A DNA stretch of 64,000 nucleotides, from contig OZ020519.1 of the NCBI GenBank assembly GCA_963971425.1, positions 3,426,028 to 3,490,027 of the forward strand. Direction: 5' to 3'. This DNA is from Bryoerythrophyllum caledonicum. Taxonomy: Eukaryota > Streptophyta > Bryopsida > Pottiales > Pottiaceae. Each line of letters starts with the position of its first letter. Within the stretch, counting starts at the first letter, position 1. Both the position numbers and the translations under genes were made by a program. This document shows, one piece after another, positions 1 through 64,000 of this stretch. Under the pieces are notes generated by a model. It made no database searches. It was not told where the DNA came from and saw only the letters and a list, made by a program, of their open reading frames with translations.

Positions 1-3000
1 CATCCTAGTGCTTGGATATTGTCAAGTAGTGGTTGGTATTTATTTGTTTTGTTTACAATGGTGTCCGGGGAGAATCTATCATTGCAATATGTGAATTCAA
101 TAAATTGGATGGTGAGACTAGGGTCTACGTGGTTTGGTGGGGGGTCTTTGTATGAAAGTCCTCTAACACATAATAGGTCCGGTTTGAATCTTGCATTACA
201 GTGGCATCTTTGGGTATGACAGATGCAGGGTAATAACCAAGGAGGGACCGTATTTTCTTGTGGTTTGTCATTAAAGTTTCCGGCATTCATGAGAATGAAA
301 CATCGGGATTTGGTGGATGATATAAGTAGTTTACGAATAGCCCATACGGCTTTGTTATGTCTTTTGACAATTAGTGAGTGTATATGGTGGTTTTGGCATT
401 TGAGTAGGACATGTAGCCATGTGTCCGGGTCCGTGGTGTTACAAATTGAACATGTAATTGTAGGAAATCTTTCCATTCCAAAGAAGAGTTGTTTGCGGGC
501 ATTACCCATGTATTGTCCGGTGCGGAATTTGATTAGGCATGTAATTTGTGGATCCGTTATGATGGGGTTTTTCCAAAAATTGTTGGAGAGTTCATTGTGA
601 ATGTTTGGGTTGCCAGTCCATTTATCAATATTGGGGAAGTTTTCTGTAAGTTTTTCTAGATTATTTACGAGATCATGTTTTTTGAGGTATTTGTCCAAGA
701 ATCGTATGGGGCCTTTATCGGGAGTTTCACCCATAGAGGGCCATTCGTATCTATGAAAGTAATATGGGGTGGCATGGGCGTGTTCGTATGGGTGTTCGGC
801 GTTCTTGTGGGTTTTTTCTCTTCCTTCCTTTGCTAGTTTGTCGGCTTGTTCATTGCCATCGATATCAGCATGAGCTCGGACTTTGTGGAGTGTAGTGATC
901 TGTGTACGGTTTTGGAGCATTGCAACCATAGATGTGAGGATAGTTTTATCCGGGTGACTATTGTGTAAAGTGGGGTGTTTAATGTGTGTATTGAGGAGAT
1001 GTAATACATTTATGCAATCTGTAAAAATGTGAGCCGGTTCGTTTGGGTATTGAGTGGTGATTATTTTAAGGGTTTTGTGTATAGCCATCATCTCGGCTCT
1101 TAGAATATTTTGGAGTCCATGTAGTCTTTTGCCTAGTTTTATTTGTTTGGTTGAGTTATATATCCCATAACCGGCTTTTTCTCGGTGCCAATGTCCCGGG
1201 CTTACTTCGGTTGGTTCTTTAAAGGAGCCGTCAGTGTAGTAGCTAAAGTTGGGGTCAAATTTAAGGTCTGTATTAATTTGGTAGTAGGAGAGGGGGAGGC
1301 TCAATTCGGTAATTGGTGATGTGGAGATGTTTGCGTGGGGGGTTTTAGACCATTTTTTGTTGCGGTTTACACGGGTTGGAATGGGTGTGGGAGAGGCAAT
1401 TGCGGTGTATATCTTGTTAATGTTTAGATTCTTTGCTATCAACGTGAGATGAGTGAGGTTTTCTAGAGTACCTATTTCTTGAGTTTGTTGATGTATACAG
1501 AGGATACGTAGAGTTGCTGGTTCAAGGCGGGGTGTTTGTATTTGCGGTGGTATAGTGGGTTCTTTGTAAGTCATAGAGTCTGCTTCAAATAATACTATAA
1601 TGTGAGAGTCCGGGAATGGGCCTAAGTGTGGGTTAGGGTTGTGGTACCAATGAGTGTCGGGAGTGATAATAATGGTGATGTTGTGGTTGGGATCACTATT
1701 TGCCGCTAGGCGTGCCCAATGTGTTGCTTGTTGTGTTTCTTCTTCGTTGTGAGGGTGTGCAAGGCCTATTCCGCTCCATTTATAATCAAAAGCTTTTCCC
1801 AGAGAACCAAAAATCTTATCGCGTTCAAATGGAGAGTAGAATTTAGAGATTTTTGTGGAGCATGTAACGGGGGATGAGAAGTATGAATGTGTAATATTCA
1901 TAGATGTAATAAGGTGGTCTAGGATAGGATCGGGTAATGTGTAGTGTGCATTTTTAAGGGGGTCATTTTTGGATATCCGGTATTTATATCTTTGGTATAG
2001 CCAAACAACTTCGGTTTCAAATGTTTGGGGTATTGGTTCAATGTTAATGGAGGTTTGTAGTGCGTTGTGATATTGGTTCCATAGCCATTGTAGTCTAGCG
2101 AGTGGTATGGTTATGAGATGTCTACCGTTATCTTCGTATATTTGGGCATTATCTTGTTGTATTTTGATTGTATTTGTTTGTGCTAGGATGTCAGTTTCCG
2201 GGTTGCATTCGGTTGTAAAGATGTTAAGAAGGGGGATAGTAAGAGGTGGCGTGACAAATCTTCTGTCGTGAGTTTGTGTTTGGGGGTGGTGTAATTGTAT
2301 GATATTTAGGTAATAATTGTTTTGGGTTCTAAGGTAGTATTGTGTGAGGATTTCGGTGTTATGTAAGGAGGTGTTCGGGTTGTGCCAAGGGAAAAGATTT
2401 CTTTGTGGAAGCCATTTGGCGTAGGTGTTGTTGTTGTGGGACCAATGGCATAGGTATGTCGTATATTGTTTGTTTATGTTGTTAGAGTCAATGTACTTTC
2501 TATGTTTGTGCGCGGTTATGTTGTTTATTGGGTGTATGGAAGGATTTTTTAGTATATGTGGTGGAGGGGCATATGGATGTGAATGTGGCGGGTTTGGAGG
2601 GGTTAGTGGGGGGTTGATGTTGGGGTGGATGCCATTGTGATTGATGATGTATGAGTCTTTAAGTGTGTACGGTGGGGCGTGGTTGGTGCAAGGGTTAGGG
2701 CATATAGGGAGACATGTAGGGTGACAAAATAATTGTTTGGCAATATTTAATGCACTTTTTATTAATTTATGAGGGGTACCATAGATTTTCTTGTAGCTCT
2801 TGTCGTTCATAAGGTGTGTTCCATTTGGTAGTGTGATTTGTTTTAGATCGGTAATGTTTGCGGAGAAAAGTTTTTGTAGGAGTTTGTCGGATAGTTGTCG
2901 GTCAAGTCTAGGGAGGTTATGTATTTCATTTGCCCAGTTTTGTTCGAGCGGCGCGGGGTCTAGTAGGAAATCTTCTAGTGTGCTTTTTAGAAATGTTTGA

Positions 3001-3009
3001 CCTTCTGTT

Positions 3010-7572
<4,563 letters not shown>

Positions 7573-7574
7573 TA

Positions 7575-9161
7575 TTAGTTTGACGTATCCATCTTGTTTT
7601 CGATGACTCTTTGCTCCCGTTCCGACGCTTGAGTTTCTGCTGCCATGATAGTGGCAATGAGTTGAGAACGTAGGGTAGACATTTCTCCTCTTAAGGATTT
7701 AACCGTGTTTGCTTGAACTAGATCCGCATATTGTCTAGCTTCTTCTACGATCTCTCCTTTCATGGTCTTCATTTCTTTCCGAAGTTGTTGTAGAGTGACG
7801 CCATTGTTGTTGCTTGGGCCATTTTCCATGGCTATTACCGCGTTTGCTACAGCTGAGTTGACATCCGTAAACCCTAATCTTGTTAATTCATCCACACTTG
7901 GTTTGTTACTACCGTCTAGGCTCTTAGGGTGTGGGGTGAACATGATGTATTTACCATGAAGTTTTTTACTTTGTTTGACAAACTTTTTGTAGACCGCTGC
8001 GTTAAGACATTCAATGTTGTAAGTTCCCACATGCCGTCCATGTTCAAGTTTGAAGAATGTATCAACCACATTCTCCTCCCCAAGTATGGATTTGATACCA
8101 TCCGCTAATTCTTTTTCGTTTTTAGTTTTGTTAAGGTTTTTTGCAATGAGAATTAGACAATTCTTTTTTGCAATCTCATCCTCATCCATCCTCCTTGTTG
8201 CAAAGACCGGTACAAAGATCTCATTATTAGATGAGATTTTGTAATCTTTTACTTTGGCCGCTTGCAATGGAGAGGGGGTTTTAACCCATGCAAACTCAAA
8301 GAGCTTTTTCTTTTCAATCCCCGTTACTTCAAAGTCATAGCCTCTTGCAAAGCTATCCCTCACGATTTCGTCGTGTAGGTCATGTGCTTCTCTATCCAAT
8401 AGGCTAGGACCGGATATTTTGACGGATAGGAGGTGTGAAAAGGCCAAGGCATCATATGACTTACATATTTTACCTCTATGTGGTATCCCTTCATTCAAGG
8501 TGATAATGAAGGGCCTCACTCCTTTGAGCAACCCATTTGCATCTTTTTCTGGGTTCTCTAGGTGCAACTTCACAACCCCATTCCATTTCTCTGATTGGTG
8601 ATAGCAAAAGATTGCTATTGGTTCGCCAATCCGAGTGCCCAAGGGAATGCCCATGTTTTTTAGTCTCGTTTTAATCATCTCTAACACAACATCCTTTGTC
8701 CATATCTGATCACCAAGCTCAAAGTGAATTGAGACTTGGTAATCTAAGGCGAAACCCTCTCCATCTACCTCAACTTCACTTGGAAGTTGGGTGAGATTGA
8801 AGTGATTTCCTGCCTTTCCATCAATCCTTTTTGAAGGCCATTGCTCTTGTGCCACAAAGGGAAAAGATGGGAGTGCTTCAATATTTTCAGCTGCTTCTTC
8901 CGGACTTTGACCATTTTCTACCAATTCTTCTAAAGTCTGTAGTGGAAGTTTGGGGTTGCCCCTATTCTTTGCAATAGTGTTCATTGTATTGAACCCTAAC
9001 CAGTACTCGGTGTGAGGCAAACTTGTTGCCTTCACCTTTTTCTGGGTAGTATTTGCAACAAACAAGGCATTTTGGGAGATATTCACAACATTTGGACTTG
9101 CATCAACAACTTCAACAAATAATCTCTTGGAGGAAGTGGCCGTTGTATGGAGTTGAGCCAT
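7575..9161 (-). CDS. LINE ORF1 protein, copy 1
   Basis: A protein of 528 residues. The ATG at 9161-9159 (MAQLHTT) was chosen because the second LINE copy starts its homologue at the equivalent place (MATSN). The reading frame stays open for another 3 kb upstream, but that part has no conserved counterpart. The body has a conserved segment (WLGF, then FHFELGD-type and IAIFCYHQSEKWNG motifs) and ends with a long charged helix-forming tail (EEARQYADLVQ), likely a coiled coil. ORF1 proteins of LINEs normally bind the element RNA; that role is inferred from position. The stop TAA at 7577-7575 is followed at once by TAG, and the ORF2 frame overlaps this end. Confidence 0.85.
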   Translation of the reverse strand: MAQLHTTATSSKRLFVEVVDASPNVVNISQNALFVANTTQKKVKATSLPHTEYWLGFNTMNTIAKNRGNPKLPLQTLEELVENGQSPEEAAENIEALPSFPFVAQEQWPSKRIDGKAGNHFNLTQLPSEVEVDGEGFALDYQVSIHFELGDQIWTKDVVLEMIKTRLKNMGIPLGTRIGEPIAIFCYHQSEKWNGVVKLHLENPEKDANGLLKGVRPFIITLNEGIPHRGKICKSYDALAFSHLLSVKISGPSLLDREAHDLHDEIVRDSFARGYDFEVTGIEKKKLFEFAWVKTPSPLQAAKVKDYKISSNNEIFVPVFATRRMDEDEIAKKNCLILIAKNLNKTKNEKELADGIKSILGEENVVDTFFKLEHGRHVGTYNIECLNAAVYKKFVKQSKKLHGKYIMFTPHPKSLDGSNKPSVDELTRLGFTDVNSAVANAVIAMENGPSNNNGVTLQQLRKEMKTMKGEIVEEARQYADLVQANTVKSLRGEMSTLRSQLIATIMAAETQASEREQRVIENKMDTSN

Positions 9162-12100
9162 GCTGTAGATATCAAGAGAAAGTGTGTTACTAGCAGTGGT
9201 GTGAAAGGTTACTATAGCGTTACCCCTTATCGTCTTGTCATTAGCTTCTTCCCACAACATGTATTGAGGGCTTGGTGAGGCTGAAATGAACAAGAAGGGG
9301 AGTGGTTGAGCTATGGATATGTCATACAAACAATTAACTTGACCCCTATTTGCTAAGAATTTCAAGTGAAGGAAATCAAGACTGTGCCGTTCCGTGACTT
9401 TCACACATACACACACATGGGGGGTGCCGTAACAGTGGTCACCTCCCCTAATGAACAACTTTAATATTAAGAATAGTGTGGCTCCCAATGGGTTTGCATA
9501 ATAAACCCACAAAAGAAAGCTAACAAATTCCTGTGAGGAGAGTGATAGTGAACTATAACCTGGTTGTTTGGTCGAGCGTCTTTTGGTCTTCCACGTCCTC
9601 CCTCGAACAAGAGGGCCGTTTGGAATCCTGTAGCAAAGGCCGTCTTCAGATTTCCACGTCTTCCCACGTCCCACCTGGTTGTCCACGAAGTTGGCTGTCT
9701 CTGAGGTTGGTTTCAGTGTTCCCAGAGTTGGTGTTCCTGAAGCGAGGGCGGACCTTCTCGCAGGCAGTCTTCTGTGAGAGTTGGCGAGGGTCGAGTTGAG
9801 GGGGGCGGATCTTCTCACAGGCAGACTTTGGCGAGAGTTGGCGAGGGGAGGTCTTTTCCCAGGCAGTCTTTGGTGTGGGTCGGCGAGGGTCGAGTTGGGG
9901 GATGGCGCTACAGGTCTTCGGCGAGAGTCGCTTAGGTTTGCGACCTGCAGTGAGGTCGAGCTGGGTTGTGGGCGAACTTTGGTGCAGCTGGGACGACTTG
10001 TGGGGTTTCCTCGCGCGCCGTCTTCCCACCACAGCCAAGCAACGGTATGTTTCTTGGGATGCCTGCGAGTCTTGAAAGCGGGAATTAGTGAGTTGAGTGT
10101 TGGTGGCAGTCCTCCGATCTTCAGCGCAGGGGCACGCCCGTCGTAACTCCAACGCGAGCTGCACGTCTTTGGCGAGCCTGGGTTCGATGTGGATCTGGGG
10201 CGGTTTGAGTGACTTCGGTGTGTCCCTGTAGTCTGCGGCTCACATACCAGTGGTATGTCTTCGGCGCAGGGGCTGGGGTTTTGGCGCACGACCTTCTTGA
10301 TGCAGTCGACCCCTGGAGGCAGCGCTGAGTTCGGTGATGATCCTCCTGTCTGTGCTTGCTTCTTTCCTTCACTTCTTTCCTTCGTTCGGCTATACTGCTC
10401 CTGGGTGTTGACTGCTGATCCGTTCACTTCTTCCCTTGTGTGTAGGTATTGCGTGATCTGTGAAGGGAGTACCAAAGTCAAGTTAGTATCAGCTTGTTTA
10501 AAATCAATCAAAGCGCAACACAAGGAGTACTGAATAGCAGAGGTGAGTAAGTGTTCACAGATGTGGCGCGTTTGCACGAGCCGTGGGAACGGTGGCTCCT
10601 TCTCCCGCAGGCAAGCTTCCTTCACGCTGGTTGTGTAAGTAGATCTGCGCATTAGAGCAAAGTGAGAGGGTGTGATAGTCCGGTGGTAGCACGTTATATA
10701 CCTATTGTTTGGCTGCTGTTTGGTAGATGTCTTCATTGTGTACGATGAACGTCGTTGTAGTTGAGCTTGAGGTCGTTTAGGGTCGGCTCTTTCGGGGTGC
10801 TGTTTGGATGCTCTTTGGAAGTTGCAATGTTGTAGATGGAGGCCTGGATCTTGGTCTCCCATGGATTTGATGTTTCTATGAATGTTGCGGCGGCTAGGGT
10901 TTCGTTGCAGCTGCAGCTGGCAGTTTGTTCTTGTGTGCTTCCTGTTGTTCCTGTTTTCATTTGGTAGAGGCATGCAAGAAAAGGAGGATAGAGTAATTGA
11001 GGTGATGAGGCCACTTACTTGAATGTATACATACCTTGGTTTTGTTAGTTGTCTTGCAAGCTTATTTCTGTGTTGGTGTTGGCATGTTTGTAGCTGTAGA
11101 TCTTGATGGTGATGTCGTTCGCAGCTGGTCAGAGAGTCTTGCATGAGGATTCGCACTTTCTTTCCTGGTAGGTCCTTGGTCTCCCTTTTTGTGGTCTGTT
11201 TCAGCTGATCTCTTCTAGTCTGTAGTTCTGCTTTTTTGACTGCTGTTGCCTGTCTGCTGCGCTTGTTCTTCTTCCTGCCAACTAGGCATATATATTGTGT
11301 GAGGTTTGAAAGAGGGGTTAGAATACTTACCTTAATCGAAGTTGAGCTGATTGTGGTTTGTTGATGTTGCATTGGTGTTGGCGACGCAGGTGTCTTGGGA
11401 GCTTGTTTTGGTGTAGGGGTGGCATTCCATTGGAGACATCTTTTCTTGGCTTTTGTTGATGATGTTGCTCTTAACGCTTCCACTACTGCTGCTCCTGTTT
11501 TTGTCTCTGCTGCCAGCTTGATGGTATGTAATACTAAGTAAATAGTGGTTAGTTGAAAGTTTAAAATACGTACCTGGACCATGGGGGGTGCTGTGTCATT
11601 TTTGTTGCATAACTCGCACTTGTTGATGTCAACGTTTGCTGCTGAGCGGTGATATTGGTGTGTCGGTGCTGTGGGCTTTGTAGGTGTAATGGCAATCCCC
11701 TGTATCTGTTTCGGCTTCCAAATTCGCCCCTTGGTGTCCCTTCTCGGGTTGTGTTGCTGCCTACTTCGTCCCCTGTCAAGATTCCCCTGACGCTGCGGCT
11801 CCCTACGTCTTCTCTCGGCGCGACTCTCTTGGTACTGCAGCTCGTACTGCAGCTGCCTGCTTCTCCTGGCGCGACTCCATTCGCAGCATCGTCTGATGTT
11901 GGTCCTCCACAAATCCTGCTCCGTGCGACGTCGTTCGTTGGTTTCTCGTGAACGCATCTCCTTGTACCGTTTGTTGTTGATCCGTGAGTGCTGATTCGGT
12001 GTTGTGCTGCTCGTACTATGGCAGCTTTGTAATACTTCGTAGTAAAGACTAGGCATGAGTATATTAGTAGTAGCAGTCTCTAGCATGATACTACCAAGTC

Positions 12101-12242
12101 TGTAAGAGCAAGATTGAAATTTCACTGAGTAAGTAATACACATATTGAACTTAGCTGGTCCTTGGGAATGTTGATCCTTTTGGGTAGGTCTTGTATCTTG
12201 ATGTTGGTCTTGGACATGTTGTAGGCAGTAGTTGATCCTCAT
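9162..12242 (-). other. LINE 5' leader / open upstream extension of ORF1
   Basis: Upstream of the ORF1 ATG the same frame stays open to 12242. The predicted protein is Arg/Gln/Ser/Thr/Pro-rich with no recognisable domain, and the strand is T-poor, so the openness may be compositional. Degenerate tandem copies of a GAGTTGGCGAGG-type unit lie at 9780-9900 (plus strand). Several intron-like segments are visible on the minus strand: donor CAG|GTACGT at 11573, AAG|GTAAGTATT at 11330 (acceptor near 11275) and AAG|GTATGT at 11034 (acceptor near 10951). This could be a promoter-bearing 5' UTR, a spliced leader, or flanking host sequence. Confidence 0.45.
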
Positions 12243-12861
12243 GTATGTGTGCTTGCGTCCTAGGTGAGGAGGTGATAGGTGTGATGTTTCTAGTAGTGGT
12301 GTGGTGTCCAGATCTAGATCTACGTGTGCATGTTTGACATGGGTATTGCAGGATCTAGAACTAGATCTGGGCCAACACAGAGCCCCGCTTCAGATCTACT
12401 CTCCCATACTAGCACTAGATCTTTTGCAGCCCATTCAAACTAGTGACATTCGATCAAGATCTTGCAATCCCTGCCAACTCTCTACACATCTTAGAAACAC
12501 CATCTAGCAACAAAACGAAGTGCATAACGGGATTTGCAATGAGACCCAGCACCCCTCATTGCATTATGCTTCGTGTTTGCGCCTAACACCTAAACCCCTC
12601 CTCACCAGGTAATGCGGAGCTATTCTCTAACCATCTCTCGAGTCCGGGTGTGTTAGATATATTGCATGATCCCACATTATAGAAATCATTGTAGTTTGCA
12701 AATGCATGCATGGATTGGAGATTGGAGAGATCCTTTGGAAAGCTAACGAGGAGCTCGAAATACATTTAGGGGACATGAAAGACAATGGCTCATTGTGGAA
12801 AGAGTTAGAAGAGCAAAAGCACCAAAATTGACCCTGTCAAGGCCTCATCAGTGTTAAAGGG
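12243..12861. other. Intergenic, nothing recognised
   Basis: No coding or structural signal seen. It contains several copies of AGATCTAG-like hexamers between 12310 and 12430, without a clear repeat unit. Confidence 0.5.
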
Positions 12862-13115
12862 TTAAATAGGATCATGTTAGGCACATAAACACCAAATTTT
12901 AGAAGTAGAAAAGGGGTAGAAGATGTCCTTAAAAATCCTCCAATGCAACTATGTGCTGAGAATTAACAATACACTCCAAGTTTTGCATATATCATATCCT
13001 TATCATATTTTTGACAACAAAAAAAACTCAAAAAATCATGTGAAAATTTGAGATTGAGGGACTCCGTTGGAACTCAAAATGTCCCCCGAGGGAACTTTGG
13101 TCCTTTAGGGGTTAA
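12862..13115. mobile_element. Truncated TTAA-type MITE remnant
   Basis: The right end reads TGGTCCTTTAGGGG followed by TTAA (13112-13115), identical to the termini of the larger MITEs in this window. The interior carries a family segment (TAGAAGTAGAAAAGGGGT). The left end is degraded; the boundary at the GTTAAATAGG near 12862 is tentative. It is about 250 bp, against 900-950 bp for full copies, so it is an internal deletion or truncation. Confidence 0.45.
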
Positions 13116-13579
13116 ACAACCTATGTTTTTGTGATAGCATTTTTGAATTCATTGTACCATAAAATCACCTATCAAAGTCCCCAAAAAATGCTAGATTCTC
13201 ACATGATTTCTTTGTAAGAAGAAATCTTCAAGTTAACTTGTTACTTGTATTTTGAGTTTTGAAACTAAAATTTAGTAGAATTAACACTTGTAGCAATATC
13301 TTAGTCTTTACGGACAGAAAGCTAGCCAATGGGTTGTGAATATGTAACTTTGAAGTAACATACAACCCCTCAAATCCAAGTCCTTCAAACTACTCAAATT
13401 CAAGAATGATGCAAGGAGGATCATTAAGGTACAACGGTCCTCAAGTTGAGCTTCCACCGTTTCCAGAGGCAAATATTGGTAGTGGGATATAATATCCTAA
13501 TGCTATGGAGTTAAACTTCACGAAATATTGATAAGTGCAATAAAAAATCAAAGGTTTTGGAAAGATTTCTCAAAAGCAA
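13116..13579. other. Intergenic, nothing recognised
   Basis: AT-rich sequence between the MITE remnant and the end of the TNL pseudogene. No open frame or repeat seen. Confidence 0.4.
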
Positions 13580-16500
13580 GCAACGCTCCAAATTAGCATC
13601 TTCTAAGCTCTAGAGCTGGCCAAAATCCTCATGAAGGTCGTCCATGAAACTGTACCATATTTCTCTCACATGCTTGCTCTAAAAAAGCGTTGCTGGTAGC
13701 TCATCAAAGCTCCTGCAATCGTTAAGAAATAATATTTTCAAGCTACAAAGGTAACCAATGCCCTTTGGAAGTTCATTCATCCTTGTCCTTGATATGTTTA
13801 AGAATGAGATCTAAGTGGGCCTGCCATTAGAAGTTGGTAGTCTCTGAAGAAGAATACACCCATCAAACCTCTGGCAACTCCACCAAGCTCTTGCAATCTC
13901 TAATAAATAATCTTCCAAATCTCCAAAGCTGGCCAAAGTCCTTTGGAAGTTCCTTCAACCGTGTCCTTGATATGGTCTAGGATGAAATTTTAACGAGCTT
14001 GCAAAAAGAGGTTGGTAGTGTTTCAAGAAGAATACACCCCTCAAACCACAATTCTTCCAAGTTGGACAAGTCTGTAATGGAATGTGGCAACTCCACCAAG
14101 CTCTCGCAATGAGAAGCATACAATGTTCTCGACCTACAAAGCTTACCAAAGTCCTTAGGATGTTCTATAATTCTTGTCCTTGATATGGTTAACGTTGAGA
14201 GTTTAGAAAGCCTTCCAAAAGAAGCTCGTAGTCTTTGAAAAAGAGTACACTCATCAAACCACAACACTTCCAAGTTGGACAAGTCCCCAATCGACTCTGG
14301 CAACTCCACCAAGCTCTTGCAAAGAAAAGCATGCAATGTTTTCAACCTACAAAGTTGGCCAATGTCCTTTGGAAGGTCCTTAATCCTTGTCCGTGATAAA
14401 TTTAAGGATGAGATTTTTGCTAGCTTGCCAAAAGAAGTTGGTAGTCTTCAAAGAGAAATACATCCATCAATATGCAACACTTCCAAGTTGGACAAGCCCC
14501 CAATCTGGCAACTTCACCAAGCTATAACAATCTCTAACTAGTAATCATTTCAAGCTACAAAGCTCGCCAAAGTCCTTTCTAATTTCCTTCAACCTTGTCC
14601 TTGAAATGTCTAAGGATGAGATTTTTGTGAGCTTGCCAAAGAACTTGGTAGTCTTTGAAGAAGAACACACTCATTAATATGCAACACTTCCAAGTTGGAC
14701 AAGTCTCCAATTGACTCAGGCAACTCGGTGAGATTAATACACCTTGGTAGATTTAAAATCTCAAGCTCAATTAAGCACTCAATGGAGTTGGGCAATGAAC
14801 TTGATGATGAGCATCCACATAAGTCAAGATACTTGAGTTTATTGATGTATTGTGGCAACACCTTTAGTATTGTGCAATTCTTGAGTATTAACATCCCCAA
14901 CTATTCCAAGGAAGGCTGAAATGCAACCAAGAAAAAACTATGAACTAGCATTGACTAATATTGAATCAAAGAGGAAGTATTTCAAAATAGATATAAATTA
15001 TGCCTAAATATGAAGTTTATACAATAAATGACACAAATAATGAGATGAAGACTATAAAAATGATTGATATCATTATAATATGATAACGCATTATTTATAT
15101 CAACTTGTACACTTAACAAATAGAAATATTCAACATATTCCACAATCTTGATATTTTGATACTATGAAGAAAAGATTCATACCTCAGTTTCAATATTTTG
15201 ATTCCATACATGAGAAAGATGGATGTTGTCAACAAGATCTAACACTACCAAGCCTTGTAAATTTAAAGTATGAGGCAATTTTGTGTAATGGTAGTCCCTC
15301 CATTGTAACCATTTTAATTCCTTAGACCATCTTGAAAAGTCACCATTTACTTGATAGCTTTTTATAGAAAGAATATCTAAGTTCTTCCATCTCTGCAAAA
15401 AGATCTGCCTTGCACACCATAGGAGCTTTTATTCCAGCTAATTACATAACTAATACTTCACATGAACCTTATACAAGCAAGAAAGATTTTATCACAAAAC
15501 ATGATAAGAACATATACAATTATAAGAAAGACATCATATAATATTCTACTCATTCTCATCCTAATATTCAGCAAAATATAAATCTTTAATTGTAGGGTTT
15601 AAAGAGCAACCTAAATATAAAAGTATGTAATTTTTTCCTTTTCAATTTAGTGTAGAATAAAAGTAAGAATCTTACATGTCCATCTTTGAGAGTCTTTGCT
15701 ATTGTTGAAGGGTCCCATATATGGCTTTGTTTTTCCACTTTGCGACCTCTTACTCTATCCAAAACAATTCTTCAACCCATGTCTCGTAAAAGATCATGCA
15801 TTTGTAATTGTCTAGCCAAATCCACTTTTACTAAAGACTTAGCAATTAATGCCTTCAATGAAGAATTTGGCGTATTATAATCCATTGAATTCCAAACCTC
15901 TAAAGCCATGTACTTGGAATGTCCAAGCATAATGCAAGCAATGTCTAAAAACACATCCTTCTCATCATTAGCAAGGCCTTTCTAACTAATTTGGAGCCTA
16001 CCAATAATATCTTCATCCTTTCTTAGCCATAAAATTGCTTCTATCCAATATTTTGGTTGATAATTCTTTTGGGATAAAAATCCTCTAATTACTTCCAATG
16101 TAAGAGGTAAACCACAACAAGCCTTTGTAATTTCTTTTACATTCTCATGAAAGCTACCATCTACTTCGTACAAGTATCTCTTTTGAAATGCATGATTCAT
16201 AAAAGAGCTCCATTAAATTAGAAAAGCTAAGGTCAGGCACATGATAGATTGCACGTTTTTAATGAGAAACATTTGCCATTATACTGTTTAAGAGGTCACT
16301 ATCTCAAGATGTAATGATAACTTCACTTCCTGAAGCAAGCCAAGCCAAATCAGGAACTAATTTGTAAAAATGCTTTGCCTTACTTATATCATCCACCCGT
16401 AGAAGCACTTTTTTCTTTTGAATAATCTCAAAGAAACAGTCATAGTTTTCCATCATATATGTTGCATCTTTTTCAATCAAGTTTGTCACCATCTTTCATC

Positions 16501-17700
16501 GTGAATCCAAAAAATTCACATCTTTCACATCTTCTAACAAACAACAACTTTGATATTTTGTTTGCTCTTGGTTATAAACTTCCCTGGCAAGGATTGTCTT
16601 CCCTATTCCACCCACGCCACATATACCAATTAACTCTCCTACTATTGCCCATGTTGTGTAGGATGTTCAAAATGTCCATAGAGGTTTTTTTCAATCCAAT
16701 TGGATATCGAGCAGGTAGTAGAGGTTGGGGGAGAGGTAAGGCGTTTTACACAGCCTCTACAACCTTTCTTACCAATCTCACTTCACTGTTAAAACCCAAC
16801 CAAATAAGAAGTATGTTATATACTTGTAACAACTTCTTTTAAAGATATTTCCAACAAGAGCATGAGTTGGCAACATTAAACATTCACATCATATGATAGG
16901 TGTAAAATCAAATAAAGCATATCAAAATAAAAATAAAAAGGTGGTTCACCTACATCTTACTTGTCATTGTCACCAAACTCAAATCTTGTTATATTGGTTG
17001 CCTTCTTAAGCGCTCCTTTCCATTTCATCACATCTTGATCTTGCCATCATCCAAGTGATGTCCAAATGCTTTAGCAAACGTCCCTTCTTGTTCTCAAGCC
17101 AACACAAATCTTGTGGCTTGACCTTGTAAAACTCTAGAATTTAAGGCTTCTTACTTGTCAATATATCACACAAATTGTCGAGACAATATTTTAATTCTGC
17201 ATAACGTGGAGAAAAAACTGCAACATGTGCTAGCGTTCTAGTAAGGGCCTTCTCAATAGAATGAAATGCATGGTAACCAATCACAAGTAACCCAACATCC
17301 AAAAAGACCTTACTACCCGCACGACAAAGTGCTGCATTCGAATGTGCAACAAAGGTCACCTTCACATCTGGTCCTTGCTGGTTCAAAAACACATCAAATT
17401 GTTCCAAAAAATTTATATCAAGAATTAAATTTGAACCCAATCATGAGCCTGAGCTTGATGCTACCCTTGCATCAAGGTCATGCCAAGACAATTATTGCCA
17501 ATTGTACGCATTACTAATTTGAGTTGCCACTCCAATTCCACCCATGTCATCAATAGTACTTGAAGTTGATGCATCAAATGAAGAAACTTTTTGTTGCACT
17601 TGCCTAGCCTCCTCATCAAGCTTTGCATATTTGCCTTTTCTGGCTTCTATGCCACCATCTCTATCCATCTACCTTGTGCCACTACACTCTTGCTCCTCCT
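13580..17700 (-). pseudogene. TIR-NBS-LRR (TNL) disease-resistance gene, decayed
   Basis: Fragments lie in TNL order on the minus strand. A TIR domain at 17440-17141 reads FDVFLNQQGPDVK, then VFLD and VAVFSPRYAE. The NB-ARC has a P-loop GVGGIGKT (16612-16589), a kinase-2-like KKKVLLRVDDI, an RNBS-B-like GSEVIITS and GLPL (as CCGLPLTLEVI). An ARC2 piece at 15954-15772 ends in the MHD motif LQMHDLLRDMG. LRRs follow at 15398-13580 with repeated LPESIGDLSNLEVL units. Intact family members are NTP-switch immune receptors of about 1000 residues. This one has several stops and frameshifts (for example a TGA after the P-loop exon), so no full protein is made. Relict introns remain, with a donor GTAAGATT near 15672. 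The TIR style is closest to bryophyte or gymnosperm TNLs (from memory). Confidence 0.9.
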
Positions 17701-19360
17701 TGTGCACTTCTTGTTGATCATGAAATATAGATTACCTTCTTGTTGATTGCCATGCTTTCTATGATCCATATGACCTTCACGCCCATAACATTTCCTACAT
17801 TATGTGCATGAGACCAAGATACCCTCTTTTAGTGACAAAATGTAGAAATTACAAAATATCAATAGAAAACCAAGTCAATAGCAACAAGCAAGCAAAATTG
17901 ATATAAGTGGCCATATAGATAGGACAACAAAAACATCTCATGTGCTCTTCGTTGCCATAATCTCATCAAATTGTCCTTGTGAACCAATCTTACTAGCCAA
18001 GAATTCCAAAAGAGGCATTATAATCTCATACCTTATAATTGGTTGTATGTAGCATTCCACAAGTTTCACCATTACACTAAATTGGACAACTACAAAGGCA
18101 AAATTTGAGCATTTGGACCCTCATATACTCCACAATTTTACAAATTTTGGTTTTCACTTTTGGCCAAGCAACCAAGCAAGATGAAAATTCCAGCCAATAC
18201 TACCTATAGAAAAAACTTAGTATAAAACAACATAAATTTAATAGGTGACACTTCCAATCAAACAACGCAAGTAAGGCTAAAATATGACAAAAGATCATCA
18301 ATCCTTACAAGCATCAACAAAAGAAACCAACAAAAAGAATAAAAAATTTCATGACATGTGATAAAGAGCATGATATTAATTCTACCAATTGGTATAAAAT
18401 TTCCAATGATTCAAATTTCTTTGACTAGTTTCAAGTGCAAGCCATTTGAACCTTCTTGTGTTAGAGTACATGGCAATGATGAGTCACAACATTTACTGTT
18501 CATGATGGCTACTTTGGGGATAACATAAGATGGTCTAGTCTACCTATTCACCACAAAACAAAAACAAGAAACCCAAAAAATCAAAAAGATACATACTGAC
18601 GAGTTATCATGCTTAATAATTTGTACATCAAACAATAATTCCATTTTAGATAAAGTGCTACTTTTCAAACTATTTTGCAAATATATCAAATACCAATTGA
18701 CAACATGATACAATGCATACTGAGAAATCTAGTCCCTCTAAAACAAGGTTATTATTTGTCTATCATTGCCTAGTATCACCCTAAGTAATACACTGGTATG
18801 GGATTGGTATCACCTTGATATCAAGCCTAATTGTGAGGAATGTAGCAAGCATGTAGATGGTGGCCAAACAAAATAATTAGTGTTATATAACATTGAGTGT
18901 CATGATATAGACACCATTAACTTACATTAGTAACAATATCTATGTATGTCACATGAAGTATCTCATTGGGCAAATCAATACATTATTGACATTTAGTGTT
19001 GGTGACACTAATACCTTGATTGACAATTAGAATTCATGACACTAATCATTATGTTTAGTGAAGAGTCAACATGGCTTGAGCACCACAAACAACTAAACAA
19101 CATATCAACGAAGTGAAAAAACAATACAAATAAGGCTATTCTAAAGTGATATGATTGTCCATGTACTTCTATGTAGTATTAATAGACACATAAAGGAGCC
19201 TCTACAAATGTACACAATGGTAGGTTTGATATTTTCCAACTTAAAACAAATTTATTTTTTCTAGATAAGCATGAAAGATTATCAAACTTGTTCAATAGAA
19301 GATTACATATGCAAATTTAAGTATGCACCTTCCACAACCAAGGAAGTACACAAATTATAT
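17701..19360. other. AT-rich intergenic, nothing recognised
   Basis: About 1.7 kb of AT-rich sequence with no supported gene, RNA or repeat. Confidence 0.5.
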
Positions 19361-19560
19361 CAAGTTATTTGTAAAGGAAAGCAAAGACACCTCAAGTACT
19401 GACCTCATTTTTTGCTTTCAATTATTAAAATCAGCCCTCAATAGCATTGGATATTGAAAACAAACTCAAAGAGGAAAAAGATAGCTAAGATTCATGGTAC
19501 AACATGACCTCTCCTTCCTCCTCAAAGGTGGCTATCATTATTTAAACTATGTGTAAAGAC
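19361..19560. other. Paralogous empty site of the 12.8-kb transposon
   Basis: This stretch resembles the joined left flank (19955-20043) and right flank (32865-32960) of the large transposon, but without the element. The left part ends CCTCAATA as at 20036-20043. The right part continues AATAGC and includes TTCATGGTACAACATGACCT, which also follows the element at 32926-32945. Only one AATA (19440-19443) is present, where the filled site has two. It is therefore a related-to-empty-site sequence within a locally duplicated segment. Confidence 0.8.
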
Positions 19561-20039
19561 CACAAAGTTCTTCCATTAAGCTAATAGCTATTTAGAGTGG
19601 GATAAGAGTAGTATTAAAATCAAAAGACAAGGTATCTTATGGAAACAATGGGTGATTATAGAGAGAATGCATGGCAAATCAAGAGACTCATTTGTGTTCT
19701 TGTTTGAGTCCCTTCAAAAGATATAAGTATGATGTTTCATACTTTCTAATTTGCGCACTACAAAGTCCAACATCTTTCAAACATATCTTATTAGGCACCA
19801 CTACCGGTACCAATAATTTAGCACTCATTGTCAATAAGACACGTGCTAAGCTACAACAAGCAGAGAGATTTGCACCCTTGAAAGTAGCCATGTCAACTTG
19901 AGCACTAGCCCAGACATATAAACCTATCAAACCAAGATACAAAGGTAGCTACATTTAGAAGTCATTTGTAAAGAGATACAAAGGTTTCAAGAGTTTAAAC
20001 CATTTTTTCTCATTTATGATTTCATTGAAATCAATCCTC

Positions 20040-20070
20040 AATAAACACGCAATTAAGCAATTATGCACTT
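20040..20070. repeat. Left TSD (AATA) and left terminal inverted repeat
   Basis: AATA at 20040-20043, then the TIR at 20044-20070. The TIR is followed by GGCC and, ten bases on, AAGTGCACTT, so the subterminal region can also fold on itself. Confidence 0.85.
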
Positions 20071-20612
20071 GGCCATTTAAAAGTGCACTTGGGTACAACG
20101 GCGGCCATTGCGAACAAAAGTGGCAAAATTGAAAAAAAAAAAAATCAAAGAAAAAAAATGTTTTCCAAAGGAAAAAAAATTGAGCTTCTGCAACAATATT
20201 ACGTACAATCATGGTTGTTCATATTGGAAGCGATTTTTTGGCATTTTCAACTAATTTGTGGTGGCCCCTCGTTAATACTAGATAAATGTGTATTTAATAT
20301 AGTTTCACAATATTCCAAAGATAGATTTGAAGAATTGTAGTATATAAACACGCGTAATTACAAAAAAACATACTTTTTGCAAGGGTTGGCAGTTGATTAA
20401 AAGATATTCTACATAGTACATAATGCATACAATGGTGAAAACTAAATATAGATGCTTCAACAATCGGACTTAGCACCAATAGTAAACATAGCTTTACTCT
20501 AAAGGATTAATGACATAACGTCTTACATCACCCTTAGAATATACTACTCTTACACATATACCATATATCAATTACCATACATAACTAGTATACTCTAAAA
20601 AAGGCACACTAT

Positions 20613-21383
20613 CTACTCCATAGAATTTAGGGCTGCTTGCAAACGGTCGTCATCGATAGCTTCGGTTTGCATTGCAATATATTGTAGGATGTGAGCCTTT
20701 GCCAATTGAAGAATGCGAATCCTGCTTTCAACCTGCACTCCAAATACATTGTGCTTTCTCCACCCGCTGGCTCCGGACATGGTTCTTTCAAGTGTGTCTA
20801 CCCATGAAAAAATGCATGCATCTTTCTCTACCCAACTATGACTCTCCCCAGATGGCTCCCAGAATGAATCCATGCAATTTGCATACCGTTGTGCAGAAGA
20901 TCCATGTCCATCAACAACCCCTCTTTGGATGATGGGCTAATACCAACAAACCTTAATCTTAAGTCTCCATCGGTTTTTTCCTTCCTCAATCACTTTCCCC
21001 ACATAGAATGGTACACCGCCTTCTATCTCTGCTCGATCAACACTCAAGGCTACAAACTGTCCACAACGGATATCAGATTGTGGATTAAATGGTGGAAATG
21101 GGTCGTGATTACCTTCATACATTGCTCCTTCTTCGGCGCGTTCCTCAACATAGTTGCGCTCTGTTTGTTGTGCCCTACGCACTGCTTGATTAGAGGGTCT
21201 TCCTCTACGAGGACCAAAGTATTCTCGAGCCTCGGCATTTGGAAGCATGGCCACTACCTGCTCTACGACATTTACCTCGCGATTTTCTTCACTTGCACCA
21301 TCCATTACATCCAAAGATGTGCTCCATGTAGGTCCGGTGTTGGAGAACTCTGAAGGCCCAAAACGATGAGGTACGATGCTCAT
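20613..21383 (-). pseudogene. C-terminal part of the transposase gene, different frame, one internal TAG
   Basis: The frame opens with ATG at 21383 (MSIVPHRFG) inside the end of the 838-residue ORF. It reads an acidic linker, then FVALSVD and VPFYVGKVIEEG, a segment that could be a small beta-barrel chromatin- or DNA-contact domain. A TAG at 20939-20937 follows VCWY, after which the same frame continues with FWEPSGESHSWVEKD to a stop at 20613. Continuity across the TAG suggests one domain broken by a point mutation. A one-base shift joins it to the upstream ORF. Confidence 0.6.
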
Positions 21384-23805
21384 TGCTACAATCTTTGTGT
21401 GAAAATTGAGCTAAATAGAGTTTCAATCTTTCAGCCTCTACTTTTGCCTCACGATTCTTGTCCTCATGCTGCAACCTTTGAATGCACCTTTGTTTATATG
21501 CAATGAAGTCATCCAACGCCTTCAACTCCCGTTCGTTCGCTGCAAATACTTCCGCAAACGATGGTCGTTCATCCCTATTTGGCAACGACCTCAAAGTTTT
21601 CGTCCCTGCCTCCGGTCCCCATAGATCCTTGCAATAATGCTTGTGTTGTACTCGAACCTCAAGAGTCTCTTCTCGATTGTCCATATAGAATCGCATGTGG
21701 TGCGGAAATGTTATGCCCACCAATAAATCCTGACCTGTCAATAAGTGAGGAGTTATGAACAATTTCCAATCCCATACATTCTCTAGCAGCCGGGCGCTAA
21801 CAAATGACTCCGTAGGAGATGTTCCTCGTTCTATAAGACTAATCATTTCCTTCAACGAGTCGACGTCCGACCTCTTCAACGTATTTGATATACAATTGAA
21901 GCGTTGATCAATATCTTCGTGGGTATGGCCCACTATAAGAAAAGATAGTTTCACCTCCTGAAAAAACCCCAATCCCACCAATGGAGCACATAGAGCAAAC
22001 ATATAAATGTTTTTGTTCTCACGCGTGCAGTTGTCGGCCTGAATTCGCAGTGTTGGTGGCAAAAAGCCCCTCCTCCGCAGCACCTCTCCAATCACGTATA
22101 ACAATGTACTCACGACTTGATTGCTATCATGTTTGTGGTGAGCCCCAAACCACACGTCGCAATATAAACCAATCCCATGTACAAGAGCACCACATAGATG
22201 GGTCTTAACAAACCGATGTTCAATGTTCTTCACAGTCTGACGCATCCTCGGTACCATGGTCGTGTTTTGGTCCATGCCATCCACTATGATGCACATGTAC
22301 AACTCAGGGCTAATATAACACGACCTCTTGAATATCCAATAATGCCTCCGTTCTTCCATCTGGTTGCGAAGATGCAACATAAACAACTCCTTTATCTTTA
22401 TCCTCGCATCCGCATTGGTGGTTCCCTCCATGGCACATTTATACTCCCAACAATGATAACACTTTGAGAATCTCAAGAACGGAGGTACCTGAACGTGGGG
22501 ATACTTGATGCGCCACATCCTCCGGAACGAACTCATAGAAATGGTTTCTCCATTACAAATTCTCTTGACCTCCTCGTTCACGTAATTGAATACATCAAAT
22601 TTGGTTGTATTCATAGGAAGGAGAATGAGAGGCACCACTTCGTTGTCACTCTTACGGCGAATACAACGATGAGGTTGAAGACAACCAACTTCATTGACAA
22701 ACGATTTAAAGCAAGCCTCTGCTGCAGACATTCTAGTGCTTTCTCTTATCGGATCTGAAAGGGTATTGCCGTGAATCGATGTCACTCTTTCATATATTAG
22801 ACAGTCCTTCTTCAATTGCTTAAAGCGCCTCTGTGAATATCCAACCCCAAGAGCGTAGCAAGCATTGCAAACTTGTTTCCTATCTAACTTTGTTACAAAC
22901 TTGTCTCGACGAGTTCCTTCCGTCCTTGTGTAAAAAGAAACCAGCATTTGTCTCATCCACGTACTTCGTACTGAAAATTCACTACCCCATGCATTATATC
23001 GCATGTCCAATAGATACATTGCTGGAACGTCCCTCAAACAATTGCGTTTGCATTGTCCTTGTGCCATTGCAATTTGTACGCTTCTAAGCGATACCTTAGA
23101 TGGTGCAGCTTCTGTCAATGATGGCTCCCTTGAATCTCTCCTTCTCCTATTTTGCATAGAATATGGACGACGTGCTGGTCTAACATAAGCAAATCCACCT
23201 ACATGGGGCAAATCTTGAATATTTAAGGGAGTAGATTGGGAAAACGGCGAATTTTCATCTATGGCGTTTGAAGCATGACTACTGCGTCGAGACCTTTGGG
23301 TGGATCTTGGTGTGTTGATGAACTCTAGAAAATCAAATTCTGAGGCCATCACTTTTGCAGGCGCTATCTGTGATCCAATGTCACCATGGACACCTGTGAT
23401 ATCAGGTTCTACAGTCACTACACGTAGCAAAGATCGATGCCAACGAATGATCAAGCCCACACACATGCCAAGGCGTTCTCCTACAATCTCTCCGGTCCAA
23501 TGCAATGCATCGTCTACCCTAGTGATACGCACGGCCACCTCAAATGGGAACAACTTCGACCCATTCAATTCCATGCCACTTTTGAATGCATGCTCCCTCG
23601 TTGCTAAGCCCACCACATCTCCTCTTTCTGAAAGCAATTCTACTGCCCTTTCCAATTCAGAAGTCATGATCCCAACAGATCTCTGTTGAATTAGCCTTGC
23701 ACGTGCTGCTCGTATTAATCGGGCCCCTACAGAGCTATTACAAGGCATATTGTCCCTTTCGATGTGTGGCCGTATCAAAGGAGTCTGAATCGTGCGGCTC
23801 TCCAT
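21289..23805 (-). CDS. DDE-like transposase of the 12.8-kb element (DUF7869-type, tentative)
   Basis: A protein of 838 residues from the ATG at 23805. The N-terminal third is basic and low in complexity. The middle has a Cys-rich segment (CNACYALGVGY, KCYHCWEYKC). The C-terminal half reads CIIVDGMDQ, LRIQADNCTRENKN and FLIVGHTHEDIDQ. These acidic motifs sit like an RNase H-fold DDE/DDD catalytic core, and the GHTHEDIDQ signature recalls DUF7869-type transposase-like proteins (from memory, not searched). It is likely to cut and rejoin the element ends. It overlaps a second open frame (21383-20613) that looks like the natural C-terminus, so the gene is either frameshifted near 21383 or has two overlapping ORFs. 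Confidence 0.75.
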   Translation of the reverse strand: MESRTIQTPLIRPHIERDNMPCNSSVGARLIRAARARLIQQRSVGIMTSELERAVELLSERGDVVGLATREHAFKSGMELNGSKLFPFEVAVRITRVDDALHWTGEIVGERLGMCVGLIIRWHRSLLRVVTVEPDITGVHGDIGSQIAPAKVMASEFDFLEFINTPRSTQRSRRSSHASNAIDENSPFSQSTPLNIQDLPHVGGFAYVRPARRPYSMQNRRRRDSREPSLTEAAPSKVSLRSVQIAMAQGQCKRNCLRDVPAMYLLDMRYNAWGSEFSVRSTWMRQMLVSFYTRTEGTRRDKFVTKLDRKQVCNACYALGVGYSQRRFKQLKKDCLIYERVTSIHGNTLSDPIRESTRMSAAEACFKSFVNEVGCLQPHRCIRRKSDNEVVPLILLPMNTTKFDVFNYVNEEVKRICNGETISMSSFRRMWRIKYPHVQVPPFLRFSKCYHCWEYKCAMEGTTNADARIKIKELFMLHLRNQMEERRHYWIFKRSCYISPELYMCIIVDGMDQNTTMVPRMRQTVKNIEHRFVKTHLCGALVHGIGLYCDVWFGAHHKHDSNQVVSTLLYVIGEVLRRRGFLPPTLRIQADNCTRENKNIYMFALCAPLVGLGFFQEVKLSFLIVGHTHEDIDQRFNCISNTLKRSDVDSLKEMISLIERGTSPTESFVSARLLENVWDWKLFITPHLLTGQDLLVGITFPHHMRFYMDNREETLEVRVQHKHYCKDLWGPEAGTKTLRSLPNRDERPSFAEVFAANERELKALDDFIAYKQRCIQRLQHEDKNREAKVEAERLKLYLAQFSHKDCSNEHRTSSFWAFRVLQHRTYMEHIFGCNGWCK

Positions 23806-24023
23806 TATCACTATTGAAAAAATAGGAACATTATGGCTGCAAATTAGTCAAAATACATGTACTAATTGTTAACCTTCAAAGCACCATTCATCTGATAAAA
23901 GGTATGTTTCTAAACACAAATTTACTGTTCAAAATATAATTATGATTTTGGACCTTTTGATAGAACAACTTTGAAATGAAAAAAATTAGAATTTATAGAA
24001 CATGAACTCCTTGCACAGAGTCT

Positions 24024-24975
24024 TTAACCCTGAAGGTACAATGACACTATTACACCAAAAACATTTCAAAATTGTTGGATTCTAGTGCAATGAACAAAAA
24101 AGGAAACGAAAACTTTTATTTCTAGTTTTGACCGTAGGATCTCAATTAAGATTTATTGAGTAATATGCAAAAAAAATTTCATAAACTTTGACCACACGGA
24201 TTGAAAGATTATAGTGTTTGAAGTGAAGCTTATGGTTCATTTTCTTCCTTGCGTGCAGTGGATCAGCAGACTTTGACTTCACTTGGTGTCTAATTTTTGC
24301 ACTACGCAAAGTTTAAATCCACAACCATCTTGTTAAGCATGATGTTGGTTCCTTGTACACCAATTTTTAGAGGTAGAGAACAAGTGTAGCATATTCAAAA
24401 CAACTGTGCAAGGAGTGGAAGTTCGGAATTTGTTAAATCACATTGTAATTTTTTGTGAACATAATATGTTTTAGATTGGTAATCCAAATGGTCAATAAGA
24501 AGGTTTACACCACATATTGTTGTGGAAAAAATAAAAAGTGAAAAATGAAAAGATGTCTAGGTTTTATTTGGAAAGCATGAAGTTTTTTTAGTACCTTGCC
24601 CAACAATGAGTGACAATGTGTGAAAATGTTTGACTTAGGTTGATATGTTCTTTATCACTAAAGACAATAACTTATTTTGACAACATCAAGGAAAATAATA
24701 TTACTTGCGAGTACTGAAAATCTCACATTCAACAAAGTGTTCTAGCAAAACTTTTTGGACATGCCCGACTTGCCCGCTCTCCCCATTTGAAATTCAAAAC
24801 CCTAAAACTTTTTGATCAAATGTCCAATTTAGGTAAAAATTGTTTTCCCACTAAAGTCTTGGTAATGTCTTTTTATAGTAAAATTTTCAAAGAGGAATGT
24901 TAGAAATTGACACCATAGGAATTTGACCGAACTTTCAAGAAGCCCATTTTTTTCACTTGATCCTTTAGGGGTTAA
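24024..24975. mobile_element. TTAA-type (piggyBac-like) MITE, nested in the large transposon
   Basis: The left end is TTAA-CCCTGAAGGTAC (24024-24027 is TTAA) and the right end is TCCTTTAGGGG-TTAA (24972-24975). About 950 bp. The interior matches other family members in order: the GACCGTAGGATCTCAA block, the CACGGATTGAAAGATTATA block, then TTTTTAGAGGTAGA and GTGCAAGGAGTGGA. No coding capacity. Confidence 0.8.
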
Positions 24976-26039
24976 TTATGCTACACCTCTTTTGCATCCC
25001 TAAACATTGGTATAAAATAGAACTAATATCATTTATGACATGATGATAATGAGTCTATATCATGTCTGATGCAATCTTTTGAATCTAAGTGAATTGAAAC
25101 GAAGGAAATCCACTGAACTTAGGGAAGGAAATCCACTGAACTTAGGGAAGAAAATGAACCATGTTGTCTACTTGCTATTACTGACACCATTGGATCTTAT
25201 TACAATCGCTAATAAAAAAAAAGGTTTGTACATCCACATAAACTTGTATAAAAATAAATGTTTACCTCAAAATATGTTGCACGTGTTAGTGGTACACGCA
25301 CTGGTGCTTGATGGCGTTCAACATTAAATCACCATTTCGTCATTGTTGAACATGTTTTTCAAGCCTTCCCACTTAACCTGCAATACATGCATTTAATTTA
25401 TATGGTGAACTCTGTGATAAAAACTCCTAAGTATCTTCGTATTACATATAGCTCAAAATATTAATATAATATGTAAAAAGTTTAAACATAAGGAGAACAA
25501 AGCAAAATGTCAAAAGTTCTAAAGTCAAACTTTGACTAATAAACTTGAGGCACAAGGTTCCAACATGAATATAAGGTTTCTATGCAAATCTAGAGGTCTC
25601 TTCTCTTCCCAATTTCTAAGGTGAGCTCTCTTGCAATTGAAACCTAAAGGCCATGTGCATTTTTCTTCATTCGCTAATTTCTATCAACTTTGTGTGTACT
25701 GTGTAGATTGAAGGATATTTGGACATCAAGGAGATTTTGGTGAATTTGGTAAGTTTCTGGCTTTGTTTCAATTTTGAAATGAGGGAACTCCAGGGTTAGA
25801 TTCATGAGGATTGAGGTTAGTTAGAGTTACGATAGTGAGCAGAACCAATATAGATGCACACAAATGAGGACATGAACTTGAGTATGATTAAAACTGCAAA
25901 ATCAACAAAGGTTTCATATTTACACAAGATAGCAGTCAACAAGAAGAGAGTGCAATTTTTGAAATACTGAAATACTAACTCAAAAACCATACAAAACTCA
26001 AGTCAAGTGAGTAGCTCGTAGAATGGCACTAAATCCTGA
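24976..26039. other. AT-rich interior of the large transposon, nothing recognised
   Basis: No supported gene. A perfect direct repeat GGAAATCCACTGAACTTAGG occurs twice at about 25105 and 25128. Confidence 0.4.
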
Positions 26040-26067
26040 GTATAGCACATCAGCACACTACCTGAAC

Positions 26068-26160
26068 CCTAGCCGCCGCAACAAACCCTAGCTGCCACAA
26101 AAAAATCCTAGCCGCGGCATCTAAACCCTAGCCGCCGCAATCTAACCCTAGCCGCCGTTG
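26068..26160. repeat. Short tandem repeat CCCTAGCCGCCGCAA (about five units)
   Basis: Degenerate units of about 20-24 bp built on AACCCTAGCCGCCGC. The AACCCTA core is the plant telo-box motif often found in 5' UTRs of translation genes; whether it acts here is unknown. Confidence 0.6.
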
Positions 26161-26370
26161 CCATGGAGTTCGCGTAGACTGGAGGTGTGCGCACGCACAC
26201 CCCCAACTGCTGCTGCTCCTCCATCGACCATATCCAAAACCCATACCCTGTGAAAACCCATACCCTGTGAAGGTGCTTCTTGAACGTTGAACGGCCTCGC
26301 GCAAGTAGCTGCTGGTTGCGCAACGTCTACAAAGAACCTTGCGCGTGCAACTTCGAACTTTGCGCAGCCT

Positions 26371-26570
26371 NNNNNNNNNNNNNNNNNNNNNNNNNNNNNN
26401 NNNNNNNNNNNNNNNNNNNNNNNNNNNNNNNNNNNNNNNNNNNNNNNNNNNNNNNNNNNNNNNNNNNNNNNNNNNNNNNNNNNNNNNNNNNNNNNNNNNN
26501 NNNNNNNNNNNNNNNNNNNNNNNNNNNNNNNNNNNNNNNNNNNNNNNNNNNNNNNNNNNNNNNNNNNNNN
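26371..26570. other. Assembly gap (200 N)
   Basis: Exactly 200 N inside the large transposon. The flanks are GC-rich (GCGCAGCCT to the left and GGGCAGCGTGGCC to the right). The real length is unknown. Confidence 0.99.
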
Positions 26571-26926
26571 GGGCAGCGTGGCCTCGCGCAGGCCCGCCTC
26601 TGGGTCGCAGGCCATGGCCTGCCTCAGGGGCGCACGCCCGGATTTATTTTTTGGAAAAATTTCCCCCCCTCCCGTGCTCTCACCTCCATCTCTCCTCTCC
26701 CCTACGGCGCCGTATCCTCCTGTCTACCAAATCCTAGCCGCACACGTTTTCTCATCCTCACACCTCCCAAAATTCCCTCCCCTCTCTCACACCTCCCATT
26801 CATTCCTCTCCCCACCCTCCGCTCTTACAAGCCCCTCTCAAACAATCCCACAAGTCTCTCACAACCTCTCCCTCCTCCAAACCCTCTCTCTCACACCCAC
26901 AGCCACCCTCACAAACTACTACCAGG

Positions 26927-26948
26927 GGTGTGCGCGCGCACACCCCTC
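26927..26948. repeat. GC-rich palindrome GGGGTGTGCGCGCGCACACC
   Basis: A near-perfect palindrome. The same sequence occurs in the second transposon copy at 63945-63962, and a variant (GGTGTGCGCACGCACACC) at 26185-26202, so it is an element feature, possibly a hairpin or a protein-binding site. Confidence 0.7.
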
Positions 26949-27164
26949 GTAGGACTACCCAAAGGTGCAACACATTGATATCCGTATTGATACCCTAAAT
27001 TTGAAAACCCTAATTCCAAACCCTAAGTAGATACCTCGGTTGATAACCGGTTGTGGGGCCCAATAATTCATACCCTGGTGGAGATACCCTCGATATTGAT
27101 ACCCCAAGTACCCTTGACCAAAAATGATGTAGAGAATATCTCAACAAAAAATCTTTAGAAATGC

Positions 27165-28260
27165 TTGTTTTAGTGCAATTTGCAAGGAAAAACAATTGAA
27201 GCTTTTTTGGTAGTTTTAACCGTAGGATCTCAAAAATGACTTATTAAGTAATATACTCGCAAAATTTCATAAAGTTTTACCGCACGGATTGAAAGATTAT
27301 AATGTTTGAAGTAGAGAAAAGACTCATTTTCATCCCAGCGTTTTATGGATCAGCAGTCTTTGACCTCAATTGGTGTCCAATTTTGGCATTTCACAGGGTC
27401 TCAACAAATTAACATAATGTTCAGCATGATGTTAGTTTGCTATATTCCAATTTTTAGAGGTAGAAAAGGAGTGTAGCATATTCAAAAAAATTGTTCAATG
27501 AGTGGAGGTTCAATAATTCTCAATTCACGTTATATTTTTTTGTGAACTTGATATTGTTTTAAATGGGAATCCAAATGGTCAATAAGAAGGTTTACATCAC
27601 ATAATGCCGTAGAAAAAATCAAAAGTGAATCATACAAAGATCTCAATGATTTATGTGGAAAGGTAGAAGTTTTTTTGGTACCATGGCCGAAAATGTGTGA
27701 CAATGTGTGAAAATAATTGACTTGGATTAATATGCTATTTCACCAATTTAGAACTAACAACATGATTAACACAATGGTATTGGATTTAGATCTTGTGTAG
27801 TGCAACACTTTTTAGAGGTAGACAATGAGTGTAGCATATTAAAACAAAATGTGCAATGAGTGGAGGTTCCAAAATTCTCAATTCACGTTATATTTTTTTT
27901 GTGAAATTGATATTGTTTTAAATGAGAATCCAAATGGTCAATAAGAAGTTTTACATCGCATAATGCTGTAGGCAAAATCAAAACTGAATCGTACTAAGTT
28001 CTCAAAGTTTTATGTGGAAAGGTAGAAGTTTTTTTGGTACCATGGCCGAAAATGTGTGACAATGTGTGAAAATAATTGGCTTGGATTAATATGCTATTTC
28101 ACCAAAGAACTAACAACATGCTTAACACGATGGTATTGGATTTAGATCTTGTGTAGTTCAAAAGTTTTTAGAGGTAGACAAGGGGTGTTGCATGTTCAAA
28201 AATATTGTGCAATGAGTGGTGGTTCAAAAATTCTTATTCCATACTAATAGTGACTATCGT
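27165..28260. repeat. Tandem units of about 357 bp upstream of ORF A
   Basis: The segment containing GTGCAATGAGTGGAGGTT recurs at about 27496, 27854 and 28210, giving a period of 356-358 bp. The first unit is preceded by the same CGCACGGATTGAAAGATTATA block found in the TTAA MITEs. The second transposon copy has the same array (62662, 63021 and 63381). It lies directly upstream of ORF A and may hold its promoter (inference). Confidence 0.75.
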
Positions 28261-28296
28261 TTTGTAATGATATACAGGTATTTTGAGTGTTGCGTT

Positions 28297-29691
28297 ATGG
28301 TACCACCAAATATTGATAGAATCTGGGAGAGCCACGGCTGGTGGATCGCAGAAGTGGATGAGTCGAGCGCCTTCTTATGGGTGACGGATTATCCGTTTGA
28401 GCTGGGGAAGCGTACATCGGCGTTGGGAAAGAGTTTTGGCAAAATCCAAGCAATCACTCTTCGACGTGATGATATGGTATACGTTACTTGTGTAGTGGGT
28501 CCAGGTCAATCGGAGGTGAAGACTTCCCTTTCAAAGAAATTACTTTTTGCACCTGTCCCTTTGAATCTTCTTCAAAATCCAGGTCAAGTGAAATTCCTCA
28601 AATCATTGCAGACGTTTTGGTTAAACATCTCTCTTGCGGTACGTACTGCTAGACACAACAACGTCTTAGCCTGTTTAGCGTTATCATCGAAGATGGTGCT
28701 CAAGGCTAAGAAGATTATGGAGGAACATATTAGATATGAAGCATTTCGGGAGAGGGACCCATCACGTACGACAACTCAAGCCCCACCAACGGAACTAGAA
28801 GAAACAGAAGTTTATCGAATTCTTGCTGAGCCGTTGCAACAGGATTCGCGACCACTAGAGGGGGGGAGAGGAAGTGGAGGCCAACATCCAACCACAACTT
28901 CTGAGGTACAAACATTACCTAATCCTCCATTAACGAGTAGACGTCCTACGAAGAGGCCACGGCGTTTTGAGAGTGATGTAGTTTCTGGTTCAAGTGAAGG
29001 CCCATCAAGTTTGGATCCAAGCAGGAGGAGGTTGATTGGGAGAAGTCGAAGATCGAGTGGCAGGATTCCTAGGTCGGGGCTCAGAACGTCTGATGGTCAT
29101 CGTAGGGCCCCTACATCTATACCGGGAGATTTAGCTGATTTGTCAGCCATGGCGCCGGAGGAAGAAGATTTTCACAACCTTCCAGACAGTATACCAGAGG
29201 ATTTTGAAGACAATGCGGAGATACCACAGGATCTTCCAACTCCAATGAATTTAAAAGCACCAGTGCCTACAACAGAGGAGATTGCGAAAGGATCAGTGTG
29301 GGGGAATTTTATGTTTAAGGCACACATAGACCGCATTGTCTCTGTGGAGAATCCGGAAACCAACCACCGGGTTTTATCACAGAAGAGGATAATAGAAGTA
29401 TTCAACCGCTTACGAGACCCAGAATCCGCGACTCGGGTGAGTAGATTGATACTTCGACCGATCAGATACATCGTGCATACTACTACCGATGATGGTGTCG
29501 TTGAGAAGGAAGAGCTGCCATTTCCGTTGGTAGGTACCGCACGAGAGTTTGAGCGCATGTTCATTGCACACGGGAGTGCTTCTGCACAGGGTGTTATGGG
29601 ATCCCGGTATTCTTGGCTTCAAGATCATATCATTTGGGAACCGGTGGATGGGCAACACATAGTAGCAGCTTGTAAGTTTGCACAACAATAG
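28297..29691 (+). CDS. ORF A of the large transposon, uncharacterised
   Basis: A protein of 464 residues from the ATG at 28297 (MVPPNIDRIWESHGWW). This ATG is conserved in the second copy (MAPPKIDRVW). An in-frame ATG at 28216 lies in the tandem-repeat array and is less likely; an acceptor-like TATACAG ends at 28277. The N-terminal 130 residues form a compact folded-looking domain (WWIAEVDESSAFLWV, VKFLKSLQTFW). The middle is a disordered Ser/Arg/Pro-rich linker with SRRRLIGRSRRSSGR, possibly a nuclear or nucleic-acid-binding patch. The C-terminal 130 residues look folded again (NHRVLSQKRIIEVFNRLRD). I do not recognise the family. The stop TAG (29689-29691) is followed in the same frame, 15 bases on, by the ATG of ORF B. 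Confidence 0.8.
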   Translation: MVPPNIDRIWESHGWWIAEVDESSAFLWVTDYPFELGKRTSALGKSFGKIQAITLRRDDMVYVTCVVGPGQSEVKTSLSKKLLFAPVPLNLLQNPGQVKFLKSLQTFWLNISLAVRTARHNNVLACLALSSKMVLKAKKIMEEHIRYEAFRERDPSRTTTQAPPTELEETEVYRILAEPLQQDSRPLEGGRGSGGQHPTTTSEVQTLPNPPLTSRRPTKRPRRFESDVVSGSSEGPSSLDPSRRRLIGRSRRSSGRIPRSGLRTSDGHRRAPTSIPGDLADLSAMAPEEEDFHNLPDSIPEDFEDNAEIPQDLPTPMNLKAPVPTTEEIAKGSVWGNFMFKAHIDRIVSVENPETNHRVLSQKRIIEVFNRLRDPESATRVSRLILRPIRYIVHTTTDDGVVEKEELPFPLVGTAREFERMFIAHGSASAQGVMGSRYSWLQDHIIWEPVDGQHIVAACKFAQQ

Positions 29692-29706
29692 TGGAGATAT
29701 GGTACT

Positions 29707-32262
29707 ATGCCTTTAAACGAGTATCTGGACACGTTTGAGCAGCGGGAGTCCTCTTTTGTAGTGTATGATGATCGTCGTTTTTACATTGAGAAGTCAATGC
29801 GGATCAACGTGGTGGAGTTCCAGAGACATTCATATTCTACCATGGAGGAGGATTTGAGGAAGATCCGTCAGATTTGGGATCTATACGGGAGGCCTGATAA
29901 CACACTACGTGCAGACAATGCACGCAGGGCTGTTGCTTTGGTGAGTGCGGCAAGTGCAGTGCATAAGTTGTCCAAGGGGGATGGAGTTGTCACGGTGAAG
30001 AGGTTGGCCAAAAACATGGAGGATCTGACCAATCATGCATGGAATTCGAGCAATGACTGCTTCGAAGCAATCATTCAAGTATGCAAGGACTACGAAGACG
30101 GCATTCTCTTTTACAGCAAGGAGGAAGAGGACAAGTGGAAGGACATGGCAAGGAAGAAAGAGTTGGATCCAAATGTGGACGTACAACCAACAAGAAAGGA
30201 GATGACCCAGAATTGGTTGAAGCCGTTAGGTAGGGTTCCGATTCCATATTATCTTCAGTTGGCAAAGTCTGCTGCAGCGAAGCCGGTGACGGAGGATGGA
30301 GTAAGACCTCGTCAAGCATACTACTTCGACGGTGTAAAAGACAAGAATCCACATCCTCGTTCCATTGCCGGTGTTTGTGACCGATATCAGAGACGAGAAG
30401 CTGTGATCAATTCCATCCGTTGGTTGATGGTGGAGAACAAGGAAAGTACACCTGATTCCATGGAGGAGTTCTTCCGTATCCGTGTAGGGAAGTATTTTCC
30501 GAGGAGTAACGCACAACTTGATACCTTTGGAAAGCTTTTGAATGCTACCACGAAAAAAGCTTGGACTGCTTCTGTGCGGGGGAAGGTGTCTAAACTGGAA
30601 GATATAGGCTACCTCATCCCCCCTTCCATCAGGTTTCATTATGATGACATTGCAGCAGGGGGGCGGGGATATATTGGACTGTCCGTGGATGTCGGAGGAC
30701 TGGCTACTACTAATTGGGAATGGCAAATGGAAGTCAAGAGGCCAGGCCAGAGCGACATAGAGAATCTTCTTCCGATTCGGTGTAGAAGAGGGTTATTCCG
30801 CACCGACTACATAGAGTTGGGGAAACCATGTTTGTGGGTGATTGATTGTCGACGTGGCGGTAGGAGGCATGGAGATGGTCATTGGGGAGATGCCCAGTTA
30901 TCCGCAGTTTTTGCACAGCTGGCATTATGGATGGCAAATATTGAACGATGGAACGTCATCTTCTTGTTACCAGCGGCCGTGTATGCCAACGAAGACTTTT
31001 TCACGAAGGTGAAGCTTCCAGAGGGATGTACTATGCGACGTGGATGTTGGGCATTTGATCCGAATTCGGTTAATCCCTATGCTCTCGATTTTACAGAGAA
31101 TGGGCGTCTGGAGCAAGTAGTACAACCCATTGGCGATGTTGTGATTTGTATGCAGCACCCTGGGAATACATCTCCTGGCCCGAACTATGTTTCTGGAGAC
31201 GTTCCACTTCCTCTTGTTTTCTTGGATCACTGGAGTGAGGCACGCCAACCCTCTGAAGTTGATTCACTTGAGAGATCTCCATCAGAGCTGGCAAGACTAG
31301 TGGGCTCATACTTGCCCCGTGGTTGGGGTTTAGTGGCGTGTAACATATCTACGGCCATTCCCACGATCCTTGAAGGAGATTTCCAGGGATCTGAGGTTTT
31401 CATCATTGACAATTGTACAGACAGAGTTTCATTTCTGTACAATGAGTTGTCCGACAATTTCCAAGGACAACTGTTGGTCAGGACTGGTGGAACAAGTGTT
31501 GGTTGCAACATCGTACCTGAGACCGAAGAGGCGATTGGTAGAGTGAGGAATGAAGACGACAATGAGGATGGAGGTGGTTTACATGAGAGATTGCTACGTT
31601 CAGGTACCACTAAAGATTTCTCATCTCGTAGTGGTTCAGACGCCGATGAAGATGGAGTGAATCAGTCTCCTCTAGGAGAGAGGATTCCATCAACGCAGCG
31701 GGCGGTGGGAGATACTTCAGGGCAGACGTCTGCAACACCTACAGAGAGGATGCAAAATACCGGTGTAGTGGATGTTGGTTTGGCGGCAGGGGTAGGAGGG
31801 GGGCGTACATTTGATGGTCCTAGGTTGGAGATGGAGGAAGAAGAATTGGATTCATTGGAATTTTTTTCGGTGCAGAGGAGGATTCCACAGCCTTCGATGC
31901 CTTCTCAATCAGAGCCTGTATCGGAGACACAAGAGACGTTCGGAGGTACTCAGAGTGATACCGGACCAGGTTTGCCTTCCGTTCCAAGATCTAGCGTATC
32001 CGAGGACATCATTGCATTTCAGGGGGCCTTCTCGTTAGAGCGAGAGATGTCCTTCAATCCAGAGGATGAATTTTTCTACAATGATGATAGGGTAAGGCAT
32101 ACGCGGGAGGGTGTTCCTGGCAATTACCGATATGTTGAGTGTGCGTCCATTGGCATCGAAGGTGTGGGAGATCGTCCAGTGCAGGATCATGAATTGTCCG
32201 CTATGGTAGGTAGCGCCATTGGACACGTGGAGGGAGTCGTTCCGCCAGAAGATGAGCTCTGA
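29707..32262 (+). CDS. ORF B of the large transposon, uncharacterised (possible Rossmann/methyltransferase-like core)
   Basis: A protein of 851 residues. The N-terminal 200 residues are helical and charged. Residues about 320-600 alternate hydrophobic strands and loops: WEWQMEVKRP, CLWVIDCRRGG, WNVIFLLPAAVYANEDFF, GDVVICMQHPG, SPSELARLVGSYLPRGWGLVAC and SEVFIIDNC. This order loosely recalls a Rossmann-fold methyltransferase of the type with the catalytic motif before the cofactor motif, but no DPPY or FxGxG motif is seen, so it may be degenerate or something else. The last 230 residues are acidic, Ser/Gly-rich and probably disordered. It starts 15 bases after ORF A in the same frame. The second copy differs at about 17 of 851 residues and keeps the full length, which fits recent activity or constraint. 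Confidence 0.82.
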   Translation: MPLNEYLDTFEQRESSFVVYDDRRFYIEKSMRINVVEFQRHSYSTMEEDLRKIRQIWDLYGRPDNTLRADNARRAVALVSAASAVHKLSKGDGVVTVKRLAKNMEDLTNHAWNSSNDCFEAIIQVCKDYEDGILFYSKEEEDKWKDMARKKELDPNVDVQPTRKEMTQNWLKPLGRVPIPYYLQLAKSAAAKPVTEDGVRPRQAYYFDGVKDKNPHPRSIAGVCDRYQRREAVINSIRWLMVENKESTPDSMEEFFRIRVGKYFPRSNAQLDTFGKLLNATTKKAWTASVRGKVSKLEDIGYLIPPSIRFHYDDIAAGGRGYIGLSVDVGGLATTNWEWQMEVKRPGQSDIENLLPIRCRRGLFRTDYIELGKPCLWVIDCRRGGRRHGDGHWGDAQLSAVFAQLALWMANIERWNVIFLLPAAVYANEDFFTKVKLPEGCTMRRGCWAFDPNSVNPYALDFTENGRLEQVVQPIGDVVICMQHPGNTSPGPNYVSGDVPLPLVFLDHWSEARQPSEVDSLERSPSELARLVGSYLPRGWGLVACNISTAIPTILEGDFQGSEVFIIDNCTDRVSFLYNELSDNFQGQLLVRTGGTSVGCNIVPETEEAIGRVRNEDDNEDGGGLHERLLRSGTTKDFSSRSGSDADEDGVNQSPLGERIPSTQRAVGDTSGQTSATPTERMQNTGVVDVGLAAGVGGGRTFDGPRLEMEEEELDSLEFFSVQRRIPQPSMPSQSEPVSETQETFGGTQSDTGPGLPSVPRSSVSEDIIAFQGAFSLEREMSFNPEDEFFYNDDRVRHTREGVPGNYRYVECASIGIEGVGDRPVQDHELSAMVGSAIGHVEGVVPPEDEL

Positions 32263-32837
32263 GCCCTGGAGCTATATACTATATTAGAGCAAGCATGCAC
32301 GCAATTTAGGTGACAAGTAGGTTAGTATAATGCAGTTTGAGATGTGTCTATCGTTCGGTGGGTGGTATATATTTATATATTGGGTGGTTCATATGATATA
32401 TTTGATTTTAGAATTCCTCGGCAATAGTGTGGAATTGCTTGATTATGTATGTTTTTGCATTATAAAATACAGTGAGGTACTTTACACTGTCTTAGGAAGT
32501 TGCATATATATTTTTGTATCTCTTACACATTGTATTTGTAGTGCACTACTCTAAAATCCTATAATAACTCATAACAAATTTATAATCTCTTTGGGCACAT
32601 GATTATAATTTTGTAGCAGGATTTGTAAACTAGATTAGAATTCATATATTTTCTAAAAAAAGGTAGCAAATGTAAAAAATATATTACTGATATGAACACG
32701 AAGATGCCAAGGTATGACACGACAAACACCAAAAAAAATTGACAAAAAACATACTAAACTTTTGCCAAATTTTGATTTTAAAAAAAGTTATGAGCAAATA
32801 ACTTGCGGCTTTCTACCAGCAACGAGTGCACTTGGGT
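32263..32837. other. 3' end of the large transposon, non-coding
   Basis: AT-rich sequence between the ORF B stop and the right TIR, closely matching 58051-58620 in the second copy. A small open frame (32330-32554) recurs in the other copy but probably reflects only recent duplication. It is likely the 3' UTR and terminator of the ORF A-ORF B transcript. Confidence 0.6.
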
Positions 32838-32868
32838 AAGTGCATAATTGCTTAATTGCGTGTTAATA
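32838..32868. repeat. Right terminal inverted repeat and right TSD (AATA)
   Basis: The reverse complement of the left TIR ends at 32864 with GCGTGTT, followed by AATA at 32865-32868. All 27 bases match the left end. Confidence 0.85.
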
Positions 32869-33720
32869 GCTCTAAATATCTATTATATTCAGCTGAAAGA
32901 GGAAAAAGGAAGAAGATGGCGATGATTCATGGTACAACATGACCTCTACTTCCTCCTAAAAGGTAGTTAAAGCTCATTCTAATAAAGATTGCCATTAGAC
33001 CTCTTCCTTAATAAAGATTCTAATTGGGGAGACCACGACGCTCTACCGAATCTACCAAGCAATTATGAGTGAACAAAGAGTATTACTATATATATTAGAA
33101 AAGGGGTATCTCACTGAATTTACAAACAACTCAAGATTGAATGAACAATTTAATGCAAGAAATTGGGTTTATGCCACATCACTTGAATCAGTGTACTAAA
33201 AGGCCCATTGTACATCGCTCAAAATATGTAAATATTTTCTAGGAACCAAACTCACCCTATCAAAAAGACACAAATTTTGTTACATGGCAGACCATTGTAC
33301 TTACGATCTTCACCTAATTGACTGGCATATGGTAAGATCACCCCTTCCAAGACACTCAATCAAGTACTACTCTAGATTCATGTCCTAGGGAATTATTCTA
33401 TGAGCATTCTACAAACTAGCTCATATAGCCAACTTTTCTTAAGTGTAAAGCCCTCTGACCTTTTGCACATATTGGTAGTCATGGAGGTCATTCTGTCCGG
33501 TTTTACATAGTAGGGAGCGCTCATTGGAGGGAATTTTACGTAGGAAAACTCATCTCAACCTCGGGCTCCTACGCTTGTCCTTGAGGTTCCTTGGTGAGAA
33601 ATTCCCTCCACCAAAGACGTAATGCCTAGTCGGATTTTTCTCCCATTCATTCCGGCGCACCTCACATCGCGGAATGTACACAAGAACCGGGCGATGTCAA
33701 AACCTCACGGCAAATAGCCC
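32869..33720. other. Flank of the transposon, nothing coding recognised
   Basis: The first 100 bases match the empty-site paralogue at 19440-19540. The rest has no supported gene. Confidence 0.5.
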
Positions 33721-33795
33721 GGGCAGCTTCAATAAAAATCATGCTGCCCAGATGTGTGTTACGTTGGGTGAGGCCCTCCCGCCGGGGCCTCACCC
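33721..33795. repeat. Two adjacent hairpins
   Basis: Hairpin 1 has arms GGGCAGC (33721-33727) and GCTGCCC (33743-33749) around a 15-base AT-rich loop. Hairpin 2 has perfect 11-bp arms GGGTGAGGCCC (33766-33776) and GGGCCTCACCC (33785-33795) around an 8-base loop. The GC content stands out from the AT-rich surroundings. No known RNA family recognised. Confidence 0.65.
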
Positions 33796-33809
33796 TATAC
33801 AACAACCTA

Positions 33810-34719
33810 TTAACCCCTAAAGGACCATGGCCGATTTTGCTCAAAAACTAGTCCAAAACTGTCATTGTCAAAAAGAGGCACTAAAATCACATTTCTAACG
33901 TGAATTTTGGATTTTCAACCGTAATAGCTCTGAAAAAACTTCAATATAAACATGCCTTACTCTTTTGGTTGCAATCCACCGCACGGATTGATAGATTATA
34001 GTGTTTAAAGTGAAAACAATGGTTCATTTTCTTCCCATCGTTGAATGGATCCGTAGGCTTTGACTTCACTTTCTATAAACTTTTTACACAACACAAGTTC
34101 CAAATCTTTTACCATTGTCTTAAGCATGATGTTATTTCCTTACACACCAATTTTTAGAGGTAGAAAAGGGGTGTAGCATATTCAAAAAGTTTGTGCAAGG
34201 AGTGGAGGTTTAAAAAAGGCCAATTCACATTTTATCATTTTGTGAACTAAATATCTTTTAGAATGCTAATCCGAACGGTGAATAAGAAGGTTTATATTAC
34301 ATCTTGTAGTAGAAAAAACAAAAAGTGAAAAATATAAAGATCTATAAGTTTTATGAGGAAAAGAAGAAGTTTTTTTGTACCTTGCCCGAAAATGTGTGAA
34401 TTTTTTGACTTGGGTTAAAATGCGATATTGCACTAAAGACAAGAATTTTTTTGGAAATCTTTATAGAAGGTAATATTCTTCATAAGTATGAAAAATCTTG
34501 ATGTCAATAGATACTTCTAGCAAAAGTTTTTAGATTCCTTGACTACCCATTTTTCACTTTGCCTTCAGGGAGAGTTTTCAATTTTGGGCAGGTTCCTAAA
34601 ATTTGAAAAAAAATTAATTAATTTGAAAAATTTTAACTAAATTGTCCTTGGTAAGAGCTATTTGGAGGTATTTAAAAAAAAAATTGGATTTGTGGTTCGA
34701 AAGTTACTTTAGGGGTTAA
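33810..34719. mobile_element. TTAA-type (piggyBac-like) MITE a
   Basis: TTAA at 33810-33813 followed by CCCCTAAAGGACC; right end ACTTTAGGGG then TTAA at 34716-34719. 910 bp including both TTAA sites. Interior blocks are shared with the other members. The TTAA target and CCC-starting termini are the piggyBac hallmark. Confidence 0.85.
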
Positions 34720-35006
34720 CCAAGAACTACCATCAGTGAAGACATCACTTCCAGTTCAATCAAAACATCTCAAGGAAGCCCATCAAAGCCAAAAACTTGT
34801 CGTTTTGCTGAAGATTTTCAGGTCAAAAGCAAGCAAGTAATAGGCAAAAGAAATGAAGAAATACAATCAAATCGAATTTTTAAAATAACTTGCCGTCTAA
34901 ATGCCAAACGTTAATCCGAAGTCCCTATTGTATCGACTCAATTCTATCAAAAGAGACTGGAAAGAAACGATATCTCATCTACAAAGTGACTAAACTAGAA
35001 CTACAA

Positions 35007-35939
35007 TTAACCCCTAAAGGTCCACGACCACTTTCGCTCTAAAGCCAGTCCAAAACTGCCACTGCCAAAAAGAGACATGAAAATCACATTTTAAAGTGAA
35101 TTTTGGATTTTCAACTGTAAGATCTTAAAATAAACTTCTATATAAACATGCCATAAAATTTTGGTTGCAATCCATTGCACGGATTGATAGATTTTAGTGT
35201 TTAAAGTCAAAACAATGGTTCATTTTCTTCCCTGCGTTGAGTAGATCAGCAGACTTTGACTTCACTTTGAATCAAATTTTTGCATTGTACAAGGTCTAAA
35301 TCTTTTACCATTGTCTTAAGCATGATGTTCTTTCCCGGCACACCAATTTTTAGAGGTAAAAAAGGGGTGTAGCATATTCAAAACAAGTGTGCAAGGAGTG
35401 GAGGTTCCAAAATTGCCATTTCACGTTTTATTTTTTTGTGAACTACGTATGTATTTGAATGATAATCCAAACAATCAAAAAGAAGGTTTTCACCACATAT
35501 TGTTGTTGAAAAAATAAAAAGTGAAAAATATGAAGATCTCTAGGTTTTATGTAGAAAAGATGAATTTTTTTCCCCTGTTGCCCAACAATGTGTGAAAATA
35601 TTTGACTTGGAATAAAATGCCTTTTTACACTAAAGACAAGATTTTTTTTTGAAAATTTCCAGAAAAGGAAATATTCTTTATATGTGTGAAAAATCTCAAT
35701 GTCAACAGAAACTTTTGTCAAAATTTTTGGAGGTGCCCGGTGTCCCCACTTTTGGCTTTAAGTGGTACTAACTTTCAAACCACAAATCCAAAAAAAAAAA
35801 AAAAAAATGTCCACGAAGCTCTTATCAGAGGCAATCTAGGATAAAAATTTCAGAGAAAAAGGATTTTTTTTCCGAATTGTAGGAACCTGCCGAAAATCAA
35901 AAATCCCCCCAAAGGAGACTCCAGTCCTTTAGGGGATAA
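35007..35939. mobile_element. TTAA-type (piggyBac-like) MITE b
   Basis: TTAA (35007-35010) then CCCCTAAAGGTCC; the right end is TCCTTTAGGGG followed by ATAA, a one-base change from TTAA. About 930 bp. Its interior is closest to MITE d (44412-45345), which lies in the opposite orientation. Confidence 0.82.
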
Positions 35940-36009
35940 TCTCGGAACCCTGACACGTGAGAGGTTGTAGCTGAAACCTCAACCATGACAAAATCCAATT
36001 AGCTTCACG

Positions 36010-36961
36010 TTAACCCCTAAAGGACCAAGTGTCAAAAATGGGCTTTCTGAAAATTCGGTCAGGTTCCTATGCTGTCAATTTCAAACATTCATCTTTGAAA
36101 TTCTTACCATAGAAGGGCATTACCAAGACCTTAGTGGGAAAACAACTTTTTCCTAATTTGGACATTTGATGAAAAAGTTATAGGGTTTTTAATTTCAAAT
36201 GGGGAGGGCGGGCACCTCGGGCACCTCCAAAAACTTTTGATAGGACACTCTATTGAAAGTGAGATTTTCAGTACTCGCAAGTAATATTATTTCCCTTCAT
36301 GTTGTCAATAAAAAGTTCTTGTCTTTAGTGAAAAATAGCATACCAACCCAAGTCAAACATTTTCACACATTGTCACTCATTATCGGGCAAGGTACCAAAA
36401 AAACTTCTTCATTTCCATATAAAACCTAGAGATCTTCATATTCTTAACTTTTTATTTTTCCCACAACAATATGTAATGTAAACCTTCTTATTAACTATTC
36501 GGATTATCAATCAAAAACATATTAAGTTCAAAAAAAACTAAAGTGTGAATTAACAAATTTCGAGCCTCCACTCCTTGCGCACTTGTTTTGAATATGCTAC
36601 ACCCCGTCTCTACCTCTAAAAATTGGTGTGTAAGGAGCTAACATCATGCTTAACAAGATGGTAATAGATTTAGACCTTGTGTAGTGAAATTTTTTGACAC
36701 CGACTGAAGTCAAAGTCTGCTGATCCACCAAACGCAGGGAAGAAAATGAACCATTTCCTTAACTTCAAACACTATAATCATTCAATCCATGCGGTCAAAG
36801 TTTATGAAAATTTGTACATGTATTACTTAAAGGCCTTTATTGAGATCCTACGGTCAAAACTAAAAATCAAAGTTTTTGTTACCTTCTTTGTTGATTGCAC
36901 TAGAATCCATTAATTTTGAAGTGTTTTTGGTGTAAAACTGCCTTGGTACCTTACGGGTTAA
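36010..36961. mobile_element. TTAA-type (piggyBac-like) MITE c
   Basis: TTAA (36010-36013) then CCCCTAAAGGACC; right end GGTACCTTACGGG then TTAA (36958-36961). About 950 bp. Inverted relative to the nested copy at 24024-24975, with which it shares its asymmetric ends (AAGGTAC). Confidence 0.83.
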
Positions 36962-37910
36962 AGGACAGATACCACAAATCTATTTCTTGCGTGCAACGTG
37001 ACTGCTGAACGATTCGGAGCAGAACTACGCTTGGCAACGAGACATGCTCCACGTTTTGATACAACTGTTTGCGCATGTTCATGATTTCAGTTTGAGAGTA
37101 TCAGTGCAACGAATCCACCAAGTTCAAAACCTTCACATTTACGGACCATTCTCGATAACGCGATACCTCTCAAACCAGGCTTAGTTTTGTTTGAAGGAAG
37201 CCTTTACACAAGTGAACATCCCCTCAATATCAGAATCAATGCCAACGACACAATGATATCGTGCCAACTTTTCCATGATGCAGAACTTGGGCCTCAGAAC
37301 TCACGCACAGGCATCAAGTTCCGCTATTCCATTCACTACGGCCAACTTTTCAATGTGCAAATGTGCTGCAGGGAACAACACTGAGAGCGTGCACAACACC
37401 TCAACAGAGGTGATGACACGCAAAAGAGACGTGCCAGTAGATATGCATAGAAGTCCTTCATGCCAACACAACACGACCAAGGATCCATTGCACTGCTTCG
37501 CGGGATAGGTCGTCCAGACGACAGTGGTATATGTACGTGCAATAACCATCGCACAACTTCTCATGCACCAACCACTCAAAACACAATTCACGGGAATCCA
37601 GCATTCAAAATGAAGATGTCGATAACCATCAAAAGAAAAACAAGATACCGCTCACACCACAACACACCACTCATGCACGAAACCCAAAACCAAAGCATCT
37701 GCCAACACCACAACACGGAAACGCTGGACACGTGTGCTCTATCAACCCTAAATATCCTCACATTCATGACTTCGGAAAAAAACGAAAAAAAAAAAAAAAA
37801 AACCATAACAGGAATCGCACTCTGCCTCCACCTCCGTCAATGACTTTTGTCTACAACCGGCACCCACAAGCTTGGTTCTGACCGCGAAAAAAATTACAAA
37901 ATCCGTTCAC
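36962..37910. other. Downstream flank of the RBP45/47 gene
   Basis: Lies 3' of the RBP45/47 stop codon and should hold its 3' UTR. The plus strand is A/C-rich. A homopolymer A run occurs at 37785-37802. No clear AATAAA poly-A signal was seen on the minus strand and no other gene is supported. Confidence 0.45.
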
Positions 37911-40900
37911 CTAGCTAATCGGCGCTTGGCCGTGATCGGATGTCTTCAGCCACAGATGCCGACCCAGCAAAGGAGCCGTGTGCACAGCCATGTACGATGC
38001 ATTCATCCTGCACTCGTCACCTCCCACCGTCAACAAATCCATCTCACCACTCCCAAAACAAGCCAAGGCAATCCGCAACTCCACATCCACAACAGGGGAC
38101 CAGACATTGACACACTAGAACAAAATGAACGCGCCAAACAACTCCGCCTCCACAACACACCACACCTCCAGCAACCCAAACTTACTTGTCCACATCGGGA
38201 GGCGCCAGGGGGTCAAAGATCTCCTCCTCCTTGTGCTCCACAATAGGGGCAGCGCTTACACCAACTGAAGCCTGTGCGTCACCCTGACCATGGTGATGTG
38301 CAAATATATATGCCATGCCCATAATACACAAATAAGGAGGAGCCCACACCACCCCCCTATAACTTGGATCTCTTCTCCACCCTTGGCCTTCACTAGAACC
38401 CCATCATCCCACCCCCATCCACCTCTACCATAAACCCCCACTACACTTGCTTGGAACCAATGGTGCACACAGACTAACATCAAACCCCCAATCAAATCAG
38501 CACCATGAGCACTGCTCTCTTGCACCAGACATCGTCACATGCAACACCATGAATCATTCGGTATACAGCAATATTCTCCAAATCGACCCTCACCCTCCCA
38601 GTGCAGAGTACCACAAACAGGAACACATGAAAGAATATTATAACCAACCCCAAACCTCTCATATGCCCACCACAAGTAGTAAAAGAAGCCCACCAAGTCC
38701 CGCGCTTATCCACTAAAGGTCCAGTTCACACTTTTCATTGCTGAGAGAAAAGTCCATACAGACATCCAAAGCTAACCCAACACGTCTAATCGTGCCCAAA
38801 CAGACTAGATCAGCATACAATCTCTTTTTTCCTCGAAAGCCTCGCAACACCAGCTTCAAGGTTGGCGTCTTATGACTTGAAAAAGTTGAACATCTATTGC
38901 CTTGCCATCATTACATGTGAGGGTTTTTAAGGCATTCCAAGTTTCGACAACTATTCTGCACTGTCACACACGCCCAAAACGCTCCAGCAGGAATTACTTC
39001 TCACAGTTGCTGTACTCTTCACTGTAATATACGACCACAGCAGACCCAGCCTCAGAAAATCATATTATCACGATCAGCCTCACTATCAGGATCAAACCAC
39101 AATTTCACCACACCTAAATCAAGTGAGCCTGCCGCCTGCATTCATACCTCAGAGAGACTACCCGTTGCTTCCACAACCAACTCCACGACACTCTACCTCT
39201 TTGCAACCTCTCAATTCACAAAGCATGCAAAAACTCTCTCCGCGCTCCAACTCATTGTGCATCCGCCCATCCGCAAACACTGCTGCCCATAATTACCACG
39301 CTAACCTACTCCTACTTGCCAACCTGCTCAGGCAGACACTAACCACCTGCCCCATGACTCCGTATTTGCATTGCTGCGCCAAATCCAACGCCGCAGGACG
39401 AGAAACCCACTCAAACAACATATGGACCCAAACCACCCTAGGACCCACAGTCCACCCGTCAACGACCTACTTTTAAATACGCTCTATCACACCCCGCTCA
39501 CACACCATCACGTTGCAGCGACACGCTAGACTAGAATCCACGCAACCACAGACCCCGACCGTCATAGACAAAAAAAACTAAATAAACAAACAGGGAAACT
39601 ACTGTACCTGCTGAGGATAGTTCCCATAACCGGGGTAGTTTGCGTATTGAGCATACGCTGGGTCCTGCGGGGGCTGTGTCGGATATCCATATTGGTCATA
39701 TCCCTGTGGGTATCCCTGGTAGTACCCTGCTGCATTCCACTGGGTCGGATCGGGGTGCGCGCCCCAAACAGGCTGCTCCCACAAATATCCACACCATGAT
39801 CGAAACACGAATCAGAAACCAACCGATCACAGCCAAACCAAATCCAAGACATCAAACAACATCCCTCCCCACTGCCTGCGCCAAATGACAATGCTTACCT
39901 CGGGTGTCTGCTTGTTGCCAGGGCTCCTACCCCACGACAGACGCACCGCTTGAGTCCCGATCACCGACTGGTGAAGTCTTTGCAGAGCCTCCTCTGCACA
40001 TGACCTGCAGCCATAACCATTACACACCAGCGGCGTCAATGGTAGGGCAAAACGGACACGTAAACTTCATGCCGGATCATTCTGGTCACCAATTCTTCCG
40101 GAGGCAAACGCATCATCTGACTGGGGTAGACCACTTTCACCATTCCTCCCTCTATTCCCACACGGCAATCAGCTCCAAACAGATGCTGGATCCCATCGGA
40201 TCCACTGTCCAGTAACAAGTACCAGGTGAGCCCCACTACTTTGAACAAACCGGTTTCCTGCACTTCGAGAACAAAGAAACCATGCACACTACAAAACTTG
40301 ATCCAGGACAATACCTGTGCGTGAATTGCACGAAACCACACCCCTTCCCAGCGGGAATCTTCACATAAACCAGTTCTCCAAATTGTCCGAACACGTTCCT
40401 CAAGTCTTCGTCGCCAATGGCAGGATCGAGACCTCCAACAAATATCTGACATGATTTTCCACACAAGCGCACCACTCAGATACCATCTGATTCCTCACAT
40501 GCTGTCAAACGCCCAGCCAGTGTCCAAGCAAGCTACCGCCCCATGCCCGTTTCTAGAAGTAATCTCAGGTCTCAACACATATGCCTTGCTCAACTCACCG
40601 TCGTGTTGTTCGGATCGTTGTCTACAGGGAACGCCTGCGGGGACGCCTGGGATCCGTAAGCCGTGTACGTCGCAACAGCAACGGGAGAGGCTGCATCCAC
40701 GTAATCAACCGTAACATCACCGCAGTCAGAAAAGGCAGATACACCCAGACATAGTAAGGTCACACAGATCCCCGCCTACAACAGAAACGGCTTCCCCATC
40801 TCAAACGCTTACCGGCAACAGCAAATCAAATTACAATATCACACGCCCAGTCACCAGTCGACCCAAATAAACAAACCATACGCGTCAAATGTCGACCGCA

Positions 40901-42948
40901 TATTCATGGCGAGCTCCCATACCATCACAAAGGATCCTAATGACAGTGCTCCAGGAGGGGGAGATAGTATGCAAAGAGCGCTCTGAGATAATATGGTTCT
41001 CTGTACTGCCCCCGATGACACCCCTCTAATTCACACCAACATAAGCCTGTGCCACCCTAGAGAAACAGGAAACCTCGATCCTGAACGCTGGCACCTACAA
41101 ACGTAACGTCCAACGTGACCATGACACACTTGCACAAACGGGTGTGACTCAGCAATCATGAGTGACCTCCAACAGCACGAGCAGAACTAGCTCATTGGAG
41201 GACAACCCGGATAACCCAATCGGCACCCCTCGTAAACTCAAATCCTTCATGTACCACAAAGGAAACACACTAAAACGAAAGCACGCAATGCACAAGCAAA
41301 ACGTGCAAACAGGGACACTGACCTAAATCAGGGGCCACCCACTACTGAGGGTGCTTTCCCACTTGCCGGGCTCTCTGTGTAGGCACCCTTTGTAGGAAGT
41401 CTCTTCCCCTCCTGCTTCGACACAGATTATTGACTTCATAAGCTTACCCACCACACACCACTTTGACCAACACGACCTTCCTCACCCTCACACCAAACAC
41501 TCAACTCGCCAAACTCAATGCGGAACTGCAACTACGAGCACAGCGTCTGCTCACTCCAAACCCATGCCATGCCTCTGGCCTGCACACAAACCTTCAACAA
41601 CAACACGTCCCAAAACCCCTTCGACCACCCCCAAGCATAATACACGCACGCACCTTTCGGGTTAATCTGTGCAGGCCCCAAAGACTTCTTCGGGGTGGCT
41701 GCGCTGATCCGCATCGGCCGGCTCGAACAGTACACCCCGTTCATCTCGCTCATCGCCCGATTCCTTTCCATCTCGTCGCCGAACCTCACGAACCCATACC
41801 CCTTCGATCGACCTGTGTTCGCATCCGTCACAACCTTCGCGCCCTTCACCGACGGATACCGAGTGCGGAACGTCTCCTGTAGCATGTAGTCCGTCACATC
41901 CGGAGCCAGATCTCCCACAAAAATCGAGTGCTCGGGCCCTGCCTCTGGCCGCCTCTCCCCTATCCCAAACGACGCCCAGTTCAGCCGGAACGGCTGCTCT
42001 GTGTTGGGCATCTGAGTGCCATTGTACGCTTGCAAAATCTTCTCCGCTGCTGCGTGAGAGACGAACTCCACGAACCCATACCCTTCCGAGTAACCCGTCT
42101 GCTTATTGCGGATGATCTTCACAGACTGCACCTGCAAGACCATTCACATATCCCCTCCCCTTCGTCAGTACGTTGTCCTCCTACGCGCGGCTACAACCTG
42201 CTTGGGACAGAACCACTCTGACTGCCTAATGACACCGTCACCTCCCCATCCCCTCCTTTCAACCCTCACAATATTAGGATGCGCAACGATGTTGTCATCG
42301 GAAACGAAAGGCCTCCCCATGCGGCCTATAGGACCGAAATATTTCTTCCGGTGACGATCACTCCCGCTTATGAACTCCGACTCTATCAAGAATTGGCACC
42401 CGTCCACCGGAGCAAAAACTGAGAACGAGGAAGGAAAACCTTCGGATTCCGCGGCACCATATGTATCTCAATAGACCGTACAACCCTCCCTCCCACAAAC
42501 TACACATCTCTTTAACAGTGCTTGCATTTATATCGACCGTCTCCCGCATGTGCCAAATGTTCAGCAAACAATCCCAAGGATATGCCCATTCCTACACAAC
42601 TCCACTACTCTTCCCAACACCGAAAACTAATGCATGGTGAGTGGCCCCGTCTCCTCTAAAACTCCTGGCCAGGCACATCCAGGCAAGTAGTGGCCTCTAG
42701 CACCGGACCAGCACAAGCCAAAAGACACCAGACTCAGCGTACTGCGAACCACGTACCTCTCCAGTGTGCACGAAAGCAGTGTGCAAGTAGTTCTCGTCCA
42801 TCCAATACTGCAGATCTCCCACCCACAGGGTTTTCACCTCTTCATGATGCTGCGGTTGCATCCCCGACTGCTGCATCATCACCCACTGCTGCGGCTGCCC
42901 CTCTGCCTGCGCAGCCGGGGGGCCAGCCCCTACGGGCGACTGCATCAT
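37911..42948 (-). CDS. RBP45: RBP45/47-type RNA-binding protein with three RRMs, eight exons, 453 residues
   Basis: Exons (minus strand): 42948-42757, 42131-41654, 40690-40599, 40445-40315, 40004-39899, 39775-39608, 38283-38186, 38007-37911. All introns are GT-AG, phases agree, and the exons sum to 454 codons including TAG. RRM1 starts KTLWVGDLQYWMDENYLH with RNP1 GYGFVEF (residues 81-87). RRM2 has IFVGDLAPDVTDY and KGYGFVRF (174-181). RRM3 has IFVGGL (255-260) and KGCGFVQF (288-295). A Gln/Tyr/Pro-rich region follows, then the conserved tail EEEIFDPLAPPDVDK and GRHLWLKTS. RBP45/47 proteins bind poly(U)/poly(A) RNA in nucleus and stress granules and shape mRNA stability and splicing. MMQSPVG was chosen as start because homologues begin likewise; the frame is open upstream. 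Exon 6 has a tandem GAG-CAG acceptor. The gene looks intact. Confidence 0.93.
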
Positions 42949-44306
42949 GCTCTTCTCGCTCTCCCCTCCGAACACCTCCGCCAATAAACCCCGGCCTTCC
43001 AAGATTCCACTCCTCACCACACGAGGACTCCTGGGCACGCCGAACTCCTGGACACGCACACAAACAGAACAATGCAGCTCGTTACTTCCCAGAATCTCGC
43101 CCCCGTCCACCCCTACTCAACACGCGACCTGCTCAATGAAACCCCCGCCAAAAAGCTGCCCCGGTCGCAACACAAACGATAATACCGAAGCGCGTGCCCA
43201 TGGCGCCCCCAGGCAGGGGACAGCCCTGGCCCTCACACCGGCATTTGCCCTCACAGACGCGATTCTCGCAAAAATACCCTCACCCCGCAATGCAATCTCG
43301 ATCAATCCCCGGAAACTCCGCAACCCGAGCTGCTAACACACCACCCAAAAACCCCGAACGTGCACTGATTAACTATCCACGCGCAAACCGGTCCGCGGGA
43401 AACGGCGTCTCCGCACAGAAAACGGACCGTATGCTCGCCCACACAAACTCAACCAAAGCCAAGTCTTTCGGCCTCCGGCTCAGAAAAAAATGTTCGACAA
43501 AACCCCGGCGCAGCTCCTCACGCCCCATCAAGAATCGCGCCATCGCCCGCCATCCCGCCCGAACACCGCCAAACCCCTACGCGCCACAAATGCCCCGGAA
43601 CAATGCCAACCTCTACACCGCCATATTTGAAACGCGCCGAAAAATCCCCAGCGCCGCAAAGCCCGACGCGCCCCTCCCTTCCCAAAACCCTAACACCAGA
43701 CACTCCGCGACCATTCCGGGGCCCCAGCCGAAACGAAACCAGCCCCGAAGTAACCACCACCACCACCCTCGCCCCAAACCCTGGACGGGCTCAGCTGATG
43801 AATTTGATAACGTAGTCTTCCCCGAGGCACCGGCAAAAAGAAGCGGAGCGCGGAAGAGAACCTCACCTGTAGGACAAACTAGGGGTCGAGGCGATGGAGG
43901 AAGCCCATGCGGAGGTCGAATGCCGTAGTCGCAGCAGCAGCAGCGGAGCTCGTCCACGAGAGGGGTGTGGAGCGTGCAGTCTGTCGCTCGCGCGGTCTCT
44001 CCCGAGCGCCCTCCCACCAAGCCAGACACGGAGGCGGGTGGGCGTGCGCCAGGCCGGGCGGGCTCCCTAGGGGCCCGCCTGGACGGCCCAGATGCGCCCC
44101 CGCGAGGCCCAGCCGTCATCTCGGCCGTCAACCAGGCCTCCGCCATGGCACCTGCCCGCTTACGTGCAGGCCTATTCTCGGGGACGGTCGCGATCTCGCC
44201 TCGTGATGCCCTCTCACATCACGGGCGTCCGTTCGCTGGCTTGCTCTCCAGGTTCTCTCGAGGCTTGTGCAGGTGCCGCTTTCTCTCTCTGTGAGTATGA
44301 TGGTGG
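42949..44306 (-). promoter_or_regulatory. GC-rich 5' flank of the RBP45/47 gene (likely promoter and 5' UTR)
   Basis: GC- and CpG-rich sequence directly upstream of the RBP45/47 start, strongest at 43900-44200, unlike the AT-rich surroundings. A donor-like CTACAG|GTGAGG lies near 43868 on the minus strand and may mark a 5'-UTR intron. Open frames here (for example 43613-44146 minus) have no homology that I recognise and are probably compositional. No TATA box identified. Confidence 0.5.
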
Positions 44307-44330
44307 TTAACCCCAAAAGGACCGCGGCTA
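44307..44330. mobile_element. Isolated TTAA-CCCC MITE terminus (fragment)
   Basis: TTAA (44307-44310) followed by CCCCAAAAGGACCGCGG, one end of the TTAA-type MITE family, abutting the truncated edge of LINE copy 2. The rest of this element is not seen here. Confidence 0.55.
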
Positions 44331-47300
44331 AATCATCAGTATATGCTGCGGAGGAGATTTTTGTTTTTGATGTACCAAATATGTATCCATTGTTACCTTG
44401 TTGTAGCCATCTTAATCCCTGAAGGACCAAATGTCCCCTCCAGGGTCAAATTGGATTTTGGGTGTGTACGTACAATTCGAAAAAAAATCCTTTTTAATTG
44501 AAAATTTCATACAAGATAGCCTCTAATAAGAGCTTCGTGAAGATATTTTTATTTTGTTTTTTGGATTTGTGGTTTGAAAGTTAGTACCACTTAAAGCAAA
44601 AAGTGGGGACTCCGGACACCTCCAAAATTTTTGACAAAAGTTTCTATTGACATTGAGATTTTTCACACATATAAAGAATATTTCCTTCTTTGGAAATTTT
44701 CAAAAAAAAATTTTGTCTTCAGTGTAAAAAGGCATTTTATTCCAAGTCAAATATTTTCACACATTGTCGGGCAACAGGGGAAAAAAATTCATCTTTTCTA
44801 CATAAAACCTAGAGATCTTCATATTTTTCACTTTTTATTTTTTCAACAACAATATGTGGTGAAAACCTTCTTATTGATTGTTTGGATTATCATTCGAATA
44901 CATACGTAGTTCACAAAAAACTAAAACGTGAAATGGCAATTTTGGAACCTCCACTCCTTGCACACTTGTTTTGAATATGCTACACCCCTTTTTTACCTCT
45001 AAAAATTGGTGTGTCCGGAAATAATATCATGCTTAAGACAATGGTAAAAGATTTAGACCTTGTACAATTCAAAAATTTGATACAAAGTGAAGTCAAAGTC
45101 TGCTAATCTACTCAACGCAGGGAAGATAATGAACCATTGTTTTGACTTCAAACACTAAAATCTATCAATCCGTGTGATGGATTGCAACCAAAATTTTATG
45201 GCAGTGGCATATAGAAGTCTACTATAAGATCTTACAGTTGAAAATCCGAAATTCACTTTGAAATGTGATTTTCATGTTTCTTTTTGGCTGTGGCAGTTTT
45301 GGACTGGTTTTAGAGCAAAAGTGGTCGTGGTCCTTTAGGGGTTAAAAGACGTTCTAGGAAGATAATAAACATGTAAGGGCTAAGTGTGTCACCTTGGATG
45401 GTGCTTCTTTGAATGGGAATGGGCCGGGTTTTTCCAAAATGTTCTCCAGTGAATATAGTAGTGGATTGTGAGTATATGTTTCCTATTAGTGTTATGGCAT
45501 CTGTTGGATAGCCAAGGTCTTTCATTATTGCTAGTAGTTTAGCATGATCAATGGATCCAAAGGCATTTTTAAGTCAATATATAGTATATAGATATCTTGA
45601 TTTGTGATTTTTGCATCCTCTAGTGCAGCTATAAGTATTTGTAGTTGTCTTGATGTTCTCCTTTCTGCTCTAAAACCTTCTTGACTATCATGTAGTATTT
45701 GGTGTTTTTCACCATAGGATGAGAGGATAGATTTTAAGGTGCTTGTAAATTATTTATATATTGTGTTTGCCAAAGCTATAGGTCTGTGATTGGTTAGTTC
45801 TAATGGATCACCTTTTTTATAAAGTAGTATTGTAAGGCTTGCTTTCTATGATGCGACTGTTTGTTTTTGTTTGTAGCAATGTTTATAGAATCAAAATAGC
45901 ATATTGTGGAATCTAGGCGGCATGTTTTTAGAATTGAGTTGGGGATTTTGCCGAGGCCGGGGGCTTTGTTATTTCCAAGATATTTAAGGCACATATCGTA
46001 AGTTTCTTGGTCAAAATATGTGTGCATTGGGATTTGTGGTTCTCCTCTTGAATCAATTGTGAATCCATCAAGGTCATGCCAGGGATATTGTCTAATACGA
46101 CACATGCATTGTGGTGTGTGGTCTGGCTGATAATAACATGTAGGAACCGTAGGTCTATTGCTTATTGGTTGTTGAGTGTGGATTTAATTTGCGATGTCTT
46201 ATGGACTAGTCAGAATGTTATTGTTTCTCTCTAGAATACAATGAAGGGGTGCATTTTCATTGTTTTTGAAGACTTCTCTATTTACCTTTTTTTTGCTTTT
46301 CTCATATAATTTCCTATATTTCAAAATGGCTTTCTTTATGTTTTCCATGGTGTATTTGGTAGTGATATCGCGGGCTTGTTTATTTGCGTCTTTGGCTATG
46401 TCAGAGATTTGATTACTCCAGTCATTGCTTGAGTAATGAGGGGGTAGTGGAGATGATATTTGAATGTTTCGGTGGTTGCGGACTTCATTTATGATTGGGT
46501 GTGAGCTCCAATTTGGGTGGTTTTTGGTAAAATATATGGTTTTTTGAATGAGATGATAAGTTACAAGGTGTTTTTTCCAAGGTTTAGATCATTTCCGTGG
46601 TAAAAATCCACCTTGCTGTGCGGTTCTATTTGTCAGTGTTGGTAAGGAGTTGGCGTTGCATGTTTTTTCAAGGGTGTGAGAGATTATTTGTATGATTTTG
46701 TCCAATTTTGTGCATGTGTTTTGCCATTGTGTTGGATTAAGGTGGTTGGTTGTTCGTAGAAGAGTAGTGAGGTTATCTAATTTCAGTGAGTTTTCTTCAA
46801 AGAATTTAATGTCAAATTTCTCTAGGTTTTCTTGGGAAATTGGATTAGGAATGCGGGTTTGTGTAGCTCGTGAAGGTGTTATGGGTCTAGCTAGTAAAGT
46901 GTTTTGTGGCATATGTAGGTGTATGGGGAAGTGGTCCAAGTTGTGATTCATTTCAGTGATAGTTGTGGATATGTATCCATTGTTATTTGGCAAATTGATG
47001 AAGAAACCATCAATTAGACTAGTGCTTGTGTAGTTGTAGCCACCTTGTCTAAAAAATAGTGTATTAGTAGGTATATATGACATGTTTATGTTGTCAGTGA
47101 AGTTATGCCATTGTATATCTTCTGGTTGTGGTGGAGTAGCGATGTTATAGTTTTGTCTTCCAATAAGGGCAATGTCTCCGTTGAAATCGCCACAGAGGAT
47201 GTAAGTGTGATTTGGGTGTGTTGAAATTTTATCTGAAATACTTTGTTGTATGATAGGGATAAGATGTAGGTCTTGTGGATGGAAAGGCATGTATATATGT

Positions 47301-48360
47301 ATGTTTAGCCATGGCTGTAATGGTTGGTTGTTAATTTTTATTATTTGTAGATATAAAGATATGTTGGCAAGTGTAGGGATTTTAGTGATGTTACCAAGGT
47401 AAGCATATATGTTGTGTATGAGTGTTGATAAACCGCCTCTTGCTGACGTATATGGCATTCTTTGTCGTATGCATCTAGTAAATGCATGTGTATTGTTAAA
47501 AATTAATTTGTATTAGGGGAAGAGGTTTTGAATATATTTTGTTGATTTTGTGGCTGTTAGTTTGGTTTCTTGAATGTGAATGAGTGGTCGAGGTGTCTAG
47601 AGGTTAGTTATTAGGTTTTGTAGACTTGGTAGAGTTGTATTTAGTGATGAGGCATTTCATGAAATGATATGCGTTTCGTTGTTTGTATTTGGTATGATTC
47701 AGGCTAGGGGATTTGGTATATCGGGCAGTGGTGGCGGATGAGAGTATTCCAGAATTGGTTCACAGCATCGTAGTGATTCCGTAATTAATTGTATGGATAA
47801 AAAGGGGATTTTTTCTTAAACATCGGTAGCAATCGGGGGTTCCTTTTGTAGATGTATGAAGTGATAGAGATCTTTGTGTATGGGTTGTTTTTCGTTTACA
47901 ACTTCTTGATGTGTTTCAAGGAATTTTGTATATAGGTGTGGTGTGGAAATGTACCTTTTGGGTGGATTATTTAAGTTAGCTAATTGTATTAGAAGTGTGT
48001 CTGTCCAATTTGTTTGTATGTTAGGGTTTGCAAGCATGTTGTCACATGTGTTTATATCAGGGTGTATTGTGGTGATTATAGCATACAGTATGTGAGGGGT
48101 TGGATATTTAGTTATCTTATTTTGTAAAAACATATGTAGGTGTGGAAATGTTGTATTAGTAATATTGTGTAGTGGATGATGGGGCTTTAGTAGAGGTGCA
48201 AATGTTTTAGCTAGGTGTTGGTATTCTAGGTGGAATTTTATTGTGTTTCGTATGAAGTATGTTTTTGCTTTCTTTCTATGAGTGGGGAGGTGATTTTTTA
48301 AAATGTTTGGCACAGGACCCGAGTTTATTTCAATATCACCTCCTAACTATAGGAAGAGAA
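44331..48360 (-). pseudogene. LINE copy 2 ORF2 (endonuclease and RT remnants)
   Basis: Broken homologue of ORF2. A decayed 2A region (GDIEINSGP, 48350-48310) is followed by a conserved leader (48313-47816), endonuclease motifs LCGDFNGDIALIGRQN and LIDGFFI (47458-46589), a reverse-transcriptase palm piece NNKAPG (46105-45800), and GDTLSPYMF (45525-45345). After the MITE come RWLQQGNNGY and YTDDLA (44411-44331), where the usual YADD is changed. Several stops and frameshifts separate the pieces. No active protein is expected. Confidence 0.9.
44412..45345. mobile_element. TTAA-type MITE d, inserted into LINE copy 2
   Basis: TTAA (44412-44415) then TCCCTGAAGGACC on the left; GGTCCTTTAGGGG then TTAA (45342-45345) on the right. 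The LINE frame continues on both sides (GCCATC to the left, AAGACGTTCTAGG to the right), matching copy 1 at 3806-3826, so the insertion point and the single original TTAA can be inferred. It is about 930 bp and inverted relative to MITE b. Confidence 0.88.
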
Positions 48361-49091
48361 TATTCGGTGTAGATGTGTTTCTAAGTATAGTAGTTATTGT
48401 TTTGTACGAAGTTGTTTCTGATTTTTTGAGGCTGTATTATTTGTTAGATGTTTAATAGTTGTAGATGTGGCTTTGCCTATATATAGTATTGTTGAGGTTT
48501 TGTTTTCTGTTTGTTGAGAGGAAATCATAAACTGGTATGGTTTGTGAGTTTTTTTTTGTATTATGTTTTTGGTGTTGTTTTAATAGTGTTTATGTATTGT
48601 TTGGTTTTTTGGTGTACTGCCTTGGCCGGTAGGCCATGGCTGTTTGTTTGATTGGTTCATGATTAAATATAATAGTATAAATTGTATTATTTGGGCAATG
48701 AGTAACTAGGTGAATTAATGAGTTTAGTATTGACAAGTAGAAAACAAAATGGTGTGTTTTATAGGTTTTATATTAGTATTTGTTTGTAAATCTTCTTTGT
48801 TTTAGATATTTAAGGTTTGTTGTTTCTATTGTGTACTTTATTAGAGTATGAAAGTAAATTTAAATTTGGTTTGTTAGTTGTTGATTAGTATATTGTTTTG
48901 TAATTTTTGTATTTACAAATACAATTTTAATTGAAGTTTTGATTTTTATTTAATGTTTTGTTTTTAATTGTAAGTTTTTGATTTATAGTATCTAAAGATA
49001 CTTTAATTTTTTTTTGTTTTTTGTTTTTAGTATATATATATACTTTAGTAGATAAATAAGTTATAACCGATGCTATTTTAGTCAAAGCTAG
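48361..49091. other. AT-rich spacer between ORF1 and ORF2 of LINE copy 2
   Basis: T/A-rich with many stops on both strands. It occupies the position of the poly-Asn leader of copy 1 but has no AAC array. Contains the ATATATATAC-type motif also seen beside the array in copy 1 (7530-7540). Confidence 0.5.
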
Positions 49092-50718
49092 TTCAACAAG
49101 TCCATATTGCCTTCAATTTCAAGGATCTTGGGGTGTTCGGCTTGGAGGCATTCAAGAGTGATTTTCATTTGCCTTTGAAGAAGACCGATTTGGATTTAGA
49201 ATTTCAATTTGACTCTGCTTGAACCTTGTCCGCATATTGTCTTGCTTCCTCCACAATCTCACCTTTGAGGCATTGCATCTCCTTCTTTATCTCCACCACA
49301 GTCGTAGTTGTACCTTTGCTTACCGCTTCTTCTACCATCTTGTTGAACTCTGCTTTGCTGTATCCTTGGTAGGGCCCGTTCTCCAAAGCTTGGATGGTAT
49401 TTGCTAATGTTGTGTTTACATCCGTGAATCCTAGTCTTACTAGCTCTTCTACTAAAGGAGCATTGACTCCGTCTAGACTCTTTGGGTGGGGGGTAAGTTC
49501 TACATATTTACCTAGAATATTTTCGTTCTTTTTCACAAAATTTTTGTACGCAATGGAATTCAAGCATTGGACATTGCATGACCATTTTCAAGACGGAAAT
49601 AAAACCCAAGCACATTTTGTTCACCTATATATTTTCTAATACCTTTTTCTAACTCCGTGGTGGTTTTTACTTTGTTCAAATTTCTAGCAATAAGGACTAT
49701 TGCATTTTTCCTTGCTTTGTCATCCTCGGAGAGTTTTTCATTGGATGCAAAGTTTACATCCACCATTTCATTTGAGAATGAGGTCTTGTGCACTTTGATC
49801 CTTTTGGCTTCTTCTCGAGAAAGTGCTTTTATCCAAGCAAATTCTCCATCCACCCCTTTTTGCACATTTGTGATCTCAAACTCAAAACCTTTCTGGAATA
49901 AGTCATTAACCACCTCTTCAAAAAGTTTAAACCATGTTTTACCTTTCAAAGAGGGGCTAGTTATTTTTACCGAGAAGAGGCTTGCAATCGCGATAGAGTC
50001 AAAGGATTTTGCAACTTTTCCTCTTGCCAAGGTAAATTTATCAAGTTTGGGAATGAAAGGTCTATGTCCTTGGAGAAGGGCATATCCATCTTTTTTAGGG
50101 TATTTGAGGTGGAGCTTAATAGTACCGCTCCACTTCTTAGACCTGTGAAAACATAAGATAGCAATGGATTCTCCAAGGACCTCCCTGACCTCAATGTTCA
50201 TTTCATCAAGCCTTTTCTTTGTCGTTTCATAGATTTCATCCCTAGCAAGATTTCTATCACCGATTTCTGAATGAAATTGCAACTTGGTAGTCGAAGAAGA
50301 AGCCAAACTCATCATCTTCCACATCAAAGGGAAGTTGATTGAGATTGAAGTGAGTACCCTTCTTCCCATCTGCACGTGTAGAGGGCCACTCTTCTTGCGT
50401 GACAAATGAAAAGGAGGGTACACGCTCCACATATTCCACTGCTTCATCATTCCTTATACCCAATTTCACCAACTCAGTGACAGAAAGACTTGATTCCTGG
50501 GGACTATTGTTTTGCTTTGCAAGTGCATTCATGGCTGGAAACCCAAGCCAGAAAGGAGGGCGTTGCACCTCAGGAGGTGTCTTGCCCTTAGCCTTTTTTT
50601 GGCTTGGAAGTACTACAGCCATGACGGGTCGCTTGACACTACTTGCCACTTCTATACTATCATCACTAACATTCTCAAAAAGTTTCCTAGTGGGTGATAC
50701 AATGTTGGAGGTTGCCAT
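49092..50718 (-). pseudogene. LINE copy 2 ORF1
   Basis: Starts MATSNIVSP at 50718. It matches copy-1 ORF1 throughout: FWLGFPAMNALAK, SFVTQEEWPS, HFNLNQLP, LCFHRSKKWSGTIKLHL, HPKSLDG, RLGFTDVN and EEARQYAD. Frameshifts near 50270, 49565 and 49205 break it. After the last shift the frame reads a charged coiled-coil tail ending ILEIEGNMDLLN. Comparison with this copy fixed the ORF1 start in copy 1. Confidence 0.88.
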
Positions 50719-53192
50719 TCTGATGCATACAAGAGATATTTAAGAAGTGTATTGAGTGAATGAAGTTTGAACTTTGCTTCTTATCATCTTTAAACTCCTT
50801 TCTTTCCACAAATTAAGTTGTGGGCCAACTAGGAAAGGAGTTCAAAAGAAGAAGCTTACACATATGGGGTGATAAGTACAAAACTCAACTCCTACACTAA
50901 CACACACAAAAACTAGGCACTCATCAATCAAAAACATTGTATGACATACACATGACAACCTCCTACAACTAATACATATGAGTTTACCTAACAAACATTT
51001 GGCATAAGCAAGTGCCAAACAAACATTTTGTCAATGATCTATGTGTAATCAAACATGCATTTATAACTACTGAGTATACACAAGTTTGGTTCAGCTAGTG
51101 GCTGTAAGCATTCAGAAGGCACAACTTATATTCTTTATGGATGTCATGAATACAATTCAGCAGCCTTACAAAAAAGGCCGCAATGAAAGTTTCAATTTTT
51201 TCAAAAAGCAAACAACAACACATACTTGGTCGGAGTCCCCTTCTTGTCTTCGGCTTTTTGTGGCTTTACAGCTGACCCCCTTTGTTGCTTTGGCAGTCAG
51301 TCCTTCGGTACAAACAAAGTCTGTCAAGGGTTTCTTTTTGCAGAGAGCAGGCTCTTGACCGTCACACTGCAACTCTTCGACTTTCTCAGGTAGCTCGGAG
51401 AACTGTCGGGCTCTAGGTCTGCCTCAACCTTCTGTAGACTCTAGTCCAAATATACTAGCTTGGTTTCTACTCAAGCTTGCTCCTTGGACTTCATGGCCCC
51501 CTTCTTCGTCGTCTCCTCGTCCTCTTTCAAGCTTGTGATCTTGCGCAAGAAAATCACCGCCTTGGCTCCGGCGCCTTTGCAGCTCGTAGTCACTCTTCGA
51601 TCCCCTTCTTTTCGACTTGGATTTGTGATCTTTGGCACAAAAAATGAAGTCTTGGATATGTTGAAGTCGCAGCTTGCAATTGCTTGTTGCTCCCCTAGCT
51701 CCCCTTGCTTTTTTGTTGCTAACTTGTGCCGGCTTCCTTCTTCTTAGCACAGGTGTTGTCGCACTAAGATTGCCGGGAAATCGAGACTCCTCGTGTCCCT
51801 GCGTAGGAACTTTGGAGCCACTGGCGGAAGATACAACCCCAAATGAGAACTACATGCTTTGACAGTCATTGTCGTCAACAACACCGTTTGCACCCTTACC
51901 CCCATGCATCGAGCTTACTGATGCATTAGGTCCAGTGAAATCACTCGTCATAATATCTTGTATAGACTCTTGTTCCCCCCTTTCACTACGCAGCTGCATC
52001 ACATCGTTGTACGACTACACAACACGATTAAAAGTATGACCAATATATGATTGCATATTGAAAATAAACTAATCATATAAAAATGAAGCACTTACTTCGA
52101 CATTATTGTGTGGCGCCTCTTCTGCTTGAAGTATACTTGAAAAATTCCTAAATCGCACGGGCCCCTCAGATGACAGGTCGTCACGCCTCTCCTCTGAAAC
52201 CTTGACCTTCTGCTGTTGTCGCTGCGTTCGAAACCGATTGGATTCTGGAATTGAGTCCTCTGTTGTTCTTCTCCTCCGGCCACCCTTGCTTGTCATCCTC
52301 TGCAAGTCGACCTGGTTGCGTCACATTGAACATTTTCACCAGGGTAGGGCTGCTATGATATGGCAAGTCATCGTTGAATCATAATTACCCCTACCTAATT
52401 CGATGTTATCGTTTTAAGCACATGCCAACGGGATGGCCCATAATCTGCATCAATTTTATCAATTGTTGTCAGCCTTAATTTGAATTTCAAAAATAAAGTT
52501 AGTCAAGGCTATAGCATTTCTATTCTTTGCCTCCGCAGTCACAAACATTCCACTTTTTTTAATTTTTAATTCATCTTAAGTGAATAACAACAACACCAGG
52601 AAATAATTAACTTTAAGCAGAGTTAGTGGCTTAGCAGATACAACTAGTGCATATCTATTTGTAAATTGCTGACTCAGATCATGACCTCTAGATTTGAATT
52701 AGAACTTTGTTGTGTTTAATATAGATGTGTCAGTTTGTGTGCAAGTTGTACTGGCAGACTAAGTATGCATTATATTGCCGTAAAGATAAATAGCGTGCTA
52801 TGCGATTCTTGCAATATGCAAAGTATTTTAATCTCTTTCAATTTGTCATCTCACATCTCTCTTCTCATTGGCTATTTGCTGTCAATTTAGTTAAAAACGA
52901 GTGAACATTCAGCATACAAGCACCTATGATAAATTCCGATTTAATAGGATCAACCTATTAGTTTCTTTCCTAAATTTGAAATCTTTGCTATAAAGATTGA
53001 GGCGCCGTCAGGGATCGTGCATGGGCATCTGACATAAGGCATTAAATATTATCGCCGATAATGCGCACGATTAGCTTCCGTAATTTGATGTCTCCACTGT
53101 GATGTTTAGGCAAGCAGTTGATTTCTTCAATATACAACCGTCATCATAGACAGCACGCATTCCATATCCTATGCTTTGGAGAGCTTTTGACT
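50719..53192. other. Intergenic with minus-strand exon-like pieces
   Basis: No confirmed gene. On the minus strand, 52305-52097 is open (Arg/Gln/Ser-rich) and ends at a donor GTAAGTGC. An acceptor near 52014 opens a frame reading SYNDVMQLRSERGEQESIQD to a TAG near 51856, after which the frame continues Lys/Arg-rich to 51424. It may be the 5' leader of LINE copy 2, which resembles copy 1 in composition, or a decayed host gene. From 52400 to 53192 nothing is seen. Confidence 0.35.
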
Positions 53193-55770
53193 ATGGCGTC
53201 ACTCACATCTCAGTATGGCAGTGTTCCGCTTGTCGTGGCCGTTGGTGAAAATGGCACTATTAAAGTCCCGGAGGCAGTCCTCAGTAGTCGCTTCGGGTTT
53301 AGACTTGGAACCGTTCATGTTGAACAAGAGGTGTTTGATAGCTTGGGAGTATTAGAACATTCTATATACCAAGTGAAAGATCGAGACGAGTTGGCCTTTC
53401 TGTGGAACCTGTGTTGTGGTTCTTTTAAAGTATATGGTGTTAGGGATACTCAAACGTCCGCTAATGGGTCAATTAAGGGGCAACGACAGCATGCAGCGAT
53501 GCATGACGACTTAGAATTCCCGGATTTCCCACAGGACTAGAATGAGTTCGAAGGAGATCATGACTTTGAAGGAGAGCAAGAACCTCCACTGATGACGAAT
53601 GACCCTTGCGGAAATCATAGTGCGACGTCGTTACATGCAGGACCTTTGGCACTTGCTGTTTACAGTAGTCCAACAAGTGATAGTCAGCCTGATTGCGACA
53701 AAGGCAAGAGGAAACAATGGACAGATACAACACTGGTGGCGGCAATTTCAGCGGTGGAGGTTGGAGGGCATATCAAAACCATAGGAAGGTATTTTTGATA
53801 TTCCACGAAGTTCATTGGCAGATCATGTTGATGGCAAAACATTGAGCCGAAAGAAAGGACCGCCTATAGTGCTAAGTGCAGAGGAGGAGAGTGCTTTGAA
53901 AACTTACATGATTAAGATGCAAGAAATTGACCATCCTCTATCAATTCAGCAATTGCGTTTGAAAGTAGCAACAATTGTACAGGAGAGAGTAACGCCATTT
54001 AGAGATGGCCTTCCAAGAGACAGTTGGATTAACTGGTTTAAGAAACGGCATCCAGATTTAACACTTAGAAATGCACAAGGACTAGAATTTGCACGTGCGA
54101 AAGAGTTATGCCCGAAGAATGTAGCTTCCTTTTATAAGAATCTACAAGAGCTCTACAACACTCATGAATATACACCAGATCGGATTTGGAATTGTGACGA
54201 AAGTGGAGCCCAGGGATGGAATAATGGTGGTGGATTAGTATGGGCGAAAAAAGGCTGTAAAATAGTGCATTCCTTGATTCCTAATGATTGTGAGTGGCTC
54301 ACAATTTTACCATGCATAAGTGCAAGTAGAGACCATATTCCAAGGTTTTACATTTTTAGAGGCAAAAGAATGAGAGAGAACTATATTGAACACTATGAGG
54401 ATGGAGCTAGTATGGCAATGCAACCACAAGGATGGATGAATGCTTTCTTTTCTTACAATGGCTATCACACTTCATACAAGCATTAGAAAGTAAGGGCGGA
54501 GTCTCCCCTATAAATTGTCACTTGCTTGTTATGGATGGCCACAACTCTCACGTCACTCTCCAAGTTGTGCACAAAGCCATGCAGGTTGGCTTGGACATTG
54601 TGACCATGCCATCACACACAAGTCATGCCTTGCAGCCATTAGATGATAGTGTTTGCTGGATTTAAGAGAGCATTCAAGAGGTGTAGAGATGCTTGGACCT
54701 TGAGGAACAAGGGACGAGGAGCTACAAAACAAGTATTAGCGCAGTGGGTGTCACCTTCTCTGGAGAGAGCTTTGACAAAAACAAACATACAAGCTGGCTT
54801 CCGTGCCACTGGCATCTGGCCATTGAGCAGCGATGCAGTAGACAAGTAACTGACACCCGTAGAGCAATTCACAACAGCCGCTGCATTGCAAATTGATGAC
54901 ACTGAACAGTCAAACACCGAGGACATTGAAGATTAGACCATGCGTTCCGAAGCTGATGAACACGAGCAAGATGAAGACCCTCCAATGGAGGCACTGTTGG
55001 GGGACCGCATTCTCGCATCATAGCCACTGAAGCAGCACTTCTTCATTGGAGCCTTTGAGCCCAGTGAAGCTGAACCTGAGCTCAATGTCGATGGCATCAT
55101 GCCGAGATCACCAGGCACTGCATCCGATGACACAACAAGCAGAGATTTGCCATCGACAATCATCGGACCTACAGACGTCGGTGGGATAATCGTGAGATCA
55201 GGTTGCATCAATAGGACAGACATTGGTGCTAGTCACATGCAATTAGGAAGCATTGAAACAGAGGACATCAGTGGCATGAATGGGAAATCACCTGAGATGG
55301 ACACAGTAATGGAAGACGGTGGACATAGAGATAAGGAGGCATTGGCACTGTAAACCATGGGATAGCATTAATAGAGCATTTTCTGCAGCTCACCAAATTT
55401 CCAATCTAGCCACGGTGCCGCAGAACTGAGGCGGAGCCACTCGTTGGCTATAGCAAAAGTATTTTGCTCACAAGCGATGACTACATCCAAGCGATAGAAC
55501 TAAAGGCTGAGCGGAAAGAGAAAGTTAGGAAGGAGGCAAAGCTTCCAAAGGTAGAGGCAGAAAGAAAGAAGCTCGTGCTATTGAGAAACAACGTAAGGAA
55601 GTGGAGAAGATTCAAAGAGCTAGTGATGCGCGTGCTAAAGAAGCATTTGCACACAAGTGGATTTCAAAGGCACAAGAGCCCTTGCAATGGCTTTTGCTAT
55701 TTCAAAGGCACAAGAGCGCTTGCAATGGCCTTTGAAATAGCAAAGGCCACTACGACACAGTATTTATGAT
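53193..55770 (+). pseudogene. pogo/Tigger-like (Tc1/mariner superfamily) transposase, decayed
   Basis: Starts MASLTSQYG at 53193 with an N-terminal domain of unknown type (VPEAVLSSRFGFRLGTVHV). A helix-turn-helix region follows (KQWTDTTLVAAISAV, TIGRYF, IPRSSLADHV, then SWINWFKKRHPDL), as in CENP-B/pogo proteins. The DDE_1 catalytic core shows WNCDESG, LLVMDGHNSHV and PSHTSHALQPLDD. A basic coiled-coil tail follows near 55490-55680. Breaks: TAG at 53538-53540, a one-base shift in a T run near 53795, shifts near 54445, 54650 and 55560. It cannot make a full transposase. Terminal repeats not located. Confidence 0.88.
55600..55760. repeat. Direct and inverted duplication at the transposase tail
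   Basis: TTTCAAAGGCACAAGAGC occurs twice (about 55659 and 55699), each followed by CTTGCAATGGC. An inverted copy, GCCTTTGAAATAGCAAAGGC, sits at about 55728, pairing with GGCTTTTGCTATTTCAAAGG at about 55688. Confidence 0.6.
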
Positions 55771-55930
55771 GCTCATGCACAGTGGCTTTAGACATTGATT
55801 TTGCTATTGTCAATCTGATTGTTGGAAAGGGCAGTTTATTATGGTACGTGGGTCTGTAAAGCACTATCATAGAGCCTTGGTGACCAACTTTTTGACATTT
55901 TTAATTACAGTGATAGGGAAACCTGGTCCA

Positions 55931-56531
55931 CTACACTAAACATCCCATTTAGTGTAGTCACACAAATTGGGTAATTACCCTACTACACTATTTGCGAACA
56001 AGTTCACGCATAGTGTTAGCCACCAACATCATTAATGATGCCTCAATCAACCGCCTACTAGCCATCATGTCTTTATTCTCTATGTTGACTTTTTCTATTG
56101 GGCCACCTCTCCCTACCCCCAATCAATCGCCTACCGGCCGTCATGCCTTTAGTCTCTCTTCCTTTACAACATCAAAATCTTTGAATGCCCATAACTTACT
56201 CAAATTTTCTTCAAATTAAACATATGAGATGTTTTTTGACATCTAAAGAAAATGTAGATGTCAAAAACATCTCATAAGTGTAATTTCCATTCTTTTTGAG
56301 TGACTTATGCTCCTCTAAATAGTGTTATTTTTCATTTAGTGCTGCAAGCTTTTCATACACTAATTGTGCACAAGTTAAAAAACATATATTCCAATTTTTA
56401 CTGCCATTTACATATAGTGTAATGTTTCACATTTAGTGTATTGATATGTCATTACACTAATTGTAATTCTTACATTTAGTGTAAGAGTTCGTATTTAGTG
56501 TAGACTACACTAAATGAGATGTTTAGTGTAG
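55931..56531. mobile_element. Hairpin-ended MITE h1
   Basis: Both ends read CTACACTAAACATCYCATTT and on into AGTGTAGT (27 of 28 bases match). Each terminus is itself a palindrome: CTACACTAAA pairs with TTTAGTGTAG across a 7-base loop. 601 bp, no coding capacity. No target duplication could be assigned. Confidence 0.7.
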
Positions 56532-56554
56532 CACAGGTGGTACATGAGTGGTTA

Positions 56555-57471
56555 CTACACTAAAAGTTTCATTTAGTGTAGTGACACGAATAGTGTACTT
56601 ACCATAGTACACTAATTGCAAACAAGTTGACAAATAGTGTACTAATTGCAAACAAGTGTACTTTCTCAAAAGATTATTTGATCAAAATTTACTTTATCAA
56701 AGATTACATTATCAAAGCTTACTTTTTCAAGAGATTACTTTTTCAAATTTTACTTTTTCAAACATTTACTTTTCAAAAATTTACTTTTTCAAAAAAAAAA
56801 AATTTCAATCATTTACTTTTTCAAAATGTTACTTTTCAAAAACTTTACTTTTTCAAAAAAATACTTTTTTCCTAGTTTACTTTTCAAAAGTCCATTTTTC
56901 AAATTTTACTTTCTCAAAAGTTTACTTTTCAAACGTTTACTTTTTCAAATCTTTACTTTTTCAAATCTTTACTTTTGGAAAAGCTTTTTTTTGCAAAAGT
57001 TTACCTTTTCAAAATGTAAATTGTCTTTTTTCCCCAAATTTATGTTTTTCCCTAGTTCTTGTTTTTTCCGAAAATGTTGTTTTTTCCTAATTGTTGTTTT
57101 CACAAAAATGTTGTTTTTTCCTATTTGTTGTTTTCACAAAAATGTTGTTTTTTCCTATTTGTTGTTTTCCCAAAATGTTGTTTTTTCCCAATTGTTGTTT
57201 TTTTCCCAATTGTTGATTTTTCCAATTTTTTCTTTGTAAGTTTTATTTTTTCTCTTCTTCACCTTTTTGTACACATAATTCTCTTCTACTTTCGATACAC
57301 TAAACGCGCGCGAGTTAAAAAGTTAATATTCCAATCTTTACAAAAGTTCACTAATAGTGTAGTAGTTCACATTTAGTGTATTGTTTTGTCACTACACTAA
57401 TTGCATAGTTGACAATTAGTGTATGGGTTCGTATTTAGTGTCCACTACACTAAATGAAACTTTTAGTGTAG
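56555..57471. mobile_element. Hairpin-ended MITE h2 with internal T-rich arrays
   Basis: Ends CTACACTAAAAGTTTCATTT, then AGTGTAG, in inverted orientation, each forming a small hairpin. The interior holds two arrays: units like TTACTTTTTCAAA (56660-57010) and units of about 38 bp like TTTTTTCCTATTTGTTGTTT (57060-57240). 917 bp. Confidence 0.7.
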
Positions 57472-57628
57472 TTGTTTGGAGGGTAATATTTTAAGTTAAT
57501 TGTGCCATAAATAGATCAAACTTGGCTCGGTTATAGGAGGTTTTGGGAATTTTTATAAGTGCATGTGTGGTGTTGGAGGGACAATACGTGCTCATTTTCA
57601 AGCCAAGCTATGTTCATCCATAGGAAGC

Positions 57629-57850
57629 TACACTAAATATCACTTTTAGTGTAGCGCCCAGTAAATGACTTGTAAATGCTATAAGTTTTTACTTTAAGTG
57701 AATGTTTTTACCAACTATGTTTATAATGATCCTTTTATTTGAATACTATAGAGAATTGTGCTTTTGGTAAAAATTGGCATCAAGAGCAAAAACTTATTGC
57801 ATTTACAAGTCATTTACTGGGCACTACACTAAAAGTGATACTTAGTGTAG
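57629..57850. mobile_element. Hairpin-ended MITE h3 (foldback)
   Basis: 222 bp with long inverted arms. 57629-57690 (CTACACTAAATATCACTTTT, then AGTGTAGCGCCCAGTAAATG) pairs with 57788-57850. The outer 27 bases of each arm again form their own hairpin, the same design as h1 and h2. Confidence 0.72.
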
Positions 57851-58023
57851 TGCTTTCAAAATGACACTGTAAACACATCCTTGATAAAAAAATTTAAAAA
57901 ACTGACTTTTATCATATTCTTCTTCTACTTCCTAAGCATTGTTAGTTTTCTTCCAGGTTTCTTACTTCACTAACTGCCAGAACTTCTTAAAGGCCCGGAA
58001 ATAGGCTGAAATACATTATCAGC

Positions 58024-58064
58024 AACACGCAATTAAGCAATTATGCACTTGGCCAAGTGCACTG
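58024..58064. repeat. Terminal inverted repeat of transposon copy 2, with internal palindrome
   Basis: The 27-bp TIR runs 58024-58050. Its end overlaps a perfect palindrome GCACTTGGCCAAGTGC (58045-58060). Copy 1 has GCACTTACCCAAGTGC at the matching right end, so the palindrome is slightly decayed there. Confidence 0.85.
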
Positions 58065-58620
58065 GTTGCTGGTAGAAAGCCGCAAGTTATTTTCTCATAA
58101 CTTTTTTTTAAATCAAAATTTGGCAAAAAGTTTAGTATGTTTTTTGTCAAATTTTCTTGGTGTTTGTCGTGTCATACCTTGGCATCTTCATGTTCATATC
58201 AGTAATATATTTTTTACATTTGCTACCTTTTTTTAGAAAATATATGATTTCTAATCTAGTTTACAAATCCTGCTACAAAATTATAATCATGTGCCCAAAG
58301 AGATTATAAATTTGTTATAAGTTATTATAGGATTTTAGAGTAGTGCACTACAAATACAATGTGTAAGAGATACAAAAATATATATGCAATTTCCTAAGAC
58401 AGTGTAAAGTACCTCACTGTATTTTATAATGCAAAAACATACATAATCAAGCAATTCCACAATATTGCCGAGGAATTCTAAAATCAAACATATCATATGG
58501 ACCACCCAATATAAATATATACCACCTACCGAACGATAGACACATCTCAAACTGCATTATACTAACGTACTTGTCACCTAAACTGCGTGCATGCTCTACT
58601 ATAGTATATAGCTCTAGGGC

Positions 58621-61176
58621 TCAGAGCTCATCTTCTGGCGGAACGACTCCCTCCACGTGTCCAATGGCGCTACCTACCATAGCGGACAGTTCATGATCCT
58701 GCACTGGACGATCTCCCACACCTTCGATGCCAATGGACGCACACTCAACATATCGGTAATTGCCAAGAACACCCTCCCGCGTATGCCTTACCCTATCATC
58801 ATTGTAGAAAAAGCCATCCTCTTGATTGAAGGACATCTCTCGCTCTAACGAGAAGGCCCCCTGAAATGCAATGATGTCCTCGGATACGCTAGATCTTGGA
58901 ACGGAAGGCAAACCTGGTCCGGTATCACTCTGAGTACCTCCGAACGTCTCTTGTGTCTCCGATACAGGCTCTGATTGAGAAGGCATCGAAGGCTGTGGAA
59001 TCCTCCTCTGCACCGAAAAAAATTCCAATGAATCCAATTCTTCTTCCTCCATCTCCAACCTAGGACCATCAAATGTACGCCCCCCTCCTACCCCTGCCGC
59101 CAAACCAACATCCACTACACCGGTATTTTGCATCCTCTCTGTAGGTGTTGCAGACGTCTGCCCTGAAGTATCTCCCACCGCCCGCTGCGTTGATGGAATC
59201 CTCTCTCCTAGAGGAGACTGATTCACTCCATCTTCATCGGCGTCTGAACCACTACGAGATGAGAAATCTTTAGTGGTACCTGAACGTAGCAATCTCTCAT
59301 GTAAACCACCTCCATCCTCATTGTCGTCTTCATTCCTCACTCTACCAATCGCCTCTTCGGTCTCAGGTACGATGTTGCAACCAACACTTGTTCCACCAGT
59401 CCTGACCAACAGTTGTCCTTGGAAATTGTCGGACAACTCATTGTACAGAAATGAAACTCTGTCTGTACAATTGTCAATGATGAAAACCTCAGATCCCTGG
59501 AAATCTCCTTCAAGGATCGTGGGAATGGCCGTAGATATGTTACACGCCACTAAACCCCAACCACGGGGCAAGTATGAGCCCACTAGTCTTGCCAGCTCTG
59601 ATGGAGATCTCTCAAGTGAATCAACTTCAGAGGGTTGGCGTGCCTCACTCCAGTGATCCAAGAAAACAAGAGGAAGTGGAACGTCTCCAGAAACATAGTT
59701 CGGGCCAGGAGATGTATTCCCAGGGTGCTGCATACAAATCACAACATCGCCAATGGGTTGTACTACTTGCTCCAGACGCCCATTCTCTGTAAAATCGAGA
59801 GCATAGGGATTAACCGAATTCGGATCAAATGCCCAACATCCACGTCGCATAGTACATCCCTCTGGAAGCTTCACCTTCGTGAAAAAGTCTTCGTTGGCAT
59901 ACACGGCCGCTGGTAACAAGAAGATGACGTTCCATCGTTCAATATTTGCCATCCATAATGCCAGCTGTGCAAAAACTGCGGATAACTGGGCATCTCCCCA
60001 ATGACCATCTCCATGCCTCCTACCGCCACGTCGACAATCAATCACCCACAAACATGGTTTCCCCAACTCTATGTAGTCGGTGCGGAATAACCCTCTTCTA
60101 CACCGAATCGGAAGAAGATTCTCTATGTCGCTCTGGCTTGGCCTCTTGACTTCCATTTGCCATTCCCAATTAGTAGTAGCCAGTCCTCCGACATCCACGG
60201 ACAGTCCAATATATCCCCGCCCCCCTGCTGCAATGTCACTATAATGAAACCTGATGGAAGGGGGGATGAGGTAGCCTATATCTTCCAGTTTAGACACCTT
60301 CCCCCGCACAGGAGCAGTCCAAGCTTTTTTTGTGGTAGCATTCAAAAGCTTTCCAAAGGTATCAAGTTGTGCGTTACTCCTCGGAAAATACTTCCCTACA
60401 CGGATACGGAAGAACTCCTCCATGGAATCAGGTGTACTTTCCTTGTTCTCCACCATCAACCAACGGATGGAATTGATCATAGCTTCTCGTCTCTGATATT
60501 GGTCACAAACACCGGCAATCGTACGAGGATGTGGATTCTTGTCTTTTACACCGTCGAAATAGTATGCTTGATGAGGTCTAACTCCATCCTCCTCCACCGG
60601 CTTCGCTGCAGCAGACTTTGCCAACCGAAGATAATATGGAATCGGAACCCTACCTAACGGCTTCAACCAATTCTGGGTCATCTCTTTTCTTGTTGGTCGA
60701 ACGTCCACATTTGGATCCAACTCTTTCTTCCTTGCCATGTCCTTCCACTTGTCCTCTTCCTCCTTGCTGTAAAAGAGAATGTCGTCTTCATAGTCCTTGC
60801 ATACTTGAATGATTGCTTCGAAGCAGTCATTGCTCGAATTCCATGCATGATTGGTCAGATCCTCCATGTTTTTGGCCAACCTCTTCACCGTGACAACTCC
60901 ATCCCCCTTGGACAACTTATGCACTGCACTTGCGGCACTCACCAAAGCAACAGCCCTGCGTGCATTGTCCGCACGTAGTGTGCTATCAGGCCTCCTGTAT
61001 AGATCCCAAATCTGACGGATCTTCCTCAAATCCTCCTCCATGGTAGAATATGAATGTCTCTGGAACTCCGCCACATTGATCCGCATTGACTTCTCAATGT
61101 AAAAACGACGATCATCATACACTACAAAAGAGGACTCCCGCTGCTCAAACGTGTCCAGATACTCGTTTAAAGGCAT
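58621..61176 (-). CDS. ORF B of the large transposon, copy 2
   Basis: 851 residues, the same length as copy 1 ORF B (29707-32262) with about 17 amino-acid differences and no frameshift or stop. All segments named there are kept (VIDCRRGG, NVIFLLPAA, VVICMQHPG, SELARLVGSYLPRGW). It begins 15 bases after the TAG of ORF A in the same frame, as in copy 1. Function unknown; see the copy 1 entry. Confidence 0.82.
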   Translation of the reverse strand: MPLNEYLDTFEQRESSFVVYDDRRFYIEKSMRINVAEFQRHSYSTMEEDLRKIRQIWDLYRRPDSTLRADNARRAVALVSAASAVHKLSKGDGVVTVKRLAKNMEDLTNHAWNSSNDCFEAIIQVCKDYEDDILFYSKEEEDKWKDMARKKELDPNVDVRPTRKEMTQNWLKPLGRVPIPYYLRLAKSAAAKPVEEDGVRPHQAYYFDGVKDKNPHPRTIAGVCDQYQRREAMINSIRWLMVENKESTPDSMEEFFRIRVGKYFPRSNAQLDTFGKLLNATTKKAWTAPVRGKVSKLEDIGYLIPPSIRFHYSDIAAGGRGYIGLSVDVGGLATTNWEWQMEVKRPSQSDIENLLPIRCRRGLFRTDYIELGKPCLWVIDCRRGGRRHGDGHWGDAQLSAVFAQLALWMANIERWNVIFLLPAAVYANEDFFTKVKLPEGCTMRRGCWAFDPNSVNPYALDFTENGRLEQVVQPIGDVVICMQHPGNTSPGPNYVSGDVPLPLVFLDHWSEARQPSEVDSLERSPSELARLVGSYLPRGWGLVACNISTAIPTILEGDFQGSEVFIIDNCTDRVSFLYNELSDNFQGQLLVRTGGTSVGCNIVPETEEAIGRVRNEDDNEDGGGLHERLLRSGTTKDFSSRSGSDADEDGVNQSPLGERIPSTQRAVGDTSGQTSATPTERMQNTGVVDVGLAAGVGGGRTFDGPRLEMEEEELDSLEFFSVQRRIPQPSMPSQSEPVSETQETFGGTQSDTGPGLPSVPRSSVSEDIIAFQGAFSLEREMSFNQEDGFFYNDDRVRHTREGVLGNYRYVECASIGIEGVGDRPVQDHELSAMVGSAIGHVEGVVPPEDEL

Positions 61177-61191
61177 AGTACCATCTCTCCA

Positions 61192-62586
61192 CTACTGCTG
61201 TGCAAACTTACAAGCTGCTACTATGTGTTGCCCATCCACCGGTTCCCAAATGATATGATCTTGAAGCCAAGAATATTGAGATCCCATAGCACCCTGTGCA
61301 GAAGCACTCCCGTGTGCAATGAACATGCGCTCAAACTCTCGTGCTGTACCTACCAACGGAAATGGCAGCTCTTCCTTCTCAACGACACCATCATCGGTGG
61401 TAATATGCACGATGTATCTGATCGGTCGAAGTATCAATCTACTCACCCGAGTCGCGGATTCTGGGTCTCGTAAGCGGTTGAATACTTCTATTATCCTCTT
61501 CTGTGATAAAACCCGGTGGTTGGTTTCCGGATTCTCCACAGAGACAATGCGGTCTATGTGTGCCTTAAACATAAAATTCCCCCACACTGATCCTTTCGCA
61601 ATCTCCTCTGTTGTAGGCACTGGTGCTTTTAAATTCATTGGAGTTGGAAGATCCTGTGGTATCTCCGCATTGTCTTCAAAATCCTCTGGTATACTGTCTG
61701 GAAGGTTGTGAAAATCTTCTTCCTCTGGCGCCATGGCTGACAAATCAGCTAAATCTCCCGGTGTAGATGTAGGGGCCCTACGATGACCATCAGACGTCCT
61801 GAGCCCCGACCTAGGAATCCTGCCACTCGATCTTCGACTTCTCCCAATCAACCTCCTCCTGCTTGGATCCAAACTTGATGGGCCTTCACTTGAACCAGAA
61901 GCTACATCACTATCAACACGTCGTGGCCTTTTCGGAAGACGTCTACTCGTTAATGGAGGATTCGGTACTATCTGTACCTCAGAAGTTGTGGTGGGATGTT
62001 GGCCTCCACTTCCTCTCCCCCCCTCCAATGGTCGCGAATCCAGTTGCAACGGCTCAGCAAGAACTCAATAAACTTCTGTTTCTTCTGGTTCCGCTGGTGG
62101 GGCTTGAGTTGTCGCACGTGATGGGTCCCTCTCCCGAAATGCTTCATATCTTATATGTTCCCCCATAATCTTTTTAGCCTTGAGCACCATCTCTGGTGAT
62201 AACGCTAAACAGGATAAGACGTTGTTGTGTCTAGCAGTACGTACCGCAAGAGAGATGTTTAACCAAAACGTCTGCAATGATTTGAGGAATTTCACTTGAC
62301 CTGGATTTTGAAGAAGATTCAAAGGGACAGGTGCAAGAAGTAATTTCTTTGAAAAGGAAGTCTTCACCTCCGATTGACCTGGACCCACTAGGCAAGTAAC
62401 GTATACCATACCATCAAGTCGAAGAGTGATAGCCTGGATTTTGCCAAAACTCTTCCCCAACGTTGATGTACGCTTCTCCAGCTCAAAGGGATAATCCGTC
62501 ACCCACAAAAAGGCGCTCGACTCATCCACTTCCGCGATCCACCAGCCGTGGCTCTCCCAGACTCTGTCAATTTTTGGTGGTGCCAT
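61192..62586 (-). pseudogene. ORF A of the large transposon, copy 2, one nonsense codon
   Basis: Starts MAPPKIDRVW at 62586 and keeps the full 1395-base frame of copy 1 without indels, but a TGA at 62067-62065 replaces the CGA of copy 1, stopping it after 173 residues. The change is C to T at a CpG, as expected from deamination of methylated cytosine. Downstream the frame is intact to its own TAG at 61194-61192. The only obvious lesion is this codon, so inactivation is recent. Confidence 0.85.
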
Positions 62587-62599
62587 AACGCAACAGTCA

Positions 62600-63760
62600 A
62601 GAAACCTGTATATCATTATAAAAAAATAGTCACTAGTAGTATGGAATATGAATTTTTGAACCTCCACTCATTGCACAATTTTTTTGAACGTGCTACACCC
62701 GTTGTCTACCTCTAAAAACTTTTGAACTACACAAGATCTAAATCCAATACCATCGTGTTAAGCATGTTGTTTGTTCTTTGGTGAAATAGCATATTCATCC
62801 AAATCAATAATTTTCACACATTGTCACACATTTTCGGCCAAAGTACCAAAAACACTTCTACCTTTCTACATAAATCTTCGAGATCTTCGTATGATTCACT
62901 TTTGATTTTTCCTACGGCATTACGTCATGTAAACCTTCTTATTGACCATTTAGATTCTCATTTCAAACAAAATGAAGTTTCCAAAAAAAAATATATAACG
63001 TGAATTGAGAATTTTTGAACCTCCACTCATTGTACAATTTTTTTGAATATGCTACACTCCTTTTCTACCTCTAAAAACTTTTGCACTACACAAGATCTAA
63101 ATCCAATAGCATCGCGTGAAGCATGTTGTTAGTTCATTGGTGAAATAGCATATCAATCCAAGTCAAATATTTTCACACATTGTCACACATTTTCGGCCAA
63201 TGTACCAAAATAACCTCTACCTTTCCACATAAAACTTTGAGATCTTTATATGATACACTTTTTATTTTTTCCAAAGCATTATGTGATGTAAAACTTCTTA
63301 TTGACCATTTGGATTCCCATTTGAAACACTATCGAGTTCCCCAAAAATATAACCTGAATTGAGAATTTTTGAACCTCCACTCATTGCACAATTTTTTTGA
63401 ATATGCTACACTTCTTGTCTACCTCTAAAAATTGGTGAATAGCAAACTAACATCATGTTTAACATTATGGTAATTATTTGAGACCCTTTAAAATGCAAAT
63501 ATTGGACACCAATTCACGTCAAAGTCTGCTGATCCAGAAAACGCAGGGATGAAAATGAGCTAGTTCTCAACTTCAAACATTATAATCTTTCAATCCGTGC
63601 GGTCAAACTTTATGAAATTTTTTGAGTATATTACTTAACAAGTCTTTATTGAGATCCTACGGTTAAAACTACAAAAAAAACTTCATATTTTTGTCCAAGC
63701 TAATTGCACTAAAACAAGCATTTATAACGAGTTTTGGTTGAGATATTCTCTACACCATTT
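62600..63760. repeat. Tandem units of about 360 bp upstream of ORF A, copy 2
   Basis: CCTCCACTCATTGCACAATT recurs at about 62662, 63021 and 63381, the inverse of the array at 27165-28260. The outer part ends in the AATCCGTGCGGTCAAACTTT and GAGATCCTACGGTTAAAACT blocks shared with the TTAA MITEs. Confidence 0.72.
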
Positions 63761-64000
63761 ATGGACTTTGGTACTTTGGGTATCAATAGCGAGGGTATCA
63801 CAACCAGGGTATGCATTCATGGGCACGAACCACCGGATATCAACATATGTATTTGACCAGGGTATCAACTAGGGTTTGGAAATTAGGGTTTTCGTTTAGC
63901 GGGTATCAACTGTGGATATCAATCCTTGGGTAGTGCAAGGAGGGGTGTGCGCGCGCACACCCCTGCCATAGTTGTGAGAAGGCTGCGAGTGAGAGAGAGG

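Follow-up and report, generated by a model that had tools for sequence, protein, structure and literature searches.

A two-gene DUF7869 transposon with 4-bp target duplications, probably of Sola type, in the moss Bryoerythrophyllum caledonicum

The closest described counterparts of the element analyzed here are the Sola transposons, a little-studied class which the available excerpt of PMC10741241 describes as having 4-bp target duplications, a DDD transposase and lengths that may exceed 15 kb, and which have been reported from the moss Physcomitrella (excerpts of PMC10741241 and PMC3627910). In Sola1-1_Ec32, a 21.5-kb element of Ectocarpus, a second gene lies opposite the transposase and encodes a 1104-aa protein with ParB-like and N4/N6 DNA methyltransferase domains, for which an anti-silencing role has been proposed (PMC12477816, in excerpt). 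The Sola2-Fanzor elements of slime moulds combine 4-bp AT-rich duplications and a Sola2 transposase (888 aa in one) with a second protein, Fanzor1 (PMC3627910, in excerpt).

Here we describe a 12.8-kb element within a 64,000-nucleotide stretch of the B. caledonicum genome (hereafter the window), and confirm that it is a real transposon with two divergent genes. Its features, together with those of a partial copy in the same window, are as follows:

20040..20043, no strand: left target-site duplication, AATA (direct reading)
20044..20070, + strand: terminal inverted repeat, transposase side (sequence match, genome-wide recurrence)
20065 and 20085 (transposase side) and 32828 (second-gene side): starts of GCACTTGG motifs near the ends
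20613..20936, - strand: C-terminal piece of the transposase, in the frame of the middle piece beyond an in-frame stop
20937..21410, - strand: middle piece of the transposase, in a different frame from the main piece, marking a frame break in the window copy
21289..23847, - strand: main piece of the transposase, with DUF7869 and the motifs VDGMDQN, RIQADN and GHTHEDIDQ
23848..28215, no strand: region between the divergent genes, with repeats of about 300-360 bp and a 200-N assembly gap; presumed promoter region
28216..29691, + strand: opening portion of the second gene (ORF A), terminating at an in-frame stop and containing WEPVDGQH
29692..32262, + strand: remainder of the second gene (ORF B), in the ORF A frame; jointly 1348 codons in intact copies
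32838..32864, - strand: terminal inverted repeat, second-gene side (sequence match)
32865..32868, no strand: right target-site duplication, AATA (direct reading)
58024..58050, + strand: end of the partial copy, second-gene side (sequence match)
58621..62667, - strand: second gene of the partial copy, with in-frame stops

An earlier sequence-only reading of this DNA had pointed to perfect 27-bp inverted ends between two AATA copies, and both direct reading and a genome search confirm them. The end sequence, AACACGCAATTAAGCAATTATGCACTT, is present at the two termini with 0 mismatches and a third time in the window at the partial copy, against a chance expectation of 0.00 within the window. Across the 437-Mb host genome it has 1021 forward and 1048 reverse matches at up to 3 mismatches, where its reversed control has 0 and 0. 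Furthermore, among 100 of these 2069 matches, neighboring ends within 26 kb form 27 convergent pairs (+ then -), while the three remaining orders account for 2, 1 and 1; the ends thus recur genome-wide at comparable spacing, and the window expectation, the reversed control and the convergent pairing together rule out their arising by chance.

The proposed 4-bp target duplication is likewise borne out, being exact in 20 of 27 end pairs (26 genome pairs that were read, drawn from the first 100 matches, plus the window pair; the count sets aside C1, a listed convergent pair of 19.1 kb), where shuffling of the pairs yields 1.0 four-bp match, a chance level of about one. No pair shows an exact duplication at 3 bp or at any length from 5 to 12 bp (0/27 each), and the flanks match at 2 bp in 3/27. 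Five of the seven remaining pairs differ by a single mismatch at 4 bp and two have unrelated flanks. Three pairs, p13 (exact) and p14 and p15 (one mismatch each), have identical flanks and are therefore copies of one site.

The DDE-like gene seen earlier on the minus strand carries DUF7869 and DDE/D-like motifs. Its 840-aa ORF matches Pfam PF25273 (DUF7869) over residues 533-716 at E=2.6e-49, the sole Pfam match at E≤1. Pfam names it a domain of unknown function, and our literature search found no use of the term DUF7869 and no match to six motif words. DGMDQN, RIQADN and GHTHEDIDQ, each with an invariant Asp, are invariant in 6/6 aligned sequences from five families. The intact protein is about 1075 aa long, and 65 of the 150 scored copies among the matches listed run for 1060 aa or more without a stop. 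Relatives were found neither in viral contigs (in a search seeded by a few short peptide patterns) nor in phages.

The two plus-strand ORFs, counted earlier as separate genes in a three-gene element, are parts of one gene, hereafter ORF2: in 17 of 53 scored copies (among the matches listed) ORF A and ORF B form a single stop-free 1348-aa frame, which rules out the three-gene reading and leaves the element with two genes. We translated the intact frame from copy L074. No match to ORF2 was found in Pfam, PHROGs or NCBIfam; ORF B has no relatives in viral contigs (again from a few short peptide patterns), a 192-aa stretch of ORF2 has none in phages, and ORF2 has no credible relatives in plasmids, where three weak matches have E values of 3-8. 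Solved structures yielded no significant match (lowest E 0.33). Both genes show signs of purifying selection. When the window copy is compared with a diverged subfamily (dS roughly 0.9-1.3), dN/dS is 0.14 for the transposase, 0.30 for the ORF A part and 0.35 for the ORF B part; between closer copies (at least 450 codons compared) it is 0.29-0.77 for the main transposase piece, 0.28-0.40 for ORF A and 0.37-0.67 for ORF B, the higher values being what decay of many copies would produce. In the window copy both genes are interrupted, so it could move, if at all, only with the proteins of intact copies.

All 7 of the full-length 11-14-kb elements that were read have the same two genes, laid out alike, and 19 of the 53 scored ORF B copies lie no more than 16 kb from a scored DUF7869 copy, where 0.58 would be expected by chance; the element thus withstands the test set by the earlier reading, which would have been refuted had the two halves always lain apart. 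The layout is divergent in 19/19 co-located pairs, as found by two separate genome searches, and both genes are stop-free in five of them (a transposase of at least 1060 aa and a 1348-aa ORF2).

The host genome also contains other transposase families, 38-63% identical to the window transposase, whose ends start with AACAC or AACAT (AACAY); such tips occur in four other families, down to 38% identity. Three related families were sampled for target duplications, and 9 of 12 pairs are exact at 4 bp while 2/12 match at 3 bp too (the sample sets aside C772, one of five family-41 pairs, and the family-63 ends). In both families examined for a second gene, with transposases about 40% identical to that of the window, an ORF2 homologue is found in the same place and orientation: the ORF B part matches them in tblastn at E=1e-32 and 3e-18, and an intact ORF2 copy matches their homologues in BLASTP at E=1e-38 and 2e-32. 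The new observation is this set of AACAY-ended families, with the second gene kept in both that were examined.

How should such an element be classified? The sequence-only reading knew of no named superfamily with this combination, which now seems doubtful given the 4-bp duplication, candidate DDD motifs and size that fit published Sola and the two-gene precedent of the giant Sola1 element (PMC10741241 and PMC12477816, in excerpt). In our view the element probably belongs with the cut-and-paste DNA transposons of Sola type, and is likely Sola1-like, its membership being inferred from the 4-bp duplication, size, acidic motifs and published anatomy. The terminal inverted repeats (27 bp and paired genome-wide), the target duplication, the large size and the occurrence in a moss are all shared with Sola, as may be a DDD-type transposase, whereas AACAY ends and DUF7869 are absent from the Sola descriptions in the excerpts of PMC10741241 and PMC3627910. 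Like Sola1-1_Ec32, the element is of giant build and has its transposase and a large second gene on different strands, but the ParB-like and N4/N6 DNA methyltransferase domains of the Ectocarpus protein are undetected in moss ORF2 (PMC12477816, in excerpt); Sola2-Fanzor elements are alike in their duplications and in pairing transposase with second protein, but ORF2, unlike Fanzor1, matches no Pfam family (PMC3627910, in excerpt). AACAY tips in the four other families, together with 4-bp duplications in each of three sampled, the two-gene arrangement in both of those checked for it and a domain of unknown function that our literature search found under no paper's terms, could instead mark an undescribed superfamily, related to Sola yet distinct from it, in which ORF2 is obligatory alongside a DUF7869 transposase, AACAY ends and 4-bp duplications. 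We regard this as rather unlikely, as the combination of 4-bp duplication, DDD transposase and possible giant size is that of published Sola, known from Physcomitrella, and Sola1 already offers a published precedent for a second gene on the other strand (PMC10741241, PMC12477816, in excerpt).

Membership in another named superfamily is highly improbable, although plants do have large CACTA elements and multi-gene MULEs (according to excerpted sources): the duplication is 4 bp long, the ends start AACAC rather than CACTA/G or TG...CA, and with DUF7869 as the single Pfam match at E≤1, domains of the hAT, MULE, DDE_Tnp and integrase kinds went undetected. Duplications are 8 bp in hAT, 7-12 bp in Mutator and 3 bp in PIF-Harbinger elements, and TA in Tc1-mariner; these were rejected on the duplication counts above and the lack of such domains. 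CACTA, with CACTA/G ends and 3-bp duplications, was rejected on the AACAC ends and the 0/27 pairs at 3 bp. Ginger elements have TG...CA ends, a Gypsy-like integrase and duplications of 4-6 bp, of which the 4 bp fits, but the ends and the DUF7869-only Pfam result do not. CACTA/EnSpm elements with their two products and VANDAL MULEs with their anti-silencing protein nevertheless resemble the moss element as large plant transposons that pair a transposase with an accessory protein, and differ in duplication length and ends.

Under the Sola-type reading, the DUF7869 protein would be a nuclease of DDE/D type: it would bind the ends, with the GCACTTGG motifs as candidate sites, excise the element and join it to target DNA at a 4-bp staggered cut. 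ORF2 would be a partner protein acting on the element's own DNA, a step we hold with less confidence than that of DUF7869; it may aid transposition or, as has been proposed for the Ectocarpus Sola1 protein, bind or modify element DNA and so shield it from silencing. It is quite improbable that only the transposase half is a transposon and ORF2 a captured host gene or chance passenger. ORF2 does evolve at about double the rate of the transposase (dN/dS 0.30-0.35 versus 0.14) and is degraded in many copies, lacking a stop-free 1348-aa frame in 36 of the 53 scored rows among the matches listed, but a recent passenger would show neither retention across families with transposases about 40% identical nor a dN/dS well below 1 against the diverged subfamily, and both are seen.

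A further reading makes ORF2 a working ParB-like and DNA methyltransferase protein by which the DNA of the element itself is marked; we think it possible yet doubtful. An (I/V)DGQH motif, with DGQH invariant in 4/4 ORF2 sequences, resembles the ParB/sulfiredoxin motif. The 1104-aa Sola1-1 protein offers a precedent for both domains opposite a transposase (PMC12477816, in excerpt). However, hhalign of the ORF2 profile against seven bacterial ParB domains gives a probability of 0.4% (E 0.15), and a search with Pfam ParB_N, allowing E values up to 1, found nothing in the genome but was positive in 11/14 control genomes. On the methyltransferase side, [DNS]PP[YFWHI] is absent from 4/4 ORF2 sequences (two of them partial), and the genome's eight above-cut-off N6_N4_Mtase matches, compared by eye with the places of ORF2 (53) and of DUF7869 (150) among the matches listed, coincide with none of them. 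The motif-based assignment is thus unsupported by profile tests. About as tentatively, DUF7869 transposases that combine AACAY ends with 4-bp duplications may be one lineage, its elements dependent on two proteins; ORF2 would then be a new class of partner, perhaps descended from a ParB-methyltransferase that lost its methylation motif, and would bind element DNA either to steer transposition or to keep silencing at bay.

These results connect DUF7869, to which Pfam assigns no function, with whole elements whose ends and target duplications are defined, and DUF7869 proteins in other places are accordingly likely transposases. Furthermore, because a large second protein is kept beside transposases that are only about 40% identical, the purpose of accessory proteins in giant transposons becomes testable, and this host genome, with both frames open in 5/19 co-located pairs, suits the question.

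The window's partial copy had been taken, at 58024-64000, to have the same end and genes. The transposase part of that claim does not hold: the 16.35 kb read inward from the end of this copy, which include a 200-N gap, contain neither a transposase match nor a second end. The end and the second gene are indeed present, the latter 98% identical in its ORF B part and 92% in its ORF A part.

The 12,821-bp element at 20044-32864 is a real, abundant two-gene transposon. Its 27-bp end, AACACGCAATTAAGCAATTATGCACTT, occurs without mismatch at 20044 (plus), 32864 (minus) and 58024 (plus), with 0.00 occurrences expected in the window, and AATA stands at either end of the element. Allowing up to 3 mismatches, the 894 contigs (437 Mb) of the host genome contain 1021 forward and 1048 reverse matches, and 0 to the reversed control. 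Among the 100 matches listed of 2069, adjacent matches no more than 26 kb apart are convergent pairs in 27 cases, with 2, 1 and 1 pairs in the three other arrangements. The duplication sample (n=27) comprises 26 of these 27 pairs plus the window element: an exact 4-bp duplication is present in 20 (1.0 by shuffled pairing of ends), a single mismatch at 4 bp in 5, and two pairs, spaced 9.9 and 21.6 kb, have no matching 4-bp flanks. Exact matches at 2 bp number 3/27, and there are none at 3 bp or at any length of 5-12 bp. Within this sample, p13-p15 (one with an exact duplication, the other two with a single mismatch) have the same flanking sequence, being copies of a single site. The perfect inverted ends with an AATA duplication that the sequence-only reading described, and the genome-wide recurrence of the end pair that it suggested seeking, are thus both borne out.

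The same reading counted three genes in the element, where we find two, since its ORF A and ORF B form a single frame (ORF2) in other copies. In the window the gene pieces are:
20613-20936, minus strand, transposase gene piece beyond an in-frame stop
20937-21410, minus strand, transposase gene piece in a different frame from the main piece
21289-23847, minus strand, main transposase ORF, Pfam DUF7869 (PF25273), E=2.6e-49
28216-29691, plus strand, ORF A, same frame as ORF B with a stop between them
29692-32262, plus strand, ORF B, same frame as ORF A

A stop-free 1348-aa frame holds 17 of the 53 scored ORF B copies (best 53 of 1657 candidates), and that of L074, a genome copy with intact ORF2, translates in full. 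For DUF7869, the best 150 of 3613 candidates were scored, every one above the family cut-off, and the family is found in 0/14 control genomes. A frame of 1060 aa or more runs without a stop in 65 of the 150, which puts the intact transposase at ~1066-1087 aa and shows the copy in the window to be broken.

We read the layout of 14 elements or copies: seven of 11.3-14.4 kb, six shorter ones and the second window copy. In 7/7 of the 11.3-14.4 kb elements the transposase reads towards one end and ORF2 towards the opposite end, most of them with stops or frame breaks in one or both genes. Among the shorter elements (2.2-7.1 kb), one retains a disrupted transposase along with roughly half of ORF B, four hold fragments only, and the sixth shows no match. 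The second window copy, from 58024, was said to carry the same end and genes; it has the 27-bp end and ORF2 and, in the 16.35 kb read, no transposase. In two separate genome searches, at least 19 of the 53 ORF2 copies have a scored match to DUF7869 no more than 16 kb away (0.58 expected by chance), a lower bound given that scoring was confined to the top candidates in either search; the other 34 have no scored match at that distance. All 19 co-located pairs are divergent, with both genes full-length and stop-free in 5, so the two halves do occur together and are not always apart.

Both proteins appear to be retained by selection. By a simple counting method on local alignments, the window copy against p10, the most diverged full-length copy, gives a dN/dS of 0.14 in the main transposase piece (dS 0.90, 818 codons). 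The corresponding ratios are 0.30 in the ORF A part (dS 1.26, 458 codons) and 0.35 in the ORF B part (dS 0.99, 841 codons); ORF2 evolves faster than the transposase. Closer copies, with at least 450 codons compared, give higher values (e.g., transposase 0.29-0.77, ORF B 0.37-0.67), as expected if many copies decay. In six transposase sequences from five families, DGMDQN, RIQADN and VGHTHEDIDQ are invariant, and so is an FSKCxxC stretch; the pattern resembles the DDE/D triad found in RNase H folds. The motif GCACTTGG, a candidate binding site, lies close to both ends in 7/7 full elements, with one extra internal copy in one of them.

Eight DUF7869 loci of the same genome include transposases 38%, 41%, 42% and 63% identical to that of the window element (best long alignments), and we name their families accordingly. 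Transposase-side ends of families 38, 41, 42 and 63 begin AACACCGG, AACACCTG, AACATCG and AACACCAA. An exact 4-bp duplication is present in 6/7 family-38 pairs, 2/4 family-41 pairs (four of five being used) and the single family-42 pair (TTTT, ends 31.6 kb apart); the three non-exact pairs have one mismatch (two pairs) or two (one pair), and 2/12 pairs, the TTTT pair included, match at 3 bp. For ORF2 we examined one element each of families 41 and 38, and both carry a homologue in the second-gene half: E=5e-11 for the ORF A part and E=1e-32 (24% over 555 aa) for the ORF B part in family-41, and E=1.6e-10 and E=3e-18 in family-38. Against the intact 1348-aa ORF2, these homologues reach E=1e-38 and 2e-32, respectively.

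The ends differ in their contigs: 25/25 family-41 ends (the remaining 7/32 matches being family-38-type ends on C1-C15) and 9/10 family-63 ends lie on contigs C29 or higher, and 17/17 family-38 matches on C1-C15. The contigs bearing family-41/-63 ends (C29-C781) are 20-37 kb where length is known, and may represent an unplaced chromosome region or a related organism's DNA.

The sequence-only reading knew of no named superfamily with this combination and took the element as possibly undescribed or poorly described; its 4-bp duplication and layout do fit published Sola descriptions. A plant transposon review describes Sola as having a DDD transposase and 4-bp duplications, with lengths mostly of 2-9 kb but some >15 kb, and as present in the moss Physcomitrella (PMC10741241). 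By the same account, Mutator, CACTA, hAT and Tc1/mariner have duplication lengths unlike the element's 4 bp, and Ginger, whose 4-6 bp is compatible, has TG...CA ends unlike those here (PMC10741241). The giant Ectocarpus Sola1-1_Ec32 (21.5 kb), with a transposase on one strand and a second gene of 1104 aa on the other, agrees closely in anatomy, although its second protein has ParB-like and N4/N6 DNA methyltransferase domains and neither is detected in ORF2 (PMC12477816). Judged against these published descriptions of Sola, the element is most likely Sola1-like; a superfamily separate from Sola is a less likely alternative. We found no mention of DUF7869 in the literature searched, and, by titles and abstract starts among the matches listed, the element is not described in work on Sola and moss or liverwort, ParB and transposons, or Sola and accessory genes.

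Judged by its sequence, ORF2 is a conserved second protein without recognised domain. Pfam, PHROGs and NCBIfam yield no match to it, and aligning its profile with those of 7 ParB domains was likewise negative. The methyltransferase motif is absent from the four ORF2 sequences, two of them partial; DGQH, invariant in all four, is the sole ParB-like sign. ParB_N has 0 matches in the host genome at E up to 1, the same profile being present in 11/14 control genomes. Eight host-genome frames, all of 153 aa and of similar score, give above-cut-off matches to the terminal portion of the profile for N6_N4 DNA methyltransferases (G000:C9:14278932, C3:25317, C3:3869951, C7:25541665, C11:23603760, C2:24590736, C4:18222308, C4:12907793); they coincide with none of the ORF2 or DUF7869 places listed and represent a multicopy sequence that may be transposon-borne.

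A ~300-bp repeat recurs in both orientations in the element's intergenic region and outside the element (24237-24536, 27324-27623, 34024-34323, 35220-35519, 36534-36757, 44917-45140, 63343-63566). A 35-bp near-palindrome, CTACACTAAA...TTTAGTGTAG, occurs six times at 55925-57852, adjoining 15-17-bp tandem repeat arrays. Retrotransposon-like frames lie on the minus strand at 3010-7698 and 46589-48346: in the former, GDIETNPGP, which we take to be a 2A-like motif, adjoins an extended TGTTGT repeat that translates as poly-Asn, and the latter has a degenerate version, GDIEINSGP. The ORF at 53785-54486, whose product has a DNA-binding domain of Tc5-type transposases (E=5.6e-9), is probably a remnant of another DNA transposon. 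An RRM protein and leucine-rich repeats encoded in the window suggest that the host is a land plant; the latter are matched by an ORF (LRR_14, E=5.2e-20) within ~213-bp tandem units at 13694-14718.
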